Source of the DNA: Natronocalculus amylovorans
GTDB lineage: Archaea; Halobacteriota; Halobacteria; Halobacteriales; Haloferacaceae
Assembly (NCBI RefSeq): GCF_023638035.1
Contig: NZ_JAKRVX010000003.1
Coordinates: forward strand, 62,001 to 126,000
Length of the DNA stretch: 64,000 nt
Direction: 5' to 3'
A program made the translations under genes and the position numbers. A model generated the notes under the pieces. That model worked only from the letters and a program-made list of their open reading frames with translations. It made no database searches and was not told where the DNA came from. Below, one piece after another: positions 1 to 64,000 of the stretch. How positions within the stretch are numbered: the stretch's first letter is position 1; each line of letters begins with the position of its first letter.

Positions 1-34
1 TTGGTGGACTCGATGTAATCGATACGTTGGGTAC

Positions 35-1921
35 TTACTTTTCGTCTTCCGCAACGTCTTCGAAGTCCGCATCTACGTACTCATCACCGTCGGCTGCGTC
101 AGCATCTGCACCTGGGCCTTGGCCTCCCATACCGGCTCCGCCTGCACCACCTGGACCGGCTTGTGCTTGCTGTGCCTGCTCTTGATACATTCGCTTCCCG
201 ATTTCTTGAAGTTCTTTCGAGAGGGATTCAGTCGCGTCTTGGAGCTCTTCTGTGCTTGCATCTTCGTCCTCAAGCACTGACTCAAGCTCTTCTACAGCAG
301 CCTCGATATCCGCCTGCAGTTCATCATCGACGTTCTCTTCGTTCTCCTCTAGGAGGGTTTCTGCTCGCTGAACCGCCCCTTCTGCCTCATTACGGGCTTC
401 GATCTGCTCTCGGCGCTGTTTATCCTCTTCTGCGTGTTGTTCAGCTTCGTCCTGCATTCGCTCGATCTCCTCATCGGAGAGCCCAGCGCCACCTTCGATC
501 GTGATGTTCTCTTGATTTCCGGAGCCTTTGTCCTCCGCAGAAACGTTCACGATCCCGTTTTCGTCAATATTGAATGACACTTCAATCTGTGGTGTTCCGG
601 CAGGCGCAGGTGGAATGCCTGCAAGCATGAACTCACCAAGAAGTTCGTTCTGGTTTGCGATCTCTCGCTCCCCTTGGAAGACACGAACCTGCACTGAGGT
701 TTGGTTGTCTGCTGCCGTTGTGAAGATCTTTGACTCCTCAGTTGGGATCGTGGTGTTCTTTTCGATCAGTCGTTCGAAGAGCCCACCCTTAACCTCAATA
801 CCAAGGCTGAGTGGCGTTACGTCAAGCAGGACGATGTCGTCAACTTCGCCACCAAGGACGCCACCTTGAATTGCTGCTCCAAGTGCAACAGCCTCGTCTG
901 GGTTGACGTTCTTTTTCGGCTCTTTACCGATAATTTCGGTTACCTTCTCAGAGACCTGTGGCATTCGGGTCGATCCACCGACGAGAATAACCTCATCGAT
1001 GTCGTCCGTGTTGTAGTCTGCGTCAGAGAGCGCCTGCTCAGTCGGGTCGACAGTTCGATCGATTAGATCCTTCGTGATCGACTCGAACTTTGCACGCGTG
1101 ATTGAGGTCTCTAAGTGAACCGGACCAGTGTCAGTTGCCGTAATGAACGGCAAGTTCACTTTGGCTTCTTTTCGGTTTGAGAGCTCGATTTTTGCTTCCT
1201 CTGCGGCGTCTTTGAGACGCTGGAGGGCTTGTCGATCCTCTCGAAGGTCAATACCATGATTGCCCTTGAATTCATCCGCAAGGTAATCAATAATCGCCTG
1301 GTCCCAGTCATCGCCACCTAGGTCGTTGTCACCGTTTGTTGCAACAACCTCGTAGACACCGCCACCGAGATCAAGAACGGAGACATCGAACGTTCCGCCA
1401 CCAAGATCGTAGACAAGAACCGTCTGATCGGAATCATCATCAAGGCCGTATGCCATTGATGCAGCAGTTGGCTCGTTTACAATCCGTTCAACATCGAGCC
1501 CGGCAATCTCTCCTGCATTCTTTGTTGCCTGTCGTTGTTTGTCGTTGAAATATGCAGGGACTGTAATAACTGCCTTTTTAAGTTCGTCGCCGAGGTATTC
1601 TTCGGCGTCACGTTTGATTTTCTGGAGAATCATTGCCGAAATCTGTTCAGGTGTATACTTTTCACCCTCGATATCGACAGTGTAATTCTCCTCGCCCATG
1701 TGTCGTTTTATGGACTGAATCGTCCGATCTGGGTTTTGGACTGCCTGGTTTTTCGCCGGCTTCCCGACGAGTCGCTCTCCGTCGTCCGTGAACGCCACGA
1801 CGGATGGTGTTGTTCTGTCACCTTCCGAATTCACGATGATCTCGGGATCTCCGCCTTCCATCACCGCGAACGCGCTGTTGGTGGTACCGAGATCGATACC
1901 GAGAATCTTGTTACTCGCCAT
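35..1921 (-). CDS. dnaK: Molecular chaperone DnaK (Hsp70)
   Basis: ATP-driven cytosolic chaperone that binds unfolded peptides and works with DnaJ and GrpE. The 628-residue protein has the full Hsp70 layout. The actin-like ATPase domain begins with [12 protein letters not shown] (about residue 9), has the [10 protein letters not shown] phosphate loop (about 172) and the [10 protein letters not shown] motif (about 316). A substrate-binding beta domain follows, then an alpha-helical lid and a Gly-rich acidic tail ending in EDEK. Length is normal for the family. The grpE gene lies about 2.7 kb away on the same strand, with a kinase and a DICT gene between them; dnaJ is not in the window and may lie to the left. 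An A/T-rich TATA-like stretch (about 1950-1960) precedes the ATG. Confidence 0.98.
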
Positions 1922-2183
1922 CTTGTTCTCCTTTATCGGCTTGTGTCGGTTAAAGGTTACTAGATATGCTAACTCACACTTTGGTGGTAAGTCTACGCTG
2001 TCTTCCGATTATCTAAAATACAATGATTGCTTTGACCGAGGATTTAAATCAACCACAATATCATCTTTCCTTGTCCATGACATGGCATACCTATGGCTTT
2101 TGATATCGTACCATATCAGTACGTATATGGCATATTCCATCTAATTATCTGGTAGCTACCAGTTGTTGTGGATCTCCCAACTC
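1922..2183. promoter_or_regulatory. Divergent promoter region between dnaK and sensor kinase, with 14-bp palindrome
   Basis: This 260-bp A/T-rich gap separates dnaK from the divergent sensor kinase gene. A perfect 14-bp palindrome, CTGGTAGCTACCAG, lies at 2149-2162, just before the kinase start. Repeated ATGGCATA/TATGGCAT-like words occur at about 2083-2140. The palindrome sits where a repressor or autoregulator could bind. That role is inferred from position only. Confidence 0.4.
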
Positions 2184-3833
2184 ATGTTATCGTCACTTCC
2201 CGGCCAGTTACTGTATCAAGGCTACATTGTTCTCTTTGGTCTCTCTGCGATCGCTTGTTTTTTGAGTCTCAAACGGTCGCTTTTGATCGATGACCGCGAC
2301 ACTAGATATGGACTCTTTTCACTTGTGTTGGTGAGTGGGCTTTGGGCAGCCGCCCATGTCGGCTACCTGCTCGCACCCACAGCCGAGACACAATACTTAT
2401 TGTATCTCTTTGGTCTCGTGGTCGGCTTTGGTGCAGTTGGTCCATGGCTCTACTTCTGTTCCGCATATACGGGTCGTTCAATTCATCGGAGCAAGAGAAT
2501 CCAACAGTTCGCGGTCGCACTCTATCTTGGGATCGTTTCAATCAAACTCACGAACCCACTCCATGAGTTCTATTTTACAACGATACCGAGAAGCGACCCG
2601 TTTGTTCACCTTGCGATCGTACATCAACCCTTGCATTGGGTCATTATGGGACTGGCGTATGCCCTAGCGATTGTTGGATTCTTTATGCTTTTTGAGTTAT
2701 TTATTCACGTTGGTGGCGATACAAGACCGCTCTCTATTCTGGTTCTCTTAACCGGCCTCCCAGTTGTATTAGATGTCCTCGGCTCGGTTAGTCGGTCCAT
2801 TCTTGAGTTCACCTACTCTTCGCTTGGCGTTGCAGTGTTTGCAGTCGGTGTGCTGTTTATTTTTGCAGATGAATTTAAGACCGTTCAGCTTGCTGGGGGA
2901 TATGATGACCCTGTCGTGGTATTGAATGAAGATGGCACGATACGAGATTACAATCAGCCGGCTACGTTAATCTTCCCGCAATTAGCTAACTCGATCGGGA
3001 CCGCTGTTTCAGAGGCTGTGCCGGCGTTATCGAGCGCCCTGTCGGGACCTGAGAATGATCTCATCCGTATCGGCGATGGTGACACCCAACAGTTCTACCA
3101 ACTCACCCGGACACCAATTCAATCCGGACAAACATCGCTTGGAAGGATTATACAATTTATTGATGTGACAGAACGTGAACAGTACCGAAATGAGTTAGAA
3201 CGGCAGAACGCACGATTAGAGCAGTTTACAGGTGTCGTCTCACACGACCTTCGGAACCCACTTTCAATTGCGAGCGGGTGGGTAGCGGAGGCTCGCGAAT
3301 CAGGGGATACTACACAACTTGATCGAGCAAGCGATGCACTTGATCGAATGGAACTCTTGATTGATGACCTCCTGTTGCTGGCAAAACAGGGCCGGCCGAT
3401 TAATGAGACCGAGGAGGTTTCAACGGAGTCGATCGCAAACAACGCTTGGAATATGATCGATCAAGGAGATGCGACACTGACTATTGAGAACGCTACCACG
3501 CTTATCGCAGACCCCGAGCGGCTCCAACAGCTCTTTGAGAACCTCTTTCGAAATGCGATCGAACACGGTGGTGACTCTGTCTCAGTCACGGTGGGAACGC
3601 TTTCAGAGGCTTCGGGATTCTATATTGAGGATGATGGTCCGGGCATCGATCCAGCGGACAGAGATGAAATATTTGAATCCGGGTTTACGACAAACCCGGA
3701 TGGAACTGGGTTTGGACTGTCCATTGTGAGCGAAATTGTTGATGCACACGGCTGGCAGATCTCCGTTGCTGAATCCGCAACTGGCGGCGCCCGGTTTGAG
3801 ATCCAATCCGAATCTACAACTGCGTTGCAATGA
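2184..3833 (+). CDS. Membrane histidine kinase, 7TM N-terminus + PAS + HisKA/HATPase
   Basis: Two-component sensor kinase. The first ~220 residues form about seven hydrophobic helices, like the HisKA_7TM sensor region. A PAS-like segment follows (DDPVVVLNEDGTIRDYNQPA, about residues 240-330). The HisKA box reads GVVSHDLRNPLSIASGW, with the phospho-accepting His. The HATPase has the N box (LFRNAIEHG), G1 (DDGPGIDP) and G2 (GTGFGLSIV). I prefer the ATG at 2184 over the in-frame TTG at 2163. No cognate receiver gene is adjacent. It converges on the DICT gene and the two 3' ends overlap by 20 bp. The signal sensed is unknown. Confidence 0.9.
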   Translation: MLSSLPGQLLYQGYIVLFGLSAIACFLSLKRSLLIDDRDTRYGLFSLVLVSGLWAAAHVGYLLAPTAETQYLLYLFGLVVGFGAVGPWLYFCSAYTGRSIHRSKRIQQFAVALYLGIVSIKLTNPLHEFYFTTIPRSDPFVHLAIVHQPLHWVIMGLAYALAIVGFFMLFELFIHVGGDTRPLSILVLLTGLPVVLDVLGSVSRSILEFTYSSLGVAVFAVGVLFIFADEFKTVQLAGGYDDPVVVLNEDGTIRDYNQPATLIFPQLANSIGTAVSEAVPALSSALSGPENDLIRIGDGDTQQFYQLTRTPIQSGQTSLGRIIQFIDVTEREQYRNELERQNARLEQFTGVVSHDLRNPLSIASGWVAEARESGDTTQLDRASDALDRMELLIDDLLLLAKQGRPINETEEVSTESIANNAWNMIDQGDATLTIENATTLIADPERLQQLFENLFRNAIEHGGDSVSVTVGTLSEASGFYIEDDGPGIDPADRDEIFESGFTTNPDGTGFGLSIVSEIVDAHGWQISVAESATGGARFEIQSESTTALQ

Positions 3834-4566
3834 ACTGATCTAACTCGGATACAACTGTTGTCTCTGTCGTCCAGAATCCATCCCATGACTTATCGGGTTC
3901 TTGAAGCGCTAAGAGCGCCATTCCACTTCCGTCAGCGTCGTTTGAAAATACAACAAACCACGAACTTCGGTATGGATACGTTCCACCAGCATGCACGGTC
4001 ACAGGGATATCGCCAACATCTGTGTCATCACCGGTTCCGTATACGTGCACATCCACATTCGTACCTCCAAGCGATCGGTACACCCGATTCGTCCCCTTTT
4101 CATCACGAATTCGTGAAAGCTGTTGGAACGACGATCGTAGCGTCCCCGAGCCGCTTTCAAATGCTCGACGCTCAATAAGCCGAGAAATCGTAATCAGTAA
4201 CAGTTTTTCACTCTTTGAACGCGGATACCCCTGAACGGTAAACCGCTGATTTTCCAACTTTGAGAGGACATCCGGAAGTGTCACTGCAGTGAGATCGCGT
4301 GCCCCTGTCGTGTAGATGTCCGAGTTGACTAATAAAACGGTCTCCATCAATGATTCAAGCGGCGACTGGGCAACGCTCACCCCATCTTCGAGAAGCAACA
4401 CTGTATTTGGCGGATACGTCTCATCGCTTGTAGCGTCTACATTGACGTCTTGATTAGCAAACAACGATTCAAGCAGCCGCTGGACTGGCTCGGGCTCCGA
4501 CCGGTTCACAACAACGAGCGATCGGGCAGGAGAATCAACCAGTTCAAAAAATTGATCCAGCGACAT
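3814..4566 (-). CDS. DICT sensory domain protein
   Basis: A 250-residue soluble protein with the haloarchaeal DICT pattern. The N-terminus (LDQFFELVDSPARSLVVVNR) and the segment VLLLEDGVSVAQSPLESLMETVLLVNSDIY match DICT domains, which occur with diguanylate cyclases and two-component proteins in other organisms. The C-terminal half contains GGTYPYRSSWFVVFSNDADGSG and SWDGFWTTETTVV, typical of the haloarchaeal stand-alone form. There is no DNA-binding or enzymatic motif. The convergent, 3'-overlapping position with a sensor kinase could allow antisense effects between the transcripts or could simply reflect compaction. Confidence 0.75.
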   Translation of the reverse strand: MSLDQFFELVDSPARSLVVVNRSEPEPVQRLLESLFANQDVNVDATSDETYPPNTVLLLEDGVSVAQSPLESLMETVLLVNSDIYTTGARDLTAVTLPDVLSKLENQRFTVQGYPRSKSEKLLLITISRLIERRAFESGSGTLRSSFQQLSRIRDEKGTNRVYRSLGGTNVDVHVYGTGDDTDVGDIPVTVHAGGTYPYRSSWFVVFSNDADGSGMALLALQEPDKSWDGFWTTETTVVSELDQFIATQL

Positions 4567-4628
4567 TATATGATCTTTATTATTTCAGTAAATGAATGTA
4601 TAGGACAAAGATACTTTCTCCGGTTTTA

Positions 4629-5237
4629 TTAGTTATCTTGGTCACTCACCGTGACTTGTGCTGTTTTAATGACTTTCTCTGCCATTTCGTACCCCGGCTG
4701 ATATACGTCTACGATCGTTCCCGCTGGTTGATCGCTTTCGACACGCATCATGACTTGGTGGCGCTTTGGGTCGACATCTGAGCCAATATCCGGATTAATT
4801 ACCGTCACGTTCTCCTCGTCGAGGATCCGATCGAACTCTTCGAGTGTCGACCGGACTCCTGGTCGAATATCTGCGTCCGCATCTTGATCGAGTGCACGCA
4901 CAAGGTTATCGCGAACTTTGGTTGTTCGTTCAACGAGATCTTCTGTCGCGCGTGCCTTCATTTCCTCCTGTTTGCGCTTGGTTCGTTGCTTGTAGTTTTT
5001 GAAATCCGCTTGTGCACGCCGGAGCTTAGACTCTAGCTCATTGATCCGCTCATCTTTTGTTGCAGCCGCGTTTTCCGCTTCTTCGACACGTTCTGTAAGC
5101 CGCTCGACTGTTGCTGCGAGTTCGGAATCATACGCTGCAACACGTTCGACAAGCTCCTCGTCGATTTGTTCATTTTCGACGGCTGCAGATTCGTCGGCGG
5201 ATTCCTCAGTGGCTGGCTCTGCCGAGTCGTCACTCAT
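4629..5237 (-). CDS. grpE: Nucleotide exchange factor GrpE
   Basis: GrpE releases ADP from DnaK. The 202-residue protein starts with an acidic disordered stretch, then a long coiled coil (about residues 30-100, with ELESKLRRAQADFKNYKQRTKRK), and ends in the beta-wing domain with the family signature DPKRHQVMM...DQPAGTIVDVYQPGYEMAEKVI. Length and order are normal. It is on the same strand as dnaK but separated from it by two unrelated genes. Confidence 0.97.
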   Translation of the reverse strand: MSDDSAEPATEESADESAAVENEQIDEELVERVAAYDSELAATVERLTERVEEAENAAATKDERINELESKLRRAQADFKNYKQRTKRKQEEMKARATEDLVERTTKVRDNLVRALDQDADADIRPGVRSTLEEFDRILDEENVTVINPDIGSDVDPKRHQVMMRVESDQPAGTIVDVYQPGYEMAEKVIKTAQVTVSDQDN

Positions 5238-5303
5238 ATACTATCTCTCATAGCTTTGCAGGCTTAAGAGTTGCAGAACTGATTTCCGTCGTGTGATACT
5301 TTT

Positions 5304-6044
5304 TTATTGGTACATACGCAACGGATGGGCCTTTGTGCTCTCTTCGTCGGCTTGTTGCATTCGTTGAGCAAGCTGTTCACGAGCGCTGCGTATCTCCTCT
5401 GCTCGATCGACAAGTTCCCCAGTCGGTATCTCAACCGATGCAAGTGGACCGACCCCATCAACAAGTACTCGTCTGGCAGCTTCCGGATCTGGGAACTGTG
5501 GATCCGACTCGACTATGAGCCCGATCGCATCAAGATGATGCTCAAGCGCATGTGCGAGCAGTGCCCCAGTTGGTCCAGATACCAACCCCATTTCAGCGGG
5601 TGTGTCGATTCCAGCGGACTCCAGCTGTGAGACACCATCTCCTATGCCAATACCATGCATCGTTGGCGGTTCGGACTGCTTCTGTGCAGGAAGCCCAGAG
5701 AGGTATATCGGAAGCACATTGGTCTCAGTGAGCCATCCCGAAATACAGTTTGCAAACGTGATCGCAGCCTGTGGTGTGATTGGTACGTCACTTTGGAGGA
5801 CCAAAAGATCACGATCGGCATCAGCGTATAACCGAACCGGTGTGACAACACTCGTCTGTCCGGGTTGATACGTCACTGTTTGTGGAATCCCTTCACAGTA
5901 GACATTCGCGTAATGTTTCATTTCAAATGTGTTAACCAGATGGTCCGCAACGATCTTTCCGACGAGACCGATGCCAGGGAGCCCCTCCACGAGCACTGGT
6001 TCGGACAACGAAATCGATTTCTCAATGATGTCAAATCGAGCCAT
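5304..6044 (-). CDS. PAC2 family protein (proteasome assembly chaperone-like)
   Basis: A 246-residue protein of the PAC2 fold. The signature LVEGLPGIGLVGKIVADHLV at residues 18-37, the central NVLPIYLSGLPAQ and the MGLVSGPTGALLAHALE stretch match the archaeal family related to eukaryotic proteasome assembly chaperone 2. The C-terminus (about residues 195-246) is charged and helical. In archaea the role is inferred by homology only. A TATA-like TAATTATT at 6071-6078 lies upstream and may be shared with the divergent methyltransferase gene. Confidence 0.85.
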   Translation of the reverse strand: MARFDIIEKSISLSEPVLVEGLPGIGLVGKIVADHLVNTFEMKHYANVYCEGIPQTVTYQPGQTSVVTPVRLYADADRDLLVLQSDVPITPQAAITFANCISGWLTETNVLPIYLSGLPAQKQSEPPTMHGIGIGDGVSQLESAGIDTPAEMGLVSGPTGALLAHALEHHLDAIGLIVESDPQFPDPEAARRVLVDGVGPLASVEIPTGELVDRAEEIRSAREQLAQRMQQADEESTKAHPLRMYQ

Positions 6045-6098
6045 AGCTGAACCAACGACAGCAACCTACCTAATTATTCAGGGTAAATACGATCCACT

Positions 6099-7061
6099 GT
6101 GGCTGTTGGTGTAACCCGAAACGGACAAACGATCGGGCCCGAAACGTCCTGTATGAATCCCTTAGAGCGGTATGCACCGCTCGTTGATGACCGCGATGCG
6201 TTTTTTGCGGCCTGCGAGCGGCCACTACCATCTGTTGTTCGGGTGAATCCAATCAAGGCACCACGATCACGTGTGTGTGACGCGTTCGACGAAGAAGGCG
6301 TTGGATATGAACCGGTTACGTGGAATGACTCACTCCTCCGTCTTGATGAACGCGGCCCAGGGACAACGTGGCCGTACTATCACGGGTGGATTCACGGGCA
6401 GGAAGAAGTCTCTGCATTTCCAGCCACCGTTCTCGACCCACAACCTGGCGAGCGTGTCTGGGACGCCTGTGCAGCACCAGGGAGCAAAACGACACAGCTG
6501 TCCGCACTCATGGACGACACTGGCATCGTTGTCGGAAACGACAACAATCTGGGTCGACTCTCAGCACTCCGACATAATGCAGAACGTCTCGGCGTTACCA
6601 ACCTCGTAGTTACACACCAAGATGGGCGGAGCTTCTCGCTCAAGCCGTTCGATTTCGACGAGTTCGATCGCGCGCTTGTCGACGCACCATGTTCGTGTGA
6701 GGGCACCTGTCGAAAGAATCCAACTGCGCTGGAGGGCTGGACACTGAACCACGTTCATGGCGTTGCAGGCGTTCAGAAAGGGATTCTCTCACGGGCGATT
6801 CAGGCAACGAAACCGGGTGGAACGGTTGTCTACTCGACCTGTACGTTCGCCCCTGAAGAGAACGAGGCTGTCATCGACTACGTACTGGAAAATGAGGACT
6901 GCAAAGTCGTCCCGTTCGAGACACCATTGGAGACCGCTCCTGGTGTGACTGAGTGGGAAGACGAGACGTTTGACCCTGCAGTGACTGACACACATCGTGT
7001 CTACCCGCATTTCAACGATACTGGCGGGTTCTACTGCGCAAAGTTGGAGGTGACAGCATGA
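6099..7061 (+). CDS. RsmB/NOP-type RNA m5C methyltransferase
   Basis: SAM-dependent enzyme that makes 5-methylcytosine in RNA. Motifs are WDACAAPGSKTTQLSALM (SAM binding), VVGNDNN, RALVDAPCSCEGTCRKNP with one catalytic Cys, and GGTVVYSTCTFAPEENEAVID with the second. An N-terminal NusB/NOL1-like segment precedes the catalytic core. The start is uncertain. The GTG at 6099 lies about 25 bases after TAATTATT (6071-6078), which suits a leaderless transcript; the ATG at 6153 (MNPLERYAPLV) gives a more typical protein. No PUA-like domain is present at the C-terminus. The next gene, overlapping by four bases, supplies a domain of that kind. Confidence 0.9.
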   Translation: MAVGVTRNGQTIGPETSCMNPLERYAPLVDDRDAFFAACERPLPSVVRVNPIKAPRSRVCDAFDEEGVGYEPVTWNDSLLRLDERGPGTTWPYYHGWIHGQEEVSAFPATVLDPQPGERVWDACAAPGSKTTQLSALMDDTGIVVGNDNNLGRLSALRHNAERLGVTNLVVTHQDGRSFSLKPFDFDEFDRALVDAPCSCEGTCRKNPTALEGWTLNHVHGVAGVQKGILSRAIQATKPGGTVVYSTCTFAPEENEAVIDYVLENEDCKVVPFETPLETAPGVTEWEDETFDPAVTDTHRVYPHFNDTGGFYCAKLEVTA

Positions 7062-7612
7062 CTGACGAGCGCCGTGTTCCAGAGGATGAGTCGCTTGAAG
7101 ATAACATCGGACAGCAGTTCGATCGGCTTCCAGCGACACCCGATGATCGAACCGTCTCAGGCCGAGCGTCCAGAAAAGAGATCGTTGATTGGTGGGTCGA
7201 ACAGTACGATGTTGATCCGAAGATCTTTGACCCGTTCACCTTCTGGGAGAAGGGTGCTGGAAAAATTTGGATCTTCGGGGACGATACGAGTAGTCCGATC
7301 GAAGTCGAGGGGCTTGGGATGACAGTCATGCGAACGCGACAGCGCCACTGGAAACCAACAATGAGTGCAGTCCAGCGCTTTGCCCAGCACGCAAACAAAA
7401 ACGTCATTGAGCTTTCGGGCGAGGAAGCCGTGCGATTCGCTCAAGGAGAAAATATCCAGTATGAAGCGTGGGATGGTGACTGGGGGTACCTGATTGTTGC
7501 GCACGAACTCGCAGGGTCGCTTGCACCGATCGGTGTAGGGCTCTATCTGTATGGTGAGCTGCGATCGACGGTCCCGAAAGGCCGACGAGAGTCACTCGAC
7601 ACGTTAGAGTAG
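7058..7612 (+). CDS. PUA-like RNA-binding protein (DUF7122-type), partner of the m5C methyltransferase
   Basis: A 184-residue protein translated from an ATGA overlap with the methyltransferase gene. The C-terminal half (VIELSGEEAVRFAQGENI, WGYLIVAHE, PIGVGLYLYGELRSTVPKGRR) resembles the PUA-like domain at the end of bacterial RsmF, where GY/W-VLV...PLGWGK...NHYPKGLR is typical. The N-terminal part (IVDWWVEQYDVDPKIFDPFTFWEKGAGKIWIF) also looks like the substrate-side region of such proteins. The likely role is RNA recognition by a two-subunit methyltransferase. The domain match is seen by eye and the partnership is inferred from the overlap. Confidence 0.72.
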   Translation: MTDERRVPEDESLEDNIGQQFDRLPATPDDRTVSGRASRKEIVDWWVEQYDVDPKIFDPFTFWEKGAGKIWIFGDDTSSPIEVEGLGMTVMRTRQRHWKPTMSAVQRFAQHANKNVIELSGEEAVRFAQGENIQYEAWDGDWGYLIVAHELAGSLAPIGVGLYLYGELRSTVPKGRRESLDTLE

Positions 7613-7613
7613 C

Positions 7614-7823
7614 CTACGCCCCACGCTGTTTTACATAACGGCGAAGCAGCAGTTCAAGAACAATCACCAGCGGAGACCATCGGTATGCTAACAACAGCAC
7701 TCCAAGCAAGAGGAGACCTAGCCGACGATTGCCACGGTAGAACGTTCGAGCGATCTGCACCGCTGCAAATCCCAACGAGAGCCGTCGTGACCACACCGCA
7801 CCGAGAACCCGTTTGAGTACCAT
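7614..7823 (-). CDS. Small basic membrane protein, function unknown
   Basis: A 69-residue protein with one or two hydrophobic stretches (SLGFAAVQIA and RLGLLLLGVLLLAY) and many Arg residues between and after them. ATG at 7823 is preferred over the in-frame TTG two codons upstream. Convergent with the PUA-like gene, with one base between the ends. No family recognised with certainty; similar short Arg-rich membrane proteins are common in Halobacteria. Confidence 0.6.
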   Translation of the reverse strand: MVLKRVLGAVWSRRLSLGFAAVQIARTFYRGNRRLGLLLLGVLLLAYRWSPLVIVLELLLRRYVKQRGA

Positions 7824-7880
7824 GCTCAATCTCCGATACTGGCGGCAAAAAGGGTATCCTCTATTCGGATGTTTGATTAG

Positions 7881-9392
7881 TCACTCTGGAAGTGATTTTA
7901 CGGTCCCACCGCTCAATCCGTCCCACTTGACACGGTACCCAATCGTAGAGAGGAGTGCACTCGTTTCTGTAATCTCGTACTTGCCTGCGATCGACTCCAC
8001 ATCCGCGTATGTCATCCCATCTGAAACTTCATCGCCGATCGTTTCAAGCACTGTGGGAGACACAAGTTGCTGTCCAAGCTGTACATGAGCGGGAAATGAT
8101 CGGTTTTCGATCGCTTTCACGCTCACGCCGTACGCTGTGGCAACTGCTTCGAGCGATGTTACCTGTGCAGATGGCTCAATAGCCGCTGGGAGCGTTTCGG
8201 CAGCTGCAGCGAGGAGCTGTGTTTCGTACGATCGAAGCACGTCAACAACAGCCTTCACGCGGACGGTGTTCGTGTACGGAATAATGTGACTCTCTGTCTG
8301 TTTTAGCATCTCACCGACGCCTAGGCTCTCATCAACAGCAACAATCAGCTCAACATCCTCTACGTCCCGTATTTGGGTGAGTTTCTTTTCGATATACTCC
8401 GGTGTCCAAAAGCCCATCACTTCAAAGTACACACGAAAGTCGCTGTGGGCATAATCAAACGCAAAATCCGGGATCATTACACGATGGCCGGTTTCCAGTG
8501 GCTCAGGCTCACGTTGTAGCTCCCAATCCGATTCAAGCGCAGTGAATCTGGCTGCAAAATCCGCTTCGATCGCACTATCGTAGGTTGGCTCCGCAATTGG
8601 CTCACTTTCAGGGACTGTGATATCCCCGTTGTGAAGCGTGAGTGTTCGCTCGCTGCCTCGATCGTCGATCGTTGCCACAAGCTCCCATGTGAGCGCAGAC
8701 TGCGCAACTGTTCGAAGCAGCCTTGCAAATGCGGTCCCATAGCGCCGCGTCCGCCGGAAGAGTGCATCAGGGCCGGTAATGACGACGACACGTCCGTCTT
8801 CAGTCCGTTCAATCTCATAGAGCAACCGAAGCCGACCGAGTGCGGAAATAAGCGCTTTTGGGTCATCACTTCGGATTCGGACTTCGGTAGCATCGAACAA
8901 CGCAGTCTGTGCAAGCGAGAGGTTATACTGCGCACAAAGCCCGTCAGCATCCCATCGCGGCTCAAACGCAGTGAGAATCTGATTTTTCGATCGATCGGCA
9001 TACAGTCCTTCCGCCACCGTGTCCGATGTTGTTCCGAGCCGTTTGGCAGCTTGTTTGAGAACGTCATCACGCTCGGCCGAAGATGCGACGCCATCTGCGG
9101 ACTCTGCAGCCGCAAAGACGACCCGACGGATCCGATCGGGCGGGATCTCCGAAACGGTTGCAACCGTTGTTTCACGCTCACAGAGTGCACGAAGCCCACG
9201 TACAAGTTTGAAATCCGTCTCTTCGCGCTCCAACTGTTCGATCGCGGCATCTAGCTCATGCTGTGGCGTTCCAACATGCGAGCGAAACGTTTCGAGAATC
9301 GACGCTGCCAGTTGAGCGTTGGCTGGACCAATGAACTGTGGTTGGTAGCGTCCGCCCCTTCGAGAGACTCTGAGCAGGTCTTTCCGCAGCAC
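7881..9392 (-). CDS. bax1: DUF790 protein, Bax1-type XPB-binding endonuclease
   Basis: Bax1 is the nuclease partner of the archaeal XPB helicase in nucleotide excision repair. The protein starts VLRKDLLRVSRRGGRYQPQFI, as usual for haloarchaeal DUF790. The nuclease-like core contains MIPDFAFDYAHSDFRVYFEVMGFWTPEYIEKKL, with the D...E pattern expected of a PD-(D/E)xK-type fold. I place the start at GTG 9392 because TTGTATAA lies 23-30 bases upstream and the homologues begin there; a longer reading to 9470 is possible. The xpb gene follows on the same strand, separated by an opposite-strand lipoprotein gene. Confidence 0.85.
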   Translation of the reverse strand: MLRKDLLRVSRRGGRYQPQFIGPANAQLAASILETFRSHVGTPQHELDAAIEQLEREETDFKLVRGLRALCERETTVATVSEIPPDRIRRVVFAAAESADGVASSAERDDVLKQAAKRLGTTSDTVAEGLYADRSKNQILTAFEPRWDADGLCAQYNLSLAQTALFDATEVRIRSDDPKALISALGRLRLLYEIERTEDGRVVVITGPDALFRRTRRYGTAFARLLRTVAQSALTWELVATIDDRGSERTLTLHNGDITVPESEPIAEPTYDSAIEADFAARFTALESDWELQREPEPLETGHRVMIPDFAFDYAHSDFRVYFEVMGFWTPEYIEKKLTQIRDVEDVELIVAVDESLGVGEMLKQTESHIIPYTNTVRVKAVVDVLRSYETQLLAAAAETLPAAIEPSAQVTSLEAVATAYGVSVKAIENRSFPAHVQLGQQLVSPTVLETIGDEVSDGMTYADVESIAGKYEITETSALLSTIGYRVKWDGLSGGTVKSLPE

Positions 9393-9502
9393 ACCATAGC
9401 TACACGCGAGAGTTGTATAAGCCCGACGGGATCGCACTGGCAACTGTGTGACTGAAGACAACAAGAACAAGACTCATCAGCAAGTACGTACTCGCGTCTG
9501 AT

Positions 9503-9922
9503 ATGAAGCGGAAGCGACGGTCCCTCATCGCAGCGGTTGCGATCGGGCTTGCAGGGTGTTTAGATAATCCGCAAGCCGAGTCTGGGCCTCGAAATCCACC
9601 GTCTGGCCCGGATGGGTCCGTTGGTGAGCGGCAAACACCACCGGACGAGGACGTTGATGGGCCGCTTGTCGTCGTTTCCTACAACTTTGACGTCGCCGAT
9701 GATGACACGCTGTTGGTTCCTGCAACCGTCGCAAACCGATCGGACACCGATCGGACTGGTCGAGTGATCTGTACTGTCCGTGCACAGGAGGATACATTTG
9801 AACAGGAGGAAACGGTGGAACTCGCTGCTGGCGCTGAAGAGAATCTTGAATTCGCGTTTGATATTTTGTTTGAGGAGTTTGCGATCGATGGCACTGTCCG
9901 CGTTGACATTGAAGAAGTCTAG
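9503..9922 (+). CDS. Secreted lipoprotein, function unknown
   Basis: A 139-residue protein with a lipoprotein signal: basic start MKRKRRSLIAAV, hydrophobic stretch, and lipobox LAGC with Cys at residue 19. A Pro/Asp-rich linker follows, then a probable beta-sandwich (VVVSYNFDVADDDTLLVPATVANRSD...GRVICTVRAQEDTFEQEETVELAAGAEENLEFAFD), similar in style to FxLYD/CARDB-type extracellular domains. It lies on the plus strand between bax1 and xpb, which are both on the minus strand. Its 3' end is eight bases from the xpb 3' end. Confidence 0.75.
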   Translation: MKRKRRSLIAAVAIGLAGCLDNPQAESGPRNPPSGPDGSVGERQTPPDEDVDGPLVVVSYNFDVADDDTLLVPATVANRSDTDRTGRVICTVRAQEDTFEQEETVELAAGAEENLEFAFDILFEEFAIDGTVRVDIEEV

Positions 9923-9930
9923 CTATCTCG

Positions 9931-11283
9931 TCAGCGACGACGATCGGCAACCCGTTCTTCCGCCGTTTCATTGCTAACGAGCTCATACAGCACCGCTTTT
10001 GAGCCATCCTGTTTCGGCCGGAGAATTCGACCAAGCCGCTGTGTAAACTCACGCTCGCTCCCGCTTCCAGAGATCACAACCGCAACGTTTGCGTCCGGAA
10101 CATCAACACCCTCATCAAGCACATTTGCAGCAATCACGCGGCTGTAGGTCCCATCCCGGAATTTTGAAAGAATTCCCCGGCGTTCCGTTGTTCCTGTTTC
10201 GCTCGTAATTGCGGGGAGTAGGAATCGTTCGGAAAGTCTGTAAACCAGTTCTGTGTGTGCCGTAAAGACAATCACTCGGTCCTCTCGGTGCCGATCGAGA
10301 ATTCGACTCAGTTCGATCGCCTTCTCTTCTGCGTTCATCATAATCTCGCGGGCACGCTGTTTCGCAAGCAGTGCTTCACGTGCCCGTGGATCATTCCCCG
10401 ATCGCTTCACCAGTTGGAGATAATCACTACCGCTGGTAAACTGAATTCCTGCGCTGCGAACGTAGTCCAAAAACGTTTGTTGGGCATCCTCGTAGTTCGC
10501 CCGTTCTTGTGGTGTCAGTTCGACTTCGATGCGGCGAATGTCGTACGCTGCGAGGTGTTCGCCTGCAAGCGAATCTACATCGATCGAATACACCTGTGCC
10601 CCGATCAGCTCTCGAATCTCTTCGTGTGCACCATCAGGCCGTTCAAACGTTGCTGTCAGCCCAAGCCTCGCAGGCGCAGCACAGAGCCGTCCAATGTCTT
10701 GGTATCCTTGCCCACCGAGATGGTGTACCTCATCACAGACAAGCAGACCAAACTTGTTCCCAATCTCTGCAATGCGAAGATACGCCGAATCATACGTGGA
10801 GACTGTTATTTCGCCAAGTCGTTGTTCACCCCCGCCGAGCCGACCAATTTCGACCATATCGCCAAACTCCCTCGTGAGCTCTGTCTCCCACTGTTCGAGC
10901 AGATCGATCGTTGGGACTACAATGAGTGTTGGAACACCAAGTGCTGCGATTGCACTAATTGCGATCACGGTTTTCCCGCTTCCCGTTGGCAACTCGATTA
11001 CACCGCGTTGTGAGCGATCGGACCACGCAGCAAGGGCATCTTCTTGGTACGGCCGAAGCTTGTAGGCGGTCGTCAGTTGGAGCGTCTGATCGACATGGAT
11101 CGCGTCATCAACCGGGATGTCTAACTGTGCAAGGATTGCTCGAATCGCTGCATATCGGTATGCGGGTGCACTCTGTATGCCAGTCCGTGGATCGGTCTCA
11201 ACACCCGGTAGTGGTGGTCTCTGATCGGGGCTCTCCGCATCGATCTGAATCATACCATCCGCAAATCGCAGCGATACTGTCAC
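9931..11283 (-). CDS. XPB/Rad25-type superfamily 2 DNA helicase
   Basis: 3'-5' DNA helicase/translocase of nucleotide excision repair. The 450-residue protein has a short N-terminal damage-recognition-like domain, then ELPTGSGKTVIAI (Walker A), LLVCDEVHHLG (DEVH box), GLTATFERPDG (motif III), and the second RecA domain with VIVFTAHTELVYRL, ANVLDEGVDVPDANVAVV and FTQRLGRILRPK (motif VI). Starts with GTG at 11283, 24-29 bases after TTATAT, which also serves the divergent esterase gene. Bax1 is encoded just downstream. Confidence 0.93.
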   Translation of the reverse strand: MTVSLRFADGMIQIDAESPDQRPPLPGVETDPRTGIQSAPAYRYAAIRAILAQLDIPVDDAIHVDQTLQLTTAYKLRPYQEDALAAWSDRSQRGVIELPTGSGKTVIAISAIAALGVPTLIVVPTIDLLEQWETELTREFGDMVEIGRLGGGEQRLGEITVSTYDSAYLRIAEIGNKFGLLVCDEVHHLGGQGYQDIGRLCAAPARLGLTATFERPDGAHEEIRELIGAQVYSIDVDSLAGEHLAAYDIRRIEVELTPQERANYEDAQQTFLDYVRSAGIQFTSGSDYLQLVKRSGNDPRAREALLAKQRAREIMMNAEEKAIELSRILDRHREDRVIVFTAHTELVYRLSERFLLPAITSETGTTERRGILSKFRDGTYSRVIAANVLDEGVDVPDANVAVVISGSGSEREFTQRLGRILRPKQDGSKAVLYELVSNETAEERVADRRR

Positions 11284-11303
11284 ACTGATCTGTTGTATAG
11301 CCG

Positions 11304-11316
11304 CTGTTATATGATC
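11304..11316. promoter_or_regulatory. Shared TATA element centred between two leaderless start codons
   Basis: TTATAT at 11307-11312 lies almost exactly midway between the GTG of xpb (11283, minus) and the ATG of the esterase (11335, plus), about 26 bases from each. That is the distance expected of a haloarchaeal TATA box for a leaderless transcript. The same element may drive both directions. Confidence 0.5.
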
Positions 11317-11334
11317 TCCGGGAGAGCCTCATGT

Positions 11335-12273
11335 ATGAGTATACCGATCGATCCACAGCTACAGACCGTCATCGACGAGATTGCTTCCAGAGGGATTCCA
11401 AGATGGCATGCTCTGAGTGTTTCTGCGGGTCGAAAGATCGAGGATACGACATTTGGAACCGACGATGAACCATCGCTTCCTGTCGGCGCTGTTCAAGATA
11501 TTGGTATTGACGGGCCAAACGGAGAGATTCCGATTCGAATGTATCGCCCGGCGGGAGACGGACCGTTTCCGACGATCGTCTACTATCACGGCGGTGGCTG
11601 GACGCTTGGAACGTTGGACTCGGTTGAGACCATTTGCCGACGACTGACGCGCCAGGCTGGATGCGTGGTTCTCTCGGTCGATTATCGACTCGCCCCTGAA
11701 CACCCATTTCCGGAGCCGCTTGATGATGCCGTCGCCGCGTTAGACTGGGCCAGTACGCACGCGGATGTATTCTTTGGGGACCCCGATCGGCTTGCGGTGG
11801 CGGGCACAAGTGCAGGTGGGAATCTTGCAGCTGCAGTTGCGTTGCACGCTCGTGAGTTTGACGGCCCCAAAATTGAGACACAACTGCTGTTGTATCCTGC
11901 AACCGGATCTGATTTCTCAACAGAGTCGTACACAAACAATACGGAGGGACCACTGCTCACACGCGATGATATGATCTGGTTTTTTGAACAGTATTGTCGC
12001 ACGCCTGTCGATCAATATAATCCATTTGTCGCACCGCTTCTGACACCGAATCTGTCCGATCTCCCACCTGCAACGATCGTCACCGCAGGCCATGATCCAC
12101 TGCGAGATGAGGGACGACAGTATGCCGATCGGCTCTCGGATGCAGGTGTGGATGTTTCGCTATTTGATTATCCGTCGATGACACACGGATTTTTGAGCCT
12201 CGTCTCGGATGTCGATCGGGCAGCGGACGCGTTTGAAGAGATTGTTGCCGATCTGCAGATGCGGCTGGTTTGA
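11335..12273 (+). CDS. Alpha/beta hydrolase, hormone-sensitive-lipase family esterase
   Basis: A cytosolic carboxylesterase of the HSL group. Motifs are YYHGGGWTLG (oxyanion hole HGGGW), VAGTSAGGNLAA (nucleophile Ser in GTSAG), and late ATIVTAGHDPLRDEG (catalytic Asp) and MTHGFLSL (catalytic His). The ATG at 11335 is chosen because TTATAT lies about 25 bases upstream; the longer upstream reading is not family-like. 312 residues, normal length. Natural substrate unknown. Confidence 0.9.
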   Translation: MSIPIDPQLQTVIDEIASRGIPRWHALSVSAGRKIEDTTFGTDDEPSLPVGAVQDIGIDGPNGEIPIRMYRPAGDGPFPTIVYYHGGGWTLGTLDSVETICRRLTRQAGCVVLSVDYRLAPEHPFPEPLDDAVAALDWASTHADVFFGDPDRLAVAGTSAGGNLAAAVALHAREFDGPKIETQLLLYPATGSDFSTESYTNNTEGPLLTRDDMIWFFEQYCRTPVDQYNPFVAPLLTPNLSDLPPATIVTAGHDPLRDEGRQYADRLSDAGVDVSLFDYPSMTHGFLSLVSDVDRAADAFEEIVADLQMRLV

Positions 12274-12384
12274 GCAAGACTCTCCGGTTGGCGTTGCGTC
12301 TGTTATCGGGTCCATACGTTTGGTGTTTCGAAGGTTGCAACCCAAACCACCGCATTCTTCCGATTGGCAGATAACATAGAATAC

Positions 12385-12726
12385 ATGAGTATACTTGGAT
12401 CACTTGTCGCATTTATCGTTGGGCTGCTCGTTGGTGGACTCGCAATATACATCGGTGCCCGTGTTGTCGTTGATGTGAATGACTACAGCCACGCTGTATT
12501 CACCGCGCTCATTGGGGCGTTGGTGTGGGCGATCGCAGCCTTCACCGTAGGATGGATTCCGCTTATCGGCTGGATCTTCCCACTTCTTGCGTGGATCTGG
12601 GTGATTAACTGGCGATACCCCGGCGGGTGGAAAGACGCTGCCCTCCTTGGATTTATTGCATGGATCGCTGCCCTTCTCGTCCTGATTGTGTTGCCGTTCG
12701 GTGCAATTGGCGTCCCGGGCGTCTAA
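12385..12726 (+). CDS. Small integral membrane protein
   Basis: A 113-residue protein with three or four hydrophobic helices (LGSLVAFIVGLLVGGLAIYIGA, FTALIGALVWAIAAFTVGWIPLIGWIFPLLAWIWVI, LLGFIAWIAALLVLIVLPFGAIGV) and a charged connector DVNDYSHAVFTA. The ATG at 12385 is preferred over an in-frame TTG at 12364. This type of membrane protein is common in Halobacteria and has no assigned function. Convergent with the flavoprotein gene. Confidence 0.75.
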   Translation: MSILGSLVAFIVGLLVGGLAIYIGARVVVDVNDYSHAVFTALIGALVWAIAAFTVGWIPLIGWIFPLLAWIWVINWRYPGGWKDAALLGFIAWIAALLVLIVLPFGAIGVPGV

Positions 12727-12737
12727 CGCGTACCGTA

Positions 12738-13880
12738 TCAGGCGTGTAGCTCTTCTTCAACCAGATCAACTGCTTGTTTAATCGCCCGTACCGAACTGAG
12801 ATACCCCGCCCCAACAGTCGCTTTCATGGCTTTGGCTGGCTTGCCGGTGAGCACTTTTGGTCCTACCTGTGCCACCGCGCCGTCTCCAACTGAGACAATC
12901 CACCCCGGAACCTCGAACCGATATGGTTTCATCCGCGGCTCAAATCCGCCTTCCTCTGAGCGTTCGTGTTCAACAAGTGCTGTGAGGTTCTCACCAACAA
13001 CTTTCGCTTCCCTAATCGCCGCAGACGCGCTCGCAGGAACGGGCTTACCATCTGCATCGACAGCCCGCGCTGCATCACCAAGTACGAATGTCGCTCGGTT
13101 CACTCGGAGATCGTTTCGAACCAGTGGTCGATCGCCTGCGAGCGACTGCTGCCCGGCAATCCCACCGGTCCAGACAAACACATCGTAGTCGATCGCACCG
13201 CTGTCGGTCTGGATTGCCGTCTCTGTTGCTCGCTCGACCGTGATGCCGGTCCGAATACGAATGTCACGATCGACGAGTTGGTCATGGACGGCTTGTTGGA
13301 ATGCCTCCGGAAACGATGGTGCGACCGTCTCCATCATTTCAAGCAACACAACCTCAATTCGATCGGCTGCGTCTTCCGCATCGACGAGTGCTGCAATCTC
13401 ACCGGCAACTTGAATGCCCGAGAGGCCGGCACCGCCAACAACAACCGTCCCATCCTCTTCTGCCGCGAGAAGATCGAGTACCTGTGATCGGATTTGGTCG
13501 GCATCCTCCAGCCGCTTCAGTGGAATCGAGTGTTCCTTGAGACCGTCTAAGCCGTAGTAAGCAGTGTCGGCTCCGAGACAGATTGCACCATAATCATACT
13601 CGACTGTCTCACCTGTGTCTAGCCTCGCCTGTTTTGAATCCGGATCAATCGACTCGATATGTGCTGTTGTGACGGTTGCCCGATCGAACAGCGAATCGAG
13701 CGGGAGTTGAATTGCCTCGGCGATCGATGGGCGTCTGATTGCACGATGGACCTCGTGTTGAACGAGGTGATTTGGTGACTCATCGATCAGTGTGAGCGAA
13801 ACATCTCTGGGGAGTGATCGTTCAAGACTCCGTGTCAGCGTCACACCGGCGTACCCTGCACCGAACACAACAACGTGCAT
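12738..13880 (-). CDS. NAD(P)/FAD-dependent oxidoreductase, type II NADH dehydrogenase-like
   Basis: A 380-residue two-dinucleotide-binding flavoprotein. The FAD site VVVFGAGYAGVTLTRSLE is at residue 3 and the NAD(P) site TVVVGGAGLSGIQVAGEIAAL at about 146. A second FAD motif, NRATFVLGDAARA, is at about 265. The C-terminal segment (KPAKAMKATVGAGYLSSVRAIKQAVDLVEEEL) may be a membrane-association helix as in NDH-2. Probably transfers electrons from NADH to the quinone pool without proton pumping. A sulfide:quinone reductase is less likely because no conserved Cys pair is seen. Confidence 0.85.
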   Translation of the reverse strand: MHVVVFGAGYAGVTLTRSLERSLPRDVSLTLIDESPNHLVQHEVHRAIRRPSIAEAIQLPLDSLFDRATVTTAHIESIDPDSKQARLDTGETVEYDYGAICLGADTAYYGLDGLKEHSIPLKRLEDADQIRSQVLDLLAAEEDGTVVVGGAGLSGIQVAGEIAALVDAEDAADRIEVVLLEMMETVAPSFPEAFQQAVHDQLVDRDIRIRTGITVERATETAIQTDSGAIDYDVFVWTGGIAGQQSLAGDRPLVRNDLRVNRATFVLGDAARAVDADGKPVPASASAAIREAKVVGENLTALVEHERSEEGGFEPRMKPYRFEVPGWIVSVGDGAVAQVGPKVLTGKPAKAMKATVGAGYLSSVRAIKQAVDLVEEELHA

Positions 13881-13916
13881 ACCTACAGTACGGACTGGAG
13901 CATCTTGAGGCTGCGG

Positions 13917-14402
13917 TCAAATCTCCACGAGGTAGTCAGAACCGTACTCGTATTGGAATTCGTATTCTGACGGGTAAACCCAATCTGTTCCAGACCAGAT
14001 CTCATTAATCCGTGTCTCAATAGTCTGAAGAACTAATCGGAGCACGTCATTCGGGTCAGTTGGATAGTTCGCATCAACTGCACGCTCTTCTTGCGGTTGT
14101 GGTGGTATGTGGTAGTGATCATCTGTGTTGTGTGAATTTGGGTGCCGGTCCCACCGACACGACCAGCGCTCATCGTCCCACTCCTCATAATACTGCATAT
14201 TGAACTCCCCATTCAGCCGAAGGCGAACATCGAGAGTCGCAGTTTCTACGATATTTGGATAGTAATTCGGTTGGAGAGTGGAGACAACACGGTCTTCTTT
14301 TCCAGACGGAAAATACTGAACTGTTTTGATTACTGAAAGCTCCGCGAGGTGGCGACCGAGAAGTCGCATTCGTTCTTCATTGAGGTCATCCGTGCGCCCC
14401 AT
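13917..14402 (-). CDS. Putative toxin, TumE/DUF6516-like (DUF7718-type)
   Basis: A 161-residue protein with an N-terminal HTH-like helix (EERMRLLGRHLAELS), then a beta-rich region with aromatic residues (LNGEFNMQYYEEWDDERWSCRWDRHPNSHNT) and a His/Pro cluster DDHYHIPPQPQ. The order aromatic strand - RWD - HPH/HYH cluster resembles the TumE toxin family. It is encoded five bases after an HTH protein, as in two-gene toxin-antitoxin modules. The family assignment is tentative. Toxicity is inferred. Confidence 0.5.
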   Translation of the reverse strand: MGRTDDLNEERMRLLGRHLAELSVIKTVQYFPSGKEDRVVSTLQPNYYPNIVETATLDVRLRLNGEFNMQYYEEWDDERWSCRWDRHPNSHNTDDHYHIPPQPQEERAVDANYPTDPNDVLRLVLQTIETRINEIWSGTDWVYPSEYEFQYEYGSDYLVEI

Positions 14403-14407
14403 TTAAT

Positions 14408-14953
14408 TCAAGGAAACGATGAGACGGGAGCTCCGCTGTGATTTGATTCGATGCGGAATTTAGCTTCTCTGAGCTCTCGGAGCCGACGAGTGACGGCTCG
14501 CCATTCGCTCAGTCTGTCGTACGCCTTGTTAGAATCATCATTTCTTATTTCAGAACGGATGACTGCCTCAGGTGAAGATTCGGTAAAGTAACTCGAGAGC
14601 TCCTCCTCGCGGGCGTGGTACTCATCAATTGCGTTCTCAACTGCGTCTGGCGTTTCAAGCTCCCGAACTAGTTCCGTTATCCGTCGAAATTCAAAGTACG
14701 CCTCATTACGGACGAAGAGTGCAGGATTGTGTGCGACTTTTTCGAGAACTCCGACATCAACGAACCACTCAAGATGGGGACGAGCGCCTTCTTTGGTGCA
14801 GTCAGCACGTTCGGCGACATCCGAAACAGCGGTTGGTGACGTGAGCGTCGTCACCGCTTCATAGACACGATCCTTGACTGTCCGGCTTTTGATGACTTTG
14901 TCCCACTCACCGGTTAGATCCATGTCTGGTGGGGCCGGTGTATCTTCACTCAT
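14408..14953 (-). CDS. Winged-helix protein (DUF7342-like), putative antitoxin/regulator
   Basis: A 181-residue protein with an N-terminal winged helix-turn-helix (VKDRVYEAVTTLTSPTAVSDVAERADCTKEGARPHLEWFVDVGVLEKV) and a charged helical C-terminal half (ELVRELETPDAVENAIDEYHAREEELSSYF). The ATG at 14953 is preferred. TATATTAATTT at 14978-14988 lies about 26-34 bases upstream and fits a leaderless transcript. First gene of a pair with the putative toxin, so it may repress its own promoter. Confidence 0.7.
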   Translation of the reverse strand: MSEDTPAPPDMDLTGEWDKVIKSRTVKDRVYEAVTTLTSPTAVSDVAERADCTKEGARPHLEWFVDVGVLEKVAHNPALFVRNEAYFEFRRITELVRELETPDAVENAIDEYHAREEELSSYFTESSPEAVIRSEIRNDDSNKAYDRLSEWRAVTRRLRELREAKFRIESNHSGAPVSSFP

Positions 14954-15144
14954 TGTTCTCAAATATCGGTTGCGCGTATATTAATTTGTGGGTGCTAAAA
15001 TATATTTGTGATGCTGTCAGTTGAAACCGTTCATCGTTGGAATTCTCGGAGAGTTACAGACTTGTCCTGTCATACCATGAGACGAATAGCTTCCTGAAGT
15101 TGCAACTGTTTCATCTTACTGAGAATGTATTCCCGGAGTTTTTC

Positions 15145-16122
15145 TTAAAACAGCGCTTCGGACTCGTCCAGCACGTGTGCTGGCCCACCAACTTCCCACA
15201 CGTCGGTTTCGATACCGATCGCCGCAATTCGTGACTCAACCTCTTCTACGTGCGCTTCTGTTGTGTTCACGTACACACTTGCGCCGGTATCTGTGGAGAA
15301 GTACACCTCAACGCCCTCCTCACGAAGTTCGCGAACGGCGTTGAAGACAGCGATCGTCTCCGGCTGCCAGTACACCCACCCGGCAGGCCCAGTCATCGTT
15401 GCGGCAGTGAGCGACAACGAATCATGCTCTGCGAGTTTGAACACATCAGTAAAGTCAGCACGATAGAGTGCATCCCGCATATCCGCAATCTGGGTTGGAA
15501 TGTGTGCCATCCGTGCTTGGAACATATGGCTCTCTGCAGCCTCTTTGTGTGCGGCTTCAGTCTCTTTGTACGCAGGCACATGTGCTGCAACAATTTTGAG
15601 ATCGTCTTCAAGCTCCGAATCAATCCGGTAGGATCGACAGTCCTCATCATTCATTCCGGCGTATAGATGCGAGAACGCACCGGTCACTGCACGAGCTGCG
15701 GATGAAGAACCACGTCGAGCAACTGTAGACACTTCCGGGAGCGACATCTCCAGTCCCGCTGCCTCAACGAGCGCGAGTGCTGCGGCCGCAAACCCAGATG
15801 ATGATGATCCAAATCCAATGTTCGACGGGAACGAATTTTCGCTCTCAAACCGAACTGCATAATCAAACCCTGCAAGCTCTCGAACGTGATCGGTGACCAT
15901 CTCGATTCGCTCTGCTGCGCGCCCGTCAACGACCTCGCCATCAATTTTAAATAGATCTTCCTCGCCATCTGGAAGCCACTCGATCGTCGTTGTCGTGTTT
16001 GTTGGTGCAGTGCAGACGCTGATTGAATCGTGATACGGCAGCCGTCGTTCCGGGTCACGCATCCCGTGGTACTTTACAAGCCCTTGAATTGGGTGTGCGC
16101 GTGCGGTCGCCTTCATACTCAT
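15145..16122 (-). CDS. Phosphomevalonate / diphosphomevalonate decarboxylase (GHMP family)
   Basis: Makes isopentenyl (di)phosphate for archaeal lipid synthesis. In Haloferax the homologue acts on mevalonate 5-phosphate in the modified mevalonate pathway. The 325-residue protein starts MSMKATARAHPIQGLVKYHG, has the decarboxylase-type SENSFPSNIGFGSSSSGFAAAALAL loop for ATP binding, and ends with PAGWVYWQPE and FSTDTGASVYVNT (catalytic Asp region). The longer reading to 16497 is a non-family extension that covers the ferredoxin gene on the other strand, so the ATG at 16122 is chosen. Confidence 0.9.
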   Translation of the reverse strand: MSMKATARAHPIQGLVKYHGMRDPERRLPYHDSISVCTAPTNTTTTIEWLPDGEEDLFKIDGEVVDGRAAERIEMVTDHVRELAGFDYAVRFESENSFPSNIGFGSSSSGFAAAALALVEAAGLEMSLPEVSTVARRGSSSAARAVTGAFSHLYAGMNDEDCRSYRIDSELEDDLKIVAAHVPAYKETEAAHKEAAESHMFQARMAHIPTQIADMRDALYRADFTDVFKLAEHDSLSLTAATMTGPAGWVYWQPETIAVFNAVRELREEGVEVYFSTDTGASVYVNTTEAHVEEVESRIAAIGIETDVWEVGGPAHVLDESEALF

Positions 16123-16240
16123 TGTGCGATGTGGGGACTGCCTGCGGGTTAGTCGTTCCGAATCGTTGTGAAATTTCGTCCTCAATATAAGGACAAAACC
16201 GACAACAAGACCTTTGAGGGTGTTCGTCAAATCCTGCGGT

Positions 16241-16567
16241 ATGACAGAATACACCGTTGAGTTTGTCGGGACGGGCGAAACGATCACAATGTCCGACAAA
16301 CAGACAATCCTCAAAGCGTGTATTGAAGAGGGCATCGCACAGGAGTACTCTTGCCGCGTCGGCATGTGTTTAGCTTGTACCGCAGAGATTATGGAAGGAG
16401 AAGTCACACAGCCGGCTGCCCGTGGGTTTACCGAACAAGAACGGGAGAGATATGCGTTGACTTGTATGGCTCGTCCACAGTCCGATCTGAAACTCAAACG
16501 TGGTGTCTATCCACCGAGCATTGAGAACAACACGGCCACACAGACACCGGAAGCGGCAGACGACTAG
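16241..16567 (+). CDS. [2Fe-2S] plant-type ferredoxin
   Basis: A 108-residue electron carrier. The cluster ligands are seen as YSCRVGMCLACTAEI (C-x4-C-x2-C) and, about 30 residues later, LTCMARP. It starts MTEYTVEFVGTGETITMSDKQTILKACIEEG, the usual beta-grasp beginning. It lacks the long acidic N-terminal insertion of the major haloarchaeal ferredoxin, so it is a secondary type. ATG at 16241 chosen over upstream in-frame codons. Confidence 0.92.
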   Translation: MTEYTVEFVGTGETITMSDKQTILKACIEEGIAQEYSCRVGMCLACTAEIMEGEVTQPAARGFTEQERERYALTCMARPQSDLKLKRGVYPPSIENNTATQTPEAADD

Positions 16568-16570
16568 CCA

Positions 16571-17035
16571 TTAGTGATACTGCGCGTTCGGTGTTGATTC
16601 GACAGTAACAACGACCATTTCGTCACCAGTCGGTCGATAGGCTTCCGGATCAACCTCTTTACCGTCAACAGTGACGGTTACGGTTGTCCAGATGCTGTTT
16701 GGATATGCGGTGTCTAACTGCTTGATGTCAGCATTAACGTCGACACCAACAGTTTTCAACGCTGTCGTCAATTTGAGCTGTTCTGACTCATCCAACTCGA
16801 TTGTCTCCTTCGGATATAGCTGTGTAACCGCACCATCGACCTCTTCAATTTGGACTGTTGCCTCTGTCGGCTCTGCATCAGTTGCACCCAAGTCAGTGTT
16901 CACGACACTTTGTCCCGATACTGTTGGGTCGTCGGCAAGATACTGCCCACCGATTCCAATACCACCGATCACAACCGCTGCAACGAGTGTCGTCGCTATG
17001 ACTGCTGTGACTCCGATCTTACTACCCGTATTCAT
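16571..17035 (-). CDS. Membrane-anchored extracytoplasmic protein, function unknown
   Basis: A 154-residue protein with one N-terminal hydrophobic segment (IGVTAVIATTLVAAVVIGGIGIGG, residues 8-31) and a soluble domain of about 120 residues rich in Thr/Val/Asp, probably outside the cell. The segment QLYPKETIELDESEQLKLTTALKTVGVDVNADIK is the most distinctive. No family recognised. Convergent with the ferredoxin gene, three bases apart. Confidence 0.65.
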   Translation of the reverse strand: MNTGSKIGVTAVIATTLVAAVVIGGIGIGGQYLADDPTVSGQSVVNTDLGATDAEPTEATVQIEEVDGAVTQLYPKETIELDESEQLKLTTALKTVGVDVNADIKQLDTAYPNSIWTTVTVTVDGKEVDPEAYRPTGDEMVVVTVESTPNAQYH

Positions 17036-17190
17036 TGCTGTTCAGTTGCGCACATGAACGCCATCAAAAAACGCGTATCGGCGGCTTACTCACATCCGTA
17101 TCTCACGTTCACCTGAATAATCTGAGCTTACTCACGGATTGTTTCCAGATTGCAGTATCTCTCTGTTTGATGGATACCACTGCGATCGAA

Positions 17191-17505
17191 TTAACGCCGA
17201 ACAAACCGGTGGGAAACAACGTCCGCATCGTCGTCCCATGTGAAGTGTCCGCCATGCGCTTTCACCATACGCTCTTTGTAGGCTGCGAGAGACGGGGATC
17301 CTTCTGCGTTCGCATCTTCATCCGTAAACGATCCGAGTGTTCGCTCAACCAACTCGTCAACTTCGAACGTCTCTCCGTCAATGCTAAACGTATCTCCTTC
17401 GTCTGCGTAGGCTTTGCCTCTCGTTATTTGTGTCATCTCTCCTGACTTTACTGCGTCTTTCACACGATCGTTTGGAAGGAGTGTCTCTGGATCGATCTCA
17501 GCCAT
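17191..17505 (-). CDS. ASCH/PUA-like domain protein
   Basis: A 104-residue protein, MAEIDPETLLPNDRVKDAVKSGEMTQITRGKAYADEGDTFSIDGETFEVDELVERTLG..., which matches the small haloarchaeal ASCH-domain proteins: RGxxYADEGDTF, then DLTDEDA-type helix and WDDDxxVVxHRF end. ASCH is related to PUA and probably binds RNA. The ATG at 17505 gives the family-typical start. Confidence 0.7.
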   Translation of the reverse strand: MAEIDPETLLPNDRVKDAVKSGEMTQITRGKAYADEGDTFSIDGETFEVDELVERTLGSFTDEDANAEGSPSLAAYKERMVKAHGGHFTWDDDADVVSHRFVRR

Positions 17506-17672
17506 AGCGTAGATACGCGCTTGACAATCAAATACTACTGGTATGATTCTCGTTAGCATACAAATTCTTCGAAATCCGTAATCGGTGTTTTACGGGTGTG
17601 CATAGGCGTGTATCACCGATACGACGCCGAGACCCGAGGGATTCAAGAGTCTGTACGAACCCTTCTTTGATG

Positions 17673-18590
17673 ATGCGACAGGACCACCTCATCACAGCAA
17701 CCCAACTTTCGCGAGCCGACATCGAGACTGTGCTCGATCAGGCCGCAGAGATTGCAGCCGACCCACAAGCATGGGCTGAGTCTCACTTTGGATCGGTGCT
17801 TGCGCTCTGTTTTTTTGAGCCGAGCACACGGACGAAGATGAGTTTTGATACAGCAATGAAACGGCTTGGGGGAACGACAACCGACATGGGTACGGTTGAG
17901 TCCTCATCAGTCAAAAAAGGAGAGAGCCTCGCGGACACTGTGCGCGTGATCGAAGGCTATGCTGACGCGATCGTCCTTCGGCACCCAAGCGAAGGATCCG
18001 CGCAGATGGCGAGCGAATTTGTTGATGTACCAGTAATCAATGCTGGTGACGGTGCTGGACAGCATCCGAGCCAGACGTTGTTGGACCTCTACACAATCCG
18101 TGAAAACGCCGGTCTTGATGATCTTTCGATCGGCATCATGGGCGATCTCAAATATGGCCGAACGGTCCACTCGCTTGCAGATGCGCTCACCAACTTTGAT
18201 ATCCGCCAGCATTTTATTAGCCCAGAGAGCCTTCGACTTCCACGCAATGTCCGATATGACTTACACGAAGCAGGCGCGCAAGTGAGAGAACATACCGAAC
18301 TCGACGGAGTTCTTCCGGAGTTGGATGTACTGTATGTCACCCGGATTCAGCGTGAACGGTTCCCGGATGAATCGGAGTATCGAAAGATTGCTGGTGAGTA
18401 TCAAATCGATGCTGACCTCCTTTCGGAAGCAAAAGAGAACCTTACCGTGATGCATCCGCTTCCTCGCGTTGACGAGATTGCACCAGACGTCGACAAAACA
18501 ACGCACGCAAAATATTTCGAGCAAGCACACAACGGACTCCCTGTTCGGATGGCGCTTCTTGACTCGCTTCTCGGTGGTGATGACAAATGA
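17673..18590 (+). CDS. pyrB: Aspartate carbamoyltransferase, catalytic subunit
   Basis: Condenses carbamoyl phosphate and L-aspartate in pyrimidine synthesis. 305 residues from [18 protein letters not shown]. The carbamoyl phosphate loop [16 protein letters not shown] is at about residue 50. [22 protein letters not shown] carries the HPSQ motif, and [10 protein letters not shown] is near the C-terminus. An ATG one codon upstream (17670) is possible. The stop overlaps the pyrI start by four bases, so the two are translationally coupled. Confidence 0.97.
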
Positions 18591-19048
18591 GCGATCGAAA
18601 ACTCCGTGTCTCAAAGATTCGAAATGGAACCGTTATTGATCACGTCTCCGGCGGGCAAGCGCTCAACGTACTTTCGATCTTGGGCATTGACGGCTCCGAG
18701 GAGTTGGGCGTCTCGATCGTCATGAACGTTCCAAGCGCACAGCTCGGCAAAAAAGATGTTGTAAAGGTCGAAGATAGAGAGCTAAGCCAATCAGAGGTTG
18801 ACGTACTCTCATTGATCGCACCTGAAGCGACGATCAATATCATTCGCGATTATGATGTCACCCGAAAGACTCGTGTTGAACAGCCAGAGACGGTGACTGG
18901 TATCCTCTCATGCCCAAATCCAGGCTGTATCACAAACGGCAATGAGCCGGTTGAAACGAGCTTTTCGATCGTTGCTGATGGCGTCCGCTGTTCGTACTGT
19001 GGGACAATTATTCGCGACTCGCTTGCGGATCATATCGACGCTGAGTAG
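18587..19048 (+). CDS. pyrI: Aspartate carbamoyltransferase, regulatory subunit
   Basis: Allosteric subunit that binds nucleotides and joins PyrB trimers. 153 residues: nucleotide-binding domain with [20 protein letters not shown], then the zinc domain with CPNPGCITN and, about 30 residues on, CSYCGTII, four Cys in all. Begins in the ATGA overlap with pyrB. Confidence 0.97.
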
Positions 19049-19105
19049 GCCCCTACCACTGCATTGAACCGAAGAGTTTTGACGGTCCCCTTCATTTGTC
19101 TGTGT

Positions 19106-19210
19106 ATGTCCACAAAAGCAAAACTCGTCCTCGTCCTGTCAGTAATCGTCCTTGCGTACGTCCTCTTCTCCGGCGACACTGAGCCGGTTGAAGTCGATCT
19201 GGAAGAGTAA
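19106..19210 (+). CDS. 34-residue single-pass membrane protein
   Basis: A short gene: ATG at 19106, stop at 19208-19210. The product starts MSTKAKLVLVLSVIVLAYV and ends in an acidic tail, VEVDLEE. It is one transmembrane helix with basic N-terminus and acidic C-terminus. No function known. Support comes from a clean hydrophobic/acidic pattern in an otherwise empty gap after pyrI; similar micro-proteins occur in other haloarchaea. Confidence 0.55.
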   Translation: MSTKAKLVLVLSVIVLAYVLFSGDTEPVEVDLEE

Positions 19211-19278
19211 CATTATTTTGGCTGTCAGGTACGTATTTCTAACGAATCACTTACACTGAGCGACAGCAAAGTATCACT

Positions 19279-20139
19279 ATGTACGGTGTCGTGACTCGAA
19301 ATAAGCCCGAGGTTGACTGGCCCGAGTTTGATCTCGCATTCTTTGAGGTTAAAGATGTGACTGGCAGGCCAGCAGAACCGATCGACAACGCAGTGAACAT
19401 GGTTTCTTGCTTTGGTGACAACGCAGCTGCAACTGATAATCCCGACCTTGTTCCGATTGACGAGGAGGGAACCCCTGCGACCCGTGATCAGACCTATTTT
19501 GACTGGGCGTATATTTGCCCGACGCACGAAAAATATCGCGCGGGGTTGCTCGAAATCATTAGCGACTGCGCTGCGGTACACGGTGATGTCCGGCTTGATG
19601 ATGTTGGCTTTCCACGGGAGGGATACTGTCACTGCGATCGGTGTGAACGCCAGTTCGCTGACAGTCAATTTGAAGACTGGAGCAAGTGGCGAGCAGCAGT
19701 AATCACCGATTTTGTTGCAGATGCTGCCGAACGGATCCCCGGACGAACATATCTCACGCTCTACCCGGATCCATACCCAGGCCATCTCTTTGAGCGCGCA
19801 GGACTCGACATTGAAGCTCTCGCAGAACACGTGGATGAGTTTGTTGTTCCGCTGTACGATCTGGACTATGGAACGACGTACTGGCTGGAAACGATCGCTC
19901 GCGGGTTCCGATCCGCGCTTGGTGGTGCGTACGATCTTGATGGTGCGGAGCCAGAAACGCCGTTTTCGATCGAACTGTATGCCGTTGACGTCGACATTGA
20001 TAACCTCATCCATGCAACGGAGGTCGCAGAGGTATACTGCAAAGACGTCCTATACGGGTACGATGCCAGCCAGGCTGCGGCGACAATCCGTCGGAAGGGT
20101 GCAGACAGCCGTGATGGAAAAACGTACCATCCGGAGTAA
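19279..20139 (+). CDS. Conserved haloarchaeal protein, possible glycoside-hydrolase-like barrel
   Basis: A 286-residue soluble protein. The segment [23 protein letters not shown], followed by [37 protein letters not shown], resembles hypothetical glycosyl-hydrolase-like TIM barrels in which an acidic residue after strand 4 is followed by a CxCxxC-type loop. [15 protein letters not shown] and [21 protein letters not shown] fit later strands and helices. Function unproven; the Cys loop may bind zinc. Confidence 0.55.
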
Positions 20140-20218
20140 CCGTCCGTGAGTCACTGGCTATTTATGTCTCCGATTCAGTTGGTACAATAACCGGCGCGTG
20201 GTCGCCTTCCATCGACGA

Positions 20219-20270
20219 CACAAATATTTCGAACACATTTTTACACGAATGGGCTTTGCGGCCCATTTGT
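20219..20270 (+). promoter_or_regulatory. RNase J promoter and leader hairpin
   Basis: An AATATTT TATA-like element lies at 20222-20228, and a perfect 7-bp inverted repeat AATGGGC / GCCCATT follows at 20248-20267. With flanking G-U and C-G pairs the RNA stem reaches about 10 bp, with a 6-base loop. If transcription starts about 26 bases after the TATA element, this hairpin is at the very 5' end of the RNase J mRNA. Confidence 0.45.
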
Positions 20271-20333
20271 CGAATACAGTCTCGGAGTGCGACTCGATGT
20301 TTGTGCGAACCGCTTTGTTGGACTATATTAGCT

Positions 20334-21674
20334 ATGGAAATTGAAATTGCAACCGTTGGCGGCTATGAAGAAGTCGGCCGACAGATGACCGCAGTCCGCG
20401 CAGGTGACGATGTCGTCATCTTCGATATGGGACTGAACCTTTCGCAAGTACTGATTCACGACGACGTTGAGACGGAGAACATGCACAGTCTCGATCTGAT
20501 CGACATGGGTGCTATCCCGGACGATCGGGTGATGAGCGAACTTGATGGGGAAGTCAAAGCAATCGTCCCAACCCACGGGCACCTGGATCACATCGGTGCG
20601 ATTCCAAAGCTCGCACATCGGTACGATGCGCCAATTATCGGTACCCCGTTTACCATCGAACTCGTGCGTGACCAGATCGCTGACGAAGGGAAGTTCGACG
20701 TTCAAAATGAGCTTGTCGTAATGGACGCAGGCGAGACGATGGATATCGGCCCCGAGTGTGAGCTGGAGTTCGTCAACGTCACACACTCGATTATTGACGC
20801 GATTAACCCGGTATTACACACTCCAGAGGGTGCAATCATCTACGGCCTTGATAAGCGGATGGATCACACACCTGTTATCGGTGACCCGATCGACATGGAC
20901 CGATTCCGTGAGATCGGCCGTGAGGGTGTTCTCTGTTATATCGAGGACTGCACGAATGCAAATAAAAAAGGACGAAATCCGTCTGAAGCTGTTGCGCGAG
21001 AGAAACTCCGCGACGTCATGTACTCGATGGAAGATTATGACGGTGGAATTGTGGCAACGACTTTCGCAAGCCACGTTGCGCGTGTCAAATCACTTATTGA
21101 GTTCTCTCGCGATATCGGTCGAAAGCCAGTGCTGCTTGGTCGATCGCTTGAAGGCTACAGCTCAAGCGCCGCCAGAGTGGATGCACCAATCCCAACCGAT
21201 ATTGAGATGCACGGCTACCGCCGATCGATAAACAGTGCCCTGAGTCGGATTATGGAAGAGGGCAAAGAGAACTACTTCCCAATTGTGACTGGGCACCAAG
21301 GCGAGCACCGAGCGCTTTTGACACGAATCGGCCGCGGTGAAACACCATTCGAACTCGACGATGGTGACAAAGTGCTGTTCTCTGCAGGAGTGATTCCAGA
21401 GCCGACAAACGAGGGTAACCGATATCGATCGGAGACACTATTGAAAATGCAGGGCGCACGGATCTACGATGAGATTCACGTCTCTGGGCACTTGTGTCAA
21501 GAAGGGCATTACCAGATGCTTGAAGCACTCCAGCCAGAACAGATCATTCCTGCCCATCAGAACCTGAAAGGTTTGTCCGGATATATTGAGACTGCTGGCT
21601 CATTCGGGTATGAGCTCGGTCGAGATATTCATACGACTCGAAACGGAAACATCATTTCGATCGTCGACGAGTAA
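20334..21674 (+). CDS. rnj: Ribonuclease J (metallo-beta-lactamase/beta-CASP, 5'-3' exoribonuclease)
   Basis: Degrades RNA from the 5' end. 446 residues from [20 protein letters not shown]. Metal ligands are in [15 protein letters not shown], with further ones in [15 protein letters not shown] and [14 protein letters not shown]. The beta-CASP motifs include [29 protein letters not shown] and [15 protein letters not shown]. The ATG at 20334 matches the family start; the longer upstream reading has no family support and includes the leader hairpin. Confidence 0.93.
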
Positions 21675-21792
21675 CTTCGGGTTCACTCTTTTTTGCGAGA
21701 GTCTGCCGATCACAGTGTTGACAGTGCTTCCAGCGTTGCGTCTTATTCGCAGATCGTGTTCTGAGAATGAGAGTCGAACCCAGGAGGGTACC

Positions 21793-21817
21793 GACCAACC
21801 ACCAACAGTGGTTGGTC
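21793..21817. terminator. Perfect 10-bp inverted repeat between convergent genes
   Basis: GACCAACCAC and GTGGTTGGTC separated by five bases. It lies between the 3' ends of the RNase J gene and the DUF5786 gene, in a 215-bp gap. It may end transcription from either side or be a processed RNA structure. No long T-run follows directly. Confidence 0.4.
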
Positions 21818-21889
21818 AACTTCCGAACAGATAGAAAATTCGTAGAACAGAAGGGAGGACGTGTTCCGCGGTTACTGACGGCGAGGCAC

Positions 21890-22084
21890 TTACTCTTCGC
21901 TCTCTTTTTTACTGTCTTTGATCTCTTGGAGCTGTCCAAGCAGATCATCTGTCGATGCCCCCGATTCAACAGTCATCTGTCCATCGTGATCGTTTTCGTG
22001 CACGTTTACGGCTGCGTCCTCATCTGCATCCGTGTTCACGTCTTGTCGCTGCTGTTCGGATTCATCGTAGCTGCCAAAACCCAT
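21890..22084 (-). CDS. DUF5786 family small acidic protein
   Basis: A 64-residue protein, MGFGSYDESEQQRQDVN..., with the family hallmark AVNVHENDHDG and the C-terminal amphipathic helix STDDLLGQLQEIKDSKK. Widely conserved in Halobacteria, soluble and very acidic, function unknown. Normal length. Confidence 0.85.
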   Translation of the reverse strand: MGFGSYDESEQQRQDVNTDADEDAAVNVHENDHDGQMTVESGASTDDLLGQLQEIKDSKKESEE

Positions 22085-22204
22085 GCAACTGAATCAGTAA
22101 TTCCGGCCTAAAGTTCCGGCGATTGTCTCTGAAACATTCACGGTGTCCGACATGCGCATGACATCCCCGCAAACACTTTGGTATCGCTCAGATAATACAG
22201 AGTA

Positions 22205-23011
22205 ATGTCGTCGCTATCAGCTGTGCTGTCGGAGTTTGCGTCAGATGTTGACGCGGTGTTTTTGTTCTCTCCGAGTCGTGGGTTCTACGAATCGTTCGAA
22301 GAGATTGAGAATCTCGTGGTTGTCGCTCCCGAAAATGCTGTTGATGCGCCTGAGTTCGTTGAACTCCCGCTTGAGTTTGACAACGTTCGTGACCGAATTC
22401 GATTTGGTATTGAGGGTGCAATGGGTTCCGAAATTGTTGACGAGGGAGATACAGCAGCGTGTATTGCTTCCGTCTTCGATGATGACAGTGACTCATTAAT
22501 TCGGGTTCGAGTCGAAGAATCGATGCGATCGGGAATCTACGATCTCTTTACAAACTCTCGAGCAGACCCAAGCGTCATTCGGGATGTGTTTGAGGTTGCG
22601 ATCGAACTCGGAAAGAAGGGACAGAAAGGAAAGCCGGTTGGAGCGCTCTTTGTCGTTGGTGACGCCGGTAAAGTAATGAACAAATCACGGCCACTGAGCT
22701 ACAATCCATTCGAAAAGAGCCACGTTCATGTGGGTGATCCGATCGTGAACGTCATGTTAAAAGAGTTTTCTCGACTTGATGGCGCGTTTGTCATCTCCGA
22801 CTCAGGGAAGCTCGTCTCTGCATATCGCTATCTTGAACCGGGTGCAGAGGGCGTCGATATTCCGAAAGGGCTCGGAACGCGACACATGGCTGGTGGAGCA
22901 ATAACAAGAGATACGAATGCGACTGCGATCGTGCTCTCCGAATCGGATGGGCTTATTCGGGCATTTAAAGGTGGAAAGCTGATTCTGGAGATCGATCCGG
23001 AGGAGTATTAA
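22205..23011 (+). CDS. dacZ: Diadenylate cyclase DacZ (c-di-AMP synthase)
   Basis: Makes cyclic di-AMP from two ATP. 268 residues. The C-terminal DAC domain has the DGA motif (DGAFVISDSG, residue 192) and GTRHMAGGA (about 224), the ATP-contacting motifs. The N-terminal ~110 residues are the archaeal DacZ-specific domain. In Haloferax the enzyme is essential and linked to osmotic control. The gene ends four bases before an MscS channel gene, which points to a shared transcript in osmotic homeostasis. Confidence 0.92.
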   Translation: MSSLSAVLSEFASDVDAVFLFSPSRGFYESFEEIENLVVVAPENAVDAPEFVELPLEFDNVRDRIRFGIEGAMGSEIVDEGDTAACIASVFDDDSDSLIRVRVEESMRSGIYDLFTNSRADPSVIRDVFEVAIELGKKGQKGKPVGALFVVGDAGKVMNKSRPLSYNPFEKSHVHVGDPIVNVMLKEFSRLDGAFVISDSGKLVSAYRYLEPGAEGVDIPKGLGTRHMAGGAITRDTNATAIVLSESDGLIRAFKGGKLILEIDPEEY

Positions 23012-23015
23012 TACC

Positions 23016-23822
23016 ATGCGCTCTACGATTGGCATCCACGCACAAGTTGATGCGCAAACGCTTGTCGAAGTAATCCCACCGCGTGCTTGGCTTGCAATCT
23101 TTGTCGTTGCGGTTGGGTTCATTCTGAGCTACATCGTAGCCGTGATTAACCGTCGAATCCTCATTCGCGCAGGTGTCCCTGACACGATCGAGGGGACTGC
23201 ATTCGAGCGAACCGCGCGAAACTTTGGCACCTCAACAGTCACAATTATTGCAAAACTCAGCGGCTACTTTATTCTGTTACTCTCAATTCTGGTTGCGCTC
23301 ACAATTGCCGAACTTGAGTACGCGGATCTCTTTTGGAGCGGTGTTGCCGTCTTTCTCCCGCAACTTTTTGTCGCAGTTGTAATTTTGCTGATTGGGGTTG
23401 TCCTCGCTGACAAAGCGGAACTGATTGTTGCTGAGCGACTTCGCGGTGTCAAACTTCCAGAAATCGGGCTCATTCCAGCGGTTGTAAAGTACAGCGTCCT
23501 TTTTGTTGCGGTCCTTATTGCACTTGGTCAGGTAGGCGTTGCAACGCTTGCACTCATTATTCTGCTCGGTGCATACGCATTTGCACTTGTCGTGTTCACC
23601 GCACTGGCAACGCACGATCTGCTTGCCTCGGGTGCTGCTGGTGTATATCTCCTCTTGAACCAACCGTACGGGATCGGCGACGAGGTGCGGGTTGATGGAC
23701 AACGAGGCATCGTTCAGGAGGTTGATCTCTTCGTTACACGCATCGAAACAGATGAGGAAGAACACATTATCCCAAACCGGAATGTATTCAAAAATGGGAT
23801 CGTTCGTATCCGAAACTACTGA
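23016..23822 (+). CDS. MscS-family mechanosensitive ion channel
   Basis: A 268-residue membrane protein with about five hydrophobic helices, the last near residues 180-200 (LIILLGAYAFALVVFTALATHDLLASGAAGVYLLLNQPYGIGDEV), followed by the MscS beta domain: VDGQRGIVQEVDLFVTRIETDEEEHIIPNRNVFKNGIVRIRNY. It ends right after the beta domain, so the C-terminal cage domain of E. coli MscS is missing. Probably releases solutes on hypo-osmotic shock. Coupled to dacZ. Confidence 0.88.
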   Translation: MRSTIGIHAQVDAQTLVEVIPPRAWLAIFVVAVGFILSYIVAVINRRILIRAGVPDTIEGTAFERTARNFGTSTVTIIAKLSGYFILLLSILVALTIAELEYADLFWSGVAVFLPQLFVAVVILLIGVVLADKAELIVAERLRGVKLPEIGLIPAVVKYSVLFVAVLIALGQVGVATLALIILLGAYAFALVVFTALATHDLLASGAAGVYLLLNQPYGIGDEVRVDGQRGIVQEVDLFVTRIETDEEEHIIPNRNVFKNGIVRIRNY

Positions 23823-24356
23823 TTATTCATCTTCCGTCTTCTCACGCGATAGCGGCGTTGCTGGAACACCTGCAACAGTGGTCTCCGGCGGTACATCTTC
23901 AGTGACGAGCGAGTTTGCAGCGACTTGTGCACCGTCCCCGATCGTGACACCAGGAAGCACGATCGCCCCGGCACCGACCATCGCTCGCTCACCAACGTGA
24001 ACATCTCCAAGCCGGTACTCGTCCTGCAGAAACTCATGGCAAAGGAGGGTCACATCATAGCCAATGATTGCGTGATCCGCAACGGTGACTCGTTCCGGCC
24101 AAAAGACATCCGGTGTGGATTCAAGCCCCCATGCAACGCCAGTTCCAACTGTCACGCCGATGCGTCTGAGGAGCCAATTTTTTGCATGCAAGCTCGGAGA
24201 GATTCTTGCAAGTACGATTACAATATAGTTGAGCATGACACGAAGCGGCGACTTTGCGTTTGGCCACGACCAAAGCGAGTTTCGCACACCAGGTGTCTGT
24301 ATTCGATCGAGCCGATCGTGTCGTCGAGTCGGAGAGGCCGCTGAATCGTCAGTCAC
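23823..24356 (-). CDS. Left-handed beta-helix acyltransferase (hexapeptide repeats)
   Basis: A 177-residue protein with an N-terminal helical part (SLWSWPNAKSPLRVMLNYIVIVLARISPSLHAKNWLLRRIG) and hexapeptide repeats from GVTVGTGVAWGLESTPDVFWPERVTVADHAIIGYD to AMVGAGAIVLPGVTIGDGAQVAANSLVTEDVPPETTVAGVPA, typical of acetyl/acyl-CoA transferases that act on sugars. Starts with GTG; TTTTTAT about 25 bases upstream suits a leaderless mRNA. Its 3' end abuts that of the MscS gene. Confidence 0.85.
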   Translation of the reverse strand: MTDDSAASPTRRHDRLDRIQTPGVRNSLWSWPNAKSPLRVMLNYIVIVLARISPSLHAKNWLLRRIGVTVGTGVAWGLESTPDVFWPERVTVADHAIIGYDVTLLCHEFLQDEYRLGDVHVGERAMVGAGAIVLPGVTIGDGAQVAANSLVTEDVPPETTVAGVPATPLSREKTEDE

Positions 24357-24404
24357 ACTCTCTTCTTTCGACTCAATGATAAAAACTTTCGCTGGTCTCG
24401 ATCG

Positions 24405-25685
24405 TTATCGAAGTTCGTTCATGTGGTCAATTCGGGATTGAACCAACTCGGCAGTTCCAATGTCGTGTCTAATGCGAAGCCCATCACCGGCAGCAGCTAC
24501 TGCAGATTCTGCAACCGCTTCGGCGCGTTTGATGCTGTCTCCGTGTCCGACGACGGCAAACGATCGAGACGTTGTCGTGTAGAGCCCATCTTCGCGCTGG
24601 TCAACACTCGCATAAAATAAGAGGGCATCGCCGACGCTCTCCTCATCTACCTCGATTCTTGCGCCTGCGTTTGGATCGTCCGGATAGCCTGCTGGAACGG
24701 CATATTTACACACTGTCGCAGCTCCTGAGACCGAAAGCTCCGGAAGCGACTCTCCATCTCTTGCTGCTGTGAGCACATCGATGAATGGTGTTTCGAGAAT
24801 TGGAAGCGTGTTCATTGCCTCAGGATCACCAAACCGAGCGTTGTATTCGATAACCTTCGGTCCCTCGCTTGTCAGCATAAACTGTCCATAGAGGATTCCT
24901 TTGTAGTCCGAAAGCGCATCAACCGTTGCCTCGATCACTTCAACTGCTGCGTCATAATCCGCTTGACTCATGAAGGGGAGATATGGTGTTGTATCGCTGT
25001 ATGATCCCATTCCACCAGTGTTTGGCCCCTCATCACCCTCATACGCCCGTTTGTGATCTTGAATTGCAGGTGTAACGCGAACATCACCGTTCGCAACAAA
25101 CGCTTGAATCGTAAACTCCTCACCAATGAGCCGCTCTTCGAGCACGACGCGATCGTAGTTCGCTTCCTTCAGGTATGTTTTTGCCTCGGGTTTCGTCACC
25201 TGGTCACCGGTTACTTTCACACCTTTCCCACCGGTTAATCCAGCAGGCTTCACGGCGAGATCGCCATCATACTCGTCAATGTATGTACAGGCAGCATCCA
25301 TGTCATCGAACGTCTCGAAGTCTGGACACCCCGGAATGTTCTGTTCAGCCATAAACCGGCGCTGAAACGCCTTATCAGTCTCAATCCGTGCATGCGCTGC
25401 GTCTGGACCAAATGCATAGATGCCGACCGAATCAAGCGCATCAACAACACCCGCTTGCAAACCTGACTCCGGGCCAACGATAGCTAACGTCGCATCGATC
25501 TCTTCGGCGTACTCCACAATGGAGTCCGTATCGGTCTCATCACAGACAGTGAATCCGTCGGCCAATTCGACGATACCCGGGTTTCTGTTGCTCGCACACG
25601 CATACAGCGTACAGTCCGGCGCTAGCGCACGTGCGATCGCATGCTCACGGCCACCGCCGCCAATAAGAAGTACGGTCTCGCTCAT
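24405..25685 (-). CDS. purD: Phosphoribosylamine-glycine ligase
   Basis: Second step of purine synthesis: joins glycine to phosphoribosylamine using ATP. 426 residues with LLIGGGGREHAIARAL at the N-terminus, VKPAGLTGGKGVKVTGD (ATP-grasp phosphate loop), QDHKRAYEGDEGPNTGGMGSY and EYNARFGDPEAMN. Complete and normal in length. Confidence 0.97.
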   Translation of the reverse strand: MSETVLLIGGGGREHAIARALAPDCTLYACASNRNPGIVELADGFTVCDETDTDSIVEYAEEIDATLAIVGPESGLQAGVVDALDSVGIYAFGPDAAHARIETDKAFQRRFMAEQNIPGCPDFETFDDMDAACTYIDEYDGDLAVKPAGLTGGKGVKVTGDQVTKPEAKTYLKEANYDRVVLEERLIGEEFTIQAFVANGDVRVTPAIQDHKRAYEGDEGPNTGGMGSYSDTTPYLPFMSQADYDAAVEVIEATVDALSDYKGILYGQFMLTSEGPKVIEYNARFGDPEAMNTLPILETPFIDVLTAARDGESLPELSVSGAATVCKYAVPAGYPDDPNAGARIEVDEESVGDALLFYASVDQREDGLYTTTSRSFAVVGHGDSIKRAEAVAESAVAAAGDGLRIRHDIGTAELVQSRIDHMNELR

Positions 25686-25745
25686 ACATTGAGTGGTACT
25701 GCATAGAAGTGTAAATCTTACTCATGAAGGCCCAGAACATATACA

Positions 25746-27950
25746 CTATTTTGTATAGATATCTTGTTTAGAGAGAACCGTCGCCACAACCACAATCCCA
25801 ACCGAGAGTAGAATTCCGATCGTGAATATAATTGCGACAATTGAATCGTCCGTTTGCGTTCTCTCTGTTGTGGCTTCCTCATTGTCTGTTGTCGGTGCCG
25901 GATTCACAGTAAGGTCGCCCGCGACACCCTCGTCAACACCAATCGAAAATGTACCAGTTGCAGTGAACGGATACGAGTATTCGACCGATCGATCCTCATA
26001 CGGTCCAAGCGAGACGTTCTCTGTCCGGAACTGAGCTCCGTTTACCGTAATGTGAATTGTCGTGTTGACCGTCTCTGCAACTGGATTTTGGAGCGAGGTC
26101 TCTACAGTGAATGCATCTCCTGATTCGATTTCCGGTGTTGTAAGCGAGACTGTATGTTGCTCAACGGGGACCTCAATACCTGCTGGAATCGTCACTGCAA
26201 CGATCCCCGGTGACTCAAGGCGAACTTCGTAACCATCAGCAGTCTGTTCTGTTGGAAGGGGATCTCCTGTTCCATCTACCTGAATAAACTCTATATCAGT
26301 CTCCAGAACAGATAACTGGTCGATCAATTGATCATCAATCGATATAACCGCACGAATATCATCGGATTGCTCGGTTGACTCAATCGTCTGATAGCCCACT
26401 ACCTGTCGCTGAGGGTCACTGTACTGTGTCTCTGGAATGCTGTGATCGATCGAAACCGTTGTCTCATCACCCGGACTCTCGCTTGTAATCGTTAGCTCCG
26501 AAGTGGATATCGGTGACACTGATTCGATCGGTTCTACATCAAACACAACTGGTTGGTTTGTCCGAAGGTTCCGGACTGATAGATCTATGCGCTGTGCTGC
26601 ATCGTGTTGTTCTACTGTCGGCCCAGTTGCAGCGGCTTCATGACCGATCGAAGCCCGCTGTGTGGGGTATCGTTCACCAGGCGCAACGAGTTCGATCGTT
26701 CCATTAGCTGCTTCAACAGCCGATCGGTCATCATGGTCTACAATATGGACGTAGTGGTATGTCCCCGGATCCCACTCAGCATGTGTTTGGACAGCGATGG
26801 TTGAGTCACCCGCAACATCCGCTCGCGCGGTTAGTGATGCATCAAACGCATCGCTAGCAGTTGTTAGTGCTGCATTTCGAATGTGAGATGCTAAAATCCC
26901 AATCTCTGACCCATGTGCTTGCGACCCCGTTGTAAGTCGTGCACCATAGATTGTTGTCTCTGGATCCGCATCGATCGATCCACGGACGCGACCGGTTGTC
27001 GTCATACGAACGTCCCGTGGCGATCGAACCCCGAGGAACGGACGCGGATGTGGTTCATACGCAACCTCTGTGTTCTCGATCGTCGCTGGATTATATACCA
27101 ACACTGTGTGTGAGACCGCATCCGAGTCGGTTTGTAATGTACTATCGAACGAGAGCTCATCACCGACTGTCGCCGCAAATGGTGCGTCAACGGTTGACTC
27201 ACCGTCATGGACCGCAACAACATCGGCTCCCAAGATACGCACATCCTCAGTAACTGTCAATCGACCCGCCTCTGAGACGGCCACTGCCGCTGGATCATCG
27301 GTATCAACAACATAGAATGCGTAGATACCAGGGCCATCCTCATACCACCCTAAATTGTAGTAGAACCCTTCAAACCCATCTTCGTCGATCGATCGTGCCG
27401 ATCGGTCATCAGCGGTGTGGAACACGTGTCTGAATGTTGCCCTGTTGTTTCGATCCGCAGCGGTGAGGAGCTCACCCGCGCGTTGTGGTGAAACCTCACC
27501 GACGCCCTGTACTGCACGATCTGTCGGTGAATGTAGCCGCGCTGCAATGAGAGAGACGTTTTCGCCGGCAAACTGTGTGGTATCGATATCGCCTGTTGAA
27601 TTAAAATCAAGCCGTACCCGTGCATCGTCTGCAAACACAAACGCCCCCGGATTATTCACCGAACCTGAAAAATCGCTTTGATATATTGAGACATCCCGAT
27701 CGATCGTTTCGGAAATGACGGTCCCATTTGCATCAACTGCGGTGTCTGGCTGCTTTGTGTGCAGCGCAAATCCGGCACCGTCCCAAATTTCGACATTATT
27801 CCCTGCGGCTGTAAACTCGGACGATGTATGATGAGTGTTTGCTGCAGCTGGTGTAACGAAGCTACAACAGAGAAAGATAACACAGACAATGACTGTTGTT
27901 TGTTGCGCTCGATTCCGTGTTGTGCCCGTATTGCCTCGCCTTGCTAACAC
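25746..27950 (-). CDS. Large secreted surface protein with C-terminal membrane anchor
   Basis: A 734-residue protein. The N-terminal hydrophobic segment VIVCVIFLCCSFVTPAAA is a Sec signal with an AxA cleavage site, and a single C-terminal helix IVAIIFTIGILLSVGIVVVATVL is followed by a short tail. Between them are beta-rich, Thr/Asp/Glu-rich regions with many N-glycosylation sequons; FEGFYYNLGWYEDGPGIYAFYVVDTDDP and a late immunoglobulin-like repeat (EQHTVSLTTPEIESGDAFTVETSLQNPVAETVNTTIHI) stand out. It probably sits in the cell envelope. Start GTG, with CAATATAG 21-28 bases upstream. No precise family. Confidence 0.75.
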   Translation of the reverse strand: MLARRGNTGTTRNRAQQTTVIVCVIFLCCSFVTPAAANTHHTSSEFTAAGNNVEIWDGAGFALHTKQPDTAVDANGTVISETIDRDVSIYQSDFSGSVNNPGAFVFADDARVRLDFNSTGDIDTTQFAGENVSLIAARLHSPTDRAVQGVGEVSPQRAGELLTAADRNNRATFRHVFHTADDRSARSIDEDGFEGFYYNLGWYEDGPGIYAFYVVDTDDPAAVAVSEAGRLTVTEDVRILGADVVAVHDGESTVDAPFAATVGDELSFDSTLQTDSDAVSHTVLVYNPATIENTEVAYEPHPRPFLGVRSPRDVRMTTTGRVRGSIDADPETTIYGARLTTGSQAHGSEIGILASHIRNAALTTASDAFDASLTARADVAGDSTIAVQTHAEWDPGTYHYVHIVDHDDRSAVEAANGTIELVAPGERYPTQRASIGHEAAATGPTVEQHDAAQRIDLSVRNLRTNQPVVFDVEPIESVSPISTSELTITSESPGDETTVSIDHSIPETQYSDPQRQVVGYQTIESTEQSDDIRAVISIDDQLIDQLSVLETDIEFIQVDGTGDPLPTEQTADGYEVRLESPGIVAVTIPAGIEVPVEQHTVSLTTPEIESGDAFTVETSLQNPVAETVNTTIHITVNGAQFRTENVSLGPYEDRSVEYSYPFTATGTFSIGVDEGVAGDLTVNPAPTTDNEEATTERTQTDDSIVAIIFTIGILLSVGIVVVATVLSKQDIYTK

Positions 27951-28037
27951 AGTAGAGGACTGTATTCAAGCTATATTGTAACGCGTATAATACGGCAGGT
28001 AAGAAACGCCTTTTCCGCCAGCGTCCAAATATAAGGT

Positions 28038-30161
28038 ATGACCAACCCCACGTCGACAAACCGCCTTGCTGATGCAGGGAGCCCGTACCTTCGCCAGCAT
28101 GCCGATAATCCGGTCAATTGGCAACCATGGGACGATAACGCGCTTGCAGCCGCCACCGAGCGAGATGTTCCGATATTTCTCTCGATCGGATATTCCGCAT
28201 GTCATTGGTGTCATGTTATGGCTGATGAGAGCTTTTCGGACGACGACGTTGCAGACAAACTGAACAACTCTTTCGTACCGATCAAAGTCGATCGTGAGGA
28301 ACGACCCGATCTCGATCGAATCTATCAAACGATCTGTCAACTCGTCAGCGGTGGCGGCGGATGGCCGTTGTCTGTCTGGCTCACACCGGACGGAAAGCCA
28401 TTCTATGTTGGAACATATTTCCCAAAGCACTCACGACACAACCGGCCCGGATTCATACAGCTACTCGAGGATATCGCCGCATCATGGAGCGATCCCGAAC
28501 AGCGCCAAGAGATGGAATCACGTGCTGAGCAGTGGACTGGCGCAATTGCCAACCAACTCGAGCAGACACCCGACGTCCCTGAATCGGTCTCCCAAGACCC
28601 GCCCGGTGAGGAGCTGTTGTCCGAGGCCGTTCGTGCAGCACTCCGTGGGGCCGACAGAGAGCATGGCGGCTTTGGTGTCGACGGACCAAAATTCCCACAA
28701 GCACGCCGGCTCGAACTCCTGCTTACCGCGGCAACCACCGGGAGCGACGACGCACTTTCGGTTGTAACCGAGTCGCTTGATGCAATGGCTGGAGGCGGTC
28801 TTTACGATCATGTTGGTGGCGGATTCCATCGCTACACTGTCGATCGTGAGTGGAGCGTCCCGCACTTTGAAAAAATGCTGTATGATAACGCTGAACTCTC
28901 TCGCGTTTTTATCCAAGCGTATCAGTACACTGGAATCCAGTGGTATGCGGATGTTGTTGATGAGACGCTCTCGTTTGTTAGCCGCGAGCTCCAAGCAGAC
29001 ACTGGGGCGTTCTTTAGTACGCTCGATGCACAAAGCGAGGGTGAAGAAGGAACGTTCTACGTGTGGACTCCTGAACAAGTCCATGACGTAGTAGATCAGG
29101 AGACGGCATCGCTCATCTGCGATCGGTTCGGGATCACTGACGGCGGCAATTTCGAAAATAAGACGACGGTACTAAATATCAACAAATCGATCGAGAGCCT
29201 CGCCGAGGACCACAAGTCAGATGCAGAAACTGTCGAATCCACCCTTGCTGAAGGAATCTCAGCACTGTTTGAAGCCCGTAGCGATCGAGTCCGACCGGCA
29301 CGAGACGAAAAAGTGCTTGCAAGTTGGAACGGACTGATGATTGGTGCATACGCACGCGCGTCCTCAGTTCTTGATGAGTCGTATGAGGAGACCGCGACGC
29401 AAGCACTCACTGCTGTCAGAGAATCACTCTACAATGCAGACACCAACAGACTACACCGACGTGTCATCGATGGCAACGTTGCCGGAGTTGGCTACCTTGA
29501 CGATTATACCTTCTTAGCGCAGGGTGCTTTTGAGCTGTATCAAGCAACCGGACGGATCACGCCGCTTGCATTCGCGCTCAGACTTACCGATGCCATCGTT
29601 TCGGAGTTCTACGATCCGGATGCAGGGACGATCTACTTTACCCCACAAAGCGGTGAGGCGCTGGTCGCTCGGCCACAGGAGTTCTACGACCAATCAACGC
29701 CATCAAGTCTCGGCGTTGCAACACGATTGCTCCTCCAACTTGATGGGTTTAGAACGGATACCACATTCCGAGATATCGCCGGAACGGTCCTCGAAACACA
29801 CACAAATCGGATCACATCGAGCCCGCTTGAACATGTTTCGCTCACGCTTGCGGCGATCGAACACGCCCGTGGTACAACAGAGCTGACAATCGCCGCAGAT
29901 GAGATTCCACAGCCGTGGAAAGAGACACTCGCCGATCGGTTTATTCCGGGTGTCATCTATGCTCCTCGACCACCGACTGATGAGTCACTTGCGCCATGGC
30001 TATACGCAATTGGAGCAGAGAGTGTGCCACCGATCTGGGCAAACCGATCGGCAGTCGACGAGCAACCAACGGTTTACGCGTGTCAGTCCTACACCTGCTC
30101 ACCGCCGAAAACAGATCTCTCTGCGGCACTGGGCTGGCTCACGAGAGATGAAGACCAATAA
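28038..30161 (+). CDS. DUF255 / YyaL-type thioredoxin-domain protein
   Basis: A 707-residue protein of the SPATA20/YyaL family. The N-terminal thioredoxin-like domain contains SIGYSACHWCHVMADESFSD with the CHWCH motif, then INVDREERPDLD-like KVDREERPDLDRIYQ. The rest is an alpha/alpha barrel (GGLYDHVGGGFHRYTVDREWSVPHFEKMLYDNA, VLASWNGLMIGAYARA) related to glycan-processing barrels. The exact role is unknown. Complete and of normal length. Confidence 0.92.
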   Translation: MTNPTSTNRLADAGSPYLRQHADNPVNWQPWDDNALAAATERDVPIFLSIGYSACHWCHVMADESFSDDDVADKLNNSFVPIKVDREERPDLDRIYQTICQLVSGGGGWPLSVWLTPDGKPFYVGTYFPKHSRHNRPGFIQLLEDIAASWSDPEQRQEMESRAEQWTGAIANQLEQTPDVPESVSQDPPGEELLSEAVRAALRGADREHGGFGVDGPKFPQARRLELLLTAATTGSDDALSVVTESLDAMAGGGLYDHVGGGFHRYTVDREWSVPHFEKMLYDNAELSRVFIQAYQYTGIQWYADVVDETLSFVSRELQADTGAFFSTLDAQSEGEEGTFYVWTPEQVHDVVDQETASLICDRFGITDGGNFENKTTVLNINKSIESLAEDHKSDAETVESTLAEGISALFEARSDRVRPARDEKVLASWNGLMIGAYARASSVLDESYEETATQALTAVRESLYNADTNRLHRRVIDGNVAGVGYLDDYTFLAQGAFELYQATGRITPLAFALRLTDAIVSEFYDPDAGTIYFTPQSGEALVARPQEFYDQSTPSSLGVATRLLLQLDGFRTDTTFRDIAGTVLETHTNRITSSPLEHVSLTLAAIEHARGTTELTIAADEIPQPWKETLADRFIPGVIYAPRPPTDESLAPWLYAIGAESVPPIWANRSAVDEQPTVYACQSYTCSPPKTDLSAALGWLTRDEDQ

Positions 30162-30225
30162 ATCGCTACGCGTGTGACTGCTGTACTCCCGTTTGCTTAT
30201 CGCCCTTCAGCATCTGGACTCAAAT

Positions 30226-31461
30226 ATGGAGACGCAGCAGTACGATCAACTCTATCAATTATATACGGAGTTCGATACCCAACCCCTCCGCGAGTATCAG
30301 GATTTTGTCGATCTCTTTCCTCCGCTTGACTCCCGTGTTGCACTCACACATTGGCAAGAGGCAAGCAATGAGCTCGAGCGCAAAAAAACCGATATTGCGG
30401 AGATGTTCACCGATGGAGAGACGCTTGCAGAGATTGCCGCTCGTGCCGATCGGGACGCCGCGTTCACTGCAATTGACTTATATAATAAATATGGACGCTC
30501 AGTGAATGCCCTCATCCTTGATGTTGATGAGACGCTTCGATCCGCTGGCGGGACTGATAACGAAATCCCACGTGAGACACTCCATGTGCTGACAGAGTTT
30601 CATGACGCTGGCATGCCAATCATCATTTGTACGGGCCAAACGCTCGAGAACGTCAAAGGGTTCATGATCCAAGGCCTCGGCAATGAAATCGTCCACTCTG
30701 GTAATCTAAGCATCGTTTATGAGGCCGGTACTGGTGTCTTTACGCCCGGACACGGCTCTGACACAAAACAGCTATTATACGAGTCGCTCGATCCCGCCGT
30801 CCGAGATGTATTTGATGAGATTCGAGGACGTGTCCTCCCTGATGCACCATCCTCACTTCGTCGAGGCTGTCACTTGCAGGGCAATGAATTCAATGTTACG
30901 CTCAAGCCAAACTTCGAAACGGGAAGCGATCGTGCAGAGGCAGTCATCGATGAGGGGCTACTCTACCTGCTTGATCTGCTTGCAGATGCGGTCTGCGACG
31001 CACCAGAGCGCCATGAATGGGCACGATCGTACTATGCTGCGGTCGATCCAGAAATAAAGAGCGTCCTTGAGTCCAAAGAATGCCTTCCAACTGTTGCAAT
31101 CACGGAGATTCCTGATGCAGTCATTTCGCTTTTCGATCGGATTGACGTTGCCTACTACCATGCAGATGCTGCAGAGATTAGCTCGCGCGAACTCAACAAG
31201 GTTGCTGGCGTTGAGGCTGCACTCTCCGTGTTGGGAATTACGGATCCGTTTGTCACTGTGATGGGTGACAGCAAATCTGATTTGCGGGTGATGCAGTGGG
31301 CCTCCGAACAAAATACCGGACTGGCCGCAGCCCCTTCACACGCATCCGAAGGTGTCTTATCACATGTACGTGAGACGGATGAGTTGGTGTTCGATCGAGG
31401 CAAATCAGCGGACATGCTCCGTATAATATATGTACTGAACCTGCTTGCAGCAATTCAGTAA
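30226..31461 (+). CDS. HAD-superfamily hydrolase with N-terminal extension
   Basis: A 411-residue protein. About 100 helical residues precede a HAD domain with motif I LILDVDETLRS (nucleophile Asp), motif II PIIICTGQT and motif IV VTVMGDSKSDLRVM; a large cap domain lies between. Most like Cof-type sugar phosphatases. The substrate is unknown. The N-terminal extension is not typical of that family. The ATG at 30226 is preferred over TTG 30193. Confidence 0.75.
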   Translation: METQQYDQLYQLYTEFDTQPLREYQDFVDLFPPLDSRVALTHWQEASNELERKKTDIAEMFTDGETLAEIAARADRDAAFTAIDLYNKYGRSVNALILDVDETLRSAGGTDNEIPRETLHVLTEFHDAGMPIIICTGQTLENVKGFMIQGLGNEIVHSGNLSIVYEAGTGVFTPGHGSDTKQLLYESLDPAVRDVFDEIRGRVLPDAPSSLRRGCHLQGNEFNVTLKPNFETGSDRAEAVIDEGLLYLLDLLADAVCDAPERHEWARSYYAAVDPEIKSVLESKECLPTVAITEIPDAVISLFDRIDVAYYHADAAEISSRELNKVAGVEAALSVLGITDPFVTVMGDSKSDLRVMQWASEQNTGLAAAPSHASEGVLSHVRETDELVFDRGKSADMLRIIYVLNLLAAIQ

Positions 31462-31476
31462 CCGCTTGTCCGTCGG

Positions 31477-32643
31477 TTACTCGTCGGTGTCTTTGGGCAG
31501 TGTTTCGTTGTCGTCAGTGTCTTCTGTCGGCGGTGATCGATCTGCTGTCTCGGCCGCCTCTTCGTCCCATTCAAATGCGGTCGATGCTGGCTCTGTTGGT
31601 GGGGTAAATCGGTAGACAAGGTCGTCACCTAGTACATAGCAGACGTGCGTCTCAGGATCTTCTGTGACTGCTGCATCCGCATCAATTGCAAAATCAACCA
31701 GATCTGCGAGCGTTTGAGCGGTTGCATACGGCCGATCGTGAACCTGTGCCGGAAGTGAGACTGTTGTGATCCACTCATCGAAATTAGTACGGTTCTGTTT
31801 GTATGTGAGCCAGTCACGCTCCGCATCTGTGAGTGTAAATAGCTCATTTTGGCGACCAACGAGTAACCCAGCGACGCCGACGAGACCAGCCAGCACGAAC
31901 AACGGCCCACCGTACTGTCCGAGCGGCCCTGGTTCTACAGTTCGTGTAACTGTCGTTGTCTCGTCAAACGATTCAGAAATTGTTCCAGGGTCATCAACGG
32001 TGTACGTGTTTCCGCCTAAATCAAGCTCCATCCGATGATCGCGTGTCAGAGTGACCGACTCCCCGTTGATTGTTCCCTCGATCGTAGACTCTGCCTCAAC
32101 GAACACCTCAACTGATCCGGGGTCAGAACCTAACTCATTTGAAATGTTGTTGAGGCGATCTTCGAGCGCTTCTGTCTCAATTTCGAACGCAAGCTCTGTG
32201 TGCTCACCTGCTTGCAGGTCATCTGCTGTGTGATTGTCGAGCGGTTCCTCTTCGCTCCAATAGACCACATTGCTATCATCGTCGACCGATCGATAGATGA
32301 GCGTTGCTTCTTCTGTGACCGTGACTCCGTCGGACTCACCACTGTATGTTGTGCCATAGTTCACATCAAGCACTGGCGCAAGGGTTCCGAAATAGATGTT
32401 CCGGTCCTCGAGGACGGTTCCAGTTGCGAAAACCGAGTTTGGCTCGGTTACGATTGCACTATGTTCAAATTCGTGTTCCAGACTCCATGTAGAAACGGTC
32501 TGTTGTTCGGTAACCGTTTCTGGAGAAACATAGGCACCGTAGGCGAGCCATCCACCAAGAAGGATGCAGAGTACACATCCGATAATTATGAGTGTCTGTT
32601 GTTCGCCAATCGTCTTTCGTAGCTGCAAGTTCGTGCGTGTCAT
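31477..32643 (-). CDS. DUF5305 membrane protein
   Basis: A 388-residue protein. It has an N-terminal helix (LIIIGCVLCILLGGWLAYGAYV), an extracellular region starting VTEQQTVSTWSLEHEFEHSAIVTEPNSVF and LEDRNIYFGTLAPVLDVNYGTTY, typical of DUF5305, a second helix (GGPLFVLAGLVGVAGLLVG) and a cytosolic acidic domain. DUF5305 genes often sit next to signal peptidase genes in haloarchaea, as here (36 bases downstream). Probably an accessory of the surface-protein processing system. Confidence 0.85.
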   Translation of the reverse strand: MTRTNLQLRKTIGEQQTLIIIGCVLCILLGGWLAYGAYVSPETVTEQQTVSTWSLEHEFEHSAIVTEPNSVFATGTVLEDRNIYFGTLAPVLDVNYGTTYSGESDGVTVTEEATLIYRSVDDDSNVVYWSEEEPLDNHTADDLQAGEHTELAFEIETEALEDRLNNISNELGSDPGSVEVFVEAESTIEGTINGESVTLTRDHRMELDLGGNTYTVDDPGTISESFDETTTVTRTVEPGPLGQYGGPLFVLAGLVGVAGLLVGRQNELFTLTDAERDWLTYKQNRTNFDEWITTVSLPAQVHDRPYATAQTLADLVDFAIDADAAVTEDPETHVCYVLGDDLVYRFTPPTEPASTAFEWDEEAAETADRSPPTEDTDDNETLPKDTDE

Positions 32644-32679
32644 TCGTTATTATTTCAGTCGTTTCGATTGTTAGATTCG

Positions 32680-33828
32680 TTATTCAAAGAGTCGCGATAC
32701 AAACGAACTGCTTGGCCTGTCTCGCGATCGGATTCTGACCCGATCAGTTCCAATAACCACACGTCCAATGAGATAGATACCGCCGCCCAACAGGCCATTA
32801 ATCACTCCGAGTGGTACCCATGGATGAATCCCATGGAGGTCTGCAATAAGGGATGGCGGTAGAATTGCCAAATATCGGTGTTCTGTCAGGAAATATCGAT
32901 AATACCCTGTCTCCGGCGGTGCGGTGATAGAGACTGTCGCATTCAGTGATGACTGGCCTTCAAGATAGAGCTCATCTGGAGCCGCTTCAATTCCATCTGT
33001 TTCTGATTCTAAAAAGACAACTGTTGGTACAAGCCCACCGTTTGGAACAATGTACGTGAGATTCTCAGTCGTTCCCTGTTGAATAACCGTTGGATTCTCG
33101 GATGCAGACTGTGAGCTAACAACTCCAAACTGTTCGGTTCCTGCGGGAACAACCATTGCGGCGGTTGCAGATATCATAAGCACCGCTGCAAGAACAACAA
33201 GGATAAGGGTCGTGTCAGTTCCGTTTTCTCGAGTTCGTGACCGACCACGTTCTCTGGATTTCCCACCTTCTCGCATCGTTTCAAAAATATATGCGAGAAC
33301 TGAGAGCCCAAATAGGAGATATGCAAGCCCCTGCGTCCCTTGTAATGACTGAAACCCAAACAGCATTGCAGCCTGTTGTTGCACGGTTTCGATTGCGTCT
33401 TGTAACCCCATCACGACGGTACCGAGATGGGGAACGACGATGACAGTGCTGCCAACCGTGCCTGCTTTGGCTACGATTTGTGCTTCTTGTACATGTGGTT
33501 CACCGCCATCTTGATCAGTAAACGGATTTGCATCACCACGGGTTACATACCCCTGTTCGGTTTCACCAACAATTCGGTGCGTTGTGAGTCCGCCTCCTTG
33601 GATCTCTTCTGCCTCAAATGTGATTACATCACCTTCACTGTACTCTGTCACCAATGCAGATGGGACCGCAACGAATCCATCACCTGGATCCATCGTAGGT
33701 GCCATACTTCCGGTGAAGACGTAGCTCAACAAAATTGGCTGGCCAAGGAGTTGTCCCAAAAACAGTGCGAGCACTATCACTACAATGAGTGCTTCAATGC
33801 CCAACTTTGCGTACTGTTTTGTACTCAC
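32680..33828 (-). CDS. Signal peptidase I (SipW/Sec11 type) with C-terminal membrane extension
   Basis: Membrane serine protease that removes signal peptides. 382 residues: first helix (ALIVVIVLALFLGQLLG), catalytic Ser41 in FTGSMAPTMDPGD, His84 in TTHRIVGE, and Asp99/Asp105 in RGDANPFTDQD, the archaeal/SipW Ser-His arrangement rather than Ser-Lys. A further helix lies at about residues 150-175. It then carries an unusual extension: two more helices flanking an extracellular beta-rich stretch (about residues 225-330) that resembles the DUF5305 exterior. The neighbouring TasA-like proteins are its likely substrates. Starts GTG. Confidence 0.88.
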   Translation of the reverse strand: MSTKQYAKLGIEALIVVIVLALFLGQLLGQPILLSYVFTGSMAPTMDPGDGFVAVPSALVTEYSEGDVITFEAEEIQGGGLTTHRIVGETEQGYVTRGDANPFTDQDGGEPHVQEAQIVAKAGTVGSTVIVVPHLGTVVMGLQDAIETVQQQAAMLFGFQSLQGTQGLAYLLFGLSVLAYIFETMREGGKSRERGRSRTRENGTDTTLILVVLAAVLMISATAAMVVPAGTEQFGVVSSQSASENPTVIQQGTTENLTYIVPNGGLVPTVVFLESETDGIEAAPDELYLEGQSSLNATVSITAPPETGYYRYFLTEHRYLAILPPSLIADLHGIHPWVPLGVINGLLGGGIYLIGRVVIGTDRVRIRSRDRPSSSFVSRLFE

Positions 33829-33904
33829 AACGTCCTCCGTATCATCTAATGGTCAGGCAGGGATGAATATAAACTTCAGTGATAGATACACTCATACTCG
33901 TTGA

Positions 33905-34750
33905 CTAGTCCACATGCAACAGCTGCTCAAACACATATGCCGAGATGAACGCAAGACAGAACCCCAACAGGTGAACGTAGAGATTAATAATTGCATCACC
34001 ACCCTGTGAAACGCCAGGGAATGCAACAAACGGATAGAACACAAACAGTGCAAACGAAAAGGCCGCAACATCGATCGCGGGCGATTGTGACAGTAGCCAT
34101 CGAACCGAACGCATGGTTGGTACGCTAGTATGGCTGATCATCGATCGAATGTAGTAGCTGCTAATCGCAACACAAAGGGCCATCGTCCCGAGCGTTACCG
34201 CTGACGGTGGCACTGCAATAAACGCAACAATGCCCATCGCAATAAAGAATAAAATCGGTGCATTCCGGATCTGGAGGTCGCTGTTGATCTGCTCAATAAC
34301 AAAGATTGCAAGCGACATCGCAAGCAAGCCATAGAGTGCCATATTTATCCCGGAGAAGCCATATCCGATCGCATCACGAGGCAGTGCAAGATTGAGTGCT
34401 GATAAGACAAATGGGAACACGAAAATGAATGTAATAAGACAGACATAGAAGAACTGCCGCCGCCCAGAGAGCACACAAAGGACATATGAAACAGATGCCA
34501 ACAGGAGATAGCCAATAAGATTGGATGCGATGTGTGCAGTCGTAATATGAATGAAATGGTTTGAGAAGGCGGTTACAATTTCGGGCTCTAGGTAGTAGAA
34601 CGTGTATGCGCGCTTGAGTTCTTCTGGCTGGTGATATATGATAAATAAGACTACAGGAACTGCAAGCAGTACTGCAAAATCGAGTATGCTATTCCGAGAC
34701 AGAAGCTCGTGTCGAACAGAAATATCAGATGAGTGTGTTGTCTCGGACAT
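33905..34750 (-). CDS. Rhomboid-family intramembrane serine protease-like protein
   Basis: A 281-residue protein with seven or more hydrophobic helices. Rhomboid hallmarks can be seen: HITTAHIASNLIGY (His73/Asn77), YGFSGINMALYG with candidate nucleophile Ser133 in place of the common GASG, and LYVHLLGFCLAF with candidate base His260. The usual W/R motif of loop 1 is not obvious, so activity is uncertain. It lies in one strand-wise group with a GG-plus-TM surface protein, the signal peptidase and DUF5305. Confidence 0.7.
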   Translation of the reverse strand: MSETTHSSDISVRHELLSRNSILDFAVLLAVPVVLFIIYHQPEELKRAYTFYYLEPEIVTAFSNHFIHITTAHIASNLIGYLLLASVSYVLCVLSGRRQFFYVCLITFIFVFPFVLSALNLALPRDAIGYGFSGINMALYGLLAMSLAIFVIEQINSDLQIRNAPILFFIAMGIVAFIAVPPSAVTLGTMALCVAISSYYIRSMISHTSVPTMRSVRWLLSQSPAIDVAAFSFALFVFYPFVAFPGVSQGGDAIINLYVHLLGFCLAFISAYVFEQLLHVD

Positions 34751-34816
34751 TATCCTGTTCAAACCGCTCAAAAGTATTAGCCGTAGTGATTTACAAACAC
34801 CCGACGAATCGAGGTA

Positions 34817-36352
34817 TTATTTGTAGGCTTTTCGTCCAAGGATAATTGTGGTCCCGATCAAAGAGAGCAGGAGGACGAGTCCAAGCCCCTCGAACAGTCC
34901 AAATCCACCTGCTTCCTCTGCCGGCTCTGCAGGTTCTTCGTCAGACTCTGCTGGTGGTTCGTCCACGGTAAACACACTGACGACAACATCATCGAAGTAG
35001 ACGACATGAATACCTGACTCAACCGCGGTGAGTTCGATCGATGCTGGAACTGTTTCGTTTGCATCAACTGAGACGGTTTCTGTCGCAAGCGGTTCGCCAT
35101 CTGTTCGGACCTCGAATGCTCCCGAACCAACTGCGGTGCCAAGATTCGTAATCTCCGCATTCACCGTCACATCATCTCCTGCAGTTACCGTTCCCACATC
35201 ATCGACAGCGACATCAAACACCGGGACACGGGTTGCGACCGCGTAGATATCGAACCGGGATGTGTTCGCAGTGAAGCGCTCTCTCGTTTCATCTGATGCG
35301 GTGGCTGTTGTTTGCACTTCAGTCCACGATCCAAACTGATAGAGGGTAACCTGATCCGCGGTTACGTTTGTATCGTTTAGATACGTTTGTGCAACGCTGA
35401 AGTTCATTTCGACAGGGATTTCATCGGTCTCAAACGGATGCTCAACACCAACGTACCCGACTGGTGTAGCGCCGGTTTCTTCCACTGTGAGCTCACGATC
35501 GTCAATCGGGTTCTCATCGCCAGTCAAGATGAGCTCATACCCGGTCTCGTTGCTATCGACTGGTGAATCAAATGCAATCTCATCGAGTGTGACGTTGCCG
35601 AGCTCCATGCTGTCAAGCGGGACCGTGACTCGCTCGCCGGTTGTTGCGTTTCGAACCGCGATCGTTCGAGTGTTGTTCTCGCTTGTGTCAACCGAGACGT
35701 TGTACGCTGTCTCTGTTTCAGAGTCAGTTTCGTTTGCCTCATCCGCATCTGCATCTTCATCGTCGTCATCGCTACTGGCTTGTGGCCCACCTGTTGCTCC
35801 ACCAGCATCGTCATCTGCAGTCTCGATTGGACTTTCCGGAATTGTTGCGCTAATGATGATGCTGTCGAGATCGAGTAGACCGACCGCTGCGGTATCCTCC
35901 CGTGTATCGATTCGCATATCGATCGGGACCACCTCGCCTTCAGTGAGTGTCACATTCGTCTCTTCGGACATGATCGACTCGCCATCAACCATGAAACTCA
36001 CTGCAGCAGTCTCCTGTGCGAGTTCGATCCAGACATGTGCGGCGTCGTCGCCGTCATATTCAAGATAGAACACCTCTGAGAGATAGGTTACCCCGTTTTC
36101 ATTGACGCCGTCTCCTTCAACGTATGGGTTGCCGTCGCTGAGGTCGATGACGAACTCACCGTTTTGGTCGTAGTATGAGTAGTTCCCGTGCTCGCCCTCG
36201 CCAGGGAATGCGGTCACAAAGTTATCGCCACCTTGCTCATCGGAAAAGAGCTGGTCACCTGGCCCAAGTGGGACCGCTCCAGTGGCAACGGCGAGCGTTA
36301 ACCCGCTGACGATCGCCGCTACAAGTGCGACTCGCCGAATCATCGTACTCAT
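34817..36352 (-). CDS. Surface protein with CARDB-like domain and Gly-Gly/TM/basic C-terminus
   Basis: A 511-residue exported protein. Signal: MSTMIRRVALVAAIVSGLTLAVATGAVPLGPGD. The N-terminal third has FVTAFPGEGEHGNYSYYDQNGEFVIDL and VWIELAQETAAVSFMVDGE, like the DUF1102-linked envelope proteins. An Asp/Glu linker follows, then a CARDB-type Ig fold (FDVAVDDVGTVTAGDDVTVNAEITNLGTAVGSGAFEVRTDG). The C-terminus reads AGGFGLFEGLGLVLLLSLIG...GRKAYK: Gly-Gly, a helix and a basic tail, as in C-terminal sorting signals. First of a likely four-gene unit. Confidence 0.75.
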   Translation of the reverse strand: MSTMIRRVALVAAIVSGLTLAVATGAVPLGPGDQLFSDEQGGDNFVTAFPGEGEHGNYSYYDQNGEFVIDLSDGNPYVEGDGVNENGVTYLSEVFYLEYDGDDAAHVWIELAQETAAVSFMVDGESIMSEETNVTLTEGEVVPIDMRIDTREDTAAVGLLDLDSIIISATIPESPIETADDDAGGATGGPQASSDDDDEDADADEANETDSETETAYNVSVDTSENNTRTIAVRNATTGERVTVPLDSMELGNVTLDEIAFDSPVDSNETGYELILTGDENPIDDRELTVEETGATPVGYVGVEHPFETDEIPVEMNFSVAQTYLNDTNVTADQVTLYQFGSWTEVQTTATASDETRERFTANTSRFDIYAVATRVPVFDVAVDDVGTVTAGDDVTVNAEITNLGTAVGSGAFEVRTDGEPLATETVSVDANETVPASIELTAVESGIHVVYFDDVVVSVFTVDEPPAESDEEPAEPAEEAGGFGLFEGLGLVLLLSLIGTTIILGRKAYK

Positions 36353-36686
36353 TAGGTGCCACCAATGCGGTCCGATCGCCTCGAACCGTCGCCGTTTGTT
36401 GTTTGTCCGCAAACAGATCCTATGTGTATCATATATTTTTCGCGTCTGCGATCGACAGCTGACTCGATATCCCGATTCTGTTTCCAGTCCAGCGTACAGC
36501 CCATGCCCAGCTGGATTCTAAATCGCTCTTTGTCGTATTTGTCAGTACGGTCGATCGTGCTTGCTACCTGCGTAGACGTACTAGTATGGTATGGTATTGA
36601 GGGGTCTGTAGGGGTTCAGGGTATGTCTGAACACTCAATTTACGTGATTAAAATACACATCCGCCACAAAATGTCGTTGAATTGTA
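36353..36686. promoter_or_regulatory. Promoter region of surface-protein operon, conserved element copy A
   Basis: This 334-bp gap has a TATA-like AAATATATGA (minus strand, about 36431-36442) upstream of the surface-protein gene. Copy A of a conserved element is at 36588-36640, starting GGTATGGTATT and ending CTGAACAC. The same element stands before the genes starting at 38641 and 40714. No other gene is visible here. Confidence 0.6.
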
Positions 36687-38039
36687 TTATTCGGTTGGTG
36701 GAGCGTCAATCACTTCATCGATATCTGTCATAGGAGGAATTCCGTTCGCAAGATCTGTGAATTTCAAGGTACCATCACCACCCTCGACCTTTCCGAGCGG
36801 CTGGGTAGTTATGTTTCCACCATCGATTGTTATTTCATAGAACTCACCGTCTCCCGCATCATGGCCATACAAAGTTTGGTCACCTTCTTCGCCAGAGAAG
36901 CCAAGTTGTAAGTTCCCTGCGCCGTCTCCATAGTCATCTTTAAATTCTCCATCACTAGATTCTAAGTTTAAACTAAAGAAGTCGCCTTCTGTCGTGCTTG
37001 CATAAAGCATACCCTCGCTATCTATTGCAATATCTCCAAATGTGTAACTGTCTCCATCATTGAATTCTTCAAATTCATCGATTTTTGTGTTTTCATCGAC
37101 TGTTCCATCGATATTGAAGCCAACTTTATAAACCGTATCATCATGATTTGGAATGTAATAGTATTCATCTTCGTACCAAGATGAACCAACGACACGGTCC
37201 CCGTTTAATCTTTTTCCATCAGAATTAGCCGGCTTATTATCACTATCTTTATTAAAGAACCATAATTTGCTTCGGCCATCATTACTGTCATCGACAGTGT
37301 AATACATCCGTTTGTTTCCTGCATCATACGACACCGCGTTTGGTGTCGTATCCACTTCGTCATTCCCTTCTAACTCGCCTAACGACGTAGCAGTAATGCC
37401 GGGGTTATCCGAAATTTCGATTTTATATAACTCATCATCAAAACCGGTTCCGTACACGTGTTTTGTATCTGGCTGTTCAGGCTCTTCATCAACGGAACAG
37501 GAGCCTGCCTCCGCACTGAACGTGATTCCGTTTACCAACTCCGATCCTGCGCTATACTCAGTTGTGTCAATCCGGATTGTCACGGACGATTCGTTCTGTG
37601 CTGCATCTTCGCCCGCCGAGAGCGACTCCATCTCAAATGGGCCATCAGTGAGGAGATTCGGCTCGTTGTCAAAATCAGTTAGTGTGAACTGCAGGACGTC
37701 ATCAATATCATCTTCACTCAGATCGTCCCCAGTAGAGACTGAAACACTCAAACAGATGTGTTGTGTCCCCAAGTTCTGGATTTCAAAGGCGTTTTCGATC
37801 GTCGTAATCGCGTTTGCGTTTACTTTATCCAGCTCGATCTGGATCTCATTCTCGTCATTCTGATACACTATATCAGTCGAACTGTTTTTCGCATCCAAGC
37901 GAAGGTAGGCAGTTGAGTCCTCTGCAACGTTGATGGTGGCTGTTCTTTCGGCGGTGACGCTTGAAAATGCGCCTGTTCCGAGTGCGGACCCAAGACCGAT
38001 CGTTGCACCGCTGAGAAGAATCAGCTGTCGTCGCTTCAT
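36687..38039 (-). CDS. TasA/DUF1102-like secreted protein fused to a beta-propeller-like domain
   Basis: A 450-residue protein. The N-terminus MKRRQLILLSGATIGLGSALGTGAFSSVTAER is a SipW-type signal with a twin-Arg pair. A TasA/camelysin-like beta-sandwich spans about residues 32-190 (LRLDAKNSSTDIVY, NAITTIENAFEIQNLGTQHICLSVSV). After a Pro/Glu linker (DEEPEQPDTK) come about 250 residues of repeated strands (YGTGFDDELYKIEI, VSYDAGNKRMYYTVDD, GDIAIDSEGMLYASTTEGDFFSLN, QTLYGHDAGDGEFYEITI) that look like propeller blades. The gene overlaps the preceding one by four bases. Confidence 0.75.
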   Translation of the reverse strand: MKRRQLILLSGATIGLGSALGTGAFSSVTAERTATINVAEDSTAYLRLDAKNSSTDIVYQNDENEIQIELDKVNANAITTIENAFEIQNLGTQHICLSVSVSTGDDLSEDDIDDVLQFTLTDFDNEPNLLTDGPFEMESLSAGEDAAQNESSVTIRIDTTEYSAGSELVNGITFSAEAGSCSVDEEPEQPDTKHVYGTGFDDELYKIEISDNPGITATSLGELEGNDEVDTTPNAVSYDAGNKRMYYTVDDSNDGRSKLWFFNKDSDNKPANSDGKRLNGDRVVGSSWYEDEYYYIPNHDDTVYKVGFNIDGTVDENTKIDEFEEFNDGDSYTFGDIAIDSEGMLYASTTEGDFFSLNLESSDGEFKDDYGDGAGNLQLGFSGEEGDQTLYGHDAGDGEFYEITIDGGNITTQPLGKVEGGDGTLKFTDLANGIPPMTDIDEVIDAPPTE

Positions 38040-38641
38040 TGTTCCGCCTCGCTATGTTCATCTGCACTGGCAGTTATGTCGAACGCTAGCTCGAAGTTAT
38101 CCTCCGCAACATCAAAACTCTCTGTAAAGACGATCGAGACATACATCGTGTCTCCTGTTGCAAGGTCGGTCCACGCCTCTTCTGCGCCGAGGTCGCCGAT
38201 CGAACCGTTGTAATCTTCGCGTTCGCCGTCAACGTCGCCTTCGTTGGCGTAGGCTGGAAGTTTAACGCCCTCGTTAGTGAGGCTCTCTGGTGCAGTTATT
38301 TTGACGCCGACATCTTGGGTGCCGTTGTTGGTAATAGAGAACGCATCTTCAAACGAGGTGAATGCGTTCGGGTTGAGACCCTTGCCGAACTGGTCGAATG
38401 TTTCATCGTCACCGTCTCCACCGGCGAAATCAAACTCGATGATATCGTCGCTATTGAATGCGACGTAGTTGTCCGTGTGTGGGTCGAGTGGCTCCAATGC
38501 AAGGAATGCGTCTGCATCGCCGACAACACTGACTGTCACCCCCCGTTCTGCCGTTACGCTTGAGAATGCACCGGTGCCGATCAGGCCAGCTCCGCTAGCC
38601 GTCGCCGCACCGATACCGATAATAAATGTTCGTCGTTGCAT
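38036..38641 (-). CDS. TasA/DUF1102-like secreted protein, SipW-type signal
   Basis: A 201-residue exported protein. MQRRTFIIGIGAATASGAGLIGTGAFSSVTAER combines a Tat-like RRTFII start with the GTGAFSS motif of SipW substrates. The mature part is a beta-sandwich: DADAFLALEPLDPHTDNYV, LNPNAFTSFEDAFSITNNGTQDVGVKI, and TGDTMYVSIVFTESFDVAEDNFELAFDITASAD. Similar in length and plan to TasA-like fibre subunits. Its stop overlaps the start of the propeller-fused paralogue. Conserved element B lies 83-134 bases upstream of the start. Confidence 0.78.
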   Translation of the reverse strand: MQRRTFIIGIGAATASGAGLIGTGAFSSVTAERGVTVSVVGDADAFLALEPLDPHTDNYVAFNSDDIIEFDFAGGDGDDETFDQFGKGLNPNAFTSFEDAFSITNNGTQDVGVKITAPESLTNEGVKLPAYANEGDVDGEREDYNGSIGDLGAEEAWTDLATGDTMYVSIVFTESFDVAEDNFELAFDITASADEHSEAEQ

Positions 38642-38857
38642 AATGTGGGACGCGACTGGGTACCGATCTCCGATCTGGAGATTCAACATCGATCGCGCTC
38701 TGTATACACACATACACTATGGTGGTATGGTATTCAGGTGCCAGAAGGGTCTTCAGGGTGTGCTTGAATGTGATTACCGTAGTGGACACCATTATACTCG
38801 GACATTTTATTTTCAACACCGATCAAAATGTATGAATTCTTATTAAATAATATATCA
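38642..38857. promoter_or_regulatory. Promoter with conserved element copy B
   Basis: TATA-like sequence TGTATACA (about 38701-38708) is about 60-68 bases upstream of the 38641 start. Copy B of the conserved element runs 38724-38775 (GGTATGGTATTC, GGTGCCAGAA, then TCAGGGTG). Its first 23 bases match copy C at 21 positions by hand alignment. Confidence 0.65.
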
Positions 38858-38881
38858 TGAGACAAAACTTATTCTTGATGC

Positions 38882-39628
38882 GGCACTGTCTAGTTAAGAA
38901 CCTCCTCAGCTGGCGTTCGATTATCTAGCGATTGATGCGGTCGTTGATGGTTATAATAGTGTACGAACTGTTCAATCCATTGGCGAACGCTTCTCCGACT
39001 GCCCACCCATGAGTGGATAGAAGCGGTCGATACGTTGTTTGAGTGTCTGAAACCATTTTTCAATGAGGTTTCTGTCGGTATAGTTTCGGTGACCGCGTAA
39101 TCCTAATCGAGCAAGGGCAGTCTGATAGCCGAAGCCGTCGACGAGAAACACGGTCTCGGAGAGATCGTGTTTCTCGGCAAGGCGGTGAAGGAACGCAGCC
39201 GCTGGATCAGTGTCATGGCGTCCAAACAGCTCGGCGTCAAGAATCAATTTTGACTCAAGGTCTATTGCAGCGTACAACCAACACAGCTCGCCGTTAATTT
39301 TGACAGCGGTCTCGTCAACCGCGACCCGCTTCGGCTTCGCCTCAGGCGGGTCGGGAACGCTGTTAGAAACTTGATGTACCCACTGCCAAATAGCTTGATG
39401 AGAGCGTTCTACGCCGAATAATCGAATAATTTCTTGTGTTTCTCTGAGAGAACAACCGGTTGCGTGGAGGCGGACGGCAAACGCCCTGACGGGCGTGGCC
39501 GTCCGTTCACGCTCCCAACATTCAAGATTCGCCGTGTCTAACGTTTCTTTGAGCAGATCTTGGTTGAGCATTGAACACCTAAACCATTGATCTGCTCGCT
39601 TCTCAAACTGGCTTATCTAGACAGTACC
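38882..39628 (-). mobile_element. IS6-family insertion sequence (747 bp) with 8-bp target duplication
   Basis: The left end GGCACTGTCTAGTTAAG and the right end, read inward, GGTACTGTCTAGATAAG are imperfect terminal inverted repeats. Both flanks carry the identical 8-bp direct repeat CTTGATGC (38874-38881 and 39629-39636). Together these fix the element borders. The 8-bp duplication and the DDE transposase suit the IS6/ISH family. The intact duplication points to recent insertion, though the transposase carries a frameshift. Confidence 0.9.
38890..39571 (-). pseudogene. IS6-type DDE transposase, frameshifted near the C-terminus
   Basis: The first ~190 codons are intact: an HTH-like region (GCSLRETQEIIRLFGVERSHQAIWQWVHQV) and DDE residues in KRVAVDETAVKI, TVFLVDGFG and RNLIEKWFQTL. 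After RIDRFY one extra base (about 39008-39012) shifts the frame and gives an early stop at 38972. In the restored frame the protein continues HSWVGSRRSVRQWIEQFVHYYNHQRPHQSLDNRTPAEEVLN to a stop at 38890. All three catalytic residues precede the frameshift, so partial activity cannot be excluded. Confidence 0.85.
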
Positions 39629-40093
39629 CTTGATGCTGAATTGTTTGGACGCCATGGCACTCATCTGGCAGTTGTATTTCTTCATTGCCTCGCCGAGGAA
39701 CATTTTCCCTCAGAGATTGTGTTTCTCGCCGAAGGTATCGGCGTACCAGACTGACCTTTTTCCGTTAAGGTTGCGCGGTCGGTGCAACAATACTAACAGA
39801 AATCTCATTGAAAGTGTTTTCAAACACTCAAACAACCCATCGGCCGCTTCAATAACTTGTGGGTGAGAAGTAATAAAACCCTTCGCCAATTGGTTGAACA
39901 GTTTGATGATTATTATAACCGTCAACCACCGTATTAATCGATGGACAACCAAATACCAGCTGAGTTGGTTCTTAACGAGACCACGCCATACGAACTATTA
40001 TATCAAATTTGATGAATGTAAAATGACGATGGACTAGCCGAGTACAAATAATTAAACGTTATATTTGTTCTAATGTTGGTAACTTAAACGATA

Positions 40094-40714
40094 TTAGTAA
40101 TTGTCTTCAGCACGGGCGAAGATGGTTACTTCGTCATCATCTGCTTCATAAGTACGTGTATCGATTTGTACCGTTATTTCGCCCATCGTTTCCCCTACTG
40201 GAACAACAAGAGGTGTATCTCGATTTGGGTTATCGTCTTCAGCAGCCCACTCCTCTGTTGGATCTCCTCTCTGGGTACCCCCACCAGGCCAGTATACCAG
40301 ATCGATCGGAGTACCTGCATCAGATGAGCTTCCATTATCTTGGTCTGGGTACGATTCTGAAAACATTCTTACACCGTCAGGCAGATCTACGTACACTTGA
40401 ACATCTTGTGTCCCTGCATTTGTAACTTCAAATACATCAGTAAATGTCGTTATTGCACGGTTGTTTACTCCTGTCCCGGCAGGTGAGGAATCGTCTGCTT
40501 CTGCATTATCATTGAATGTTAATTCTAGCATTTCATCTGATTCCCTTGCGTATGGACTTGTTGCGTTGAGCTCCAAGTAGGCACTACTGTCATCTGAAAT
40601 ATTCACGCTCAAGTCTCGCTCTGCTTGCACGCTACTAAATGCACCTGTACCCATTGCTGCTCCTGATCCTGCTACCAATGCACCGAGTCCGATTACGAAT
40701 TTTCTTCGTTCCAT
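40094..40714 (-). CDS. TasA/DUF1102-like secreted protein, SipW-type signal
   Basis: A 206-residue exported protein, MERRKFVIGLGALVAGSGAAMGTGAFSSVQAER, with the same RRxF start and GTGAFSS motif as the two paralogues to the left. The mature part has SSAYLELNATSPYARES, RAITTFTDVFEVTNAGTQDVQVYVDLPDG and PLVVPVGETMGEITVQIDTRTYEADDDEVTIFARAED, the same beta-sandwich plan. It is a single gene preceded by conserved element C. Separated from the other paralogues by the nested IS elements. Confidence 0.78.
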   Translation of the reverse strand: MERRKFVIGLGALVAGSGAAMGTGAFSSVQAERDLSVNISDDSSAYLELNATSPYARESDEMLELTFNDNAEADDSSPAGTGVNNRAITTFTDVFEVTNAGTQDVQVYVDLPDGVRMFSESYPDQDNGSSSDAGTPIDLVYWPGGGTQRGDPTEEWAAEDDNPNRDTPLVVPVGETMGEITVQIDTRTYEADDDEVTIFARAEDNY

Positions 40715-41049
40715 GATTATTCACTTCGTTTCCGCGATCGGGTCGGAAGTCAGCTCCCGACTCGACCACATCTACATATCTTCCAAGAACAGCAGGGGGT
40801 ATTGTATTCGGGTGCCAGAAACGCTACAGGGCCATCCTGAACACCGAATTAGTTAGCAAAATATCATATTCTATAAAATCACTAAATCGGAGAGTAAGCA
40901 GTTTCTAACCGCGTTTCAGCCCTGTCCTGAAACACACAAAACGTAATAAACAAGCAAAAATCTCCGGTTTTCGATACTGCGCTCTATGCTGTGTAATTCC
41001 CCTCGCCCTGCCGATCGATCGCGCACGAGAATCTACAGGCTGAACAGGC
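40715..41049. promoter_or_regulatory. Promoter with conserved element copy C, and spacer up to IS200/IS605 left end
   Basis: AGATATGTAGATG (minus strand, about 40769-40781) is a TATA-like stretch about 60 bases upstream of the 40714 start. Copy C of the conserved element is at 40798-40850 (GGTATTGTATTC, GGTGCCAGAA, CAGGG, CTGAACACC). From 40860 to about 41049 is AT-rich spacer leading to the transposon end. No gene seen. Confidence 0.6.
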
Positions 41050-41095
41050 CGAGTGCCTCGGGGCTTGACCCCGAGGGTGAAAGCCGTACGCTCCG

Positions 41096-41503
41096 CTAAA
41101 CGTGTTCCGTGCGCTCGATATACTGCTCAATCGTGTCTGTCGAAACGTCGCCTGCCGTCCCAACGTAGTACGATTCCTCCCAGAACCCACCGCCCCACAG
41201 ATACTCCTCCAAGTACGACTCGTGCTGTTCCCACATCACCCGTGCCGTGATGCTCTTGACCGTTCGCACAATCTCGCTCGGTGCGTGCTTCGGGTGGGCT
41301 GACAGGAACAGGTGTACGTGGTCAGGTGAGATGTGGAGCGACAGTATCTCATAGCCGTACTCGTCACACACGTCGCGGAAACTCGCTTCCAACGAATCTT
41401 CAATTGGTTCGAGAATCTCGTGACGGTACCTCGGGCACCACACGAAGTGGTAGTTGACGTTGTACACCGTGTGGTTCGACCGCTTCTCACCCATATCGAA
41501 CAT
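41096..41503 (-). CDS. tnpA: IS200/IS605 TnpA, HUH (Y1) transposase
   Basis: A 135-residue single-strand DNA transposase. It starts MFDMGEKRSNHTVYNVNYHFVWCPRYRHEIL, with the HUH motif in HISPDHVHLFLSAHPK and the catalytic Tyr in the late helix DTIEQYIERTEHV. Length is normal and no lesions are seen, so it is probably active. Divergent from the tnpB group. Confidence 0.93.
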   Translation of the reverse strand: MFDMGEKRSNHTVYNVNYHFVWCPRYRHEILEPIEDSLEASFRDVCDEYGYEILSLHISPDHVHLFLSAHPKHAPSEIVRTVKSITARVMWEQHESYLEEYLWGGGFWEESYYVGTAGDVSTDTIEQYIERTEHV

Positions 41504-41547
41504 TCAACACAAATACAATTAAGTATATCCAAAATATATACTTTAGT

Positions 41548-41697
41548 ATGGTGAATCGCTTTGAAATAGACGGAGAGGAAGTTCTCGACGGTGAGGTCAA
41601 ACCGTTCGGGAACAGCGCCCACGTCACCGTCCCCAAACGCTGGCGTGGAGCCGACGTGAAAGTCGTCCGAACCTCAGAGCCCTCCGAGGAAGAATGA
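41548..41697 (+). CDS. DUF2080 transposon-associated protein (49 residues)
   Basis: ATG at 41548, stop at 41695-41697. The product, MVNRFEIDGEEVLDGEVKP followed by FGNSAHVTVPKRWRGADVKVV, has the SpoVT/AbrB-like swapped-hairpin pattern (GNSAHVTVPKxW). DUF2080 proteins are regularly encoded beside haloarchaeal tnpA/tnpB and may bind DNA to control transposition. TATA-like AAAATATATAC is about 15-25 bases upstream. Its stop overlaps the next start by four bases. Confidence 0.85.
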   Translation: MVNRFEIDGEEVLDGEVKPFGNSAHVTVPKRWRGADVKVVRTSEPSEEE

Positions 41698-41918
41698 CAG
41701 TCGATACTCCACTGACTTGCTATATCTGTGGCGAAACATCAGATAGAGCAACAGTAGACCTTATCGGGTGTTTCAAAGATATGCAAGACGCTAAAGAACG
41801 GTTTATCGAAAAACACGGGCATGAAAACGAAGGCTACCTCGACATCTGCCCGGACTGCCAAAAGAAGAATCCTAACCACGCAGAGAACGCATACCAAAAA
41901 TACGGAAAGTACGAGTAA
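41694..41918 (+). CDS. Small zinc-ribbon protein carried by the transposon
   Basis: A 74-residue protein with CYICGE near the N-terminus and DICPDCQKKNP about 40 residues later, a two-CxxC zinc ribbon, and a charged helical middle (CFKDMQDAKERFIEKHGHENEG). It overlaps both neighbours (ATGA with DUF2080, TAATG with tnpB), so it is translated as part of the unit. Its role in transposition is unknown. Confidence 0.75.
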   Translation: MTVDTPLTCYICGETSDRATVDLIGCFKDMQDAKERFIEKHGHENEGYLDICPDCQKKNPNHAENAYQKYGKYE

Positions 41919-43192
41919 TGACCGACGCACAGGCTCTCGTCAAGACGCTGGACTTCCAACTCGACATTCAGAGTGACAACGAGAGTCTGTTGTACGACGC
42001 CACACTCGAAGCCCGCTCGGTGTACAACGAAACCATCCGTCTCGCCAAAGAAGGCGTTGACTGGGACGACATCCCCGACCGAGTAGCCGACGACGCCAAC
42101 CTCGTGAAGAACACGACACAGCGCGTTGTCGCCAAGGCTCTCGGCGCGATGAAGAACTACTACGAGTACGACGACTTCGGCCAGCCGAGCCACACCAAGG
42201 ATGGCGCGTATCCGCTCCGAGCGAACTACGAGGAAGGATACAACCTGTCGCTCACCGACGACGGCGATGTGGCGTTCCGAATCAGCGCGAAGCCGTACAA
42301 GCATGTCACGGGCGTCCTCAAAGGGAGTGACGCTCACCTCGACATTCTCCAGACCGCACTCGAAATCGATGAGTGGAAGATTGGGACGGCGGAAGCCCTG
42401 TTCCACAACGACAACGCTGAGTTGCACGTCAACGTCACCAACACCGAACAGACCGTTCGAGACAAGCAGGACTCACTGACGGTCGTCGGTATGGACGTGA
42501 ACGAGGACAACGTGGCCCTCACCGCTCTGTCCGAGGGTGGCGTTGAGGATACGTTGGTTATCGACTTCCCTGAAATCAAGTTCGAGCGTCACCATTACTT
42601 CACGATGCGGAAGCGCGTGCAGAACGCGGGAAAGGACAGCATTCACAACACGTTGGAAGGACGTGAGGAACGGTTTGTCCGTGACCGACTCCACAAGGTG
42701 AGTCGTCACATCGTGGCGTGGAGCCAGCAGTTCGAGAAGCCGTGTATCGTCTTTGAAGACCTCAAAGAGATGCGCGACAGTATCGACTACGGCACGCGGA
42801 TGAATCGACGCTTGCACCACCTCCCGTTCCGCACCCTTCAGTTCTATACGTCGTACAAGGCGTCGTTCGAGGGTATCCCGACTGCGTGGATTAACCCCGA
42901 GTACACGAGCCAACGGTGTCCGATGTGCGGACACACGGAGCGTGCGAACCGTAACAAGAAACGGTTCAAGTGTCGGGACTGTGGGCATCAAGACCACAGC
43001 GACCGTGGTGCAAGCGTCAACATCGCCGTGAAAGGCGTGAAGAAACTCGATTGGAATGTGCCTGCTCTCAACAGCCTTCCCACCGTGCGGAAGGTGCGAC
43101 GGCAGGCATCGGGGGCCGTGGACGCCCCGACCGTGACCCACCCGACCGTTCGAGGCTATCAGGCCGATGGTCGGATGGGAGTGTCCGACTAA
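41918..43192 (+). CDS. tnpB: TnpB RNA-guided endonuclease
   Basis: A 424-residue nuclease ancestral to Cas12. RuvC residues are all present: Asp193 in VVGMDVNEDN, Glu280 in CIVFEDLKEM and Asp362 in HSDRGASVNIAVKG. The zinc ribbon is CPMCGHTER...FKCRDCGHQD. TnpB uses an RNA derived from the transposon right end to cut DNA and help the element persist. The reading frame is intact, with an in-frame C-terminal tail running to the right-end hairpin. Confidence 0.95.
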   Translation: MTDAQALVKTLDFQLDIQSDNESLLYDATLEARSVYNETIRLAKEGVDWDDIPDRVADDANLVKNTTQRVVAKALGAMKNYYEYDDFGQPSHTKDGAYPLRANYEEGYNLSLTDDGDVAFRISAKPYKHVTGVLKGSDAHLDILQTALEIDEWKIGTAEALFHNDNAELHVNVTNTEQTVRDKQDSLTVVGMDVNEDNVALTALSEGGVEDTLVIDFPEIKFERHHYFTMRKRVQNAGKDSIHNTLEGREERFVRDRLHKVSRHIVAWSQQFEKPCIVFEDLKEMRDSIDYGTRMNRRLHHLPFRTLQFYTSYKASFEGIPTAWINPEYTSQRCPMCGHTERANRNKKRFKCRDCGHQDHSDRGASVNIAVKGVKKLDWNVPALNSLPTVRKVRRQASGAVDAPTVTHPTVRGYQADGRMGVSD

Positions 43193-43230
43193 CCCACGGG
43201 AAGCCTCGGGGCTTGACCCCGAGGCGGTTC
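43030..43230 (+). ncRNA. Probable TnpB guide RNA (reRNA/omega RNA)
   Basis: In studied IS200/IS605 elements the guide RNA covers the 3' end of tnpB and the right end of the transposon, with the guide taken from the flanking DNA. Here that region ends in the CCTCGGGG/CCCCGAGG hairpin at 43204-43224, so the guide would begin soon after it. Boundaries are estimated from this rule, not seen directly. Confidence 0.4.
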
Positions 43231-43716
43231 ACGATCCAGCTGCTCACACGCGATCGACTTGGAGCTGTGGAACCGACTACGTACGCTAAAACGGCCTTCG
43301 ACCCGACAGGAGCACAGTCCGATTCCACGCATGGGCGTTCTAACGTTGTACCAGTATGTAGAAAACAAAGCTGCAATGTTCGGTATCGAGGTCGAGCAGG
43401 TGAGTCCCGCACATACGTCTCAGTGGTGTTCGTTGTGTGGGTTTACCCACGAATCAAATTGACGGTCAAACACCAGCTCGTGTGTCAACAATGCGAGTAC
43501 GAACTGAACGCGGATTACAATGCGAGCAAGAACATCGCCCGCAAACTTCTCAAACGTCTCCACTCGGAGCAGAAGTCTTCGAATGGAGGTGCACGCTGTC
43601 AGTGTGCGCTAACGTCAGGAACCCTGAACCTAAACGATGATTTCCACGCCTCCGTTACATCGACGGCAGAAGGGGCGTCCCCTGACAAGCCCACGACTGC
43701 AGTCGCGGGCTACTGA
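43231..43716 (+). pseudogene. Decayed second tnpB, 3' part only
   Basis: Fragments of a different TnpB are readable in two frames: [37 protein letters not shown] up to a stop at 43460-43462, then in the other frame VCQQCEYELNADYNASKNIARKLLKRLHSEQKSSNGGARCQCAL to a stop at 43714-43716. The zinc ribbon and the DYNASKNIA RuvC-III motif are recognisable. An imperfect 22-base palindrome at 43689-43710 (GCCCACGACTG/CAGTCGCGGGC) may be its right end. The 5' part is missing. Confidence 0.8.
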
Positions 43717-44134
43717 CGGAGCAAATAAACTCAAATAAACAAACTCGATCGTTATTTATCGGTTTATATACAGTCAATCTCTCGACTACGAAATCGACAC
43801 ACAAAATGATACTGAATGTGATACTTTTGTGTTGCGCGAACCATTCGATATGACCCAATTGCAGTTGAAACACGTATTCCCATTATTTTTGCTAGTTTAC
43901 AAATGTGAGAGTTAGGCTCTGTTTGTTACCACTACGCACAATATTGCTAAAACCGCTAATTCTGTGTTTTAAACCGGTTTTGAACGGGTAATAGGCTCCT
44001 AACGACATCCCAATTTACATCCCGTAAGCACACCTTACGTATCAATATTGATATACAGGGCCACCCAGAAACATGTAAAATGGTTTAATCATACTATGGA
44101 TTTATTAGCGTAAAATAATTATCTACATGTAAGA
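43717..44134. other. AT-rich intergenic region with partial conserved element D
   Basis: 418 bases without a convincing gene. TACAGGGCCACCCAGAAAC at 44054-44073 resembles the distal part of conserved element C (TACAGGGCCATCCTGAACAC) but in the opposite orientation relative to its gene. AAAATAATTAT (about 44111-44121) is a TATA-like box 14-24 bases before the start at 44135. The left half shows nothing I can name. Confidence 0.4.
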
Positions 44135-44722
44135 ATGAGTGTCATTGGAAGCTCTGAAACAAACTCGTCTCCGGATACGATGATTCCAGATGATGACATT
44201 TTTGATGTCCTCGCGAATCAGCGCCGTCGGTACGTCCTACACGCCCTCAAACGAGAGCGTGAACAAACAGATCTTGGGTCGCTTGCAGAACAGATTGCTG
44301 CGTGGGAGAATGGAATCTCGATCGCAGAAGTAACGGGCAATCAGCGAAAGCGGGTTTATACTGCACTTCAGCAGTCACACCTACCAAAGATGGATTCGGT
44401 TGGTCTCGTTGAGTTCAACAAAAACCGTGGTATAATTGAGCCATCGCCAGCGCTTGCAGAGGTTGATATCTATATTGATGTCGTTCGTGGGAACGAAATC
44501 CCGTGGAGCGAGTACTACCTCGGGCTCACTGCGGTCTGTGGGGCACTTGTTGCAGCGGTGTGGGCGGGCGCATATCCGTTCGCTCTTATTTCTGAATTCA
44601 GCTGGATGGTCTTCATGGTTATCGCATTTGGATTCTCCTCGGTTGCACACATATACTATTCCAATAAGTCCCAAATTGGTCAGAGTGCGATGCCAAAAGA
44701 GGCAGCACGGATGGAGGAATAA
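44135..44722 (+). CDS. DUF7344-type HTH regulator with C-terminal membrane helices
   Basis: A 195-residue protein. The N-terminal winged HTH begins DDDIFDVLANQRRRYVLHALKRE and continues to KRVYTALQQSHLPKMDSVGLVEFNKNRGIIEPS, the DUF7344 pattern. Two hydrophobic helices follow (YYLGLTAVCGALVAAVWAGAYPFALI, WMVFMVIAFGFSSVAHIYY). A membrane-tethered regulator is likely. It is six bases upstream of a TasA-like gene and may control that gene and its paralogues. Confidence 0.8.
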   Translation: MSVIGSSETNSSPDTMIPDDDIFDVLANQRRRYVLHALKREREQTDLGSLAEQIAAWENGISIAEVTGNQRKRVYTALQQSHLPKMDSVGLVEFNKNRGIIEPSPALAEVDIYIDVVRGNEIPWSEYYLGLTAVCGALVAAVWAGAYPFALISEFSWMVFMVIAFGFSSVAHIYYSNKSQIGQSAMPKEAARMEE

Positions 44723-44728
44723 TACGCG

Positions 44729-45484
44729 ATGAATCTCAAAGTTGCAAGCATCGTGCTCGCAGTTCTTGCTGCGATGATACTACTGACGGGGACATTTGGG
44801 TTTACATCGGTTACAGCCGATCGAGGACTACAGGTTAGCGTTGCTGATAACGATCACGCGAAAGTTGGGATTGAAAAACTTGGCGGAGAGGCTTCTGCTG
44901 GCGACACGATTGAGCTATTGAATATTACAAACAATTGGGCTGATGGCATGATAATCTCTGATGTCACTGTTGAATCACTTGATGGTGATGACATATCAGA
45001 TACTAACTTAGATGTTGGAGAGGATGCCGTGATTTCCGCAGCATGTACACTTGGTGCAGGCACAACTGAAGATGTGGTTGTTACATTTACTGCCTCTGTC
45101 GATGGTGCACAGACGACAATCACTCGGACTGTTGAAGTACAGTGCCAAGAAGAGTCAGCTGATTCTACAATTATCGATGTGTCCTTCTTTGGTGGAGGTC
45201 AACAAGATGTCAATCTTACTGCACCCGCAACTGCGAATGAAAATGTAACCGTTTGGTCCCGCACAGGTAATGGCGTCTTCTCTAAAAATACGACTACCGA
45301 TCTAAGCGAGAAGAACAATAAAAAAATCGGAGTTGATTCGAAGCAGGGTCAAGTATTTGCGATTTATTTTGAGTCATTTGACGTAACGTATCTAAAGAAC
45401 GGAGACACTGATCGTGGTTGCGAGATTGATGGGTTTGTTGATTTTGAAGACGGTGATGTAAGTCAAGAATGCAGTGATTATTAA
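44729..45484 (+). CDS. TasA-like secreted protein with Sec/SipW-type signal
   Basis: A 251-residue protein. Signal MNLKVASIVLAVLAAMILLTGTFGFTSVTADRGLQVSVAD has the GTFGFTSVTADR variant of the SipW substrate motif but no twin Arg, so Sec export is likely. Beta-rich mature region: IELLNITNNWADGMIISDVTVESLDG, SAACTLGAGTTEDVVVTFTASVDGAQTTITRTVEVQC. Four Cys in the mature part could form disulfides. The C-terminal third (VNLTAPATANENVTVWSRTGNG) may be a second small domain. Paired with the HTH gene upstream. Confidence 0.75.
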   Translation: MNLKVASIVLAVLAAMILLTGTFGFTSVTADRGLQVSVADNDHAKVGIEKLGGEASAGDTIELLNITNNWADGMIISDVTVESLDGDDISDTNLDVGEDAVISAACTLGAGTTEDVVVTFTASVDGAQTTITRTVEVQCQEESADSTIIDVSFFGGGQQDVNLTAPATANENVTVWSRTGNGVFSKNTTTDLSEKNNKKIGVDSKQGQVFAIYFESFDVTYLKNGDTDRGCEIDGFVDFEDGDVSQECSDY

Positions 45485-45555
45485 TGAGTTATCTCTGATT
45501 TTGTAAGAGATTAAGAACTCCAAAGATTTACCCATTGGCGAGTAAACCATGAATT

Positions 45556-46794
45556 ATGAGCAAGAATTACGCTGACTTGCACGACCCAAACGCGGAGTAC
45601 ACCATGCGTGAACTCTCGCGCGAGACCATGGGTGTGACGGCCAAACGAGGCGGTAGCCGTGACGTTGAAATTACTGACGTTCAGACCACGATGGTTGACG
45701 GCAACTTCCCATGGACGCTTGTCCGTATCTACACCGACGCTGGAATCGTCGGAACAGGTGAGGCATACTGGGGTGCAGGTGTCCCCGAGCTGATCGAGCG
45801 AATGAAACCGTTCGTTATCGGCGAAAACCCGCTTGACATCGATCGGCTCTATGAACACCTTATCCAGAAGATGTCCGGTGAGGGCTCCGTTGAAGGTGTT
45901 ACTGTCACCGCAATCTCCGGCATTGAGATCGCACTCCATGACCTCGCAGGCAAGATTCTTGAAGTTCCTGCCTACCAACTGCTCGGTGGAAAATACCGCG
46001 ATCACATGCGCGTCTACTGTGATTGCCACACCGAAGAAGAGGCCGATCCAGAGGCCTGTGCAGACGAAGCAGAGCGCGTTGTCGAAGAGCTTGGATACGA
46101 TGCACTCAAATTCGATCTTGATGTACCATCCGGCCTCGAAAAAGATCGGGCAAACAGACACCTCCGCCCAGGCGAGATCCGGCACAAAGCAGAGATCGTC
46201 GAAAAGGTCACAGAACGCGTGAAAGACCGCGCAGACGTTGCATTCGACTGTCACTGGACCTTTTCCGGTGGCTCCGCAAAACGCCTTGCGGCAGCGCTTG
46301 AGGACTACGATGTCTGGTGGCTCGAAGATCCTGTTCCACCGGAGAACCTCGAAGTCCAAGAAGAAGTTACAAAATCTACTCTCACGCCGATCACCGTTGG
46401 TGAGAACCGCTACCGTGTGACCGAGCTTCGACGCCTGATCCAAAATCAAGCAGTCGATATCGTTGCACCGGATATGCCAAAAGTGGGTGGAATGAGAGAA
46501 ACCCGGAAGATCGCAGACGTTGCAAATCAGTACTACGTCCCGGTTGCAATGCACAACGTCTCCAGTCCGATCGCAACGATGGCATCCGCACACGTCGGCG
46601 CTGCAATTCCAAATTCGCTTGCTGTTGAGTACCACAGCTACGAACTTGGCTGGTGGGAAGACCTTGTTGAGGAGTCCGTTATCGAGAACGGCTACATCGA
46701 GATTCCGGAACAACCAGGCCTTGGGCTCACACTCGATATGGATGCTGTCGAAGAACATATGGTCGAAGGCGAGACGCTCTTCGACGAAGCGTAA
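45556..46794 (+). CDS. Enolase-superfamily sugar-acid dehydratase (xylonate/gluconate dehydratase-like)
   Basis: A 412-residue mandelate racemase/muconate lactonizing enzyme. N-terminal capping domain with ITDVQTTMVDGNFPWTLVRIYTDAGIVGTGEAYWG. Barrel: ALKFDLDVPSG (strand 2), VAFDCHWTF, WWLEDPVPPEN and ITVGENRY (metal ligands Asp, Glu, Glu). AMHNVSSPIATMASAH carries the catalytic His. Haloferax uses close relatives to dehydrate xylonate or gluconate. Which sugar acid is used here cannot be decided. Confidence 0.85.
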   Translation: MSKNYADLHDPNAEYTMRELSRETMGVTAKRGGSRDVEITDVQTTMVDGNFPWTLVRIYTDAGIVGTGEAYWGAGVPELIERMKPFVIGENPLDIDRLYEHLIQKMSGEGSVEGVTVTAISGIEIALHDLAGKILEVPAYQLLGGKYRDHMRVYCDCHTEEEADPEACADEAERVVEELGYDALKFDLDVPSGLEKDRANRHLRPGEIRHKAEIVEKVTERVKDRADVAFDCHWTFSGGSAKRLAAALEDYDVWWLEDPVPPENLEVQEEVTKSTLTPITVGENRYRVTELRRLIQNQAVDIVAPDMPKVGGMRETRKIADVANQYYVPVAMHNVSSPIATMASAHVGAAIPNSLAVEYHSYELGWWEDLVEESVIENGYIEIPEQPGLGLTLDMDAVEEHMVEGETLFDEA

Positions 46795-46869
46795 TCCCAA
46801 TCTCCGTTTCTCCGGCACCGATCGCTTTTACCCTCGGTTTTATCGACTCATACTGGTATATGATATCGT

Positions 46870-47841
46870 ATGACAGAATCAACAGAGAGCTACACGATCG
46901 ATCATCGACTTTCGGCAGCAGACAGAAACGTTCACAGCGTGTGGGACAACTCGCTTGACCCGGTACTCACGATCGAATCTGGCGATGTGGTCCGGTTTGA
47001 TTGTCGGGATGCGCTCGACGGACAGGTTGGATTAGATTCAACCGCTGACGACCTCGCAAATGCAAGCTTTGATCCGGTTCATCCACTGACAGGCCCAGTC
47101 TATGTTGAAGGGGCTGAACCGGGTGATGTGCTTGAAATTGAACTGCTTGACCTCCAACACAAAGGCTGGGGATTCACCGGCTATATGCCGGGTGAGATGG
47201 GACTTGGACTGCTTCCGGAGGATTTCGAGGAGGCAGGCTACTATGCATGGGATCTTGAGGGCGACATTGGCAAGTTTGTCAACGGAATCGAAGTACCGCT
47301 CGATCCATTCCCAGGCACATTGGGTGTTGCCCCGGCAGAAGACGGGGCTCACGATACGCTCCCACCACGCAATGTTGGTGGCAATATGGATGTCAAACAC
47401 ATGACGAAGGGGTCCACAGTGTATCTGCCGATCGAAGTCGAAGGTGCACTCTTCTCGACTGCAGACTGCCATGCAGCACAAGGTGACGGTGAGGTCTGTG
47501 TCACGGGCATTGAATCACCGATGTTTGTCACCGCACGGCTCAGCATACGCAAAGAGATGAACATCAAACAGCCGCAATTCAAAACTAACGGGCCATTCAC
47601 TCCAAGCGGTCAGGATGAACCAATGTATGCGACAACCGGCATTGCAGAGGATTTGATGATTGCAACAAAGAAGGCAGTCCGACACATGATCGATCATCTG
47701 GAAGCAAACCACGATCTCACACGAGGTGAAGCGTACATGCTCTGTTCTGCGATCGTTGATCTCAAAGTGAGTGAAGTGGTTGACGCGCCGAATTGGATCG
47801 TAACAGCGTATCTTCCAGAGAGTATCTTTCCAGAGAACTAA
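46870..47841 (+). CDS. Acetamidase/formamidase
   Basis: A 323-residue amide hydrolase. It begins YTIDHRLSAADRNVHSVWDNSLDPVLTIESGDVVRFDCRDA and has VEGAEPGDVLEIELLDL, NVGGNMDVKHMTKGSTVYLPIEVEGALFSTADCHAAQGDGEVC and a C-terminal EAYMLCSAIVDLKVSEVVD, all typical of the family. Likely releases ammonia from short amides. Overlaps the convergent MOSC gene by four bases. Confidence 0.95.
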   Translation: MTESTESYTIDHRLSAADRNVHSVWDNSLDPVLTIESGDVVRFDCRDALDGQVGLDSTADDLANASFDPVHPLTGPVYVEGAEPGDVLEIELLDLQHKGWGFTGYMPGEMGLGLLPEDFEEAGYYAWDLEGDIGKFVNGIEVPLDPFPGTLGVAPAEDGAHDTLPPRNVGGNMDVKHMTKGSTVYLPIEVEGALFSTADCHAAQGDGEVCVTGIESPMFVTARLSIRKEMNIKQPQFKTNGPFTPSGQDEPMYATTGIAEDLMIATKKAVRHMIDHLEANHDLTRGEAYMLCSAIVDLKVSEVVDAPNWIVTAYLPESIFPEN

Positions 47842-48362
47842 CCGCTCTCGTTAGTATCGTCTTTGAGTCGATCGACAATCGACTGCCCAACCGTTCGTGG
47901 GTCTTTTTCGACGATCGAAAGCCGATCGCCAACTGCGATTGTTCCCGGCTCAATAACGTCTGCACAGATTCCACCCCGACCCTCACTCATCGCACGTGCA
48001 AGCCCATCTTCACCGGCGACCCGTTCAACATGTGCACATGGTGGTCGAGGCCGTGTTCCACGAAACGTCGCATTACCCAACTGAAACGTTACTTCCAACA
48101 GTTCACGAAGGTTGTGTCCATCAAGAACAATATTCCGCCGATGACGACCATCAGTAAGATCAATGCCATAGCGATCGCTGATTGTGTCAATCGCTGCTGC
48201 TGAAATGAACGTCACCTCACACACGTCATATGGCGCGTAGTGTCCCGTGCCGGTGAGATACCGATCGCCAGCGAGCCCACCAGAGACCACCTCAATCCGC
48301 TCGTGCGGTTGCATTGGTTTTCCATCCGACTCAGCGGTGTAAATATCGATAATTGATGTCAT
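47838..48362 (-). CDS. MOSC domain protein
   Basis: A 174-residue protein with the MOSC pattern: GLAGDRYLTGTGHY, EVTFISAAAIDTI, GRHRRNIVLDGHNLRELLEVTFQLGNATFRGTRPRPPCAHVERV with the conserved Cys, and GIMADV-like GGICADVIEPGTIAVGD. MOSC proteins handle sulfur or molybdenum-cofactor chemistry. The stand-alone form's substrate is unknown. Confidence 0.88.
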   Translation of the reverse strand: MTSIIDIYTAESDGKPMQPHERIEVVSGGLAGDRYLTGTGHYAPYDVCEVTFISAAAIDTISDRYGIDLTDGRHRRNIVLDGHNLRELLEVTFQLGNATFRGTRPRPPCAHVERVAGEDGLARAMSEGRGGICADVIEPGTIAVGDRLSIVEKDPRTVGQSIVDRLKDDTNESG

Positions 48363-48391
48363 ACTGTAGCTACCGTGGCCGCGATCAAATA

Positions 48392-48763
48392 TCAGTCGCT
48401 GTTACATGAGTGGTTCTTTGTGAGCCACCATCGGTGTAGTGCATATCCGATCACAACGGGGGGAGCCAACAGAATGACGATTGCATATATCCATTTGATC
48501 GGGCCGACGGTGATATTTCGAACCGCAAGCGCTCTCGTATCTTGGAGCACTCCGGCGGCAGCCAATGGCGCACAAAAGAAGGTGTAGCCGATCCGAACCG
48601 TTGCCCAGACAAACGTCCCCTCTACAAGAAACAGCCAATCAAGACTAAACAAAAGTATCCATCCAATAGTGGAAATGACGATAATCTGTATCCAAGGTCC
48701 TGCTTCGTCTGGCTCCGGCTGATCGTCTGGATGCAATACCGGTTCCTCTCTAAACACATCCAT
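48392..48763 (-). CDS. Small integral membrane protein
   Basis: A 123-residue protein with an acidic N-terminus ([19 protein letters not shown]) and three hydrophobic helices ([58 protein letters not shown]). No function recognised. Conserved-looking, with ATG start at 48763, divergent from the ThuA gene. Confidence 0.65.
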
Positions 48764-48844
48764 CCTAGGTGGTCAGTGCGATTGAATGTGTGGCCCAAGC
48801 AGCCATGGCGGTGGTTTCTTATCGACCGACTCTGCATACTTACT

Positions 48845-49585
48845 ATGACCCGAGTTACTGTTTGGAACGAATTTCGACATGAGAAAGAGAGCACTGTTGT
48901 CGCCGAAATCTATCCAGATGGCATTCATACTGTACTGGCAAGCGTGTTCGAGGACGCGGGGTTCGATGTCACAACAGCAACGCTAGATGAGCCAGAGCAC
49001 GGGCTCACTGAAGATGTGCTTGCAAACACTGATGTGCTCACGTGGTGGGGGCATGCTGCACATGATGAAGTGAGCGATGAGATTGTTGACCGTGTCCGCG
49101 ATCGGGTTCTTGAGGGTATGGGATTGCTCGTCTTTCACTCTGGACACTACTCAAAGATTTTCAAACAGCTCATGGGGACGACGTGTTCGCTCAAATGGCG
49201 AGAAGCAGCCGAAAAAGAGCGATTGTGGGCTGTTGAACCCGGCCATCCGATCGCAGACGGTATTGACGAGTATATTGAGATTGAAGAAGCCGAAATGTAT
49301 GGTGAACGGTTCGATATTCCAGCACCGGATACGCTTGTATTCACGTCGTGGTTCGAGGGTGGTGAAGTGTTCCGATCGGGATGCTGTTACCACCGCGGTA
49401 ACGGAAAAGTGTTTTATTTCCGACCGGGACACGAGACGTATCCTGTCTATCATAATGAAGACATCCAACAGGTACTTGTAAACGGTGTTAAATGGGCGAC
49501 ACCGAATGATGGACCAGCACCAGCGTTTGGGAACGCAGACCCGATTGAAGCAATCGATCTCAGCGACGAACGGACCGTTCACTGA
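48845..49585 (+). CDS. ThuA-like (trehalose utilization) domain protein
   Basis: A 246-residue class I glutamine amidotransferase-like protein. It starts [31 protein letters not shown], with [45 protein letters not shown] and [27 protein letters not shown], all typical of ThuA proteins that process disaccharides or their keto forms. The upstream in-frame extension lies on the opposite strand of the membrane-protein gene and is rejected. Confidence 0.9.
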
Positions 49586-49638
49586 GACTCTTCGTTTCTC
49601 AGCGAGCCATCTTTATTTGTTGGTCGCCTATACTGTCT

Positions 49639-49764
49639 ATGGCCGATAACGCCGAAAAGAGTCGGGAGGCAGGGCTTAAATTGATGGTTTTTCTCGGTGG
49701 CGTTGCGTTTGCAATATTTATTCTTGGAATCGCAGTGATTTGGATTCTTAGTAGCGGGATGTGA
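49639..49764 (+). CDS. 41-residue single-pass membrane protein
   Basis: ATG at 49639, stop at 49762-49764. The product MADNAEKSREAGLKLMVFLG continues as one long hydrophobic helix (GVAFAIFILGIAVIWIL) and ends SSGM. It fits a small conserved-type haloarchaeal membrane protein. No function known. Confidence 0.55.
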   Translation: MADNAEKSREAGLKLMVFLGGVAFAIFILGIAVIWILSSGM

Positions 49765-49834
49765 CCACAACAAATCGCTTCGAAAGCCAACTTCGGAGAA
49801 AAATCGAGATCGGTTGTCAGTTGGGGGATTTCCG

Positions 49835-50464
49835 TTATTGAGTGCCACCAAACGGATCGCTATCATCGAACTCGGCCGCTGCGTCGGTATCAGCATCCGC
49901 TTCGATCGATCGGAACATATTGACGAACTCGTCGTGTTCGGATACCTCGCCAATAGACCGATCCAATTCATCTCGAAGTTCTTCGATTCGAGCAGTAAGC
50001 TCTTGGTACTCTTCGTTTGCTTCGAGTGCTGAGTTGCCCTTCTCAGCTTCAAGAAGCGCCTTTTTTGAAGAGAGGCTGAATAGCTCCTGAACACCCTTAT
50101 CATATGTATTACGGAAGAGGAGATTCGAGACTGTCTTTTTTAGTGCATCTTTTGTAACTGGTTTGATTAGGTAGTCGTCGAATCCCATCGCAATGATATC
50201 AAAATCAGGTTCAACTGCGGTCACCATCGCGACACGGCAATCTATTCCTCTCTCACGGAGTGCAACAAGGACCTCGTCACCGGAGAGACCTGGCATACGA
50301 CGATCGAGAAGTACAATATCAAGTTCGCTGTCTATCTCATCTAATGCTTCTCGGCCTCCGTAGGCAGTCCGTACCTGGTAGTCGGTCTGAAGCCACGCAG
50401 CGTATAGATCTGCAAGATCTGGCTCATCCTCGACAATAAGTACAACTGGAGGTTCCTCACTCAT
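49835..50464 (-). CDS. HalX-domain response regulator
   Basis: A 209-residue protein. The receiver domain has VLIVEDEPDLADLY (acidic pocket), DIVLLDRRMPGLSGDEVL with the phospho-acceptor Asp, and the Thr/Lys positions MVTAVEP and YLIKPVTKDAL. The HalX domain follows (LLFRNTYDKGVQELFSLSSKKALLEAEK, with a coiled coil NEEYQELTARIEELRDELDRSI). No kinase gene is adjacent. The output is unknown because HalX lacks a classical DNA-binding motif. Confidence 0.92.
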   Translation of the reverse strand: MSEEPPVVLIVEDEPDLADLYAAWLQTDYQVRTAYGGREALDEIDSELDIVLLDRRMPGLSGDEVLVALRERGIDCRVAMVTAVEPDFDIIAMGFDDYLIKPVTKDALKKTVSNLLFRNTYDKGVQELFSLSSKKALLEAEKGNSALEANEEYQELTARIEELRDELDRSIGEVSEHDEFVNMFRSIEADADTDAAAEFDDSDPFGGTQ

Positions 50465-50581
50465 GTTCCTTTCCTCCCTCTCGATTCACACATCACAGTG
50501 ACAGTCCCGTATATAAGAAAATACCTCTTGGCGACAGCGATATCCCACATGCATATTTATACTCACACCCCAACACCGTAG

Positions 50582-51673
50582 TTATTCCGACTGGACTGGT
50601 GCAACGTCAACGACCGTAATTCGGGTTGCTTCTGTATCTTCGACCACCGCGCCCCATCCACCAACAGTATGTGTGTTACCAGTCTCATCCTCTACATACA
50701 GAGTAACTTGTCCCGCAAGCTGTGCGAGTGGAACCGCTTCACCCGGTTGTGATGCACCAGCGTACGCGACATCAGTGACGATTCCACAAATACGCTTTTC
50801 GGCACCGGACCCTGTATCGTACCCCTCAACCGTCACACGGACCGTATCACCCGCTGTGATGAGCGGTTCGATGTCTCGAACACACCGCCGGATGTCCGTA
50901 TATAATATTGGTGGGGCCTCCGATCGGACGCTGTAGATCTCCTCCCAGACTTCCCACAGGCAAGTGAGGAAATACCAGTGAAAAACATATGTTAGCGTTC
51001 GATCATTGACCAGCACGCCATACTGATTCAGCGACCCACCTGTTGGTGCAAAGCACGCTTCAGTGCGGTCTACGAGGGCGATAAATGGTGTTGGAAGCGG
51101 ACGGTATCGAACTTCCGTTGCTACCCCTTCGAACATCTTTGTTGGTAGTGTTGGCCGTTCAGAAACGACCGCAGTATGAATGCTTACTTTAATTACAACA
51201 TCGTTCTCGTATGCCTTTTTTAATGCCGGACGGAGTGCTGCAAAATGGTCAACTGATAGCGAAACCTGTACCTCATTCTCTGCCCCTTCGATCGCCCGTG
51301 TTGCATGGTCGAATACGGTCTCAAACCGCTTGACAATGCTCAGTTTATGTTCGTCAACAGTCGGCTCTTCCCATCGTGTTTCAATCTCTTTTGCCGCTGT
51401 TGAGAGGAGCTCTGCACGCCCACGGAGGTCTTCTAATACTACTTCGGGGTTGTTTGCACGTGCGTGTAGGCTATCCTGTTCGTACGTCTCAACGTAGCCC
51501 TTATCTTCAAGATCGCGGACAACATCGTAGATTCGTGCAGTCGGGACGGAGGATTCATCGGCTAACCGCGTTGCACTCGTTGACCCGAGCCGTAAAAGCG
51601 TAATATATGCCTCCGATTGATACTGTGAGAGCCCGGCGTTCCCCAGCGCCTGTCGGAGTTCTTGTGTCTCCAT
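50582..51673 (-). CDS. TrmB-family transcriptional regulator
   Basis: A 363-residue regulator. Winged HTH: LSQYQSEAYITLLRLGSTSATRLADESSVPTARIYDVVRDLEDKGYVET, the TrmB signature. A coiled coil follows (LEDLRGRAELLSTAAKEIETRW), then a TrmB-C-like effector domain. In haloarchaea such proteins control sugar and central carbon genes. The ATG at 51673 is chosen: TAATTAAATAC at 51696-51706 lies about 25-33 bases upstream. Target genes are unknown. Confidence 0.9.
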   Translation of the reverse strand: METQELRQALGNAGLSQYQSEAYITLLRLGSTSATRLADESSVPTARIYDVVRDLEDKGYVETYEQDSLHARANNPEVVLEDLRGRAELLSTAAKEIETRWEEPTVDEHKLSIVKRFETVFDHATRAIEGAENEVQVSLSVDHFAALRPALKKAYENDVVIKVSIHTAVVSERPTLPTKMFEGVATEVRYRPLPTPFIALVDRTEACFAPTGGSLNQYGVLVNDRTLTYVFHWYFLTCLWEVWEEIYSVRSEAPPILYTDIRRCVRDIEPLITAGDTVRVTVEGYDTGSGAEKRICGIVTDVAYAGASQPGEAVPLAQLAGQVTLYVEDETGNTHTVGGWGAVVEDTEATRITVVDVAPVQSE

Positions 51674-51725
51674 ACGCACCGATTCAGTTCTCCAGCGTAT
51701 TTAATTACTGCAATACGAAACGAAG

Positions 51726-53225
51726 TTACTCGTTTTGTGGGCTGTAGTTTGGTGCTTCGTCAGTGATCATCACGTCGTGTGGGTGACCCTCGGTCTGCCC
51801 TGCTGCTGACACTCGGACAAATCGGGCCGCTGCTTTGACTTCTGGAACCGTCTCTGCACCAACGTATCCCATTCCAGATTTCATCCCACCAACGAGCTGA
51901 TGGAGTTCTGACGCGAGCGTTCCTTTGTATGGTGTCGCTGCTTCTACACCTTCTGGGACAAACTCGTCCTCTTCATCTGCATCCTTGAGATAGCGGTCGC
52001 CACCACCGGATTTCATTGCACCAACCGAACCCATCCCTCGGTATTGTTTGTAACGTTTCCCGTTCATCGTAATAACGCGCCCAGGCGCCTCATCGGTTCC
52101 TGCAAAGTATGAGCCAAGCATGACTGCATCTGCTCCTGCCGCGATCGCCTTAATCGCATCACCAGAGTACCGAATTCCACCATCTGCAATGACGGGGATT
52201 CCGTGTTTGCTTGCAACATCTGCAACCTCTGAGACGGCAGTAATCTGTGGCATACCAGCACCCGAAACAACACGTGTTGTACAGATCGATCCCGGACCGA
52301 TACCCACTTTCATTCCATCAGCAAAGTCAGCAATTTCTTGCGCTGCTTCACGAGTACCGATGTTTCCAACAACAACATCTGCGTCGACAAGGGACTTGAT
52401 TTCGCGCGCGGAGTCAATCACATTGAGATTGTGGGCGTGCGCACAGTCAATGAACAGCACATCTGCGCCTGCCTCGTCAGCTGCGGTTGCGCGATCGATT
52501 TCGAATGGGCCAACAGCAACACCTGCACGGAGGCGTCCGCTTTCATCACGGGCAGCATATTCGTGTTCTCGACGCTCAAGAACACCTTGCATGGTGACTA
52601 GTCCGACAAGCCGACTCTGTTCGTCCACAATTGGGACGCGCTCGATTTTATAATCGTACATCAGTTCGAGCGCCTCACGAGCCGTTACATCTTCCGACGC
52701 AGTAATCACTTCATCAGTCATCGCTTCGCTGACTGCATCAGACTCACCGACTTCAAGATATGGCCGAATATCAGTTGCAGAAATAATGCCGAGCACAGTA
52801 TCGTCTGTATCGACGACTGGTGCACCGGAGACGCCTTCTCTGCCCATCATCTTGTCCACGTCACTGACTGTTTGTTCTGGGTTTGCAGTTACAACATTTT
52901 CTCGCCGGATGACAAGCTCGTGCGCTTGTTTGACCCGTGCAACCTCATCTGCGGTCTCTTCAACCGTCATATTTCGGTGTAGTACACCAAGTCCACCTTC
53001 GCGCGCCATCGCGATCGCAAGGTCGCTTTCGGTAACGGTGTCCATTGCTGCCGATAGAATCGGAATCTCCAACTTAACGTTTTTCGAGACGTGTGTTGCC
53101 ACATCTGCATCGTCTGGCTCAACGCGGCTCTCCATCGGTCGGAGGAGTACGTCATCAAATGTCAATGCCTCTGGAACACGGAGCTTCTCAGAGAAAGTAC
53201 CTGACTGAGGAACGTCGTTCGCCAT
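51726..53225 (-). CDS. guaB: IMP dehydrogenase
   Basis: Oxidises IMP to XMP, the first step to GMP. 499 residues from MANDVPQSGTFSEKLRVPEALTFDDVLL. Two CBS domains are at about residues 95-215 (VSGAPVVDTDDTVLGIISATDIRPY, IERVPIVDEQSRLVGLVT). The catalytic loop is GPGSICTTRVVSGAG, and IADGGIRYSGDAIKAIAAGADAVMLGS and YRGMGSVGAMKSG (flap) follow. Complete. An in-frame extension to 53291 has no family support. Confidence 0.97.
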   Translation of the reverse strand: MANDVPQSGTFSEKLRVPEALTFDDVLLRPMESRVEPDDADVATHVSKNVKLEIPILSAAMDTVTESDLAIAMAREGGLGVLHRNMTVEETADEVARVKQAHELVIRRENVVTANPEQTVSDVDKMMGREGVSGAPVVDTDDTVLGIISATDIRPYLEVGESDAVSEAMTDEVITASEDVTAREALELMYDYKIERVPIVDEQSRLVGLVTMQGVLERREHEYAARDESGRLRAGVAVGPFEIDRATAADEAGADVLFIDCAHAHNLNVIDSAREIKSLVDADVVVGNIGTREAAQEIADFADGMKVGIGPGSICTTRVVSGAGMPQITAVSEVADVASKHGIPVIADGGIRYSGDAIKAIAAGADAVMLGSYFAGTDEAPGRVITMNGKRYKQYRGMGSVGAMKSGGGDRYLKDADEEDEFVPEGVEAATPYKGTLASELHQLVGGMKSGMGYVGAETVPEVKAAARFVRVSAAGQTEGHPHDVMITDEAPNYSPQNE

Positions 53226-53797
53226 ATAAATCGTCTTTGTGGCAACCGCAAAAGCATTGCGAGTTTGCACTTCTATGAGTATGTTGGACAATCACATTAA
53301 CGCATCTGTACAGTATCATGTGTTTGTGCGTGCTGCTGCGACGATTTTTACTTGCATCAAAAACAACACGATCCGTAAAAAGGCGGTGTTGATCGGCAGG
53401 TGTTAGATACTATCCAATTTATACTATCAAATGTGAACAATACCAAATTTCTTGTGATGCACTTACGGGTTTTAATCGAATAACTTCTATAATCATCAGC
53501 ATAATTTATATACTCAATCTATAAATCAAAACCTATGGTTCCAATTATCACGCAACTTTTAATAGCATAGTCCTGTTTATTTTAGATATGAACTCCCAGC
53601 AGTTCGCAGCACCGTGCATTGTTGGTCACGTAAACGCCTTCCGAGGGACCTGTGCAACACGGATGTGGACATTTAAAACACTTACAAAATTTTCACTGGG
53701 AGTGAAACGATCCATTAGTGGTGGATCTGTACCCCATGACGGTTCCGGGTTGCACTCATATCACCGATCGGCCGACGGTGACGGCCATAACTAGCAA
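53226..53797. other. AT-rich intergenic region; possible short transcript from about 53588
   Basis: 572 bases between guaB and the DUF5794 gene. The stretch 53400-53580 is very AT-rich. TTTTAATA at 53555-53562 is a TATA-like box 26-33 bases before an ATG at 53588 that opens a 68-codon frame. That frame has non-haloarchaeal composition (many Cys, Ser, His; few acidic residues), so a protein is doubtful; an RNA or nothing at all is as likely. Confidence 0.3.
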
Positions 53798-54766
53798 ATG
53801 AGTGTCTCACGGCATCCGATCGCCCTTCGTTTAGAGAATCGTGTTGGTGGTGCAACCCGCTTGTTGGCAACAGTTATGGCACTCCCACTGATTGATGGGA
53901 TTTTTGTCGCATTAGTCCTGGCTGGGACGCTTAACTCGACGTTTGGCATCCTCGAGACTGGACTGTTGATCTTCGGTGGCTCTGCGACACTTGCAGTTAT
54001 TCTTGCAGAGATGGACGGCACGCGAAAGCAGCAGGTCACCTCTGTTTTGTTAATTGGTGCGTTGATTCTGCCGATCGCGGCGATCGAAGCAGCCCTTGCA
54101 CCAATGATTGCGAGCGTGCTCAACATGGCGATCTTCGAGCGGTTTGCCGGATTAGTTATCTTGGCAATCGCTGCAAAGACGGCAAGCTCAAAAATTGGGG
54201 AATACCTTCCAAGCCCGGGTATCATCATTGGTCTTGGACTCGTTGCGAGTCTTGAGCCGAACGGATTCACGGTTGCGTTCCTTGACGATCCACAGCTTGT
54301 CGTTAACGCAACTGCCGCCGCGGGTGTTGGTGTTGGGTTCGCTCTTGCGGTTGCAATGTTTGCACCAAGCCTCCGCGGTAATGTCGATCTCGATCGGTTC
54401 CGCTTCGGAAGTTCGGTTGCCCTTGGTGTGCTTGCGCTCCCAATCTTGGGTGTGTTGAACACGGAGGCACCGATCGCACTCGCTGTATTGGTTGTTGCGG
54501 CACTGTTCGCATACGACCCTGATGGGGGTGGTGCAGTTGCCGGCGATTCAGATGACCACCATTCGACGGCGATGGCCGCAACCGATGGCGGTGACGAACC
54601 ACCGTCTGGACCGACTGAAGCAGACACTGATACCGCATCCGATCGGGACCGAAAAGAAACACAATCCGAGTCTTCGTCGTCCGCAGAGTCCTTCGAGGAG
54701 CCGGAATCTGAGGAGACTGGGTACGGATACCCTGGCGAAGATGAGTCACGTGCGCCGTGGCTCTGA
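53798..54766 (+). CDS. DUF5794 membrane protein
   Basis: A 322-residue protein. It starts MSVSRHPIALRLENRVGGATRLLATVMALPLIDGIFVALVLAG, the family hallmark, and has about seven hydrophobic helices over residues 25-240. A 70-residue acidic, Ser-rich disordered tail ends YGYPGEDESRAPWL. Conserved in Halobacteria, function unknown. It is followed at 100 bases by the DUF5795 gene, as often seen. Confidence 0.85.
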   Translation: MSVSRHPIALRLENRVGGATRLLATVMALPLIDGIFVALVLAGTLNSTFGILETGLLIFGGSATLAVILAEMDGTRKQQVTSVLLIGALILPIAAIEAALAPMIASVLNMAIFERFAGLVILAIAAKTASSKIGEYLPSPGIIIGLGLVASLEPNGFTVAFLDDPQLVVNATAAAGVGVGFALAVAMFAPSLRGNVDLDRFRFGSSVALGVLALPILGVLNTEAPIALAVLVVAALFAYDPDGGGAVAGDSDDHHSTAMAATDGGDEPPSGPTEADTDTASDRDRKETQSESSSSAESFEEPESEETGYGYPGEDESRAPWL

Positions 54767-54865
54767 TTGCATACCTACACGATTTTTCATAGCGGTAACC
54801 AATACTCGTTGACGCAACCCCTCCGCACCCATAATCCCTTACTATACGCCCATCTTGTGATCTGT

Positions 54866-55090
54866 ATGAGCAACCGCGTTGTCGAAGGTCGAATGGTAAC
54901 ACCAGAACGATTGGCTGAACTTGTTGAAGGAGAGCGTCCCATGGAGGCTACTCAAATTGAAGATGCAGATGACCCATGTCCCGACTGTGGTGGAAACGTT
55001 ATTTCAGTTGGATATATGCCAAGCGTCACGGCATTTGTAACCGGATACAAGTGTCAAGATTGTTCGTGGAGCGATCGAGAAGAGCAGTAA
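54866..55090 (+). CDS. DUF5795 zinc-ribbon protein
   Basis: A 74-residue protein. VVEGRMVTPERLAELVEGERPMEATQIEDADDPCPDCGGNVISVGYMPSVTAFVTGYKCQDCSW has two CxxC pairs 29 residues apart. The family is conserved across Halobacteria with no assigned role. The ATG at 54866 gives the family length; the longer frame reading is rejected. Confidence 0.85.
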   Translation: MSNRVVEGRMVTPERLAELVEGERPMEATQIEDADDPCPDCGGNVISVGYMPSVTAFVTGYKCQDCSWSDREEQ

Positions 55091-55175
55091 CCTAGGGACA
55101 ACTATCTAATTCGATCGCCGGTCGCGAGTTTCAATCGAAACCCCTTTACTATCGATCGGACAATATAGTGATAGC

Positions 55176-55354
55176 GGGGACGTGGCCAAGCCAGGCATGG
55201 CGACTGACTCCAGAGGCCACGCGCCCGGGACGATACTCCAGACTGATATACCGAGCGGTCGACTGATCATCGATCGCGTTGACGACCCTCTGGAGTTCCG
55301 AGGCGCTACACCGGAGATATCAGTCGATCGGGGGTTCAAATCCCTCCGTCCCCA
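55176..55354 (+). tRNA. tRNA-Trp (CCA) with 105-nt intron
   Basis: Acceptor stem GGGGACG (55176-55182) pairs with CGTCCCC (55347-55353), discriminator A at 55354. D arm is GGCCAAGCCAGGCATGGC, anticodon stem ACTGA/TCAGT, anticodon CCA at 55210-55212, T arm GGGGGTTCAAATCCCTC. Splitting after G37 (55213) and before 55319 gives a 7-base anticodon loop, so the intron is 55214-55318. Haloarchaeal tRNA-Trp introns carry a C/D-box guide for 2'-O-methylation of the same tRNA. TCTGGAGT at 55289-55296 is complementary to the anticodon-loop bases ACTCCAGA. The element to the right starts at its 3' end. Confidence 0.96.
55214..55318 (+). ncRNA. Intron of tRNA-Trp, probable C/D-box methylation guide
   Basis: Box-like elements seen are GTTGACGA (55279-55286, close to box C/C') and CTGA (55244-55247 and 55263-55266, box D/D'). 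The guide-like TCTGGAGT matches the anticodon loop by antisense. ACTCCAGA is repeated at 55235-55242 inside the intron. Box spacing is not perfect, so exact guide assignment is tentative. Confidence 0.6.
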
Positions 55355-55367
55355 CTGAATTTAAGTC

Positions 55368-55392
55368 AGAAGCGGCTAAATTTTCCGCTTCT
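55368..55392 (+). terminator. Hairpin downstream of tRNA-Trp
   Basis: AGAAGCGG and CCGCTTCT form a perfect 8-bp stem with a 9-base loop rich in A and T, followed by TTCA. It lies 13 bases after the tRNA end, suitable as a terminator or as part of the attachment site region. Confidence 0.5.
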
Positions 55393-55478
55393 TTCACCCG
55401 TAAAATACCCCCACGAGACGCCTCTCATTCGGCCCTCCACACTATTACTAACTTCCGACAGAACGGGGTGAACTGCTA

Positions 55479-55718
55479 ATGGCAGTTCGGCTTGAGCTGC
55501 CGGTTCGAAAGGCTGTCTGTCTTCACTGCGGAGCCCACGTAACCACGGACTTCAGGCGTGTCTATGGCGACCAAGACGATCGGGCCCACCGCTGCCGATC
55601 GTGTGATACGCTGGTTCGAATTCGAGAAGGGAGTGCAGCTGGTGTTGACGCTCGCACGCCTGACCCTGAAACCTCACCCGGACGGCATGGCTGTGAGGCT
55701 GTGGGGTGGTCTCGATGA
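55479..55718 (+). CDS. Small zinc-finger protein (DUF7563-like)
   Basis: A 79-residue protein with two CxxC pairs, AVCLHCGAHVTTDFRRVYG and AHRCRSCDTLVRI, spaced as in the small zinc fingers found near haloarchaeal plasmid and virus replication genes. The C-terminus is unstructured. Overlaps the HTH gene by four bases. First gene of a three-gene unit with the replication-type protein. Confidence 0.7.
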   Translation: MAVRLELPVRKAVCLHCGAHVTTDFRRVYGDQDDRAHRCRSCDTLVRIREGSAAGVDARTPDPETSPGRHGCEAVGWSR

Positions 55719-55924
55719 GCGGGCAGGCTCGTCTATCCGAGTTCGGTGGTACTTCCGATGTTGATCTCGATCTACTGAGCCCTGCTGAGCGGAAAGCCTA
55801 CGTTGCCGTTCGTTTGAACGGTATCGGTGTTCGCGAACACGCACGGACTACCGATAGATCACCTGGTACGATCGGGAATCTGCTTCGGAGAGCTGAGAAA
55901 AAGTTTGAACGGGGTAGAAAATGA
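55715..55924 (+). CDS. Small helix-turn-helix protein
   Basis: A 69-residue protein with LLSPAERKAYVAVRLNGIGVREHARTTDRSPGTIGNLLRRAEKKF, a sigma-70 region-4-like HTH. The ATG at 55715 sits in the ATGA overlap with the zinc-finger stop; GTG 55706 is an alternative. It ends in another ATGA overlap with the next gene. Probably a regulator of the replication unit or of copy number. Confidence 0.75.
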   Translation: MSGQARLSEFGGTSDVDLDLLSPAERKAYVAVRLNGIGVREHARTTDRSPGTIGNLLRRAEKKFERGRK

Positions 55925-57675
55925 CGGTGGACACGTTCGTTCACTGTGCTCCCCACGAGGGAGATCTCCACCTCATCTTCTCAGCGTATGGGCTTGGGCC
56001 GTACTTTGCAATGGATCGCGTTCGGAAAGATCACGACGGCTGGAAAACGACCGGCAAACCAACGCGCACCATTCATTTCGACGGTGATGAGTGGGCTTTA
56101 GCGTACGATTACGACACGGACAACCCGCTCGATCCACGCGAGCACCAGGACTACCACCTACAGAGTGTTCCTGAATTCAGGTTCTATTTTGTCGCAAAAG
56201 ATGAACTGTATGATGGCGAGAAGGCCGATCAGAGTAAACGAATTCGTGGTGGAACGATGACCGTCCGACCGCGGTGGCCGGGACTGACGGCGAACGGAAA
56301 GAAAGTAAAAGGTATCCCAAACATCGGGAAGCCGTACATTGACGTCCAGATTCAAGCGTCGAATATCGATCATACACTGTACCACAAGCTCGCGATCCAA
56401 GTGATTAGCGCGTTTGACGTGAACCCGAAGTATCTGCAGGAAGTTCACGAAATGAGCAACTGGCAGGATATAGCCGTCTACACACGATTGAAACGCTCCG
56501 AAAGCGGGCCAGTGTACGCTGCAGATGGGCCGATCGCCCGCTCACACCAACTGCTCGAAGGCGATCGCGAAGGCTACCGCAAGCACGTCGAAGACCACCG
56601 AAAGATACCTGGCTACTACGTCACCACTTCGGTGAATGATCAACGATCGCACGATCTCATCAAGGGCCACACACTCGGTAAGGAGATTAAGCACTACTAC
56701 CCGATCGAGCCACGCGACGATCCCGACGATCCACTGTACCACCCGAAGCTCGAAGTTGCGTATCAAACCTCACTCACTGACGAAACAGTGTACTGGGAAG
56801 ATACACAAGACGCTGTTCGCGAACTCGAAGAGACGCTATTGAACACGCTTGATTGGGCTGGGCTGCCGGTTCACGGGAACGACGGTGACGACCACAGTGG
56901 AAACGGTGGTGTGTTCGTCAAAGACGCGTATTTCACTGCAAGAGATGGCCACCAACGATCGCGGAAGTTGGTTGCGTGTCCGCTACCAGAGATCAAAGAC
57001 GCTCAGGAGGCGGCAGTTATGTCACTGTGGGGTTCAGCCTTACAGAGCGATAGGGAGCTGATTGATCTGTTGCTCTCGGATGGCGGCGAAATCTCGCCTA
57101 CCAACGCCTCAGAGAAGACTGGGTACTCCTACCGGACGATTCGAGAAATTATCGATCGGTGTGGTTCGGTGCTTAAGCACACGTACGGGAAGATCGAGAT
57201 CGCCTCGAAGCATCAGCGTGATCTGTTGCTCGAACGAGTCCGAGCGACAGGAGCAGAGTTTACGAACACGGTAGAGCACGCAGTACTGACAGCTGCGGAA
57301 GCCGCAAGCGATCGCCGTCGATCGAAGTGGTCCGAAACCCGCCGTGAGTACAACATCACTGTTGACAGCGATCCTGACGACTGCCGGAAGCTACTGAAGG
57401 TGAGCTACCAACCTGAAGACGAGTACGAAGCTCGCGAAGTTATTCGATCGATCAAAACGGCGTATCTGTCCACGCACAACGATCGTGGTGGCGCCCACGG
57501 CGTACACGCAGTGTTGACCCTGAAAGATGGAACACGCAAGCGGTACAAGAGTCTCGAAGCCAAGACGATCGCACCTCGATCGGGATCGAGCAGAGCGAAA
57601 CGATACCGTGAAGCGATCGAATCCGTGACCGATCGCGAATGGGAGCTCTGGAGCCAAGGCCGATCTGTGACCTAA
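55921..57675 (+). CDS. Large haloarchaeal element protein (DUF7845-like), possible replication initiator
   Basis: A 584-residue protein with no enzyme motif I can name. The N-terminal half is mixed alpha/beta (LHLIFSAYGLGPYFAMDRVRKDHDGWKTTGKPTRTIHFDGDEWALAYDYDT; YIDVQIQASNIDHTLYHKLAIQVISAFDVNPKY). A winged-helix-like part follows at about residues 385-440 (LIDLLLSDGGEISPTNASEKTGYSYRTIREIIDRCGSVLKHTYGKIEI). The C-terminus is basic. No HUH motif was seen, so it is not an obvious rolling-circle Rep. Coupled to the HTH gene; the replication role rests on position and size. Confidence 0.55.
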   Translation: MTVDTFVHCAPHEGDLHLIFSAYGLGPYFAMDRVRKDHDGWKTTGKPTRTIHFDGDEWALAYDYDTDNPLDPREHQDYHLQSVPEFRFYFVAKDELYDGEKADQSKRIRGGTMTVRPRWPGLTANGKKVKGIPNIGKPYIDVQIQASNIDHTLYHKLAIQVISAFDVNPKYLQEVHEMSNWQDIAVYTRLKRSESGPVYAADGPIARSHQLLEGDREGYRKHVEDHRKIPGYYVTTSVNDQRSHDLIKGHTLGKEIKHYYPIEPRDDPDDPLYHPKLEVAYQTSLTDETVYWEDTQDAVRELEETLLNTLDWAGLPVHGNDGDDHSGNGGVFVKDAYFTARDGHQRSRKLVACPLPEIKDAQEAAVMSLWGSALQSDRELIDLLLSDGGEISPTNASEKTGYSYRTIREIIDRCGSVLKHTYGKIEIASKHQRDLLLERVRATGAEFTNTVEHAVLTAAEAASDRRRSKWSETRREYNITVDSDPDDCRKLLKVSYQPEDEYEAREVIRSIKTAYLSTHNDRGGAHGVHAVLTLKDGTRKRYKSLEAKTIAPRSGSSRAKRYREAIESVTDREWELWSQGRSVT

Positions 57676-57919
57676 GAGCCCGACTGCTGAGAGGCTTTGC
57701 TGTTATTTTACTTTATTTCTGCAAGTATACTTGCACTATTTACAGACTAGTACAAACTCATTTTAGTTCGGATGTTGTGACAGTCACGATCGCGTAAACG
57801 CCGATCGAACTGTCGGGAAGCAATTTGGAAGCGGGGCTTCCCATTGTTCCTTAGAATGTGTGGCTAAGGCCACATCAACAAAATACCACAGACAGCTCCG
57901 CACAGCGCGCAAAAAATTT
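57676..57919. other. Intergenic region with two strong hairpins
   Basis: Two perfect inverted repeats sit close together: GGAAGC-GGG-GCTTCC (57827-57841) and TGTGGC-TAAG-GCCACA (57859-57874). They lie between the convergent replication-type gene and the DUF4238 gene. They may be terminators for the two sides or part of an origin. No gene seen. Confidence 0.45.
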
Positions 57920-58867
57920 TCACCGATAGCTATGATCATACTGTGTGTATGTGTCATCTGGTATCCTATATTGTATATTTACTAAATCCCGATCTGGGTT
58001 CTTTAATTCGGGACTATCGCTGAGCCTTTTTTCAACCCATTCAAAGTCTTCTGAGATAGAAAAAATGTGTCTTGTAGAATTTTGCACTTGTAGATCATTA
58101 TAGAATATAGGTATATTCACATCGTGGAATTCATCAGTAATAAATTGCCGTTCTGTATTGTATTCCTCCTTATCAAGTAAGTGTAATATTTTATTTGGCG
58201 ATAGTGGAAAGAAAATCTCAATTCCCCATGACAACAAGCCTTTACCACCTGCTGATTTTCTCGTATTGGTATTATATCGAATAACTGGATGATCAGAGGT
58301 CCATAGGGGGACTGATGTTTTATTTTCTATAACGTTCCACTCCATCCGATTGACTAGCATGTCAGAAAACCTAGGTACATGTTTCTTGAAGAAATCTGTT
58401 TGAAATTTCCTTAATGACGCTTCAGAACTAAAATTAGAGATTTCATGTTTCAGTTCAGCAGGAATATCCTCTCCTAAGATATTCGCTAATTTTTCTGAAC
58501 TGTTTTTTAATATATCACGCCACATTCGTGTTCTCAATTCTTGAACGGAAATATACATAGCAAAATAATATATTTCCCTTGGGGTGAGTATCCGGGTACT
58601 AAACTCATTGTTCCGCATTATTTTATCGTAGGGGCCATTTTCATCAGCAATCTTATTTTCCAAATTATGTAACCATCTCTCAGTATCTGCATCTTCCTCT
58701 GGTCCATCATAAAAATAATTTTCAACTGCAATTTTTCTAGTAGATACCTGAAATGACTTCTGTTGATATTTGTCATAACACCACACTTTGGACCCATCCG
58801 GTTCTGGTGAGAACTGTTTAAGATGATGTTTTGGAACGTAGTGTTGCCGGATATATTTATCTCTCAT
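57920..58867 (-). CDS. DUF4238 family protein
   Basis: A 315-residue protein with the family hallmarks: QHYVPKHHLKQFSPEPDGSKVWCYDK at the N-terminus, an all-helical middle, and VPLWTSDHPVIRYNTNT, SWGIEIFFPLSPNKILHLL in the second half. It is far more AT-rich and Lys/Asn-rich than its neighbours, so it was probably acquired recently from a low-GC source. DUF4238 genes are found in many mobile elements of bacteria. Function unknown; a defence or exclusion role is a guess from context. Confidence 0.85.
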   Translation of the reverse strand: MRDKYIRQHYVPKHHLKQFSPEPDGSKVWCYDKYQQKSFQVSTRKIAVENYFYDGPEEDADTERWLHNLENKIADENGPYDKIMRNNEFSTRILTPREIYYFAMYISVQELRTRMWRDILKNSSEKLANILGEDIPAELKHEISNFSSEASLRKFQTDFFKKHVPRFSDMLVNRMEWNVIENKTSVPLWTSDHPVIRYNTNTRKSAGGKGLLSWGIEIFFPLSPNKILHLLDKEEYNTERQFITDEFHDVNIPIFYNDLQVQNSTRHIFSISEDFEWVEKRLSDSPELKNPDRDLVNIQYRIPDDTYTQYDHSYR

Positions 58868-58906
58868 AAGTTGTTCTTGTCAAGAAGAAATATAAAATCA
58901 ATAGCG

Positions 58907-59287
58907 TCAAAGTGGTTGTGTAACAGGTATCTTTGTTTGTCTACTTTGCCGATGTTCACCACCACCGTGCCAGCTCAACCGTGGCAACTGCGATGAGTGC
59001 ACCATCTTCGATCGCAATATCTGCAGCCCACGCCCACGAACCCGATACACAGCAAACACGTAGTAGCCCCCTTTTCGCCGGAGCTTCCGGTGGTACTGCT
59101 CGTACAGTTTGAAGTTCCCCGGCTGTCCATCCGAGTGTGTGCGCATCGTTGATTTGATTTCAACTGGTTTGCCGTCCGATCGCGTAGCGTCACACCACGA
59201 TCGCCGATCTGGTTCGAGACCGTACTTCTCGAACATCTTCTTTTCAACTGCAGTTCCGAAATGGTTCGCTCGGTGCGATCGGTTCAT
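58907..59287 (-). CDS. Small PD-(D/E)xK nuclease, Holliday-junction-resolvase-like
   Basis: A 126-residue protein. HFGTAVEKKMFEKYGLE (Glu15), SWCDATRSDGKPVEIKSTM (Asp33, Glu43-x-Lys45) and GNFKLYEQYHRKLRRKGGYYVFAVYRV give the E...D...ExK core and following helix of archaeal resolvases and virus nucleases. The ATG at 59287 is chosen because CTATATATTGG lies 25-34 bases upstream, as for a leaderless mRNA. Likely processes viral DNA. Confidence 0.7.
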   Translation of the reverse strand: MNRSHRANHFGTAVEKKMFEKYGLEPDRRSWCDATRSDGKPVEIKSTMRTHSDGQPGNFKLYEQYHRKLRRKGGYYVFAVYRVRGRGLQILRSKMVHSSQLPRLSWHGGGEHRQSRQTKIPVTQPL

Positions 59288-59426
59288 GTTGGAATCACGC
59301 GCTCGCACGCGCCAATATATAGAACTGCGTCTACAGCCCATGGTAGAGAGATCGCTTGCAGCGATCGACTGTATGGGCCACATATAGGGTGTCGGTTGGC
59401 ACTGTCATGTTGGCAAGTCGCCGCTG

Positions 59427-60593
59427 TCATGCGATCGCAGCCTCCACACTGGCAAGTGCATCTGTATGCTTGCCCTCATCATCGTACTCGTTCCACCGCG
59501 ATCGGACCCATTCGTGGCTGTACGGGACGAATTCGGCCACATCGCGGTTTGACATTCCCATCTCTTTGCCGCGGATTGCCGTCCAGATCGCGGTCCGACG
59601 AACCACGTCCTTCTCGCTCATCTCCTCAGTCTCTTCGCTATGCGATCGCCAGCTCCAATCGCTCGCTTCTTTGGTGTTGAATCGCCAGTCTGTCGGTGGG
59701 ATTCCCTCGAGCTCGAACTGAATATCTGCGAGCTGGTTCGATCGGATTGAGTCACCGACGATCGCCCGCTTTTGACTCACTTTCTTGACGATCGTGCCGA
59801 CGCGCCACAGCATCGGATGGATAGATTTCGGACCGTGAGCAATGTAGATGAGCGCCCCGCCGTATTTTCGGATCTTGTAAACCAACGGAGCCATTTTCAT
59901 CGCAGTTTCGTAGCCTTGTTTTCCACGTCCTGAAGCAGCACTACTGAACTCATCTCCAATGAATAGCTTTGGGCGCTGGGCGTGCTCGATCGGATCACCG
60001 TCCTGCTTGACCCATTCCATCAACTCACCGTAGCTCGAAATCCACCCATCTCGGAGATCGCCGCGATCGTCCACCCAGCGAGTTTTCTCTTGCAGGCTCT
60101 TGATGTTCGTTCCGACCAGCCGATCCTCTGGCTGGAGAGCTGACCAGCGTTGTGCTAACAGCATCGAGAAGTCAGTCTTCCCAGCTCCCATTTCACCGAG
60201 AATGACAATCACCGGAGCCACGCCATTTACGAGTTTGTCCACCTTTCCGATCGCCTTGATTCCTGAAATGTCCGATCGCTGGTTAGTGTCGCCAGTGAAG
60301 TGCTTGAGTGTCGGTGTATCGCCAACTCGCATTGCTCGGCGGAACACTTCGGTGCCTTCCATTTCGCGAACGAGGCGCATCTCAGCCAAGTTCCGAGCCT
60401 CTCCGGGCATTTTCTCAGGCCGATCGGCTTCTTCAGGGTCATACATGGCCTCGTAGATGCTCATCCATCGGCTCACTTTCGGATCTTGAACGATCCCGCC
60501 GTGTGGGTGGACTTCTCGGTTCGGGCGTTCGTGATAGCCGTCCTGCCACTCTCTCGCCTGTGCTGCAGTGTACACGTCGTTGTCGTCACTCAT
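59427..60593 (-). CDS. P-loop ATPase, pleolipovirus VP8-like
   Basis: A 388-residue NTPase. Walker A ILGEMGAGKTDFSM (residues 132-145), Walker B PKLFIGDEFSS (Asp214, Glu215). An HTH-like C-terminal helix pair (GKEMGMSNRDVAEFVPYSHEWVRSRWNEYDD) may bind DNA. No transmembrane segment. In pleolipoviruses the VP8 ATPase closes the conserved gene block; size and position agree. Its role in the virus is unproven. Confidence 0.7.
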   Translation of the reverse strand: MSDDNDVYTAAQAREWQDGYHERPNREVHPHGGIVQDPKVSRWMSIYEAMYDPEEADRPEKMPGEARNLAEMRLVREMEGTEVFRRAMRVGDTPTLKHFTGDTNQRSDISGIKAIGKVDKLVNGVAPVIVILGEMGAGKTDFSMLLAQRWSALQPEDRLVGTNIKSLQEKTRWVDDRGDLRDGWISSYGELMEWVKQDGDPIEHAQRPKLFIGDEFSSAASGRGKQGYETAMKMAPLVYKIRKYGGALIYIAHGPKSIHPMLWRVGTIVKKVSQKRAIVGDSIRSNQLADIQFELEGIPPTDWRFNTKEASDWSWRSHSEETEEMSEKDVVRRTAIWTAIRGKEMGMSNRDVAEFVPYSHEWVRSRWNEYDDEGKHTDALASVEAAIA

Positions 60594-60700
60594 TGTCTAC
60601 CTCCGATTTGGTCAGCATCCGTGGCAAGATATCGTCCGTGAGCTGACCGTGCGTACTGCAACAGTAATTTTCTTACTTGGTTCTGAAAAATAGTAGAACC

Positions 60701-60916
60701 ATGATGACGATTGTCCCCGCGTTTTTGTTGCTTTTTGGGATAATCTGTGTAGTGAAACCCGAGTGGATTGTTATGATTGACCGTCGGCAGAAAGCTGCCG
60801 GCACAACTCGACGCTCTGAAGAAATTGAGTTCACTGACGGCCACTATGTTTTTATTCAGGTTGTCGGGTTTTTCATCGGGGTCTTTGGCCTTGTGTACAC
60901 ACTGAGGGCCTTCTGA
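60701..60916 (+). CDS. Small two-helix membrane protein (DUF6199-like)
   Basis: A 71-residue protein, with helix one MMTIVPAFLLLFGIICVVKPEWIVMI, a charged loop DRRQKAAGTTRRSEEIEF, and helix two YVFIQVVGFFIGVFGLVYTL. The pattern LLFGI...KPEWIV...R...GFFIGVFG resembles DUF6199. It is on the plus strand inside an otherwise minus-strand virion block, so it is probably an accessory gene (for example superinfection control). Confidence 0.6.
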   Translation: MMTIVPAFLLLFGIICVVKPEWIVMIDRRQKAAGTTRRSEEIEFTDGHYVFIQVVGFFIGVFGLVYTLRAF

Positions 60917-60996
60917 GAGTGTCGAGTGAAACCGATCAGAATCAAGACACACAGTATCGATTGTGGACAGGTCGACATCTTTATTGGGAGAATATC

Positions 60997-61782
60997 TCAC
61001 TTCTCTACACCTCCGTCCGTCGCTGTTTGTTCGCTCAGTGGGTCCGGCTTGAATGGTTCCACCAACGATTCTTTTCGGTAGTCTTCGATCTCCGGTAGCT
61101 CGATCTCATCATCTCCTTTTGTATCCTCCCGAGCATCTTCGAATGCTTGTCGGGTTGCATCCCGATCGAGCATGATGCCGCGTTCGCGAGCTTCTGCCTC
61201 CTCGTTGATGAGAGCGTGCTGTATTTCGAGCCCCATTCTACTGATTCGCGCACGGAGGCGTGAGAGTTCCATGTAGCCGTCTACGAGGAAGCCGTGAACG
61301 TCTTCCATCATGGCTTTCGACGTGACAAGGTTCGAATCGAGTGTTGCACTCATCCATGTGCCTTTCACTCGAAGCTCTTCCACGTCATCCAAGTATTCAA
61401 ACTCGCGAACTTCCCACGCAGAACCGCCGTTAACTGGGTACGGTGCGGGTCCGTCTACGGACTTTTCAGCCCAAACGTCGGGATCGACGCGGTAGACTTT
61501 CCGCGTATCTTCAACGCTGTTGATGTGGTAGACTGTTACCCAATCTCGCGTGTGGAGCCACGAAACGATCCGGCGGCAAAGGATGTACGTTGGTAATGCG
61601 AGCACGCCCCACGCAGCACTGAATGCGAGCCACGAATCTGGTGGCTGCGGCAGCTGTGGTGAGGCCCAAACAGCCCACACTCCCGCTGCGAGAACGATTA
61701 CTGTCAGCGGGACTCTGTACTCGCCTAAGAGGTACGTGAGGCGATCGCGGTTGGTTGCAAACGTTGGAGCAGTGTCGCTCAT
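60997..61782 (-). CDS. Membrane protein, pleolipovirus ORF7-like
   Basis: A 261-residue protein with two N-terminal hydrophobic helices (VPLTVIVLAAGVWAVWASP, WLAFSAAWGVLALPTYILC), then a cytosolic beta/alpha region (DWVTVYHINSVEDTRKVYRV, EVREFEYLDDVEELRVKGTWMSATLDSNLVTSKAMMEDV) and a charged helical end. Its stop-to-start overlap with the upstream gene (61779-61782) shows co-translation. Function unknown; assignment rests on gene order. Confidence 0.6.
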   Translation of the reverse strand: MSDTAPTFATNRDRLTYLLGEYRVPLTVIVLAAGVWAVWASPQLPQPPDSWLAFSAAWGVLALPTYILCRRIVSWLHTRDWVTVYHINSVEDTRKVYRVDPDVWAEKSVDGPAPYPVNGGSAWEVREFEYLDDVEELRVKGTWMSATLDSNLVTSKAMMEDVHGFLVDGYMELSRLRARISRMGLEIQHALINEEAEARERGIMLDRDATRQAFEDAREDTKGDDEIELPEIEDYRKESLVEPFKPDPLSEQTATDGGVEK

Positions 61783-62324
61783 GTGAGTTCCTCCGGCTGT
61801 TTCAATCTCTTACGCTTGACTTGCCATGCAGAGGCGAATAACATCGCAAACACAACCGACGCTCCACCAAACCAGCCTGCCGTTGAGGTAGTGCCGGCGA
61901 ATGGTCCACCAGTTTGTGTGATTCCTGTAGAAACGTACACGCCACGGCCTTCACTGATTGAGTCACTCGTCGTGATCGAAACCGCTGCTTCGCCCGCCGA
62001 TCGAGGGACGTGGATTGAAACGGTTTGTTCGCCGGGGAGGATTCGCTCACTCATGATGGAGAACGATCCTGCGCCCTCGGGCTGTTGGACAGATTCGGAG
62101 ATCGTCACTCGTGTTGGCCGATCGGCTTCGAAGACAATCCGAAAGACTTCGGCTTCTGAATCGTACTCGTGATCCACGACTCGGACATGATTATCAACAT
62201 GGAGTGGGTGACTCTCATTTTGTTGGGCTTGGGCTGTATCAGTAGCTTGAGCGGCAACACCACTAACTCCCATTATGAGTGATCCAACGAGTACGAATAG
62301 TACGACCGTGAGCTTTGTCTTCAT
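61779..62324 (-). CDS. Secreted, C-terminally anchored small protein, pleolipovirus ORF6-like
   Basis: A 181-residue protein. Signal peptide LTVVLFVLVGSLIMGVSGVAAQA (AxA cleavage). A beta-sandwich-like exterior (VRVVDHEYDSEAEVFRIVFEADRPTRVTISESVQ; GEQTVSIHVPRSAGEAAVSITTSDS). C-terminal helix TAGWFGGASVVFAMLFASAW with the basic tail QVKRKRLK. Overlaps the spike gene by four bases and the next gene by four bases. Confidence 0.6.
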   Translation of the reverse strand: MKTKLTVVLFVLVGSLIMGVSGVAAQATDTAQAQQNESHPLHVDNHVRVVDHEYDSEAEVFRIVFEADRPTRVTISESVQQPEGAGSFSIMSERILPGEQTVSIHVPRSAGEAAVSITTSDSISEGRGVYVSTGITQTGGPFAGTTSTAGWFGGASVVFAMLFASAWQVKRKRLKQPEELT

Positions 62325-64000
62325 GACGTGCTCACCGACCCAGCAATGAAAACAATGAGCAAGGCAATAACGCCGTAAACAATACCACCACCTCTATCAA
62401 ATTCGGGAAATGAAATTCCACCGCCTTGAGCGTCCTCGTATTTCTCGATCAGTCTTTCATTTTCCTCGCGCATTGCGTCCCACTCATCGGATGAGATATA
62501 GTTGTCATCAGTTTGTGGTTCACTTGATGAAAACTCAGCACTGTTGTATTCCTCACCATCAGAATCAGTGATTGATTCGATGGTGAACTCATCTTGCAAT
62601 TGGACGGTTTCGTATTGCGTTTGGTCCATATCACTGTAGAATTCGATTGATTCGACGTTTGTAACAGAGTCGTCTAGATCGTCGGAGAGGTCAACAGTCC
62701 AATGTTCAGGTCCGTCTTCGTCGTCTTCGCCTTCAGAGTCGAAGTCGGAACCCGATATATGGACAGTCTCACCAGCAACAGTTTCAACAGTGTAAAGAGT
62801 CTCATCGAAGGGTTCAGCGGTGAACGTGAGAACCCCACCGTCGATACCCTCCTCGAAATCGCCCCACGTACCGTGACCGCGTGATATGTCGTACGTGAGA
62901 TAGACGGACCCATCGAGATCGTCAGGGTCGTAGCTCTCTCCAGAGTTGATACCGTCGTCGGGAGGCTCAGTGAGTGCAAGCGACCCGTAGATAGTTGCAT
63001 CTATGTCATGGAGATAGACCTCCGCCTCACGTTCGAGATCGACGGGGATATTGAGTGCTTGGAGATCAGCGACCGCTTGCGGGTAGCCTTCGTCATCGGG
63101 CATGAGTTCGGCCAATTCACGACTTGTGAATAGCTCCTCAGTGTCGAGATCGCCAGCTTGAACCTCTCCATAGACGCCAGAGACCCATGTTTCAAGACCA
63201 TCTTTTACGTCGTCAAATTCGTCATTGACTTTTTCGACGACAGAGTTCCAGTCGTCATAATCGAGATATTCGGGAGCGTCGAAGTCAAGCGTCGGCTTGA
63301 CCTTCGACCGAATATGATAATCGCGTGAGTCTATGTTACTACCCGTCGTCATAGAAACACTGCTCGATGTTTTATCACGGTCAAAGGGAGTCCAATGAGT
63401 TGTGTGGTCTCCCTCTTGGCTACCTTGGTGACCACCGTCAAAGTAGACATAGGTCTCAATCTCTACGAGATCATGAGTGTCCCCGTTGGGGAGCTCGTAT
63501 TCTATCGTTTCGATAGTAATGTCGTCATCGGGGTTGTCTCCATCCCACGCACCGCTCCCGTATTCATTGAGTTCAACGTTATCGAAGGACTCGGGAACCG
63601 TGAGTTCGTCATGTTCGCGGATGGATTCGACAAGATATTCAAGCTGTTGTGCAGACTCATTCCACGAGCGAATGAGGTTTGTAAGTACTGTTGATTGATA
63701 TTCAGTGACGGCTTCGTGGGCAGCATCGAGCACGTCTGATTCAGATACTTGTTCATTTAGTGCATCGATTGCAGCTATCTTCCCATCGGCATATGCAGCA
63801 TGATCGAGACCAACGAAAACCGTATCATTATCAACGAACGTGCTTGCGTTGTCCGACTGTCGGTTAGTGATTGCATCAGCGACGTTTTTTTGGAGTGCAT
63901 CAGGAGTCATCCCCTCAGGTGGGGGATTCGAGCCGATCGCCTCAGTTTCGCGGAGCGTCCAGCCGATAGCCATGCCAGCCGCAGCAGAGCCAGCAGTGGC
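62321..64000 (-). CDS. Envelope/spike-like protein, 5' end outside window (pleolipovirus VP4-like)
   Basis: At least 559 residues; the frame stays open to the window edge. The visible N-terminal residues ATAGSAAAGMAIGWTLRETEAIGSNPPPEGMTPD suggest the end of a signal or membrane segment, so the ATG at 63973 is probably internal. A helical N-terminal domain (NVADAITNRQSDNASTFVDNDTVFVGLDHAAYADGKIAAIDALNEQ) is followed by long acidic beta-rich regions, a short coiled coil (WDAMREENERLIEKYEDAQ) and a C-terminal helix GGGIVYGVIALLIVFIAGS. A coiled coil plus C-terminal anchor is what pleolipovirus spikes show. Confidence 0.65.
   Translation of the reverse strand, partial: ATAGSAAAGMAIGWTLRETEAIGSNPPPEGMTPDALQKNVADAITNRQSDNASTFVDNDTVFVGLDHAAYADGKIAAIDALNEQVSESDVLDAAHEAVTEYQSTVLTNLIRSWNESAQQLEYLVESIREHDELTVPESFDNVELNEYGSGAWDGDNPDDDITIETIEYELPNGDTHDLVEIETYVYFDGGHQGSQEGDHTTHWTPFDRDKTSSSVSMTTGSNIDSRDYHIRSKVKPTLDFDAPEYLDYDDWNSVVEKVNDEFDDVKDGLETWVSGVYGEVQAGDLDTEELFTSRELAELMPDDEGYPQAVADLQALNIPVDLEREAEVYLHDIDATIYGSLALTEPPDDGINSGESYDPDDLDGSVYLTYDISRGHGTWGDFEEGIDGGVLTFTAEPFDETLYTVETVAGETVHISGSDFDSEGEDDEDGPEHWTVDLSDDLDDSVTNVESIEFYSDMDQTQYETVQLQDEFTIESITDSDGEEYNSAEFSSSEPQTDDNYISSDEWDAMREENERLIEKYEDAQGGGISFPEFDRGGGIVYGVIALLIVFIAGSVSTS

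Follow-up and report, generated by a model that had tools for sequence, protein, structure and literature searches.

A predicted Taf-type pilus locus in Natronocalculus amylovorans whose rhomboid protease appears paired with the tail of the membrane-anchored subunit

In the TasA/TapA/SipW system of Bacillus, the fibre is built by donor-strand exchange, and a dedicated Ser-His signal peptidase is encoded beside the subunits, which are cut before Phe (PMC9674648). Archaeal counterparts are the bundling pili of Pyrobaculum calidifontis, composed of AbpA (PDB 7UEG), and the haloarchaeal entry 'Structure of Natrinema sp. J7-2 Tafi pilus' (PDB 9P0A), which was released in July 2025. Two further systems are relevant for the C-terminal tails of surface proteins. 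In the rhombosortase/GlyGly-CTERM system, a rhomboid adjoins a protein with a tripartite tail (motif, helix, basic residues), and the two form a one-to-one dedicated pair (PMC3237569). Haloarchaeal surface proteins also carry tripartite C-terminal tails of the archaeosortase A/PGF-CTERM type. The archaeosortase enzyme is unrelated to rhomboids.

The window analyzed here is a stretch of 64,000 nucleotides from the genome of Natronocalculus amylovorans. Within it, 14 kb (31477-45484) contain a predicted TasA-superfamily (Taf-type) pilus locus, which is divergently organized and has two insertion sequences inside (Table 1). The genes of the HTH regulator and T4 are divergent from a run encoding the pilins, a TafF-like protein, a rhomboid, a signal peptidase and a DUF5305 protein. 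This order is conserved across loci and also occurs in named Halorubrum, Halobellus and Halobacterium genomes, with the divergent position of the HTH gene kept in nearly all related loci. All open reading frames named in an earlier note on this DNA are present, and its assignment of the locus to the TasA/archaeal bundling pilus kind, with its own signal peptidase and membrane-linked DUF7344 regulator, was confirmed, as was its DUF5305 gene. The same note regarded such a system as undescribed in haloarchaea. This view is not tenable, because NCBI curates the 'fimbrial' families TafA, TafC, TafE and TafF, and the Tafi pilus is what the first pilin (T3) matches best, both by sequence and by fold. 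All Taf matches of the locus are below the NCBI equivalog cut-offs (NCBIfam TafA/TafC/TafE/TafF, whole-protein score).

Table 1 Features of the predicted pilus locus; positions are those of the window.
Feature	Positions	Strand	Basis or remark
DUF5305 membrane protein	31477..32643	-	PF17231 196 bits
SipW-like signal peptidase, long form	32680..33828	-	TIGR02228; catalytic Ser41/His84
Rhomboid intramembrane protease	33905..34771	-	family motifs, model; likely start 34750
TafF-like anchor protein	34817..36412	-	DUF1102 over cut-off; likely start 36352
TafF-like C-terminal tail	34820..34951	-	EEAGGFG, helix, RK
Pilin T1	36687..38039	-	TafE-like domain (residues 1-177) and C-terminal head
T1 head, 273 residues	36690..37508	-	propeller-like repeats, pattern Y..D/G..L/F-Y
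Pilin T2 (TafE-like)	38036..38641	-	TafE 77.8 bits; PDB 9P0A E 2.2e-11
IS6-family transposase, 199 aa	38972-39571	-	NF033587 181 bits; between T3 and T2
Pilin T3 (TafE/TafA-like)	40094..40714	-	TafE 84.3 bits; PDB 9P0A E 8.7e-15; fold
IS200/IS605-like insertion	41096-43192		family by reading of sequence; divergent intergenic region, between regulator and T3
TnpA-like ORF	41096-41503	-	IS200/IS605-like insertion
TnpB-like ORF	41918-43192	+	IS200/IS605-like insertion
HTH regulator, membrane-linked	44135..44722	+	DUF7344 and two helices; PF24035 105 bits
T4, TafC-like secreted protein	44729..45484	+	TafC 45.5 bits

The signals in the locus have GTGAFSSVxAER or GTFGFTSVTADR motifs, in agreement with the earlier description of four secreted proteins starting at 38039, 38641, 40714 (reverse strand) and 44729 (forward strand), and their profile E-values were far better than chance. 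Judged by sequence, T1-T3 have a SipW-like junction (GTGA/F) followed by a donor-strand-like segment. Among the signals of pilins and T4 relatives, 77/86 have the A/F junction and 76/86 a twin-arginine. T1, T2 and T3 match the TafE profile with E-values of 2.5e-20, 7.9e-22 and 8.3e-24, respectively, far above chance. Their scores reach 73-84 bits for TafE (cut-off 155 bits; T1, 72.9 bits over residues 1-175) and 33-46 bits for TafA (cut-off 190 bits). The DUF1102 cut-off (PF06510, 22.2 bits) was passed by T3 with 24.2 bits and failed by T2 with 14.1 bits, and a Pfam search of the whole genome gave no match to Peptidase_M73 (PF12389, TasA/camelysin). In a comparison of the T3 model with the PDB, 9P0A ranked first (Z 7.2, 115 residues), closely followed by AbpA (Z 6.7, 116 residues), the Sulfolobus thread (Z 6.5) and self-complemented FimA (Z 6.0); AbpA was a fold match only and was not recovered by sequence in PDB searches. 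Because the model is moderate (pLDDT 73) and unrelated folds of the Ig-like type, major sperm protein among them, obtained nearly tied Z-scores, we read the fold match jointly with the sequence match (E 8.7e-15). T3 is thus predicted to have a pilin fold like those of 9P0A and AbpA. T3 is the first gene of the pilin run, and its mature N-terminus would be Phe26 (position 40639). In 9P0A, 188/215 residues are modelled and the aligned range ends at 215; if the gap is wholly N-terminal, the chain starts at Phe28, the Phe directly after GTGA. The head of T1, which elsewhere occurs as a free-standing Tat-exported domain, appears beta-propeller-like from its repeats and is a candidate adhesin.

The locus had been credited with four TasA-like proteins. 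This holds for the TafE-like T1-T3, but the similarity of T4 to the pilins is confined to the signal and the next ~50 residues (the first ~80 columns). T4 has a signal without twin-arginine and matches the TafC profile (E = 5.4e-12; 45.5 of 410 bits needed). A pilin domain is instead found in the TafF-like protein, for which the former 'CARDB' label was abandoned, as Pfam gave no CARDB match. This protein consists of an N-terminal pilin-like (DUF1102) domain (22.9 bits, cut-off 22.2), a PGF-pre-PGF domain and a C-terminal tripartite tail. The N-terminal domain is homologous to the pilins (hhalign 98.4%, E 5e-15). The NCBIfam TafF model matches 8/20 of its orthologues, and the score of 29 bits is below the cut-off of 420.

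The signal peptidase passed the cut-off of TIGR02228 (archaeal signal peptidase I; 62.8 versus 51.85 bits), and Ser41 (TGSM) and His84 (TTHR) are conserved in 49 relatives. Its proposed Ser-His type was confirmed. The SipW model NF046067 yielded only 37.7 of 190 bits, below cut-off. Three signal peptidases in the genome exceed the cut-off, this enzyme included. Between two further helices it carries an additional outside domain (residues about 205-330), which is conserved in 49 sequences. The peptidase segment GTxEYGVVSAEF was considered as an uncleaved pilin-like segment and rejected, because the pilin-signal profile gave chance-level scores (-1.4 to 2.6 bits). The DUF5305 protein, a candidate assembly partner, has a transmembrane helix, an outside domain of ~200 aa, a second transmembrane helix and a conserved cytoplasmic tail. 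It is present in a single copy in this genome and found in 118/145 haloarchaeal genomes, and nearly every locus that was recovered has it close to the signal peptidase.

Compared with the described pili, the locus shares the GTGA/F signal, the pilin family and fold, and TafC- and TafF-like partners with the Natrinema Tafi pilus, but it scores well under the equivalog cut-offs, and it differs further by its rhomboid and by the propeller-like head that one pilin bears. With Bacillus it shares the dedicated Ser-His peptidase beside subunits with a junction before Phe; in contrast, its signals are twin-arginine signals, its peptidase is longer, and Peptidase_M73 is missing among the Pfam matches of this genome.

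The rhomboid, merely listed previously, is the least explained part of the locus. The motifs HxxxxHxxxN, GxSG and HxxG are invariant in 20/20 orthologues, and GlpG ranked first among the structural matches of the model (Z 10.4, 166 residues; best unrelated fold, Z 7.0), while a Foldseek search of the PDB contained no rhomboid in the top 50. Since the single protein had no match in Pfam, its identity was established through its family, and by motifs and modelled fold it is a predicted rhomboid protease. The rhombosortase model TIGR03902 matched 20/20 orthologues, all below cut-off (best E 1.1e-6; rhomboid of the window, 13.9 of 84 bits). A specific kinship to rhombosortase is weakened, because 4/10 ordinary haloarchaeal rhomboids also matched this model, albeit weakly. 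In the literature covered, which did not include the Tafi authors' own account of their locus, we found no description of a rhomboid in a Taf-type locus.

The apparent partner of the rhomboid is the tail of the membrane-anchored fibre subunit. The EEAGGFG-helix-RK tail has one clear copy in the genome, on the TafF-like protein. DUF5305 was located within 10 kb of 41/53 members of the rhomboid clade versus 1/39 other rhomboids, and an E-x-x-G-[F/I]-helix-Arg tail on the adjoining protein was found for 30/51 versus 0/38; these tailed neighbours include giant surface proteins outside pilus loci. Among the named loci, the tail was present in 32/34 with the rhomboid and 0/16 without it, many of the latter having no TafF at all. 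Counting against the pairing, Haloarcula-type loci have the rhomboid, yet their TafF lacks a tripartite tail. Two genomes with TafA matches that were strong or near cut-off (G142 and G106) gave no rhomboid match. As in rhombosortase systems, the rhomboid adjoins a protein with a motif-helix-basic tail in a seemingly dedicated pair, but the locus is archaeal, the tail motif is E-x-x-G-[F/I], and the rhomboid remains under the rhombosortase cut-off.

The tail could alternatively be an ordinary, PGF-CTERM-like signal for archaeosortase A, leaving the rhomboid with another job. The PGF-pre-PGF domain in 20/20 TafF-like proteins is consistent with this, as are the PGF-CTERM of one rhomboid neighbour (L124) and the true archaeosortase PGF-CTERM of one TafF homologue without the rhomboid; TafF homologues of this kind have different tails. 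However, the motif of the tail differs from PGF-CTERM. The tail in the window matched none of the NCBIfam CTERM models including TIGR04126, and rhomboid-linked tails gave no match to TIGR04126 or E 3 at best, compared with 42 bits for a control (L147). Together with the distribution of the tail among the named loci, this makes the archaeosortase explanation unlikely. Rhomboids in general cleave membrane proteins, and the HTH protein of the locus has two membrane helices, so that the rhomboid might be a switch that cleaves this or another regulator rather than a sorting enzyme. We consider this improbable, as the HTH gene is equally conserved in loci without the rhomboid, and the rhomboid outside pilus loci adjoins large proteins bearing the same tail.

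As a whole, the locus is probably best explained as a Taf-type pilus with its processing machinery, including a rhomboid that would act on the TafF-like tail. The analysis shows how the proteins are related, a match to the pilin fold, a conserved order of genes, catalytic motifs that are intact, and the association of rhomboid and tail; we infer all functional steps of this pilus model. T1-T3, with their twin-arginine, Gly/Ala-rich signals, would probably be exported via the Tat route and cut at GTGA/Phe, and the most likely enzyme for this is the long SipW-like peptidase encoded next to them. The cut would free an N-terminal strand, which is expected, by analogy with TasA and archaeal bundling pili, to insert into the neighbouring subunit. 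T3 or T2 would form the shaft, T1 with its propeller-like head is a likely tip or adhesive subunit, and the fibre base is likely to be the TafF-like protein, in which a pilin domain sits on a stalk anchored in the membrane. DUF5305 may help with assembly at the membrane, and control may be exerted by the membrane-linked HTH protein and the TafC-like T4. The rhomboid, dedicated to the TafF-like tail, would cut or sort the pilus anchor and thereby alter how the fibre is held.

Neither the IS6-family transposase nor the IS200/IS605-like pair had been recorded in the earlier note. The two insertion sequences may cut T3 off from the remaining operon. A decaying and silent locus, with T3 and the regulator separated by these elements, is nevertheless improbable given that all pilus genes have full open frames, with signals and catalytic motifs intact. 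A reading of the proteins as non-polymerizing secreted components of the matrix or surface, which the large lectin or beta-helix domains on some pilin-family proteins might suggest, is very unlikely in light of the solved pilus formed by a relative (9P0A).

Tentatively, and with somewhat more doubt than confidence, we propose that the rhomboid clade and the E-x-x-G-[F/I]-helix-basic tail constitute a haloarchaeal C-terminal sorting system apart from archaeosortase, through which the basal subunit of Taf-type pili, along with some giant surface proteins, is anchored or released. The fixing of archaeal surface proteins is currently seen mainly through archaeosortase A. If true, the proposal would add a new archaeal way to fix or release surface proteins and name a specific enzyme-substrate pair for archaeal rhomboids. 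Widespread hypothetical haloarchaeal genes (DUF5305, DUF1102 and DUF7344) are now placed in one predicted pilus system, which is open to testing in culturable Halorubrum.

ORF checks and profile searches recovered, in place, every element that the earlier note had named for this locus. The host is a haloarchaeon with a low-GC genome of 3.26 Mb. An IS200/IS605-like pair is inserted between the regulator and the pilin T3, while T3 is separated from T2 by an IS6-family transposase; beside this intact copy, an apparent degenerate second IS6-family transposase end was seen by eye on the opposite strand (39620-39960). A HAD-type gene (30193-31461) adjoins DUF5305 and also occurs near DUF5305 in loci L074, L075 and L086. 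Elsewhere in the window, a tRNA-Trp(CCA) gene (55176-55354, plus strand; Rfam match covering 179 bases) containing an intron of about 100 nt displays ACTCCAGA and was not detected by ARAGORN in bacterial mode.

Genes of the Taf-type locus in window coordinates; minus-strand genes follow their order from the regulator side
Feature	Start	End	Strand
T4 (TafC-like secreted protein)	44729	45484	+
DUF7344 HTH protein (regulator)	44135	44722	+
T3 (TafE-like pilin)	40714		-
T2 (TafE-like pilin)	38641		-
T1 (TafE-like pilin)	38039		-
TafF-like 'CARDB' protein	36412		-
Rhomboid	34771		-
Long signal peptidase	33828		-
DUF5305	32643		-

NCBIfam assigned T1-T3 to TafE (E 2.5e-20 to 8.3e-24; TafA also matched) and T4 to TafC (E 5.4e-12), and TafF was matched by eight of 20 orthologues of the 'CARDB' protein (best E 1.2e-14). 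Since none of the locus proteins reached a Taf equivalog cut-off, we name the locus Taf-type, not Taf. The nearest PDB chain by sequence was 9p0a ('Structure of Natrinema sp. J7-2 Tafi pilus') for both T3 (8.7e-15) and T2 (2.2e-11). With this structure and the NCBIfam Taf families, the earlier claim that no such haloarchaeal system had been described does not hold. The same entry was the top fold match for the predicted T3 structure (Foldseek and VIA-align, Z 7.2), followed by Pyrobaculum AbpA (6.7), the Sulfolobus thread (6.5) and self-complemented FimA (6.0). The AbpA match agrees with the proposed TasA/AbpA-like fold, but with a T3 model of moderate quality (pLDDT 73) and similar Z for unrelated Ig-like folds, it is the sequence match to 9p0a that carries the weight.

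Among 86 related signals, 77 have an Ala-Phe junction and 76 a twin-Arg motif. In 9P0A, 188 of 215 residues are modelled and the alignment extends to residue 215; if every unmodelled residue lies at the N-terminus, the chain thus begins at Phe28, the Phe after GTGA. The adjacent signal peptidase, one of three over the cut-off in the genome, would cleave the pilins at this GTGA-Phe junction; its Ser41, His84 and extra outside domain are conserved across 49 relatives. With signals that carry twin Arg and are rich in Gly/Ala, the subunits would be exported folded by the Tat route, unlike Bacillus TasA.

DUF5305 was present in 118 of 145 sampled haloarchaeal genomes, and the divergent arrangement recurred in 52 named loci with a minimal set of HTH/T4, one to three pilins, peptidase and DUF5305. 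TafF-like protein and rhomboid are jointly added in Halorubrum, Halobellus, Halobacterium, Haloparvum, Haloplanus and Halospeciosus, and are absent from such loci in Halorussus, Haloarcula/Halomicroarcula, Halomarina and others. A lone TafE-like pilin lies elsewhere in the window's genome (G000:C2:430044-430487; L001, L156), and the 19 kb examined there contained no match to a signal peptidase or to DUF5305.

All 20 rhomboid orthologues compared carry HxxxxHxxxN, GxSG and HxxG unchanged, and the rhomboid model matched GlpG (Z 10.4) and iRhom1 (8.7) above unrelated chains (≤7.0). All 20 weakly matched the rhombosortase model, as did some ordinary haloarchaeal rhomboids, which are homologues of the window rhomboid. 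In the 145 genomes, 41 of 53 rhomboids grouping with the window rhomboid (the clade) lay within 10 kb of DUF5305 (expected ~0.8%), compared with 1/39 other rhomboids. Of 51 clade rhomboids, 33 had a neighbour whose C-terminus consists of one helix plus basic residues, with [E/D]xxG[F/I/V/L/A/M] directly ahead of the helix in 30 of these neighbours, versus 0/38 for other rhomboids (p about 1e-11 and 3e-10, descriptive values because the motif was defined after some tails had been seen). Outside pilus loci, the same tail forms the C-terminus of giant proteins encoded next to a clade rhomboid (L126, L134; 2976 and 2179 residues); these proteins showed no clear similarity to TafF. It occurred in 32/34 named loci with the clade rhomboid and 0/16 without (7 versus 13 by genus-level group), although these loci do not count as independent and TafF itself is missing too in many of the 16. 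Sharper cases are the TafF homologues without rhomboid: that of L147 ends in a true PGF-CTERM, and in those of L180, L184 and L185 no such motif adjoins the helix. In L129 (G030:C3, ~347688-348437), the clade rhomboid next to a TafF that is intact and bears the tail is split in two, so the pair may have been broken naturally. Within its genome the window tail has no second clear copy, a pattern like that of the dedicated one-to-one pairs among rhombosortase systems (PMC3237569). Because Haloarcula-type TafF with the rhomboid nearby has no such tail and L124 has a PGF-CTERM beside its rhomboid, we hold sorting by this tail, in which the rhomboid would cleave the tail-bearing protein, to be tentative and somewhat short of an even chance.

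Homology between the TafF N-domain and the pilins (hhalign 98.4%, E 5e-15) makes it plausible that this domain enters the fibre while the tail stays in the membrane; TafF would form the fibre base, and the fibre subunits would be joined by donor-strand exchange. T1 is longer by 273 residues, in which motif reading indicates propeller-like repeats, and the few relatives of this head domain in 292 genomes are separate exported proteins with no pilin domain. In other loci, concanavalin/laminin-G or beta-helix domains are instead attached to long pilins or T4-type proteins (L053, L141, L123, L144, L129, L137), which suggests exchangeable fibre heads. Such exchangeable heads on one subunit suggest that the head-carrying subunit may act as a tip adhesin.
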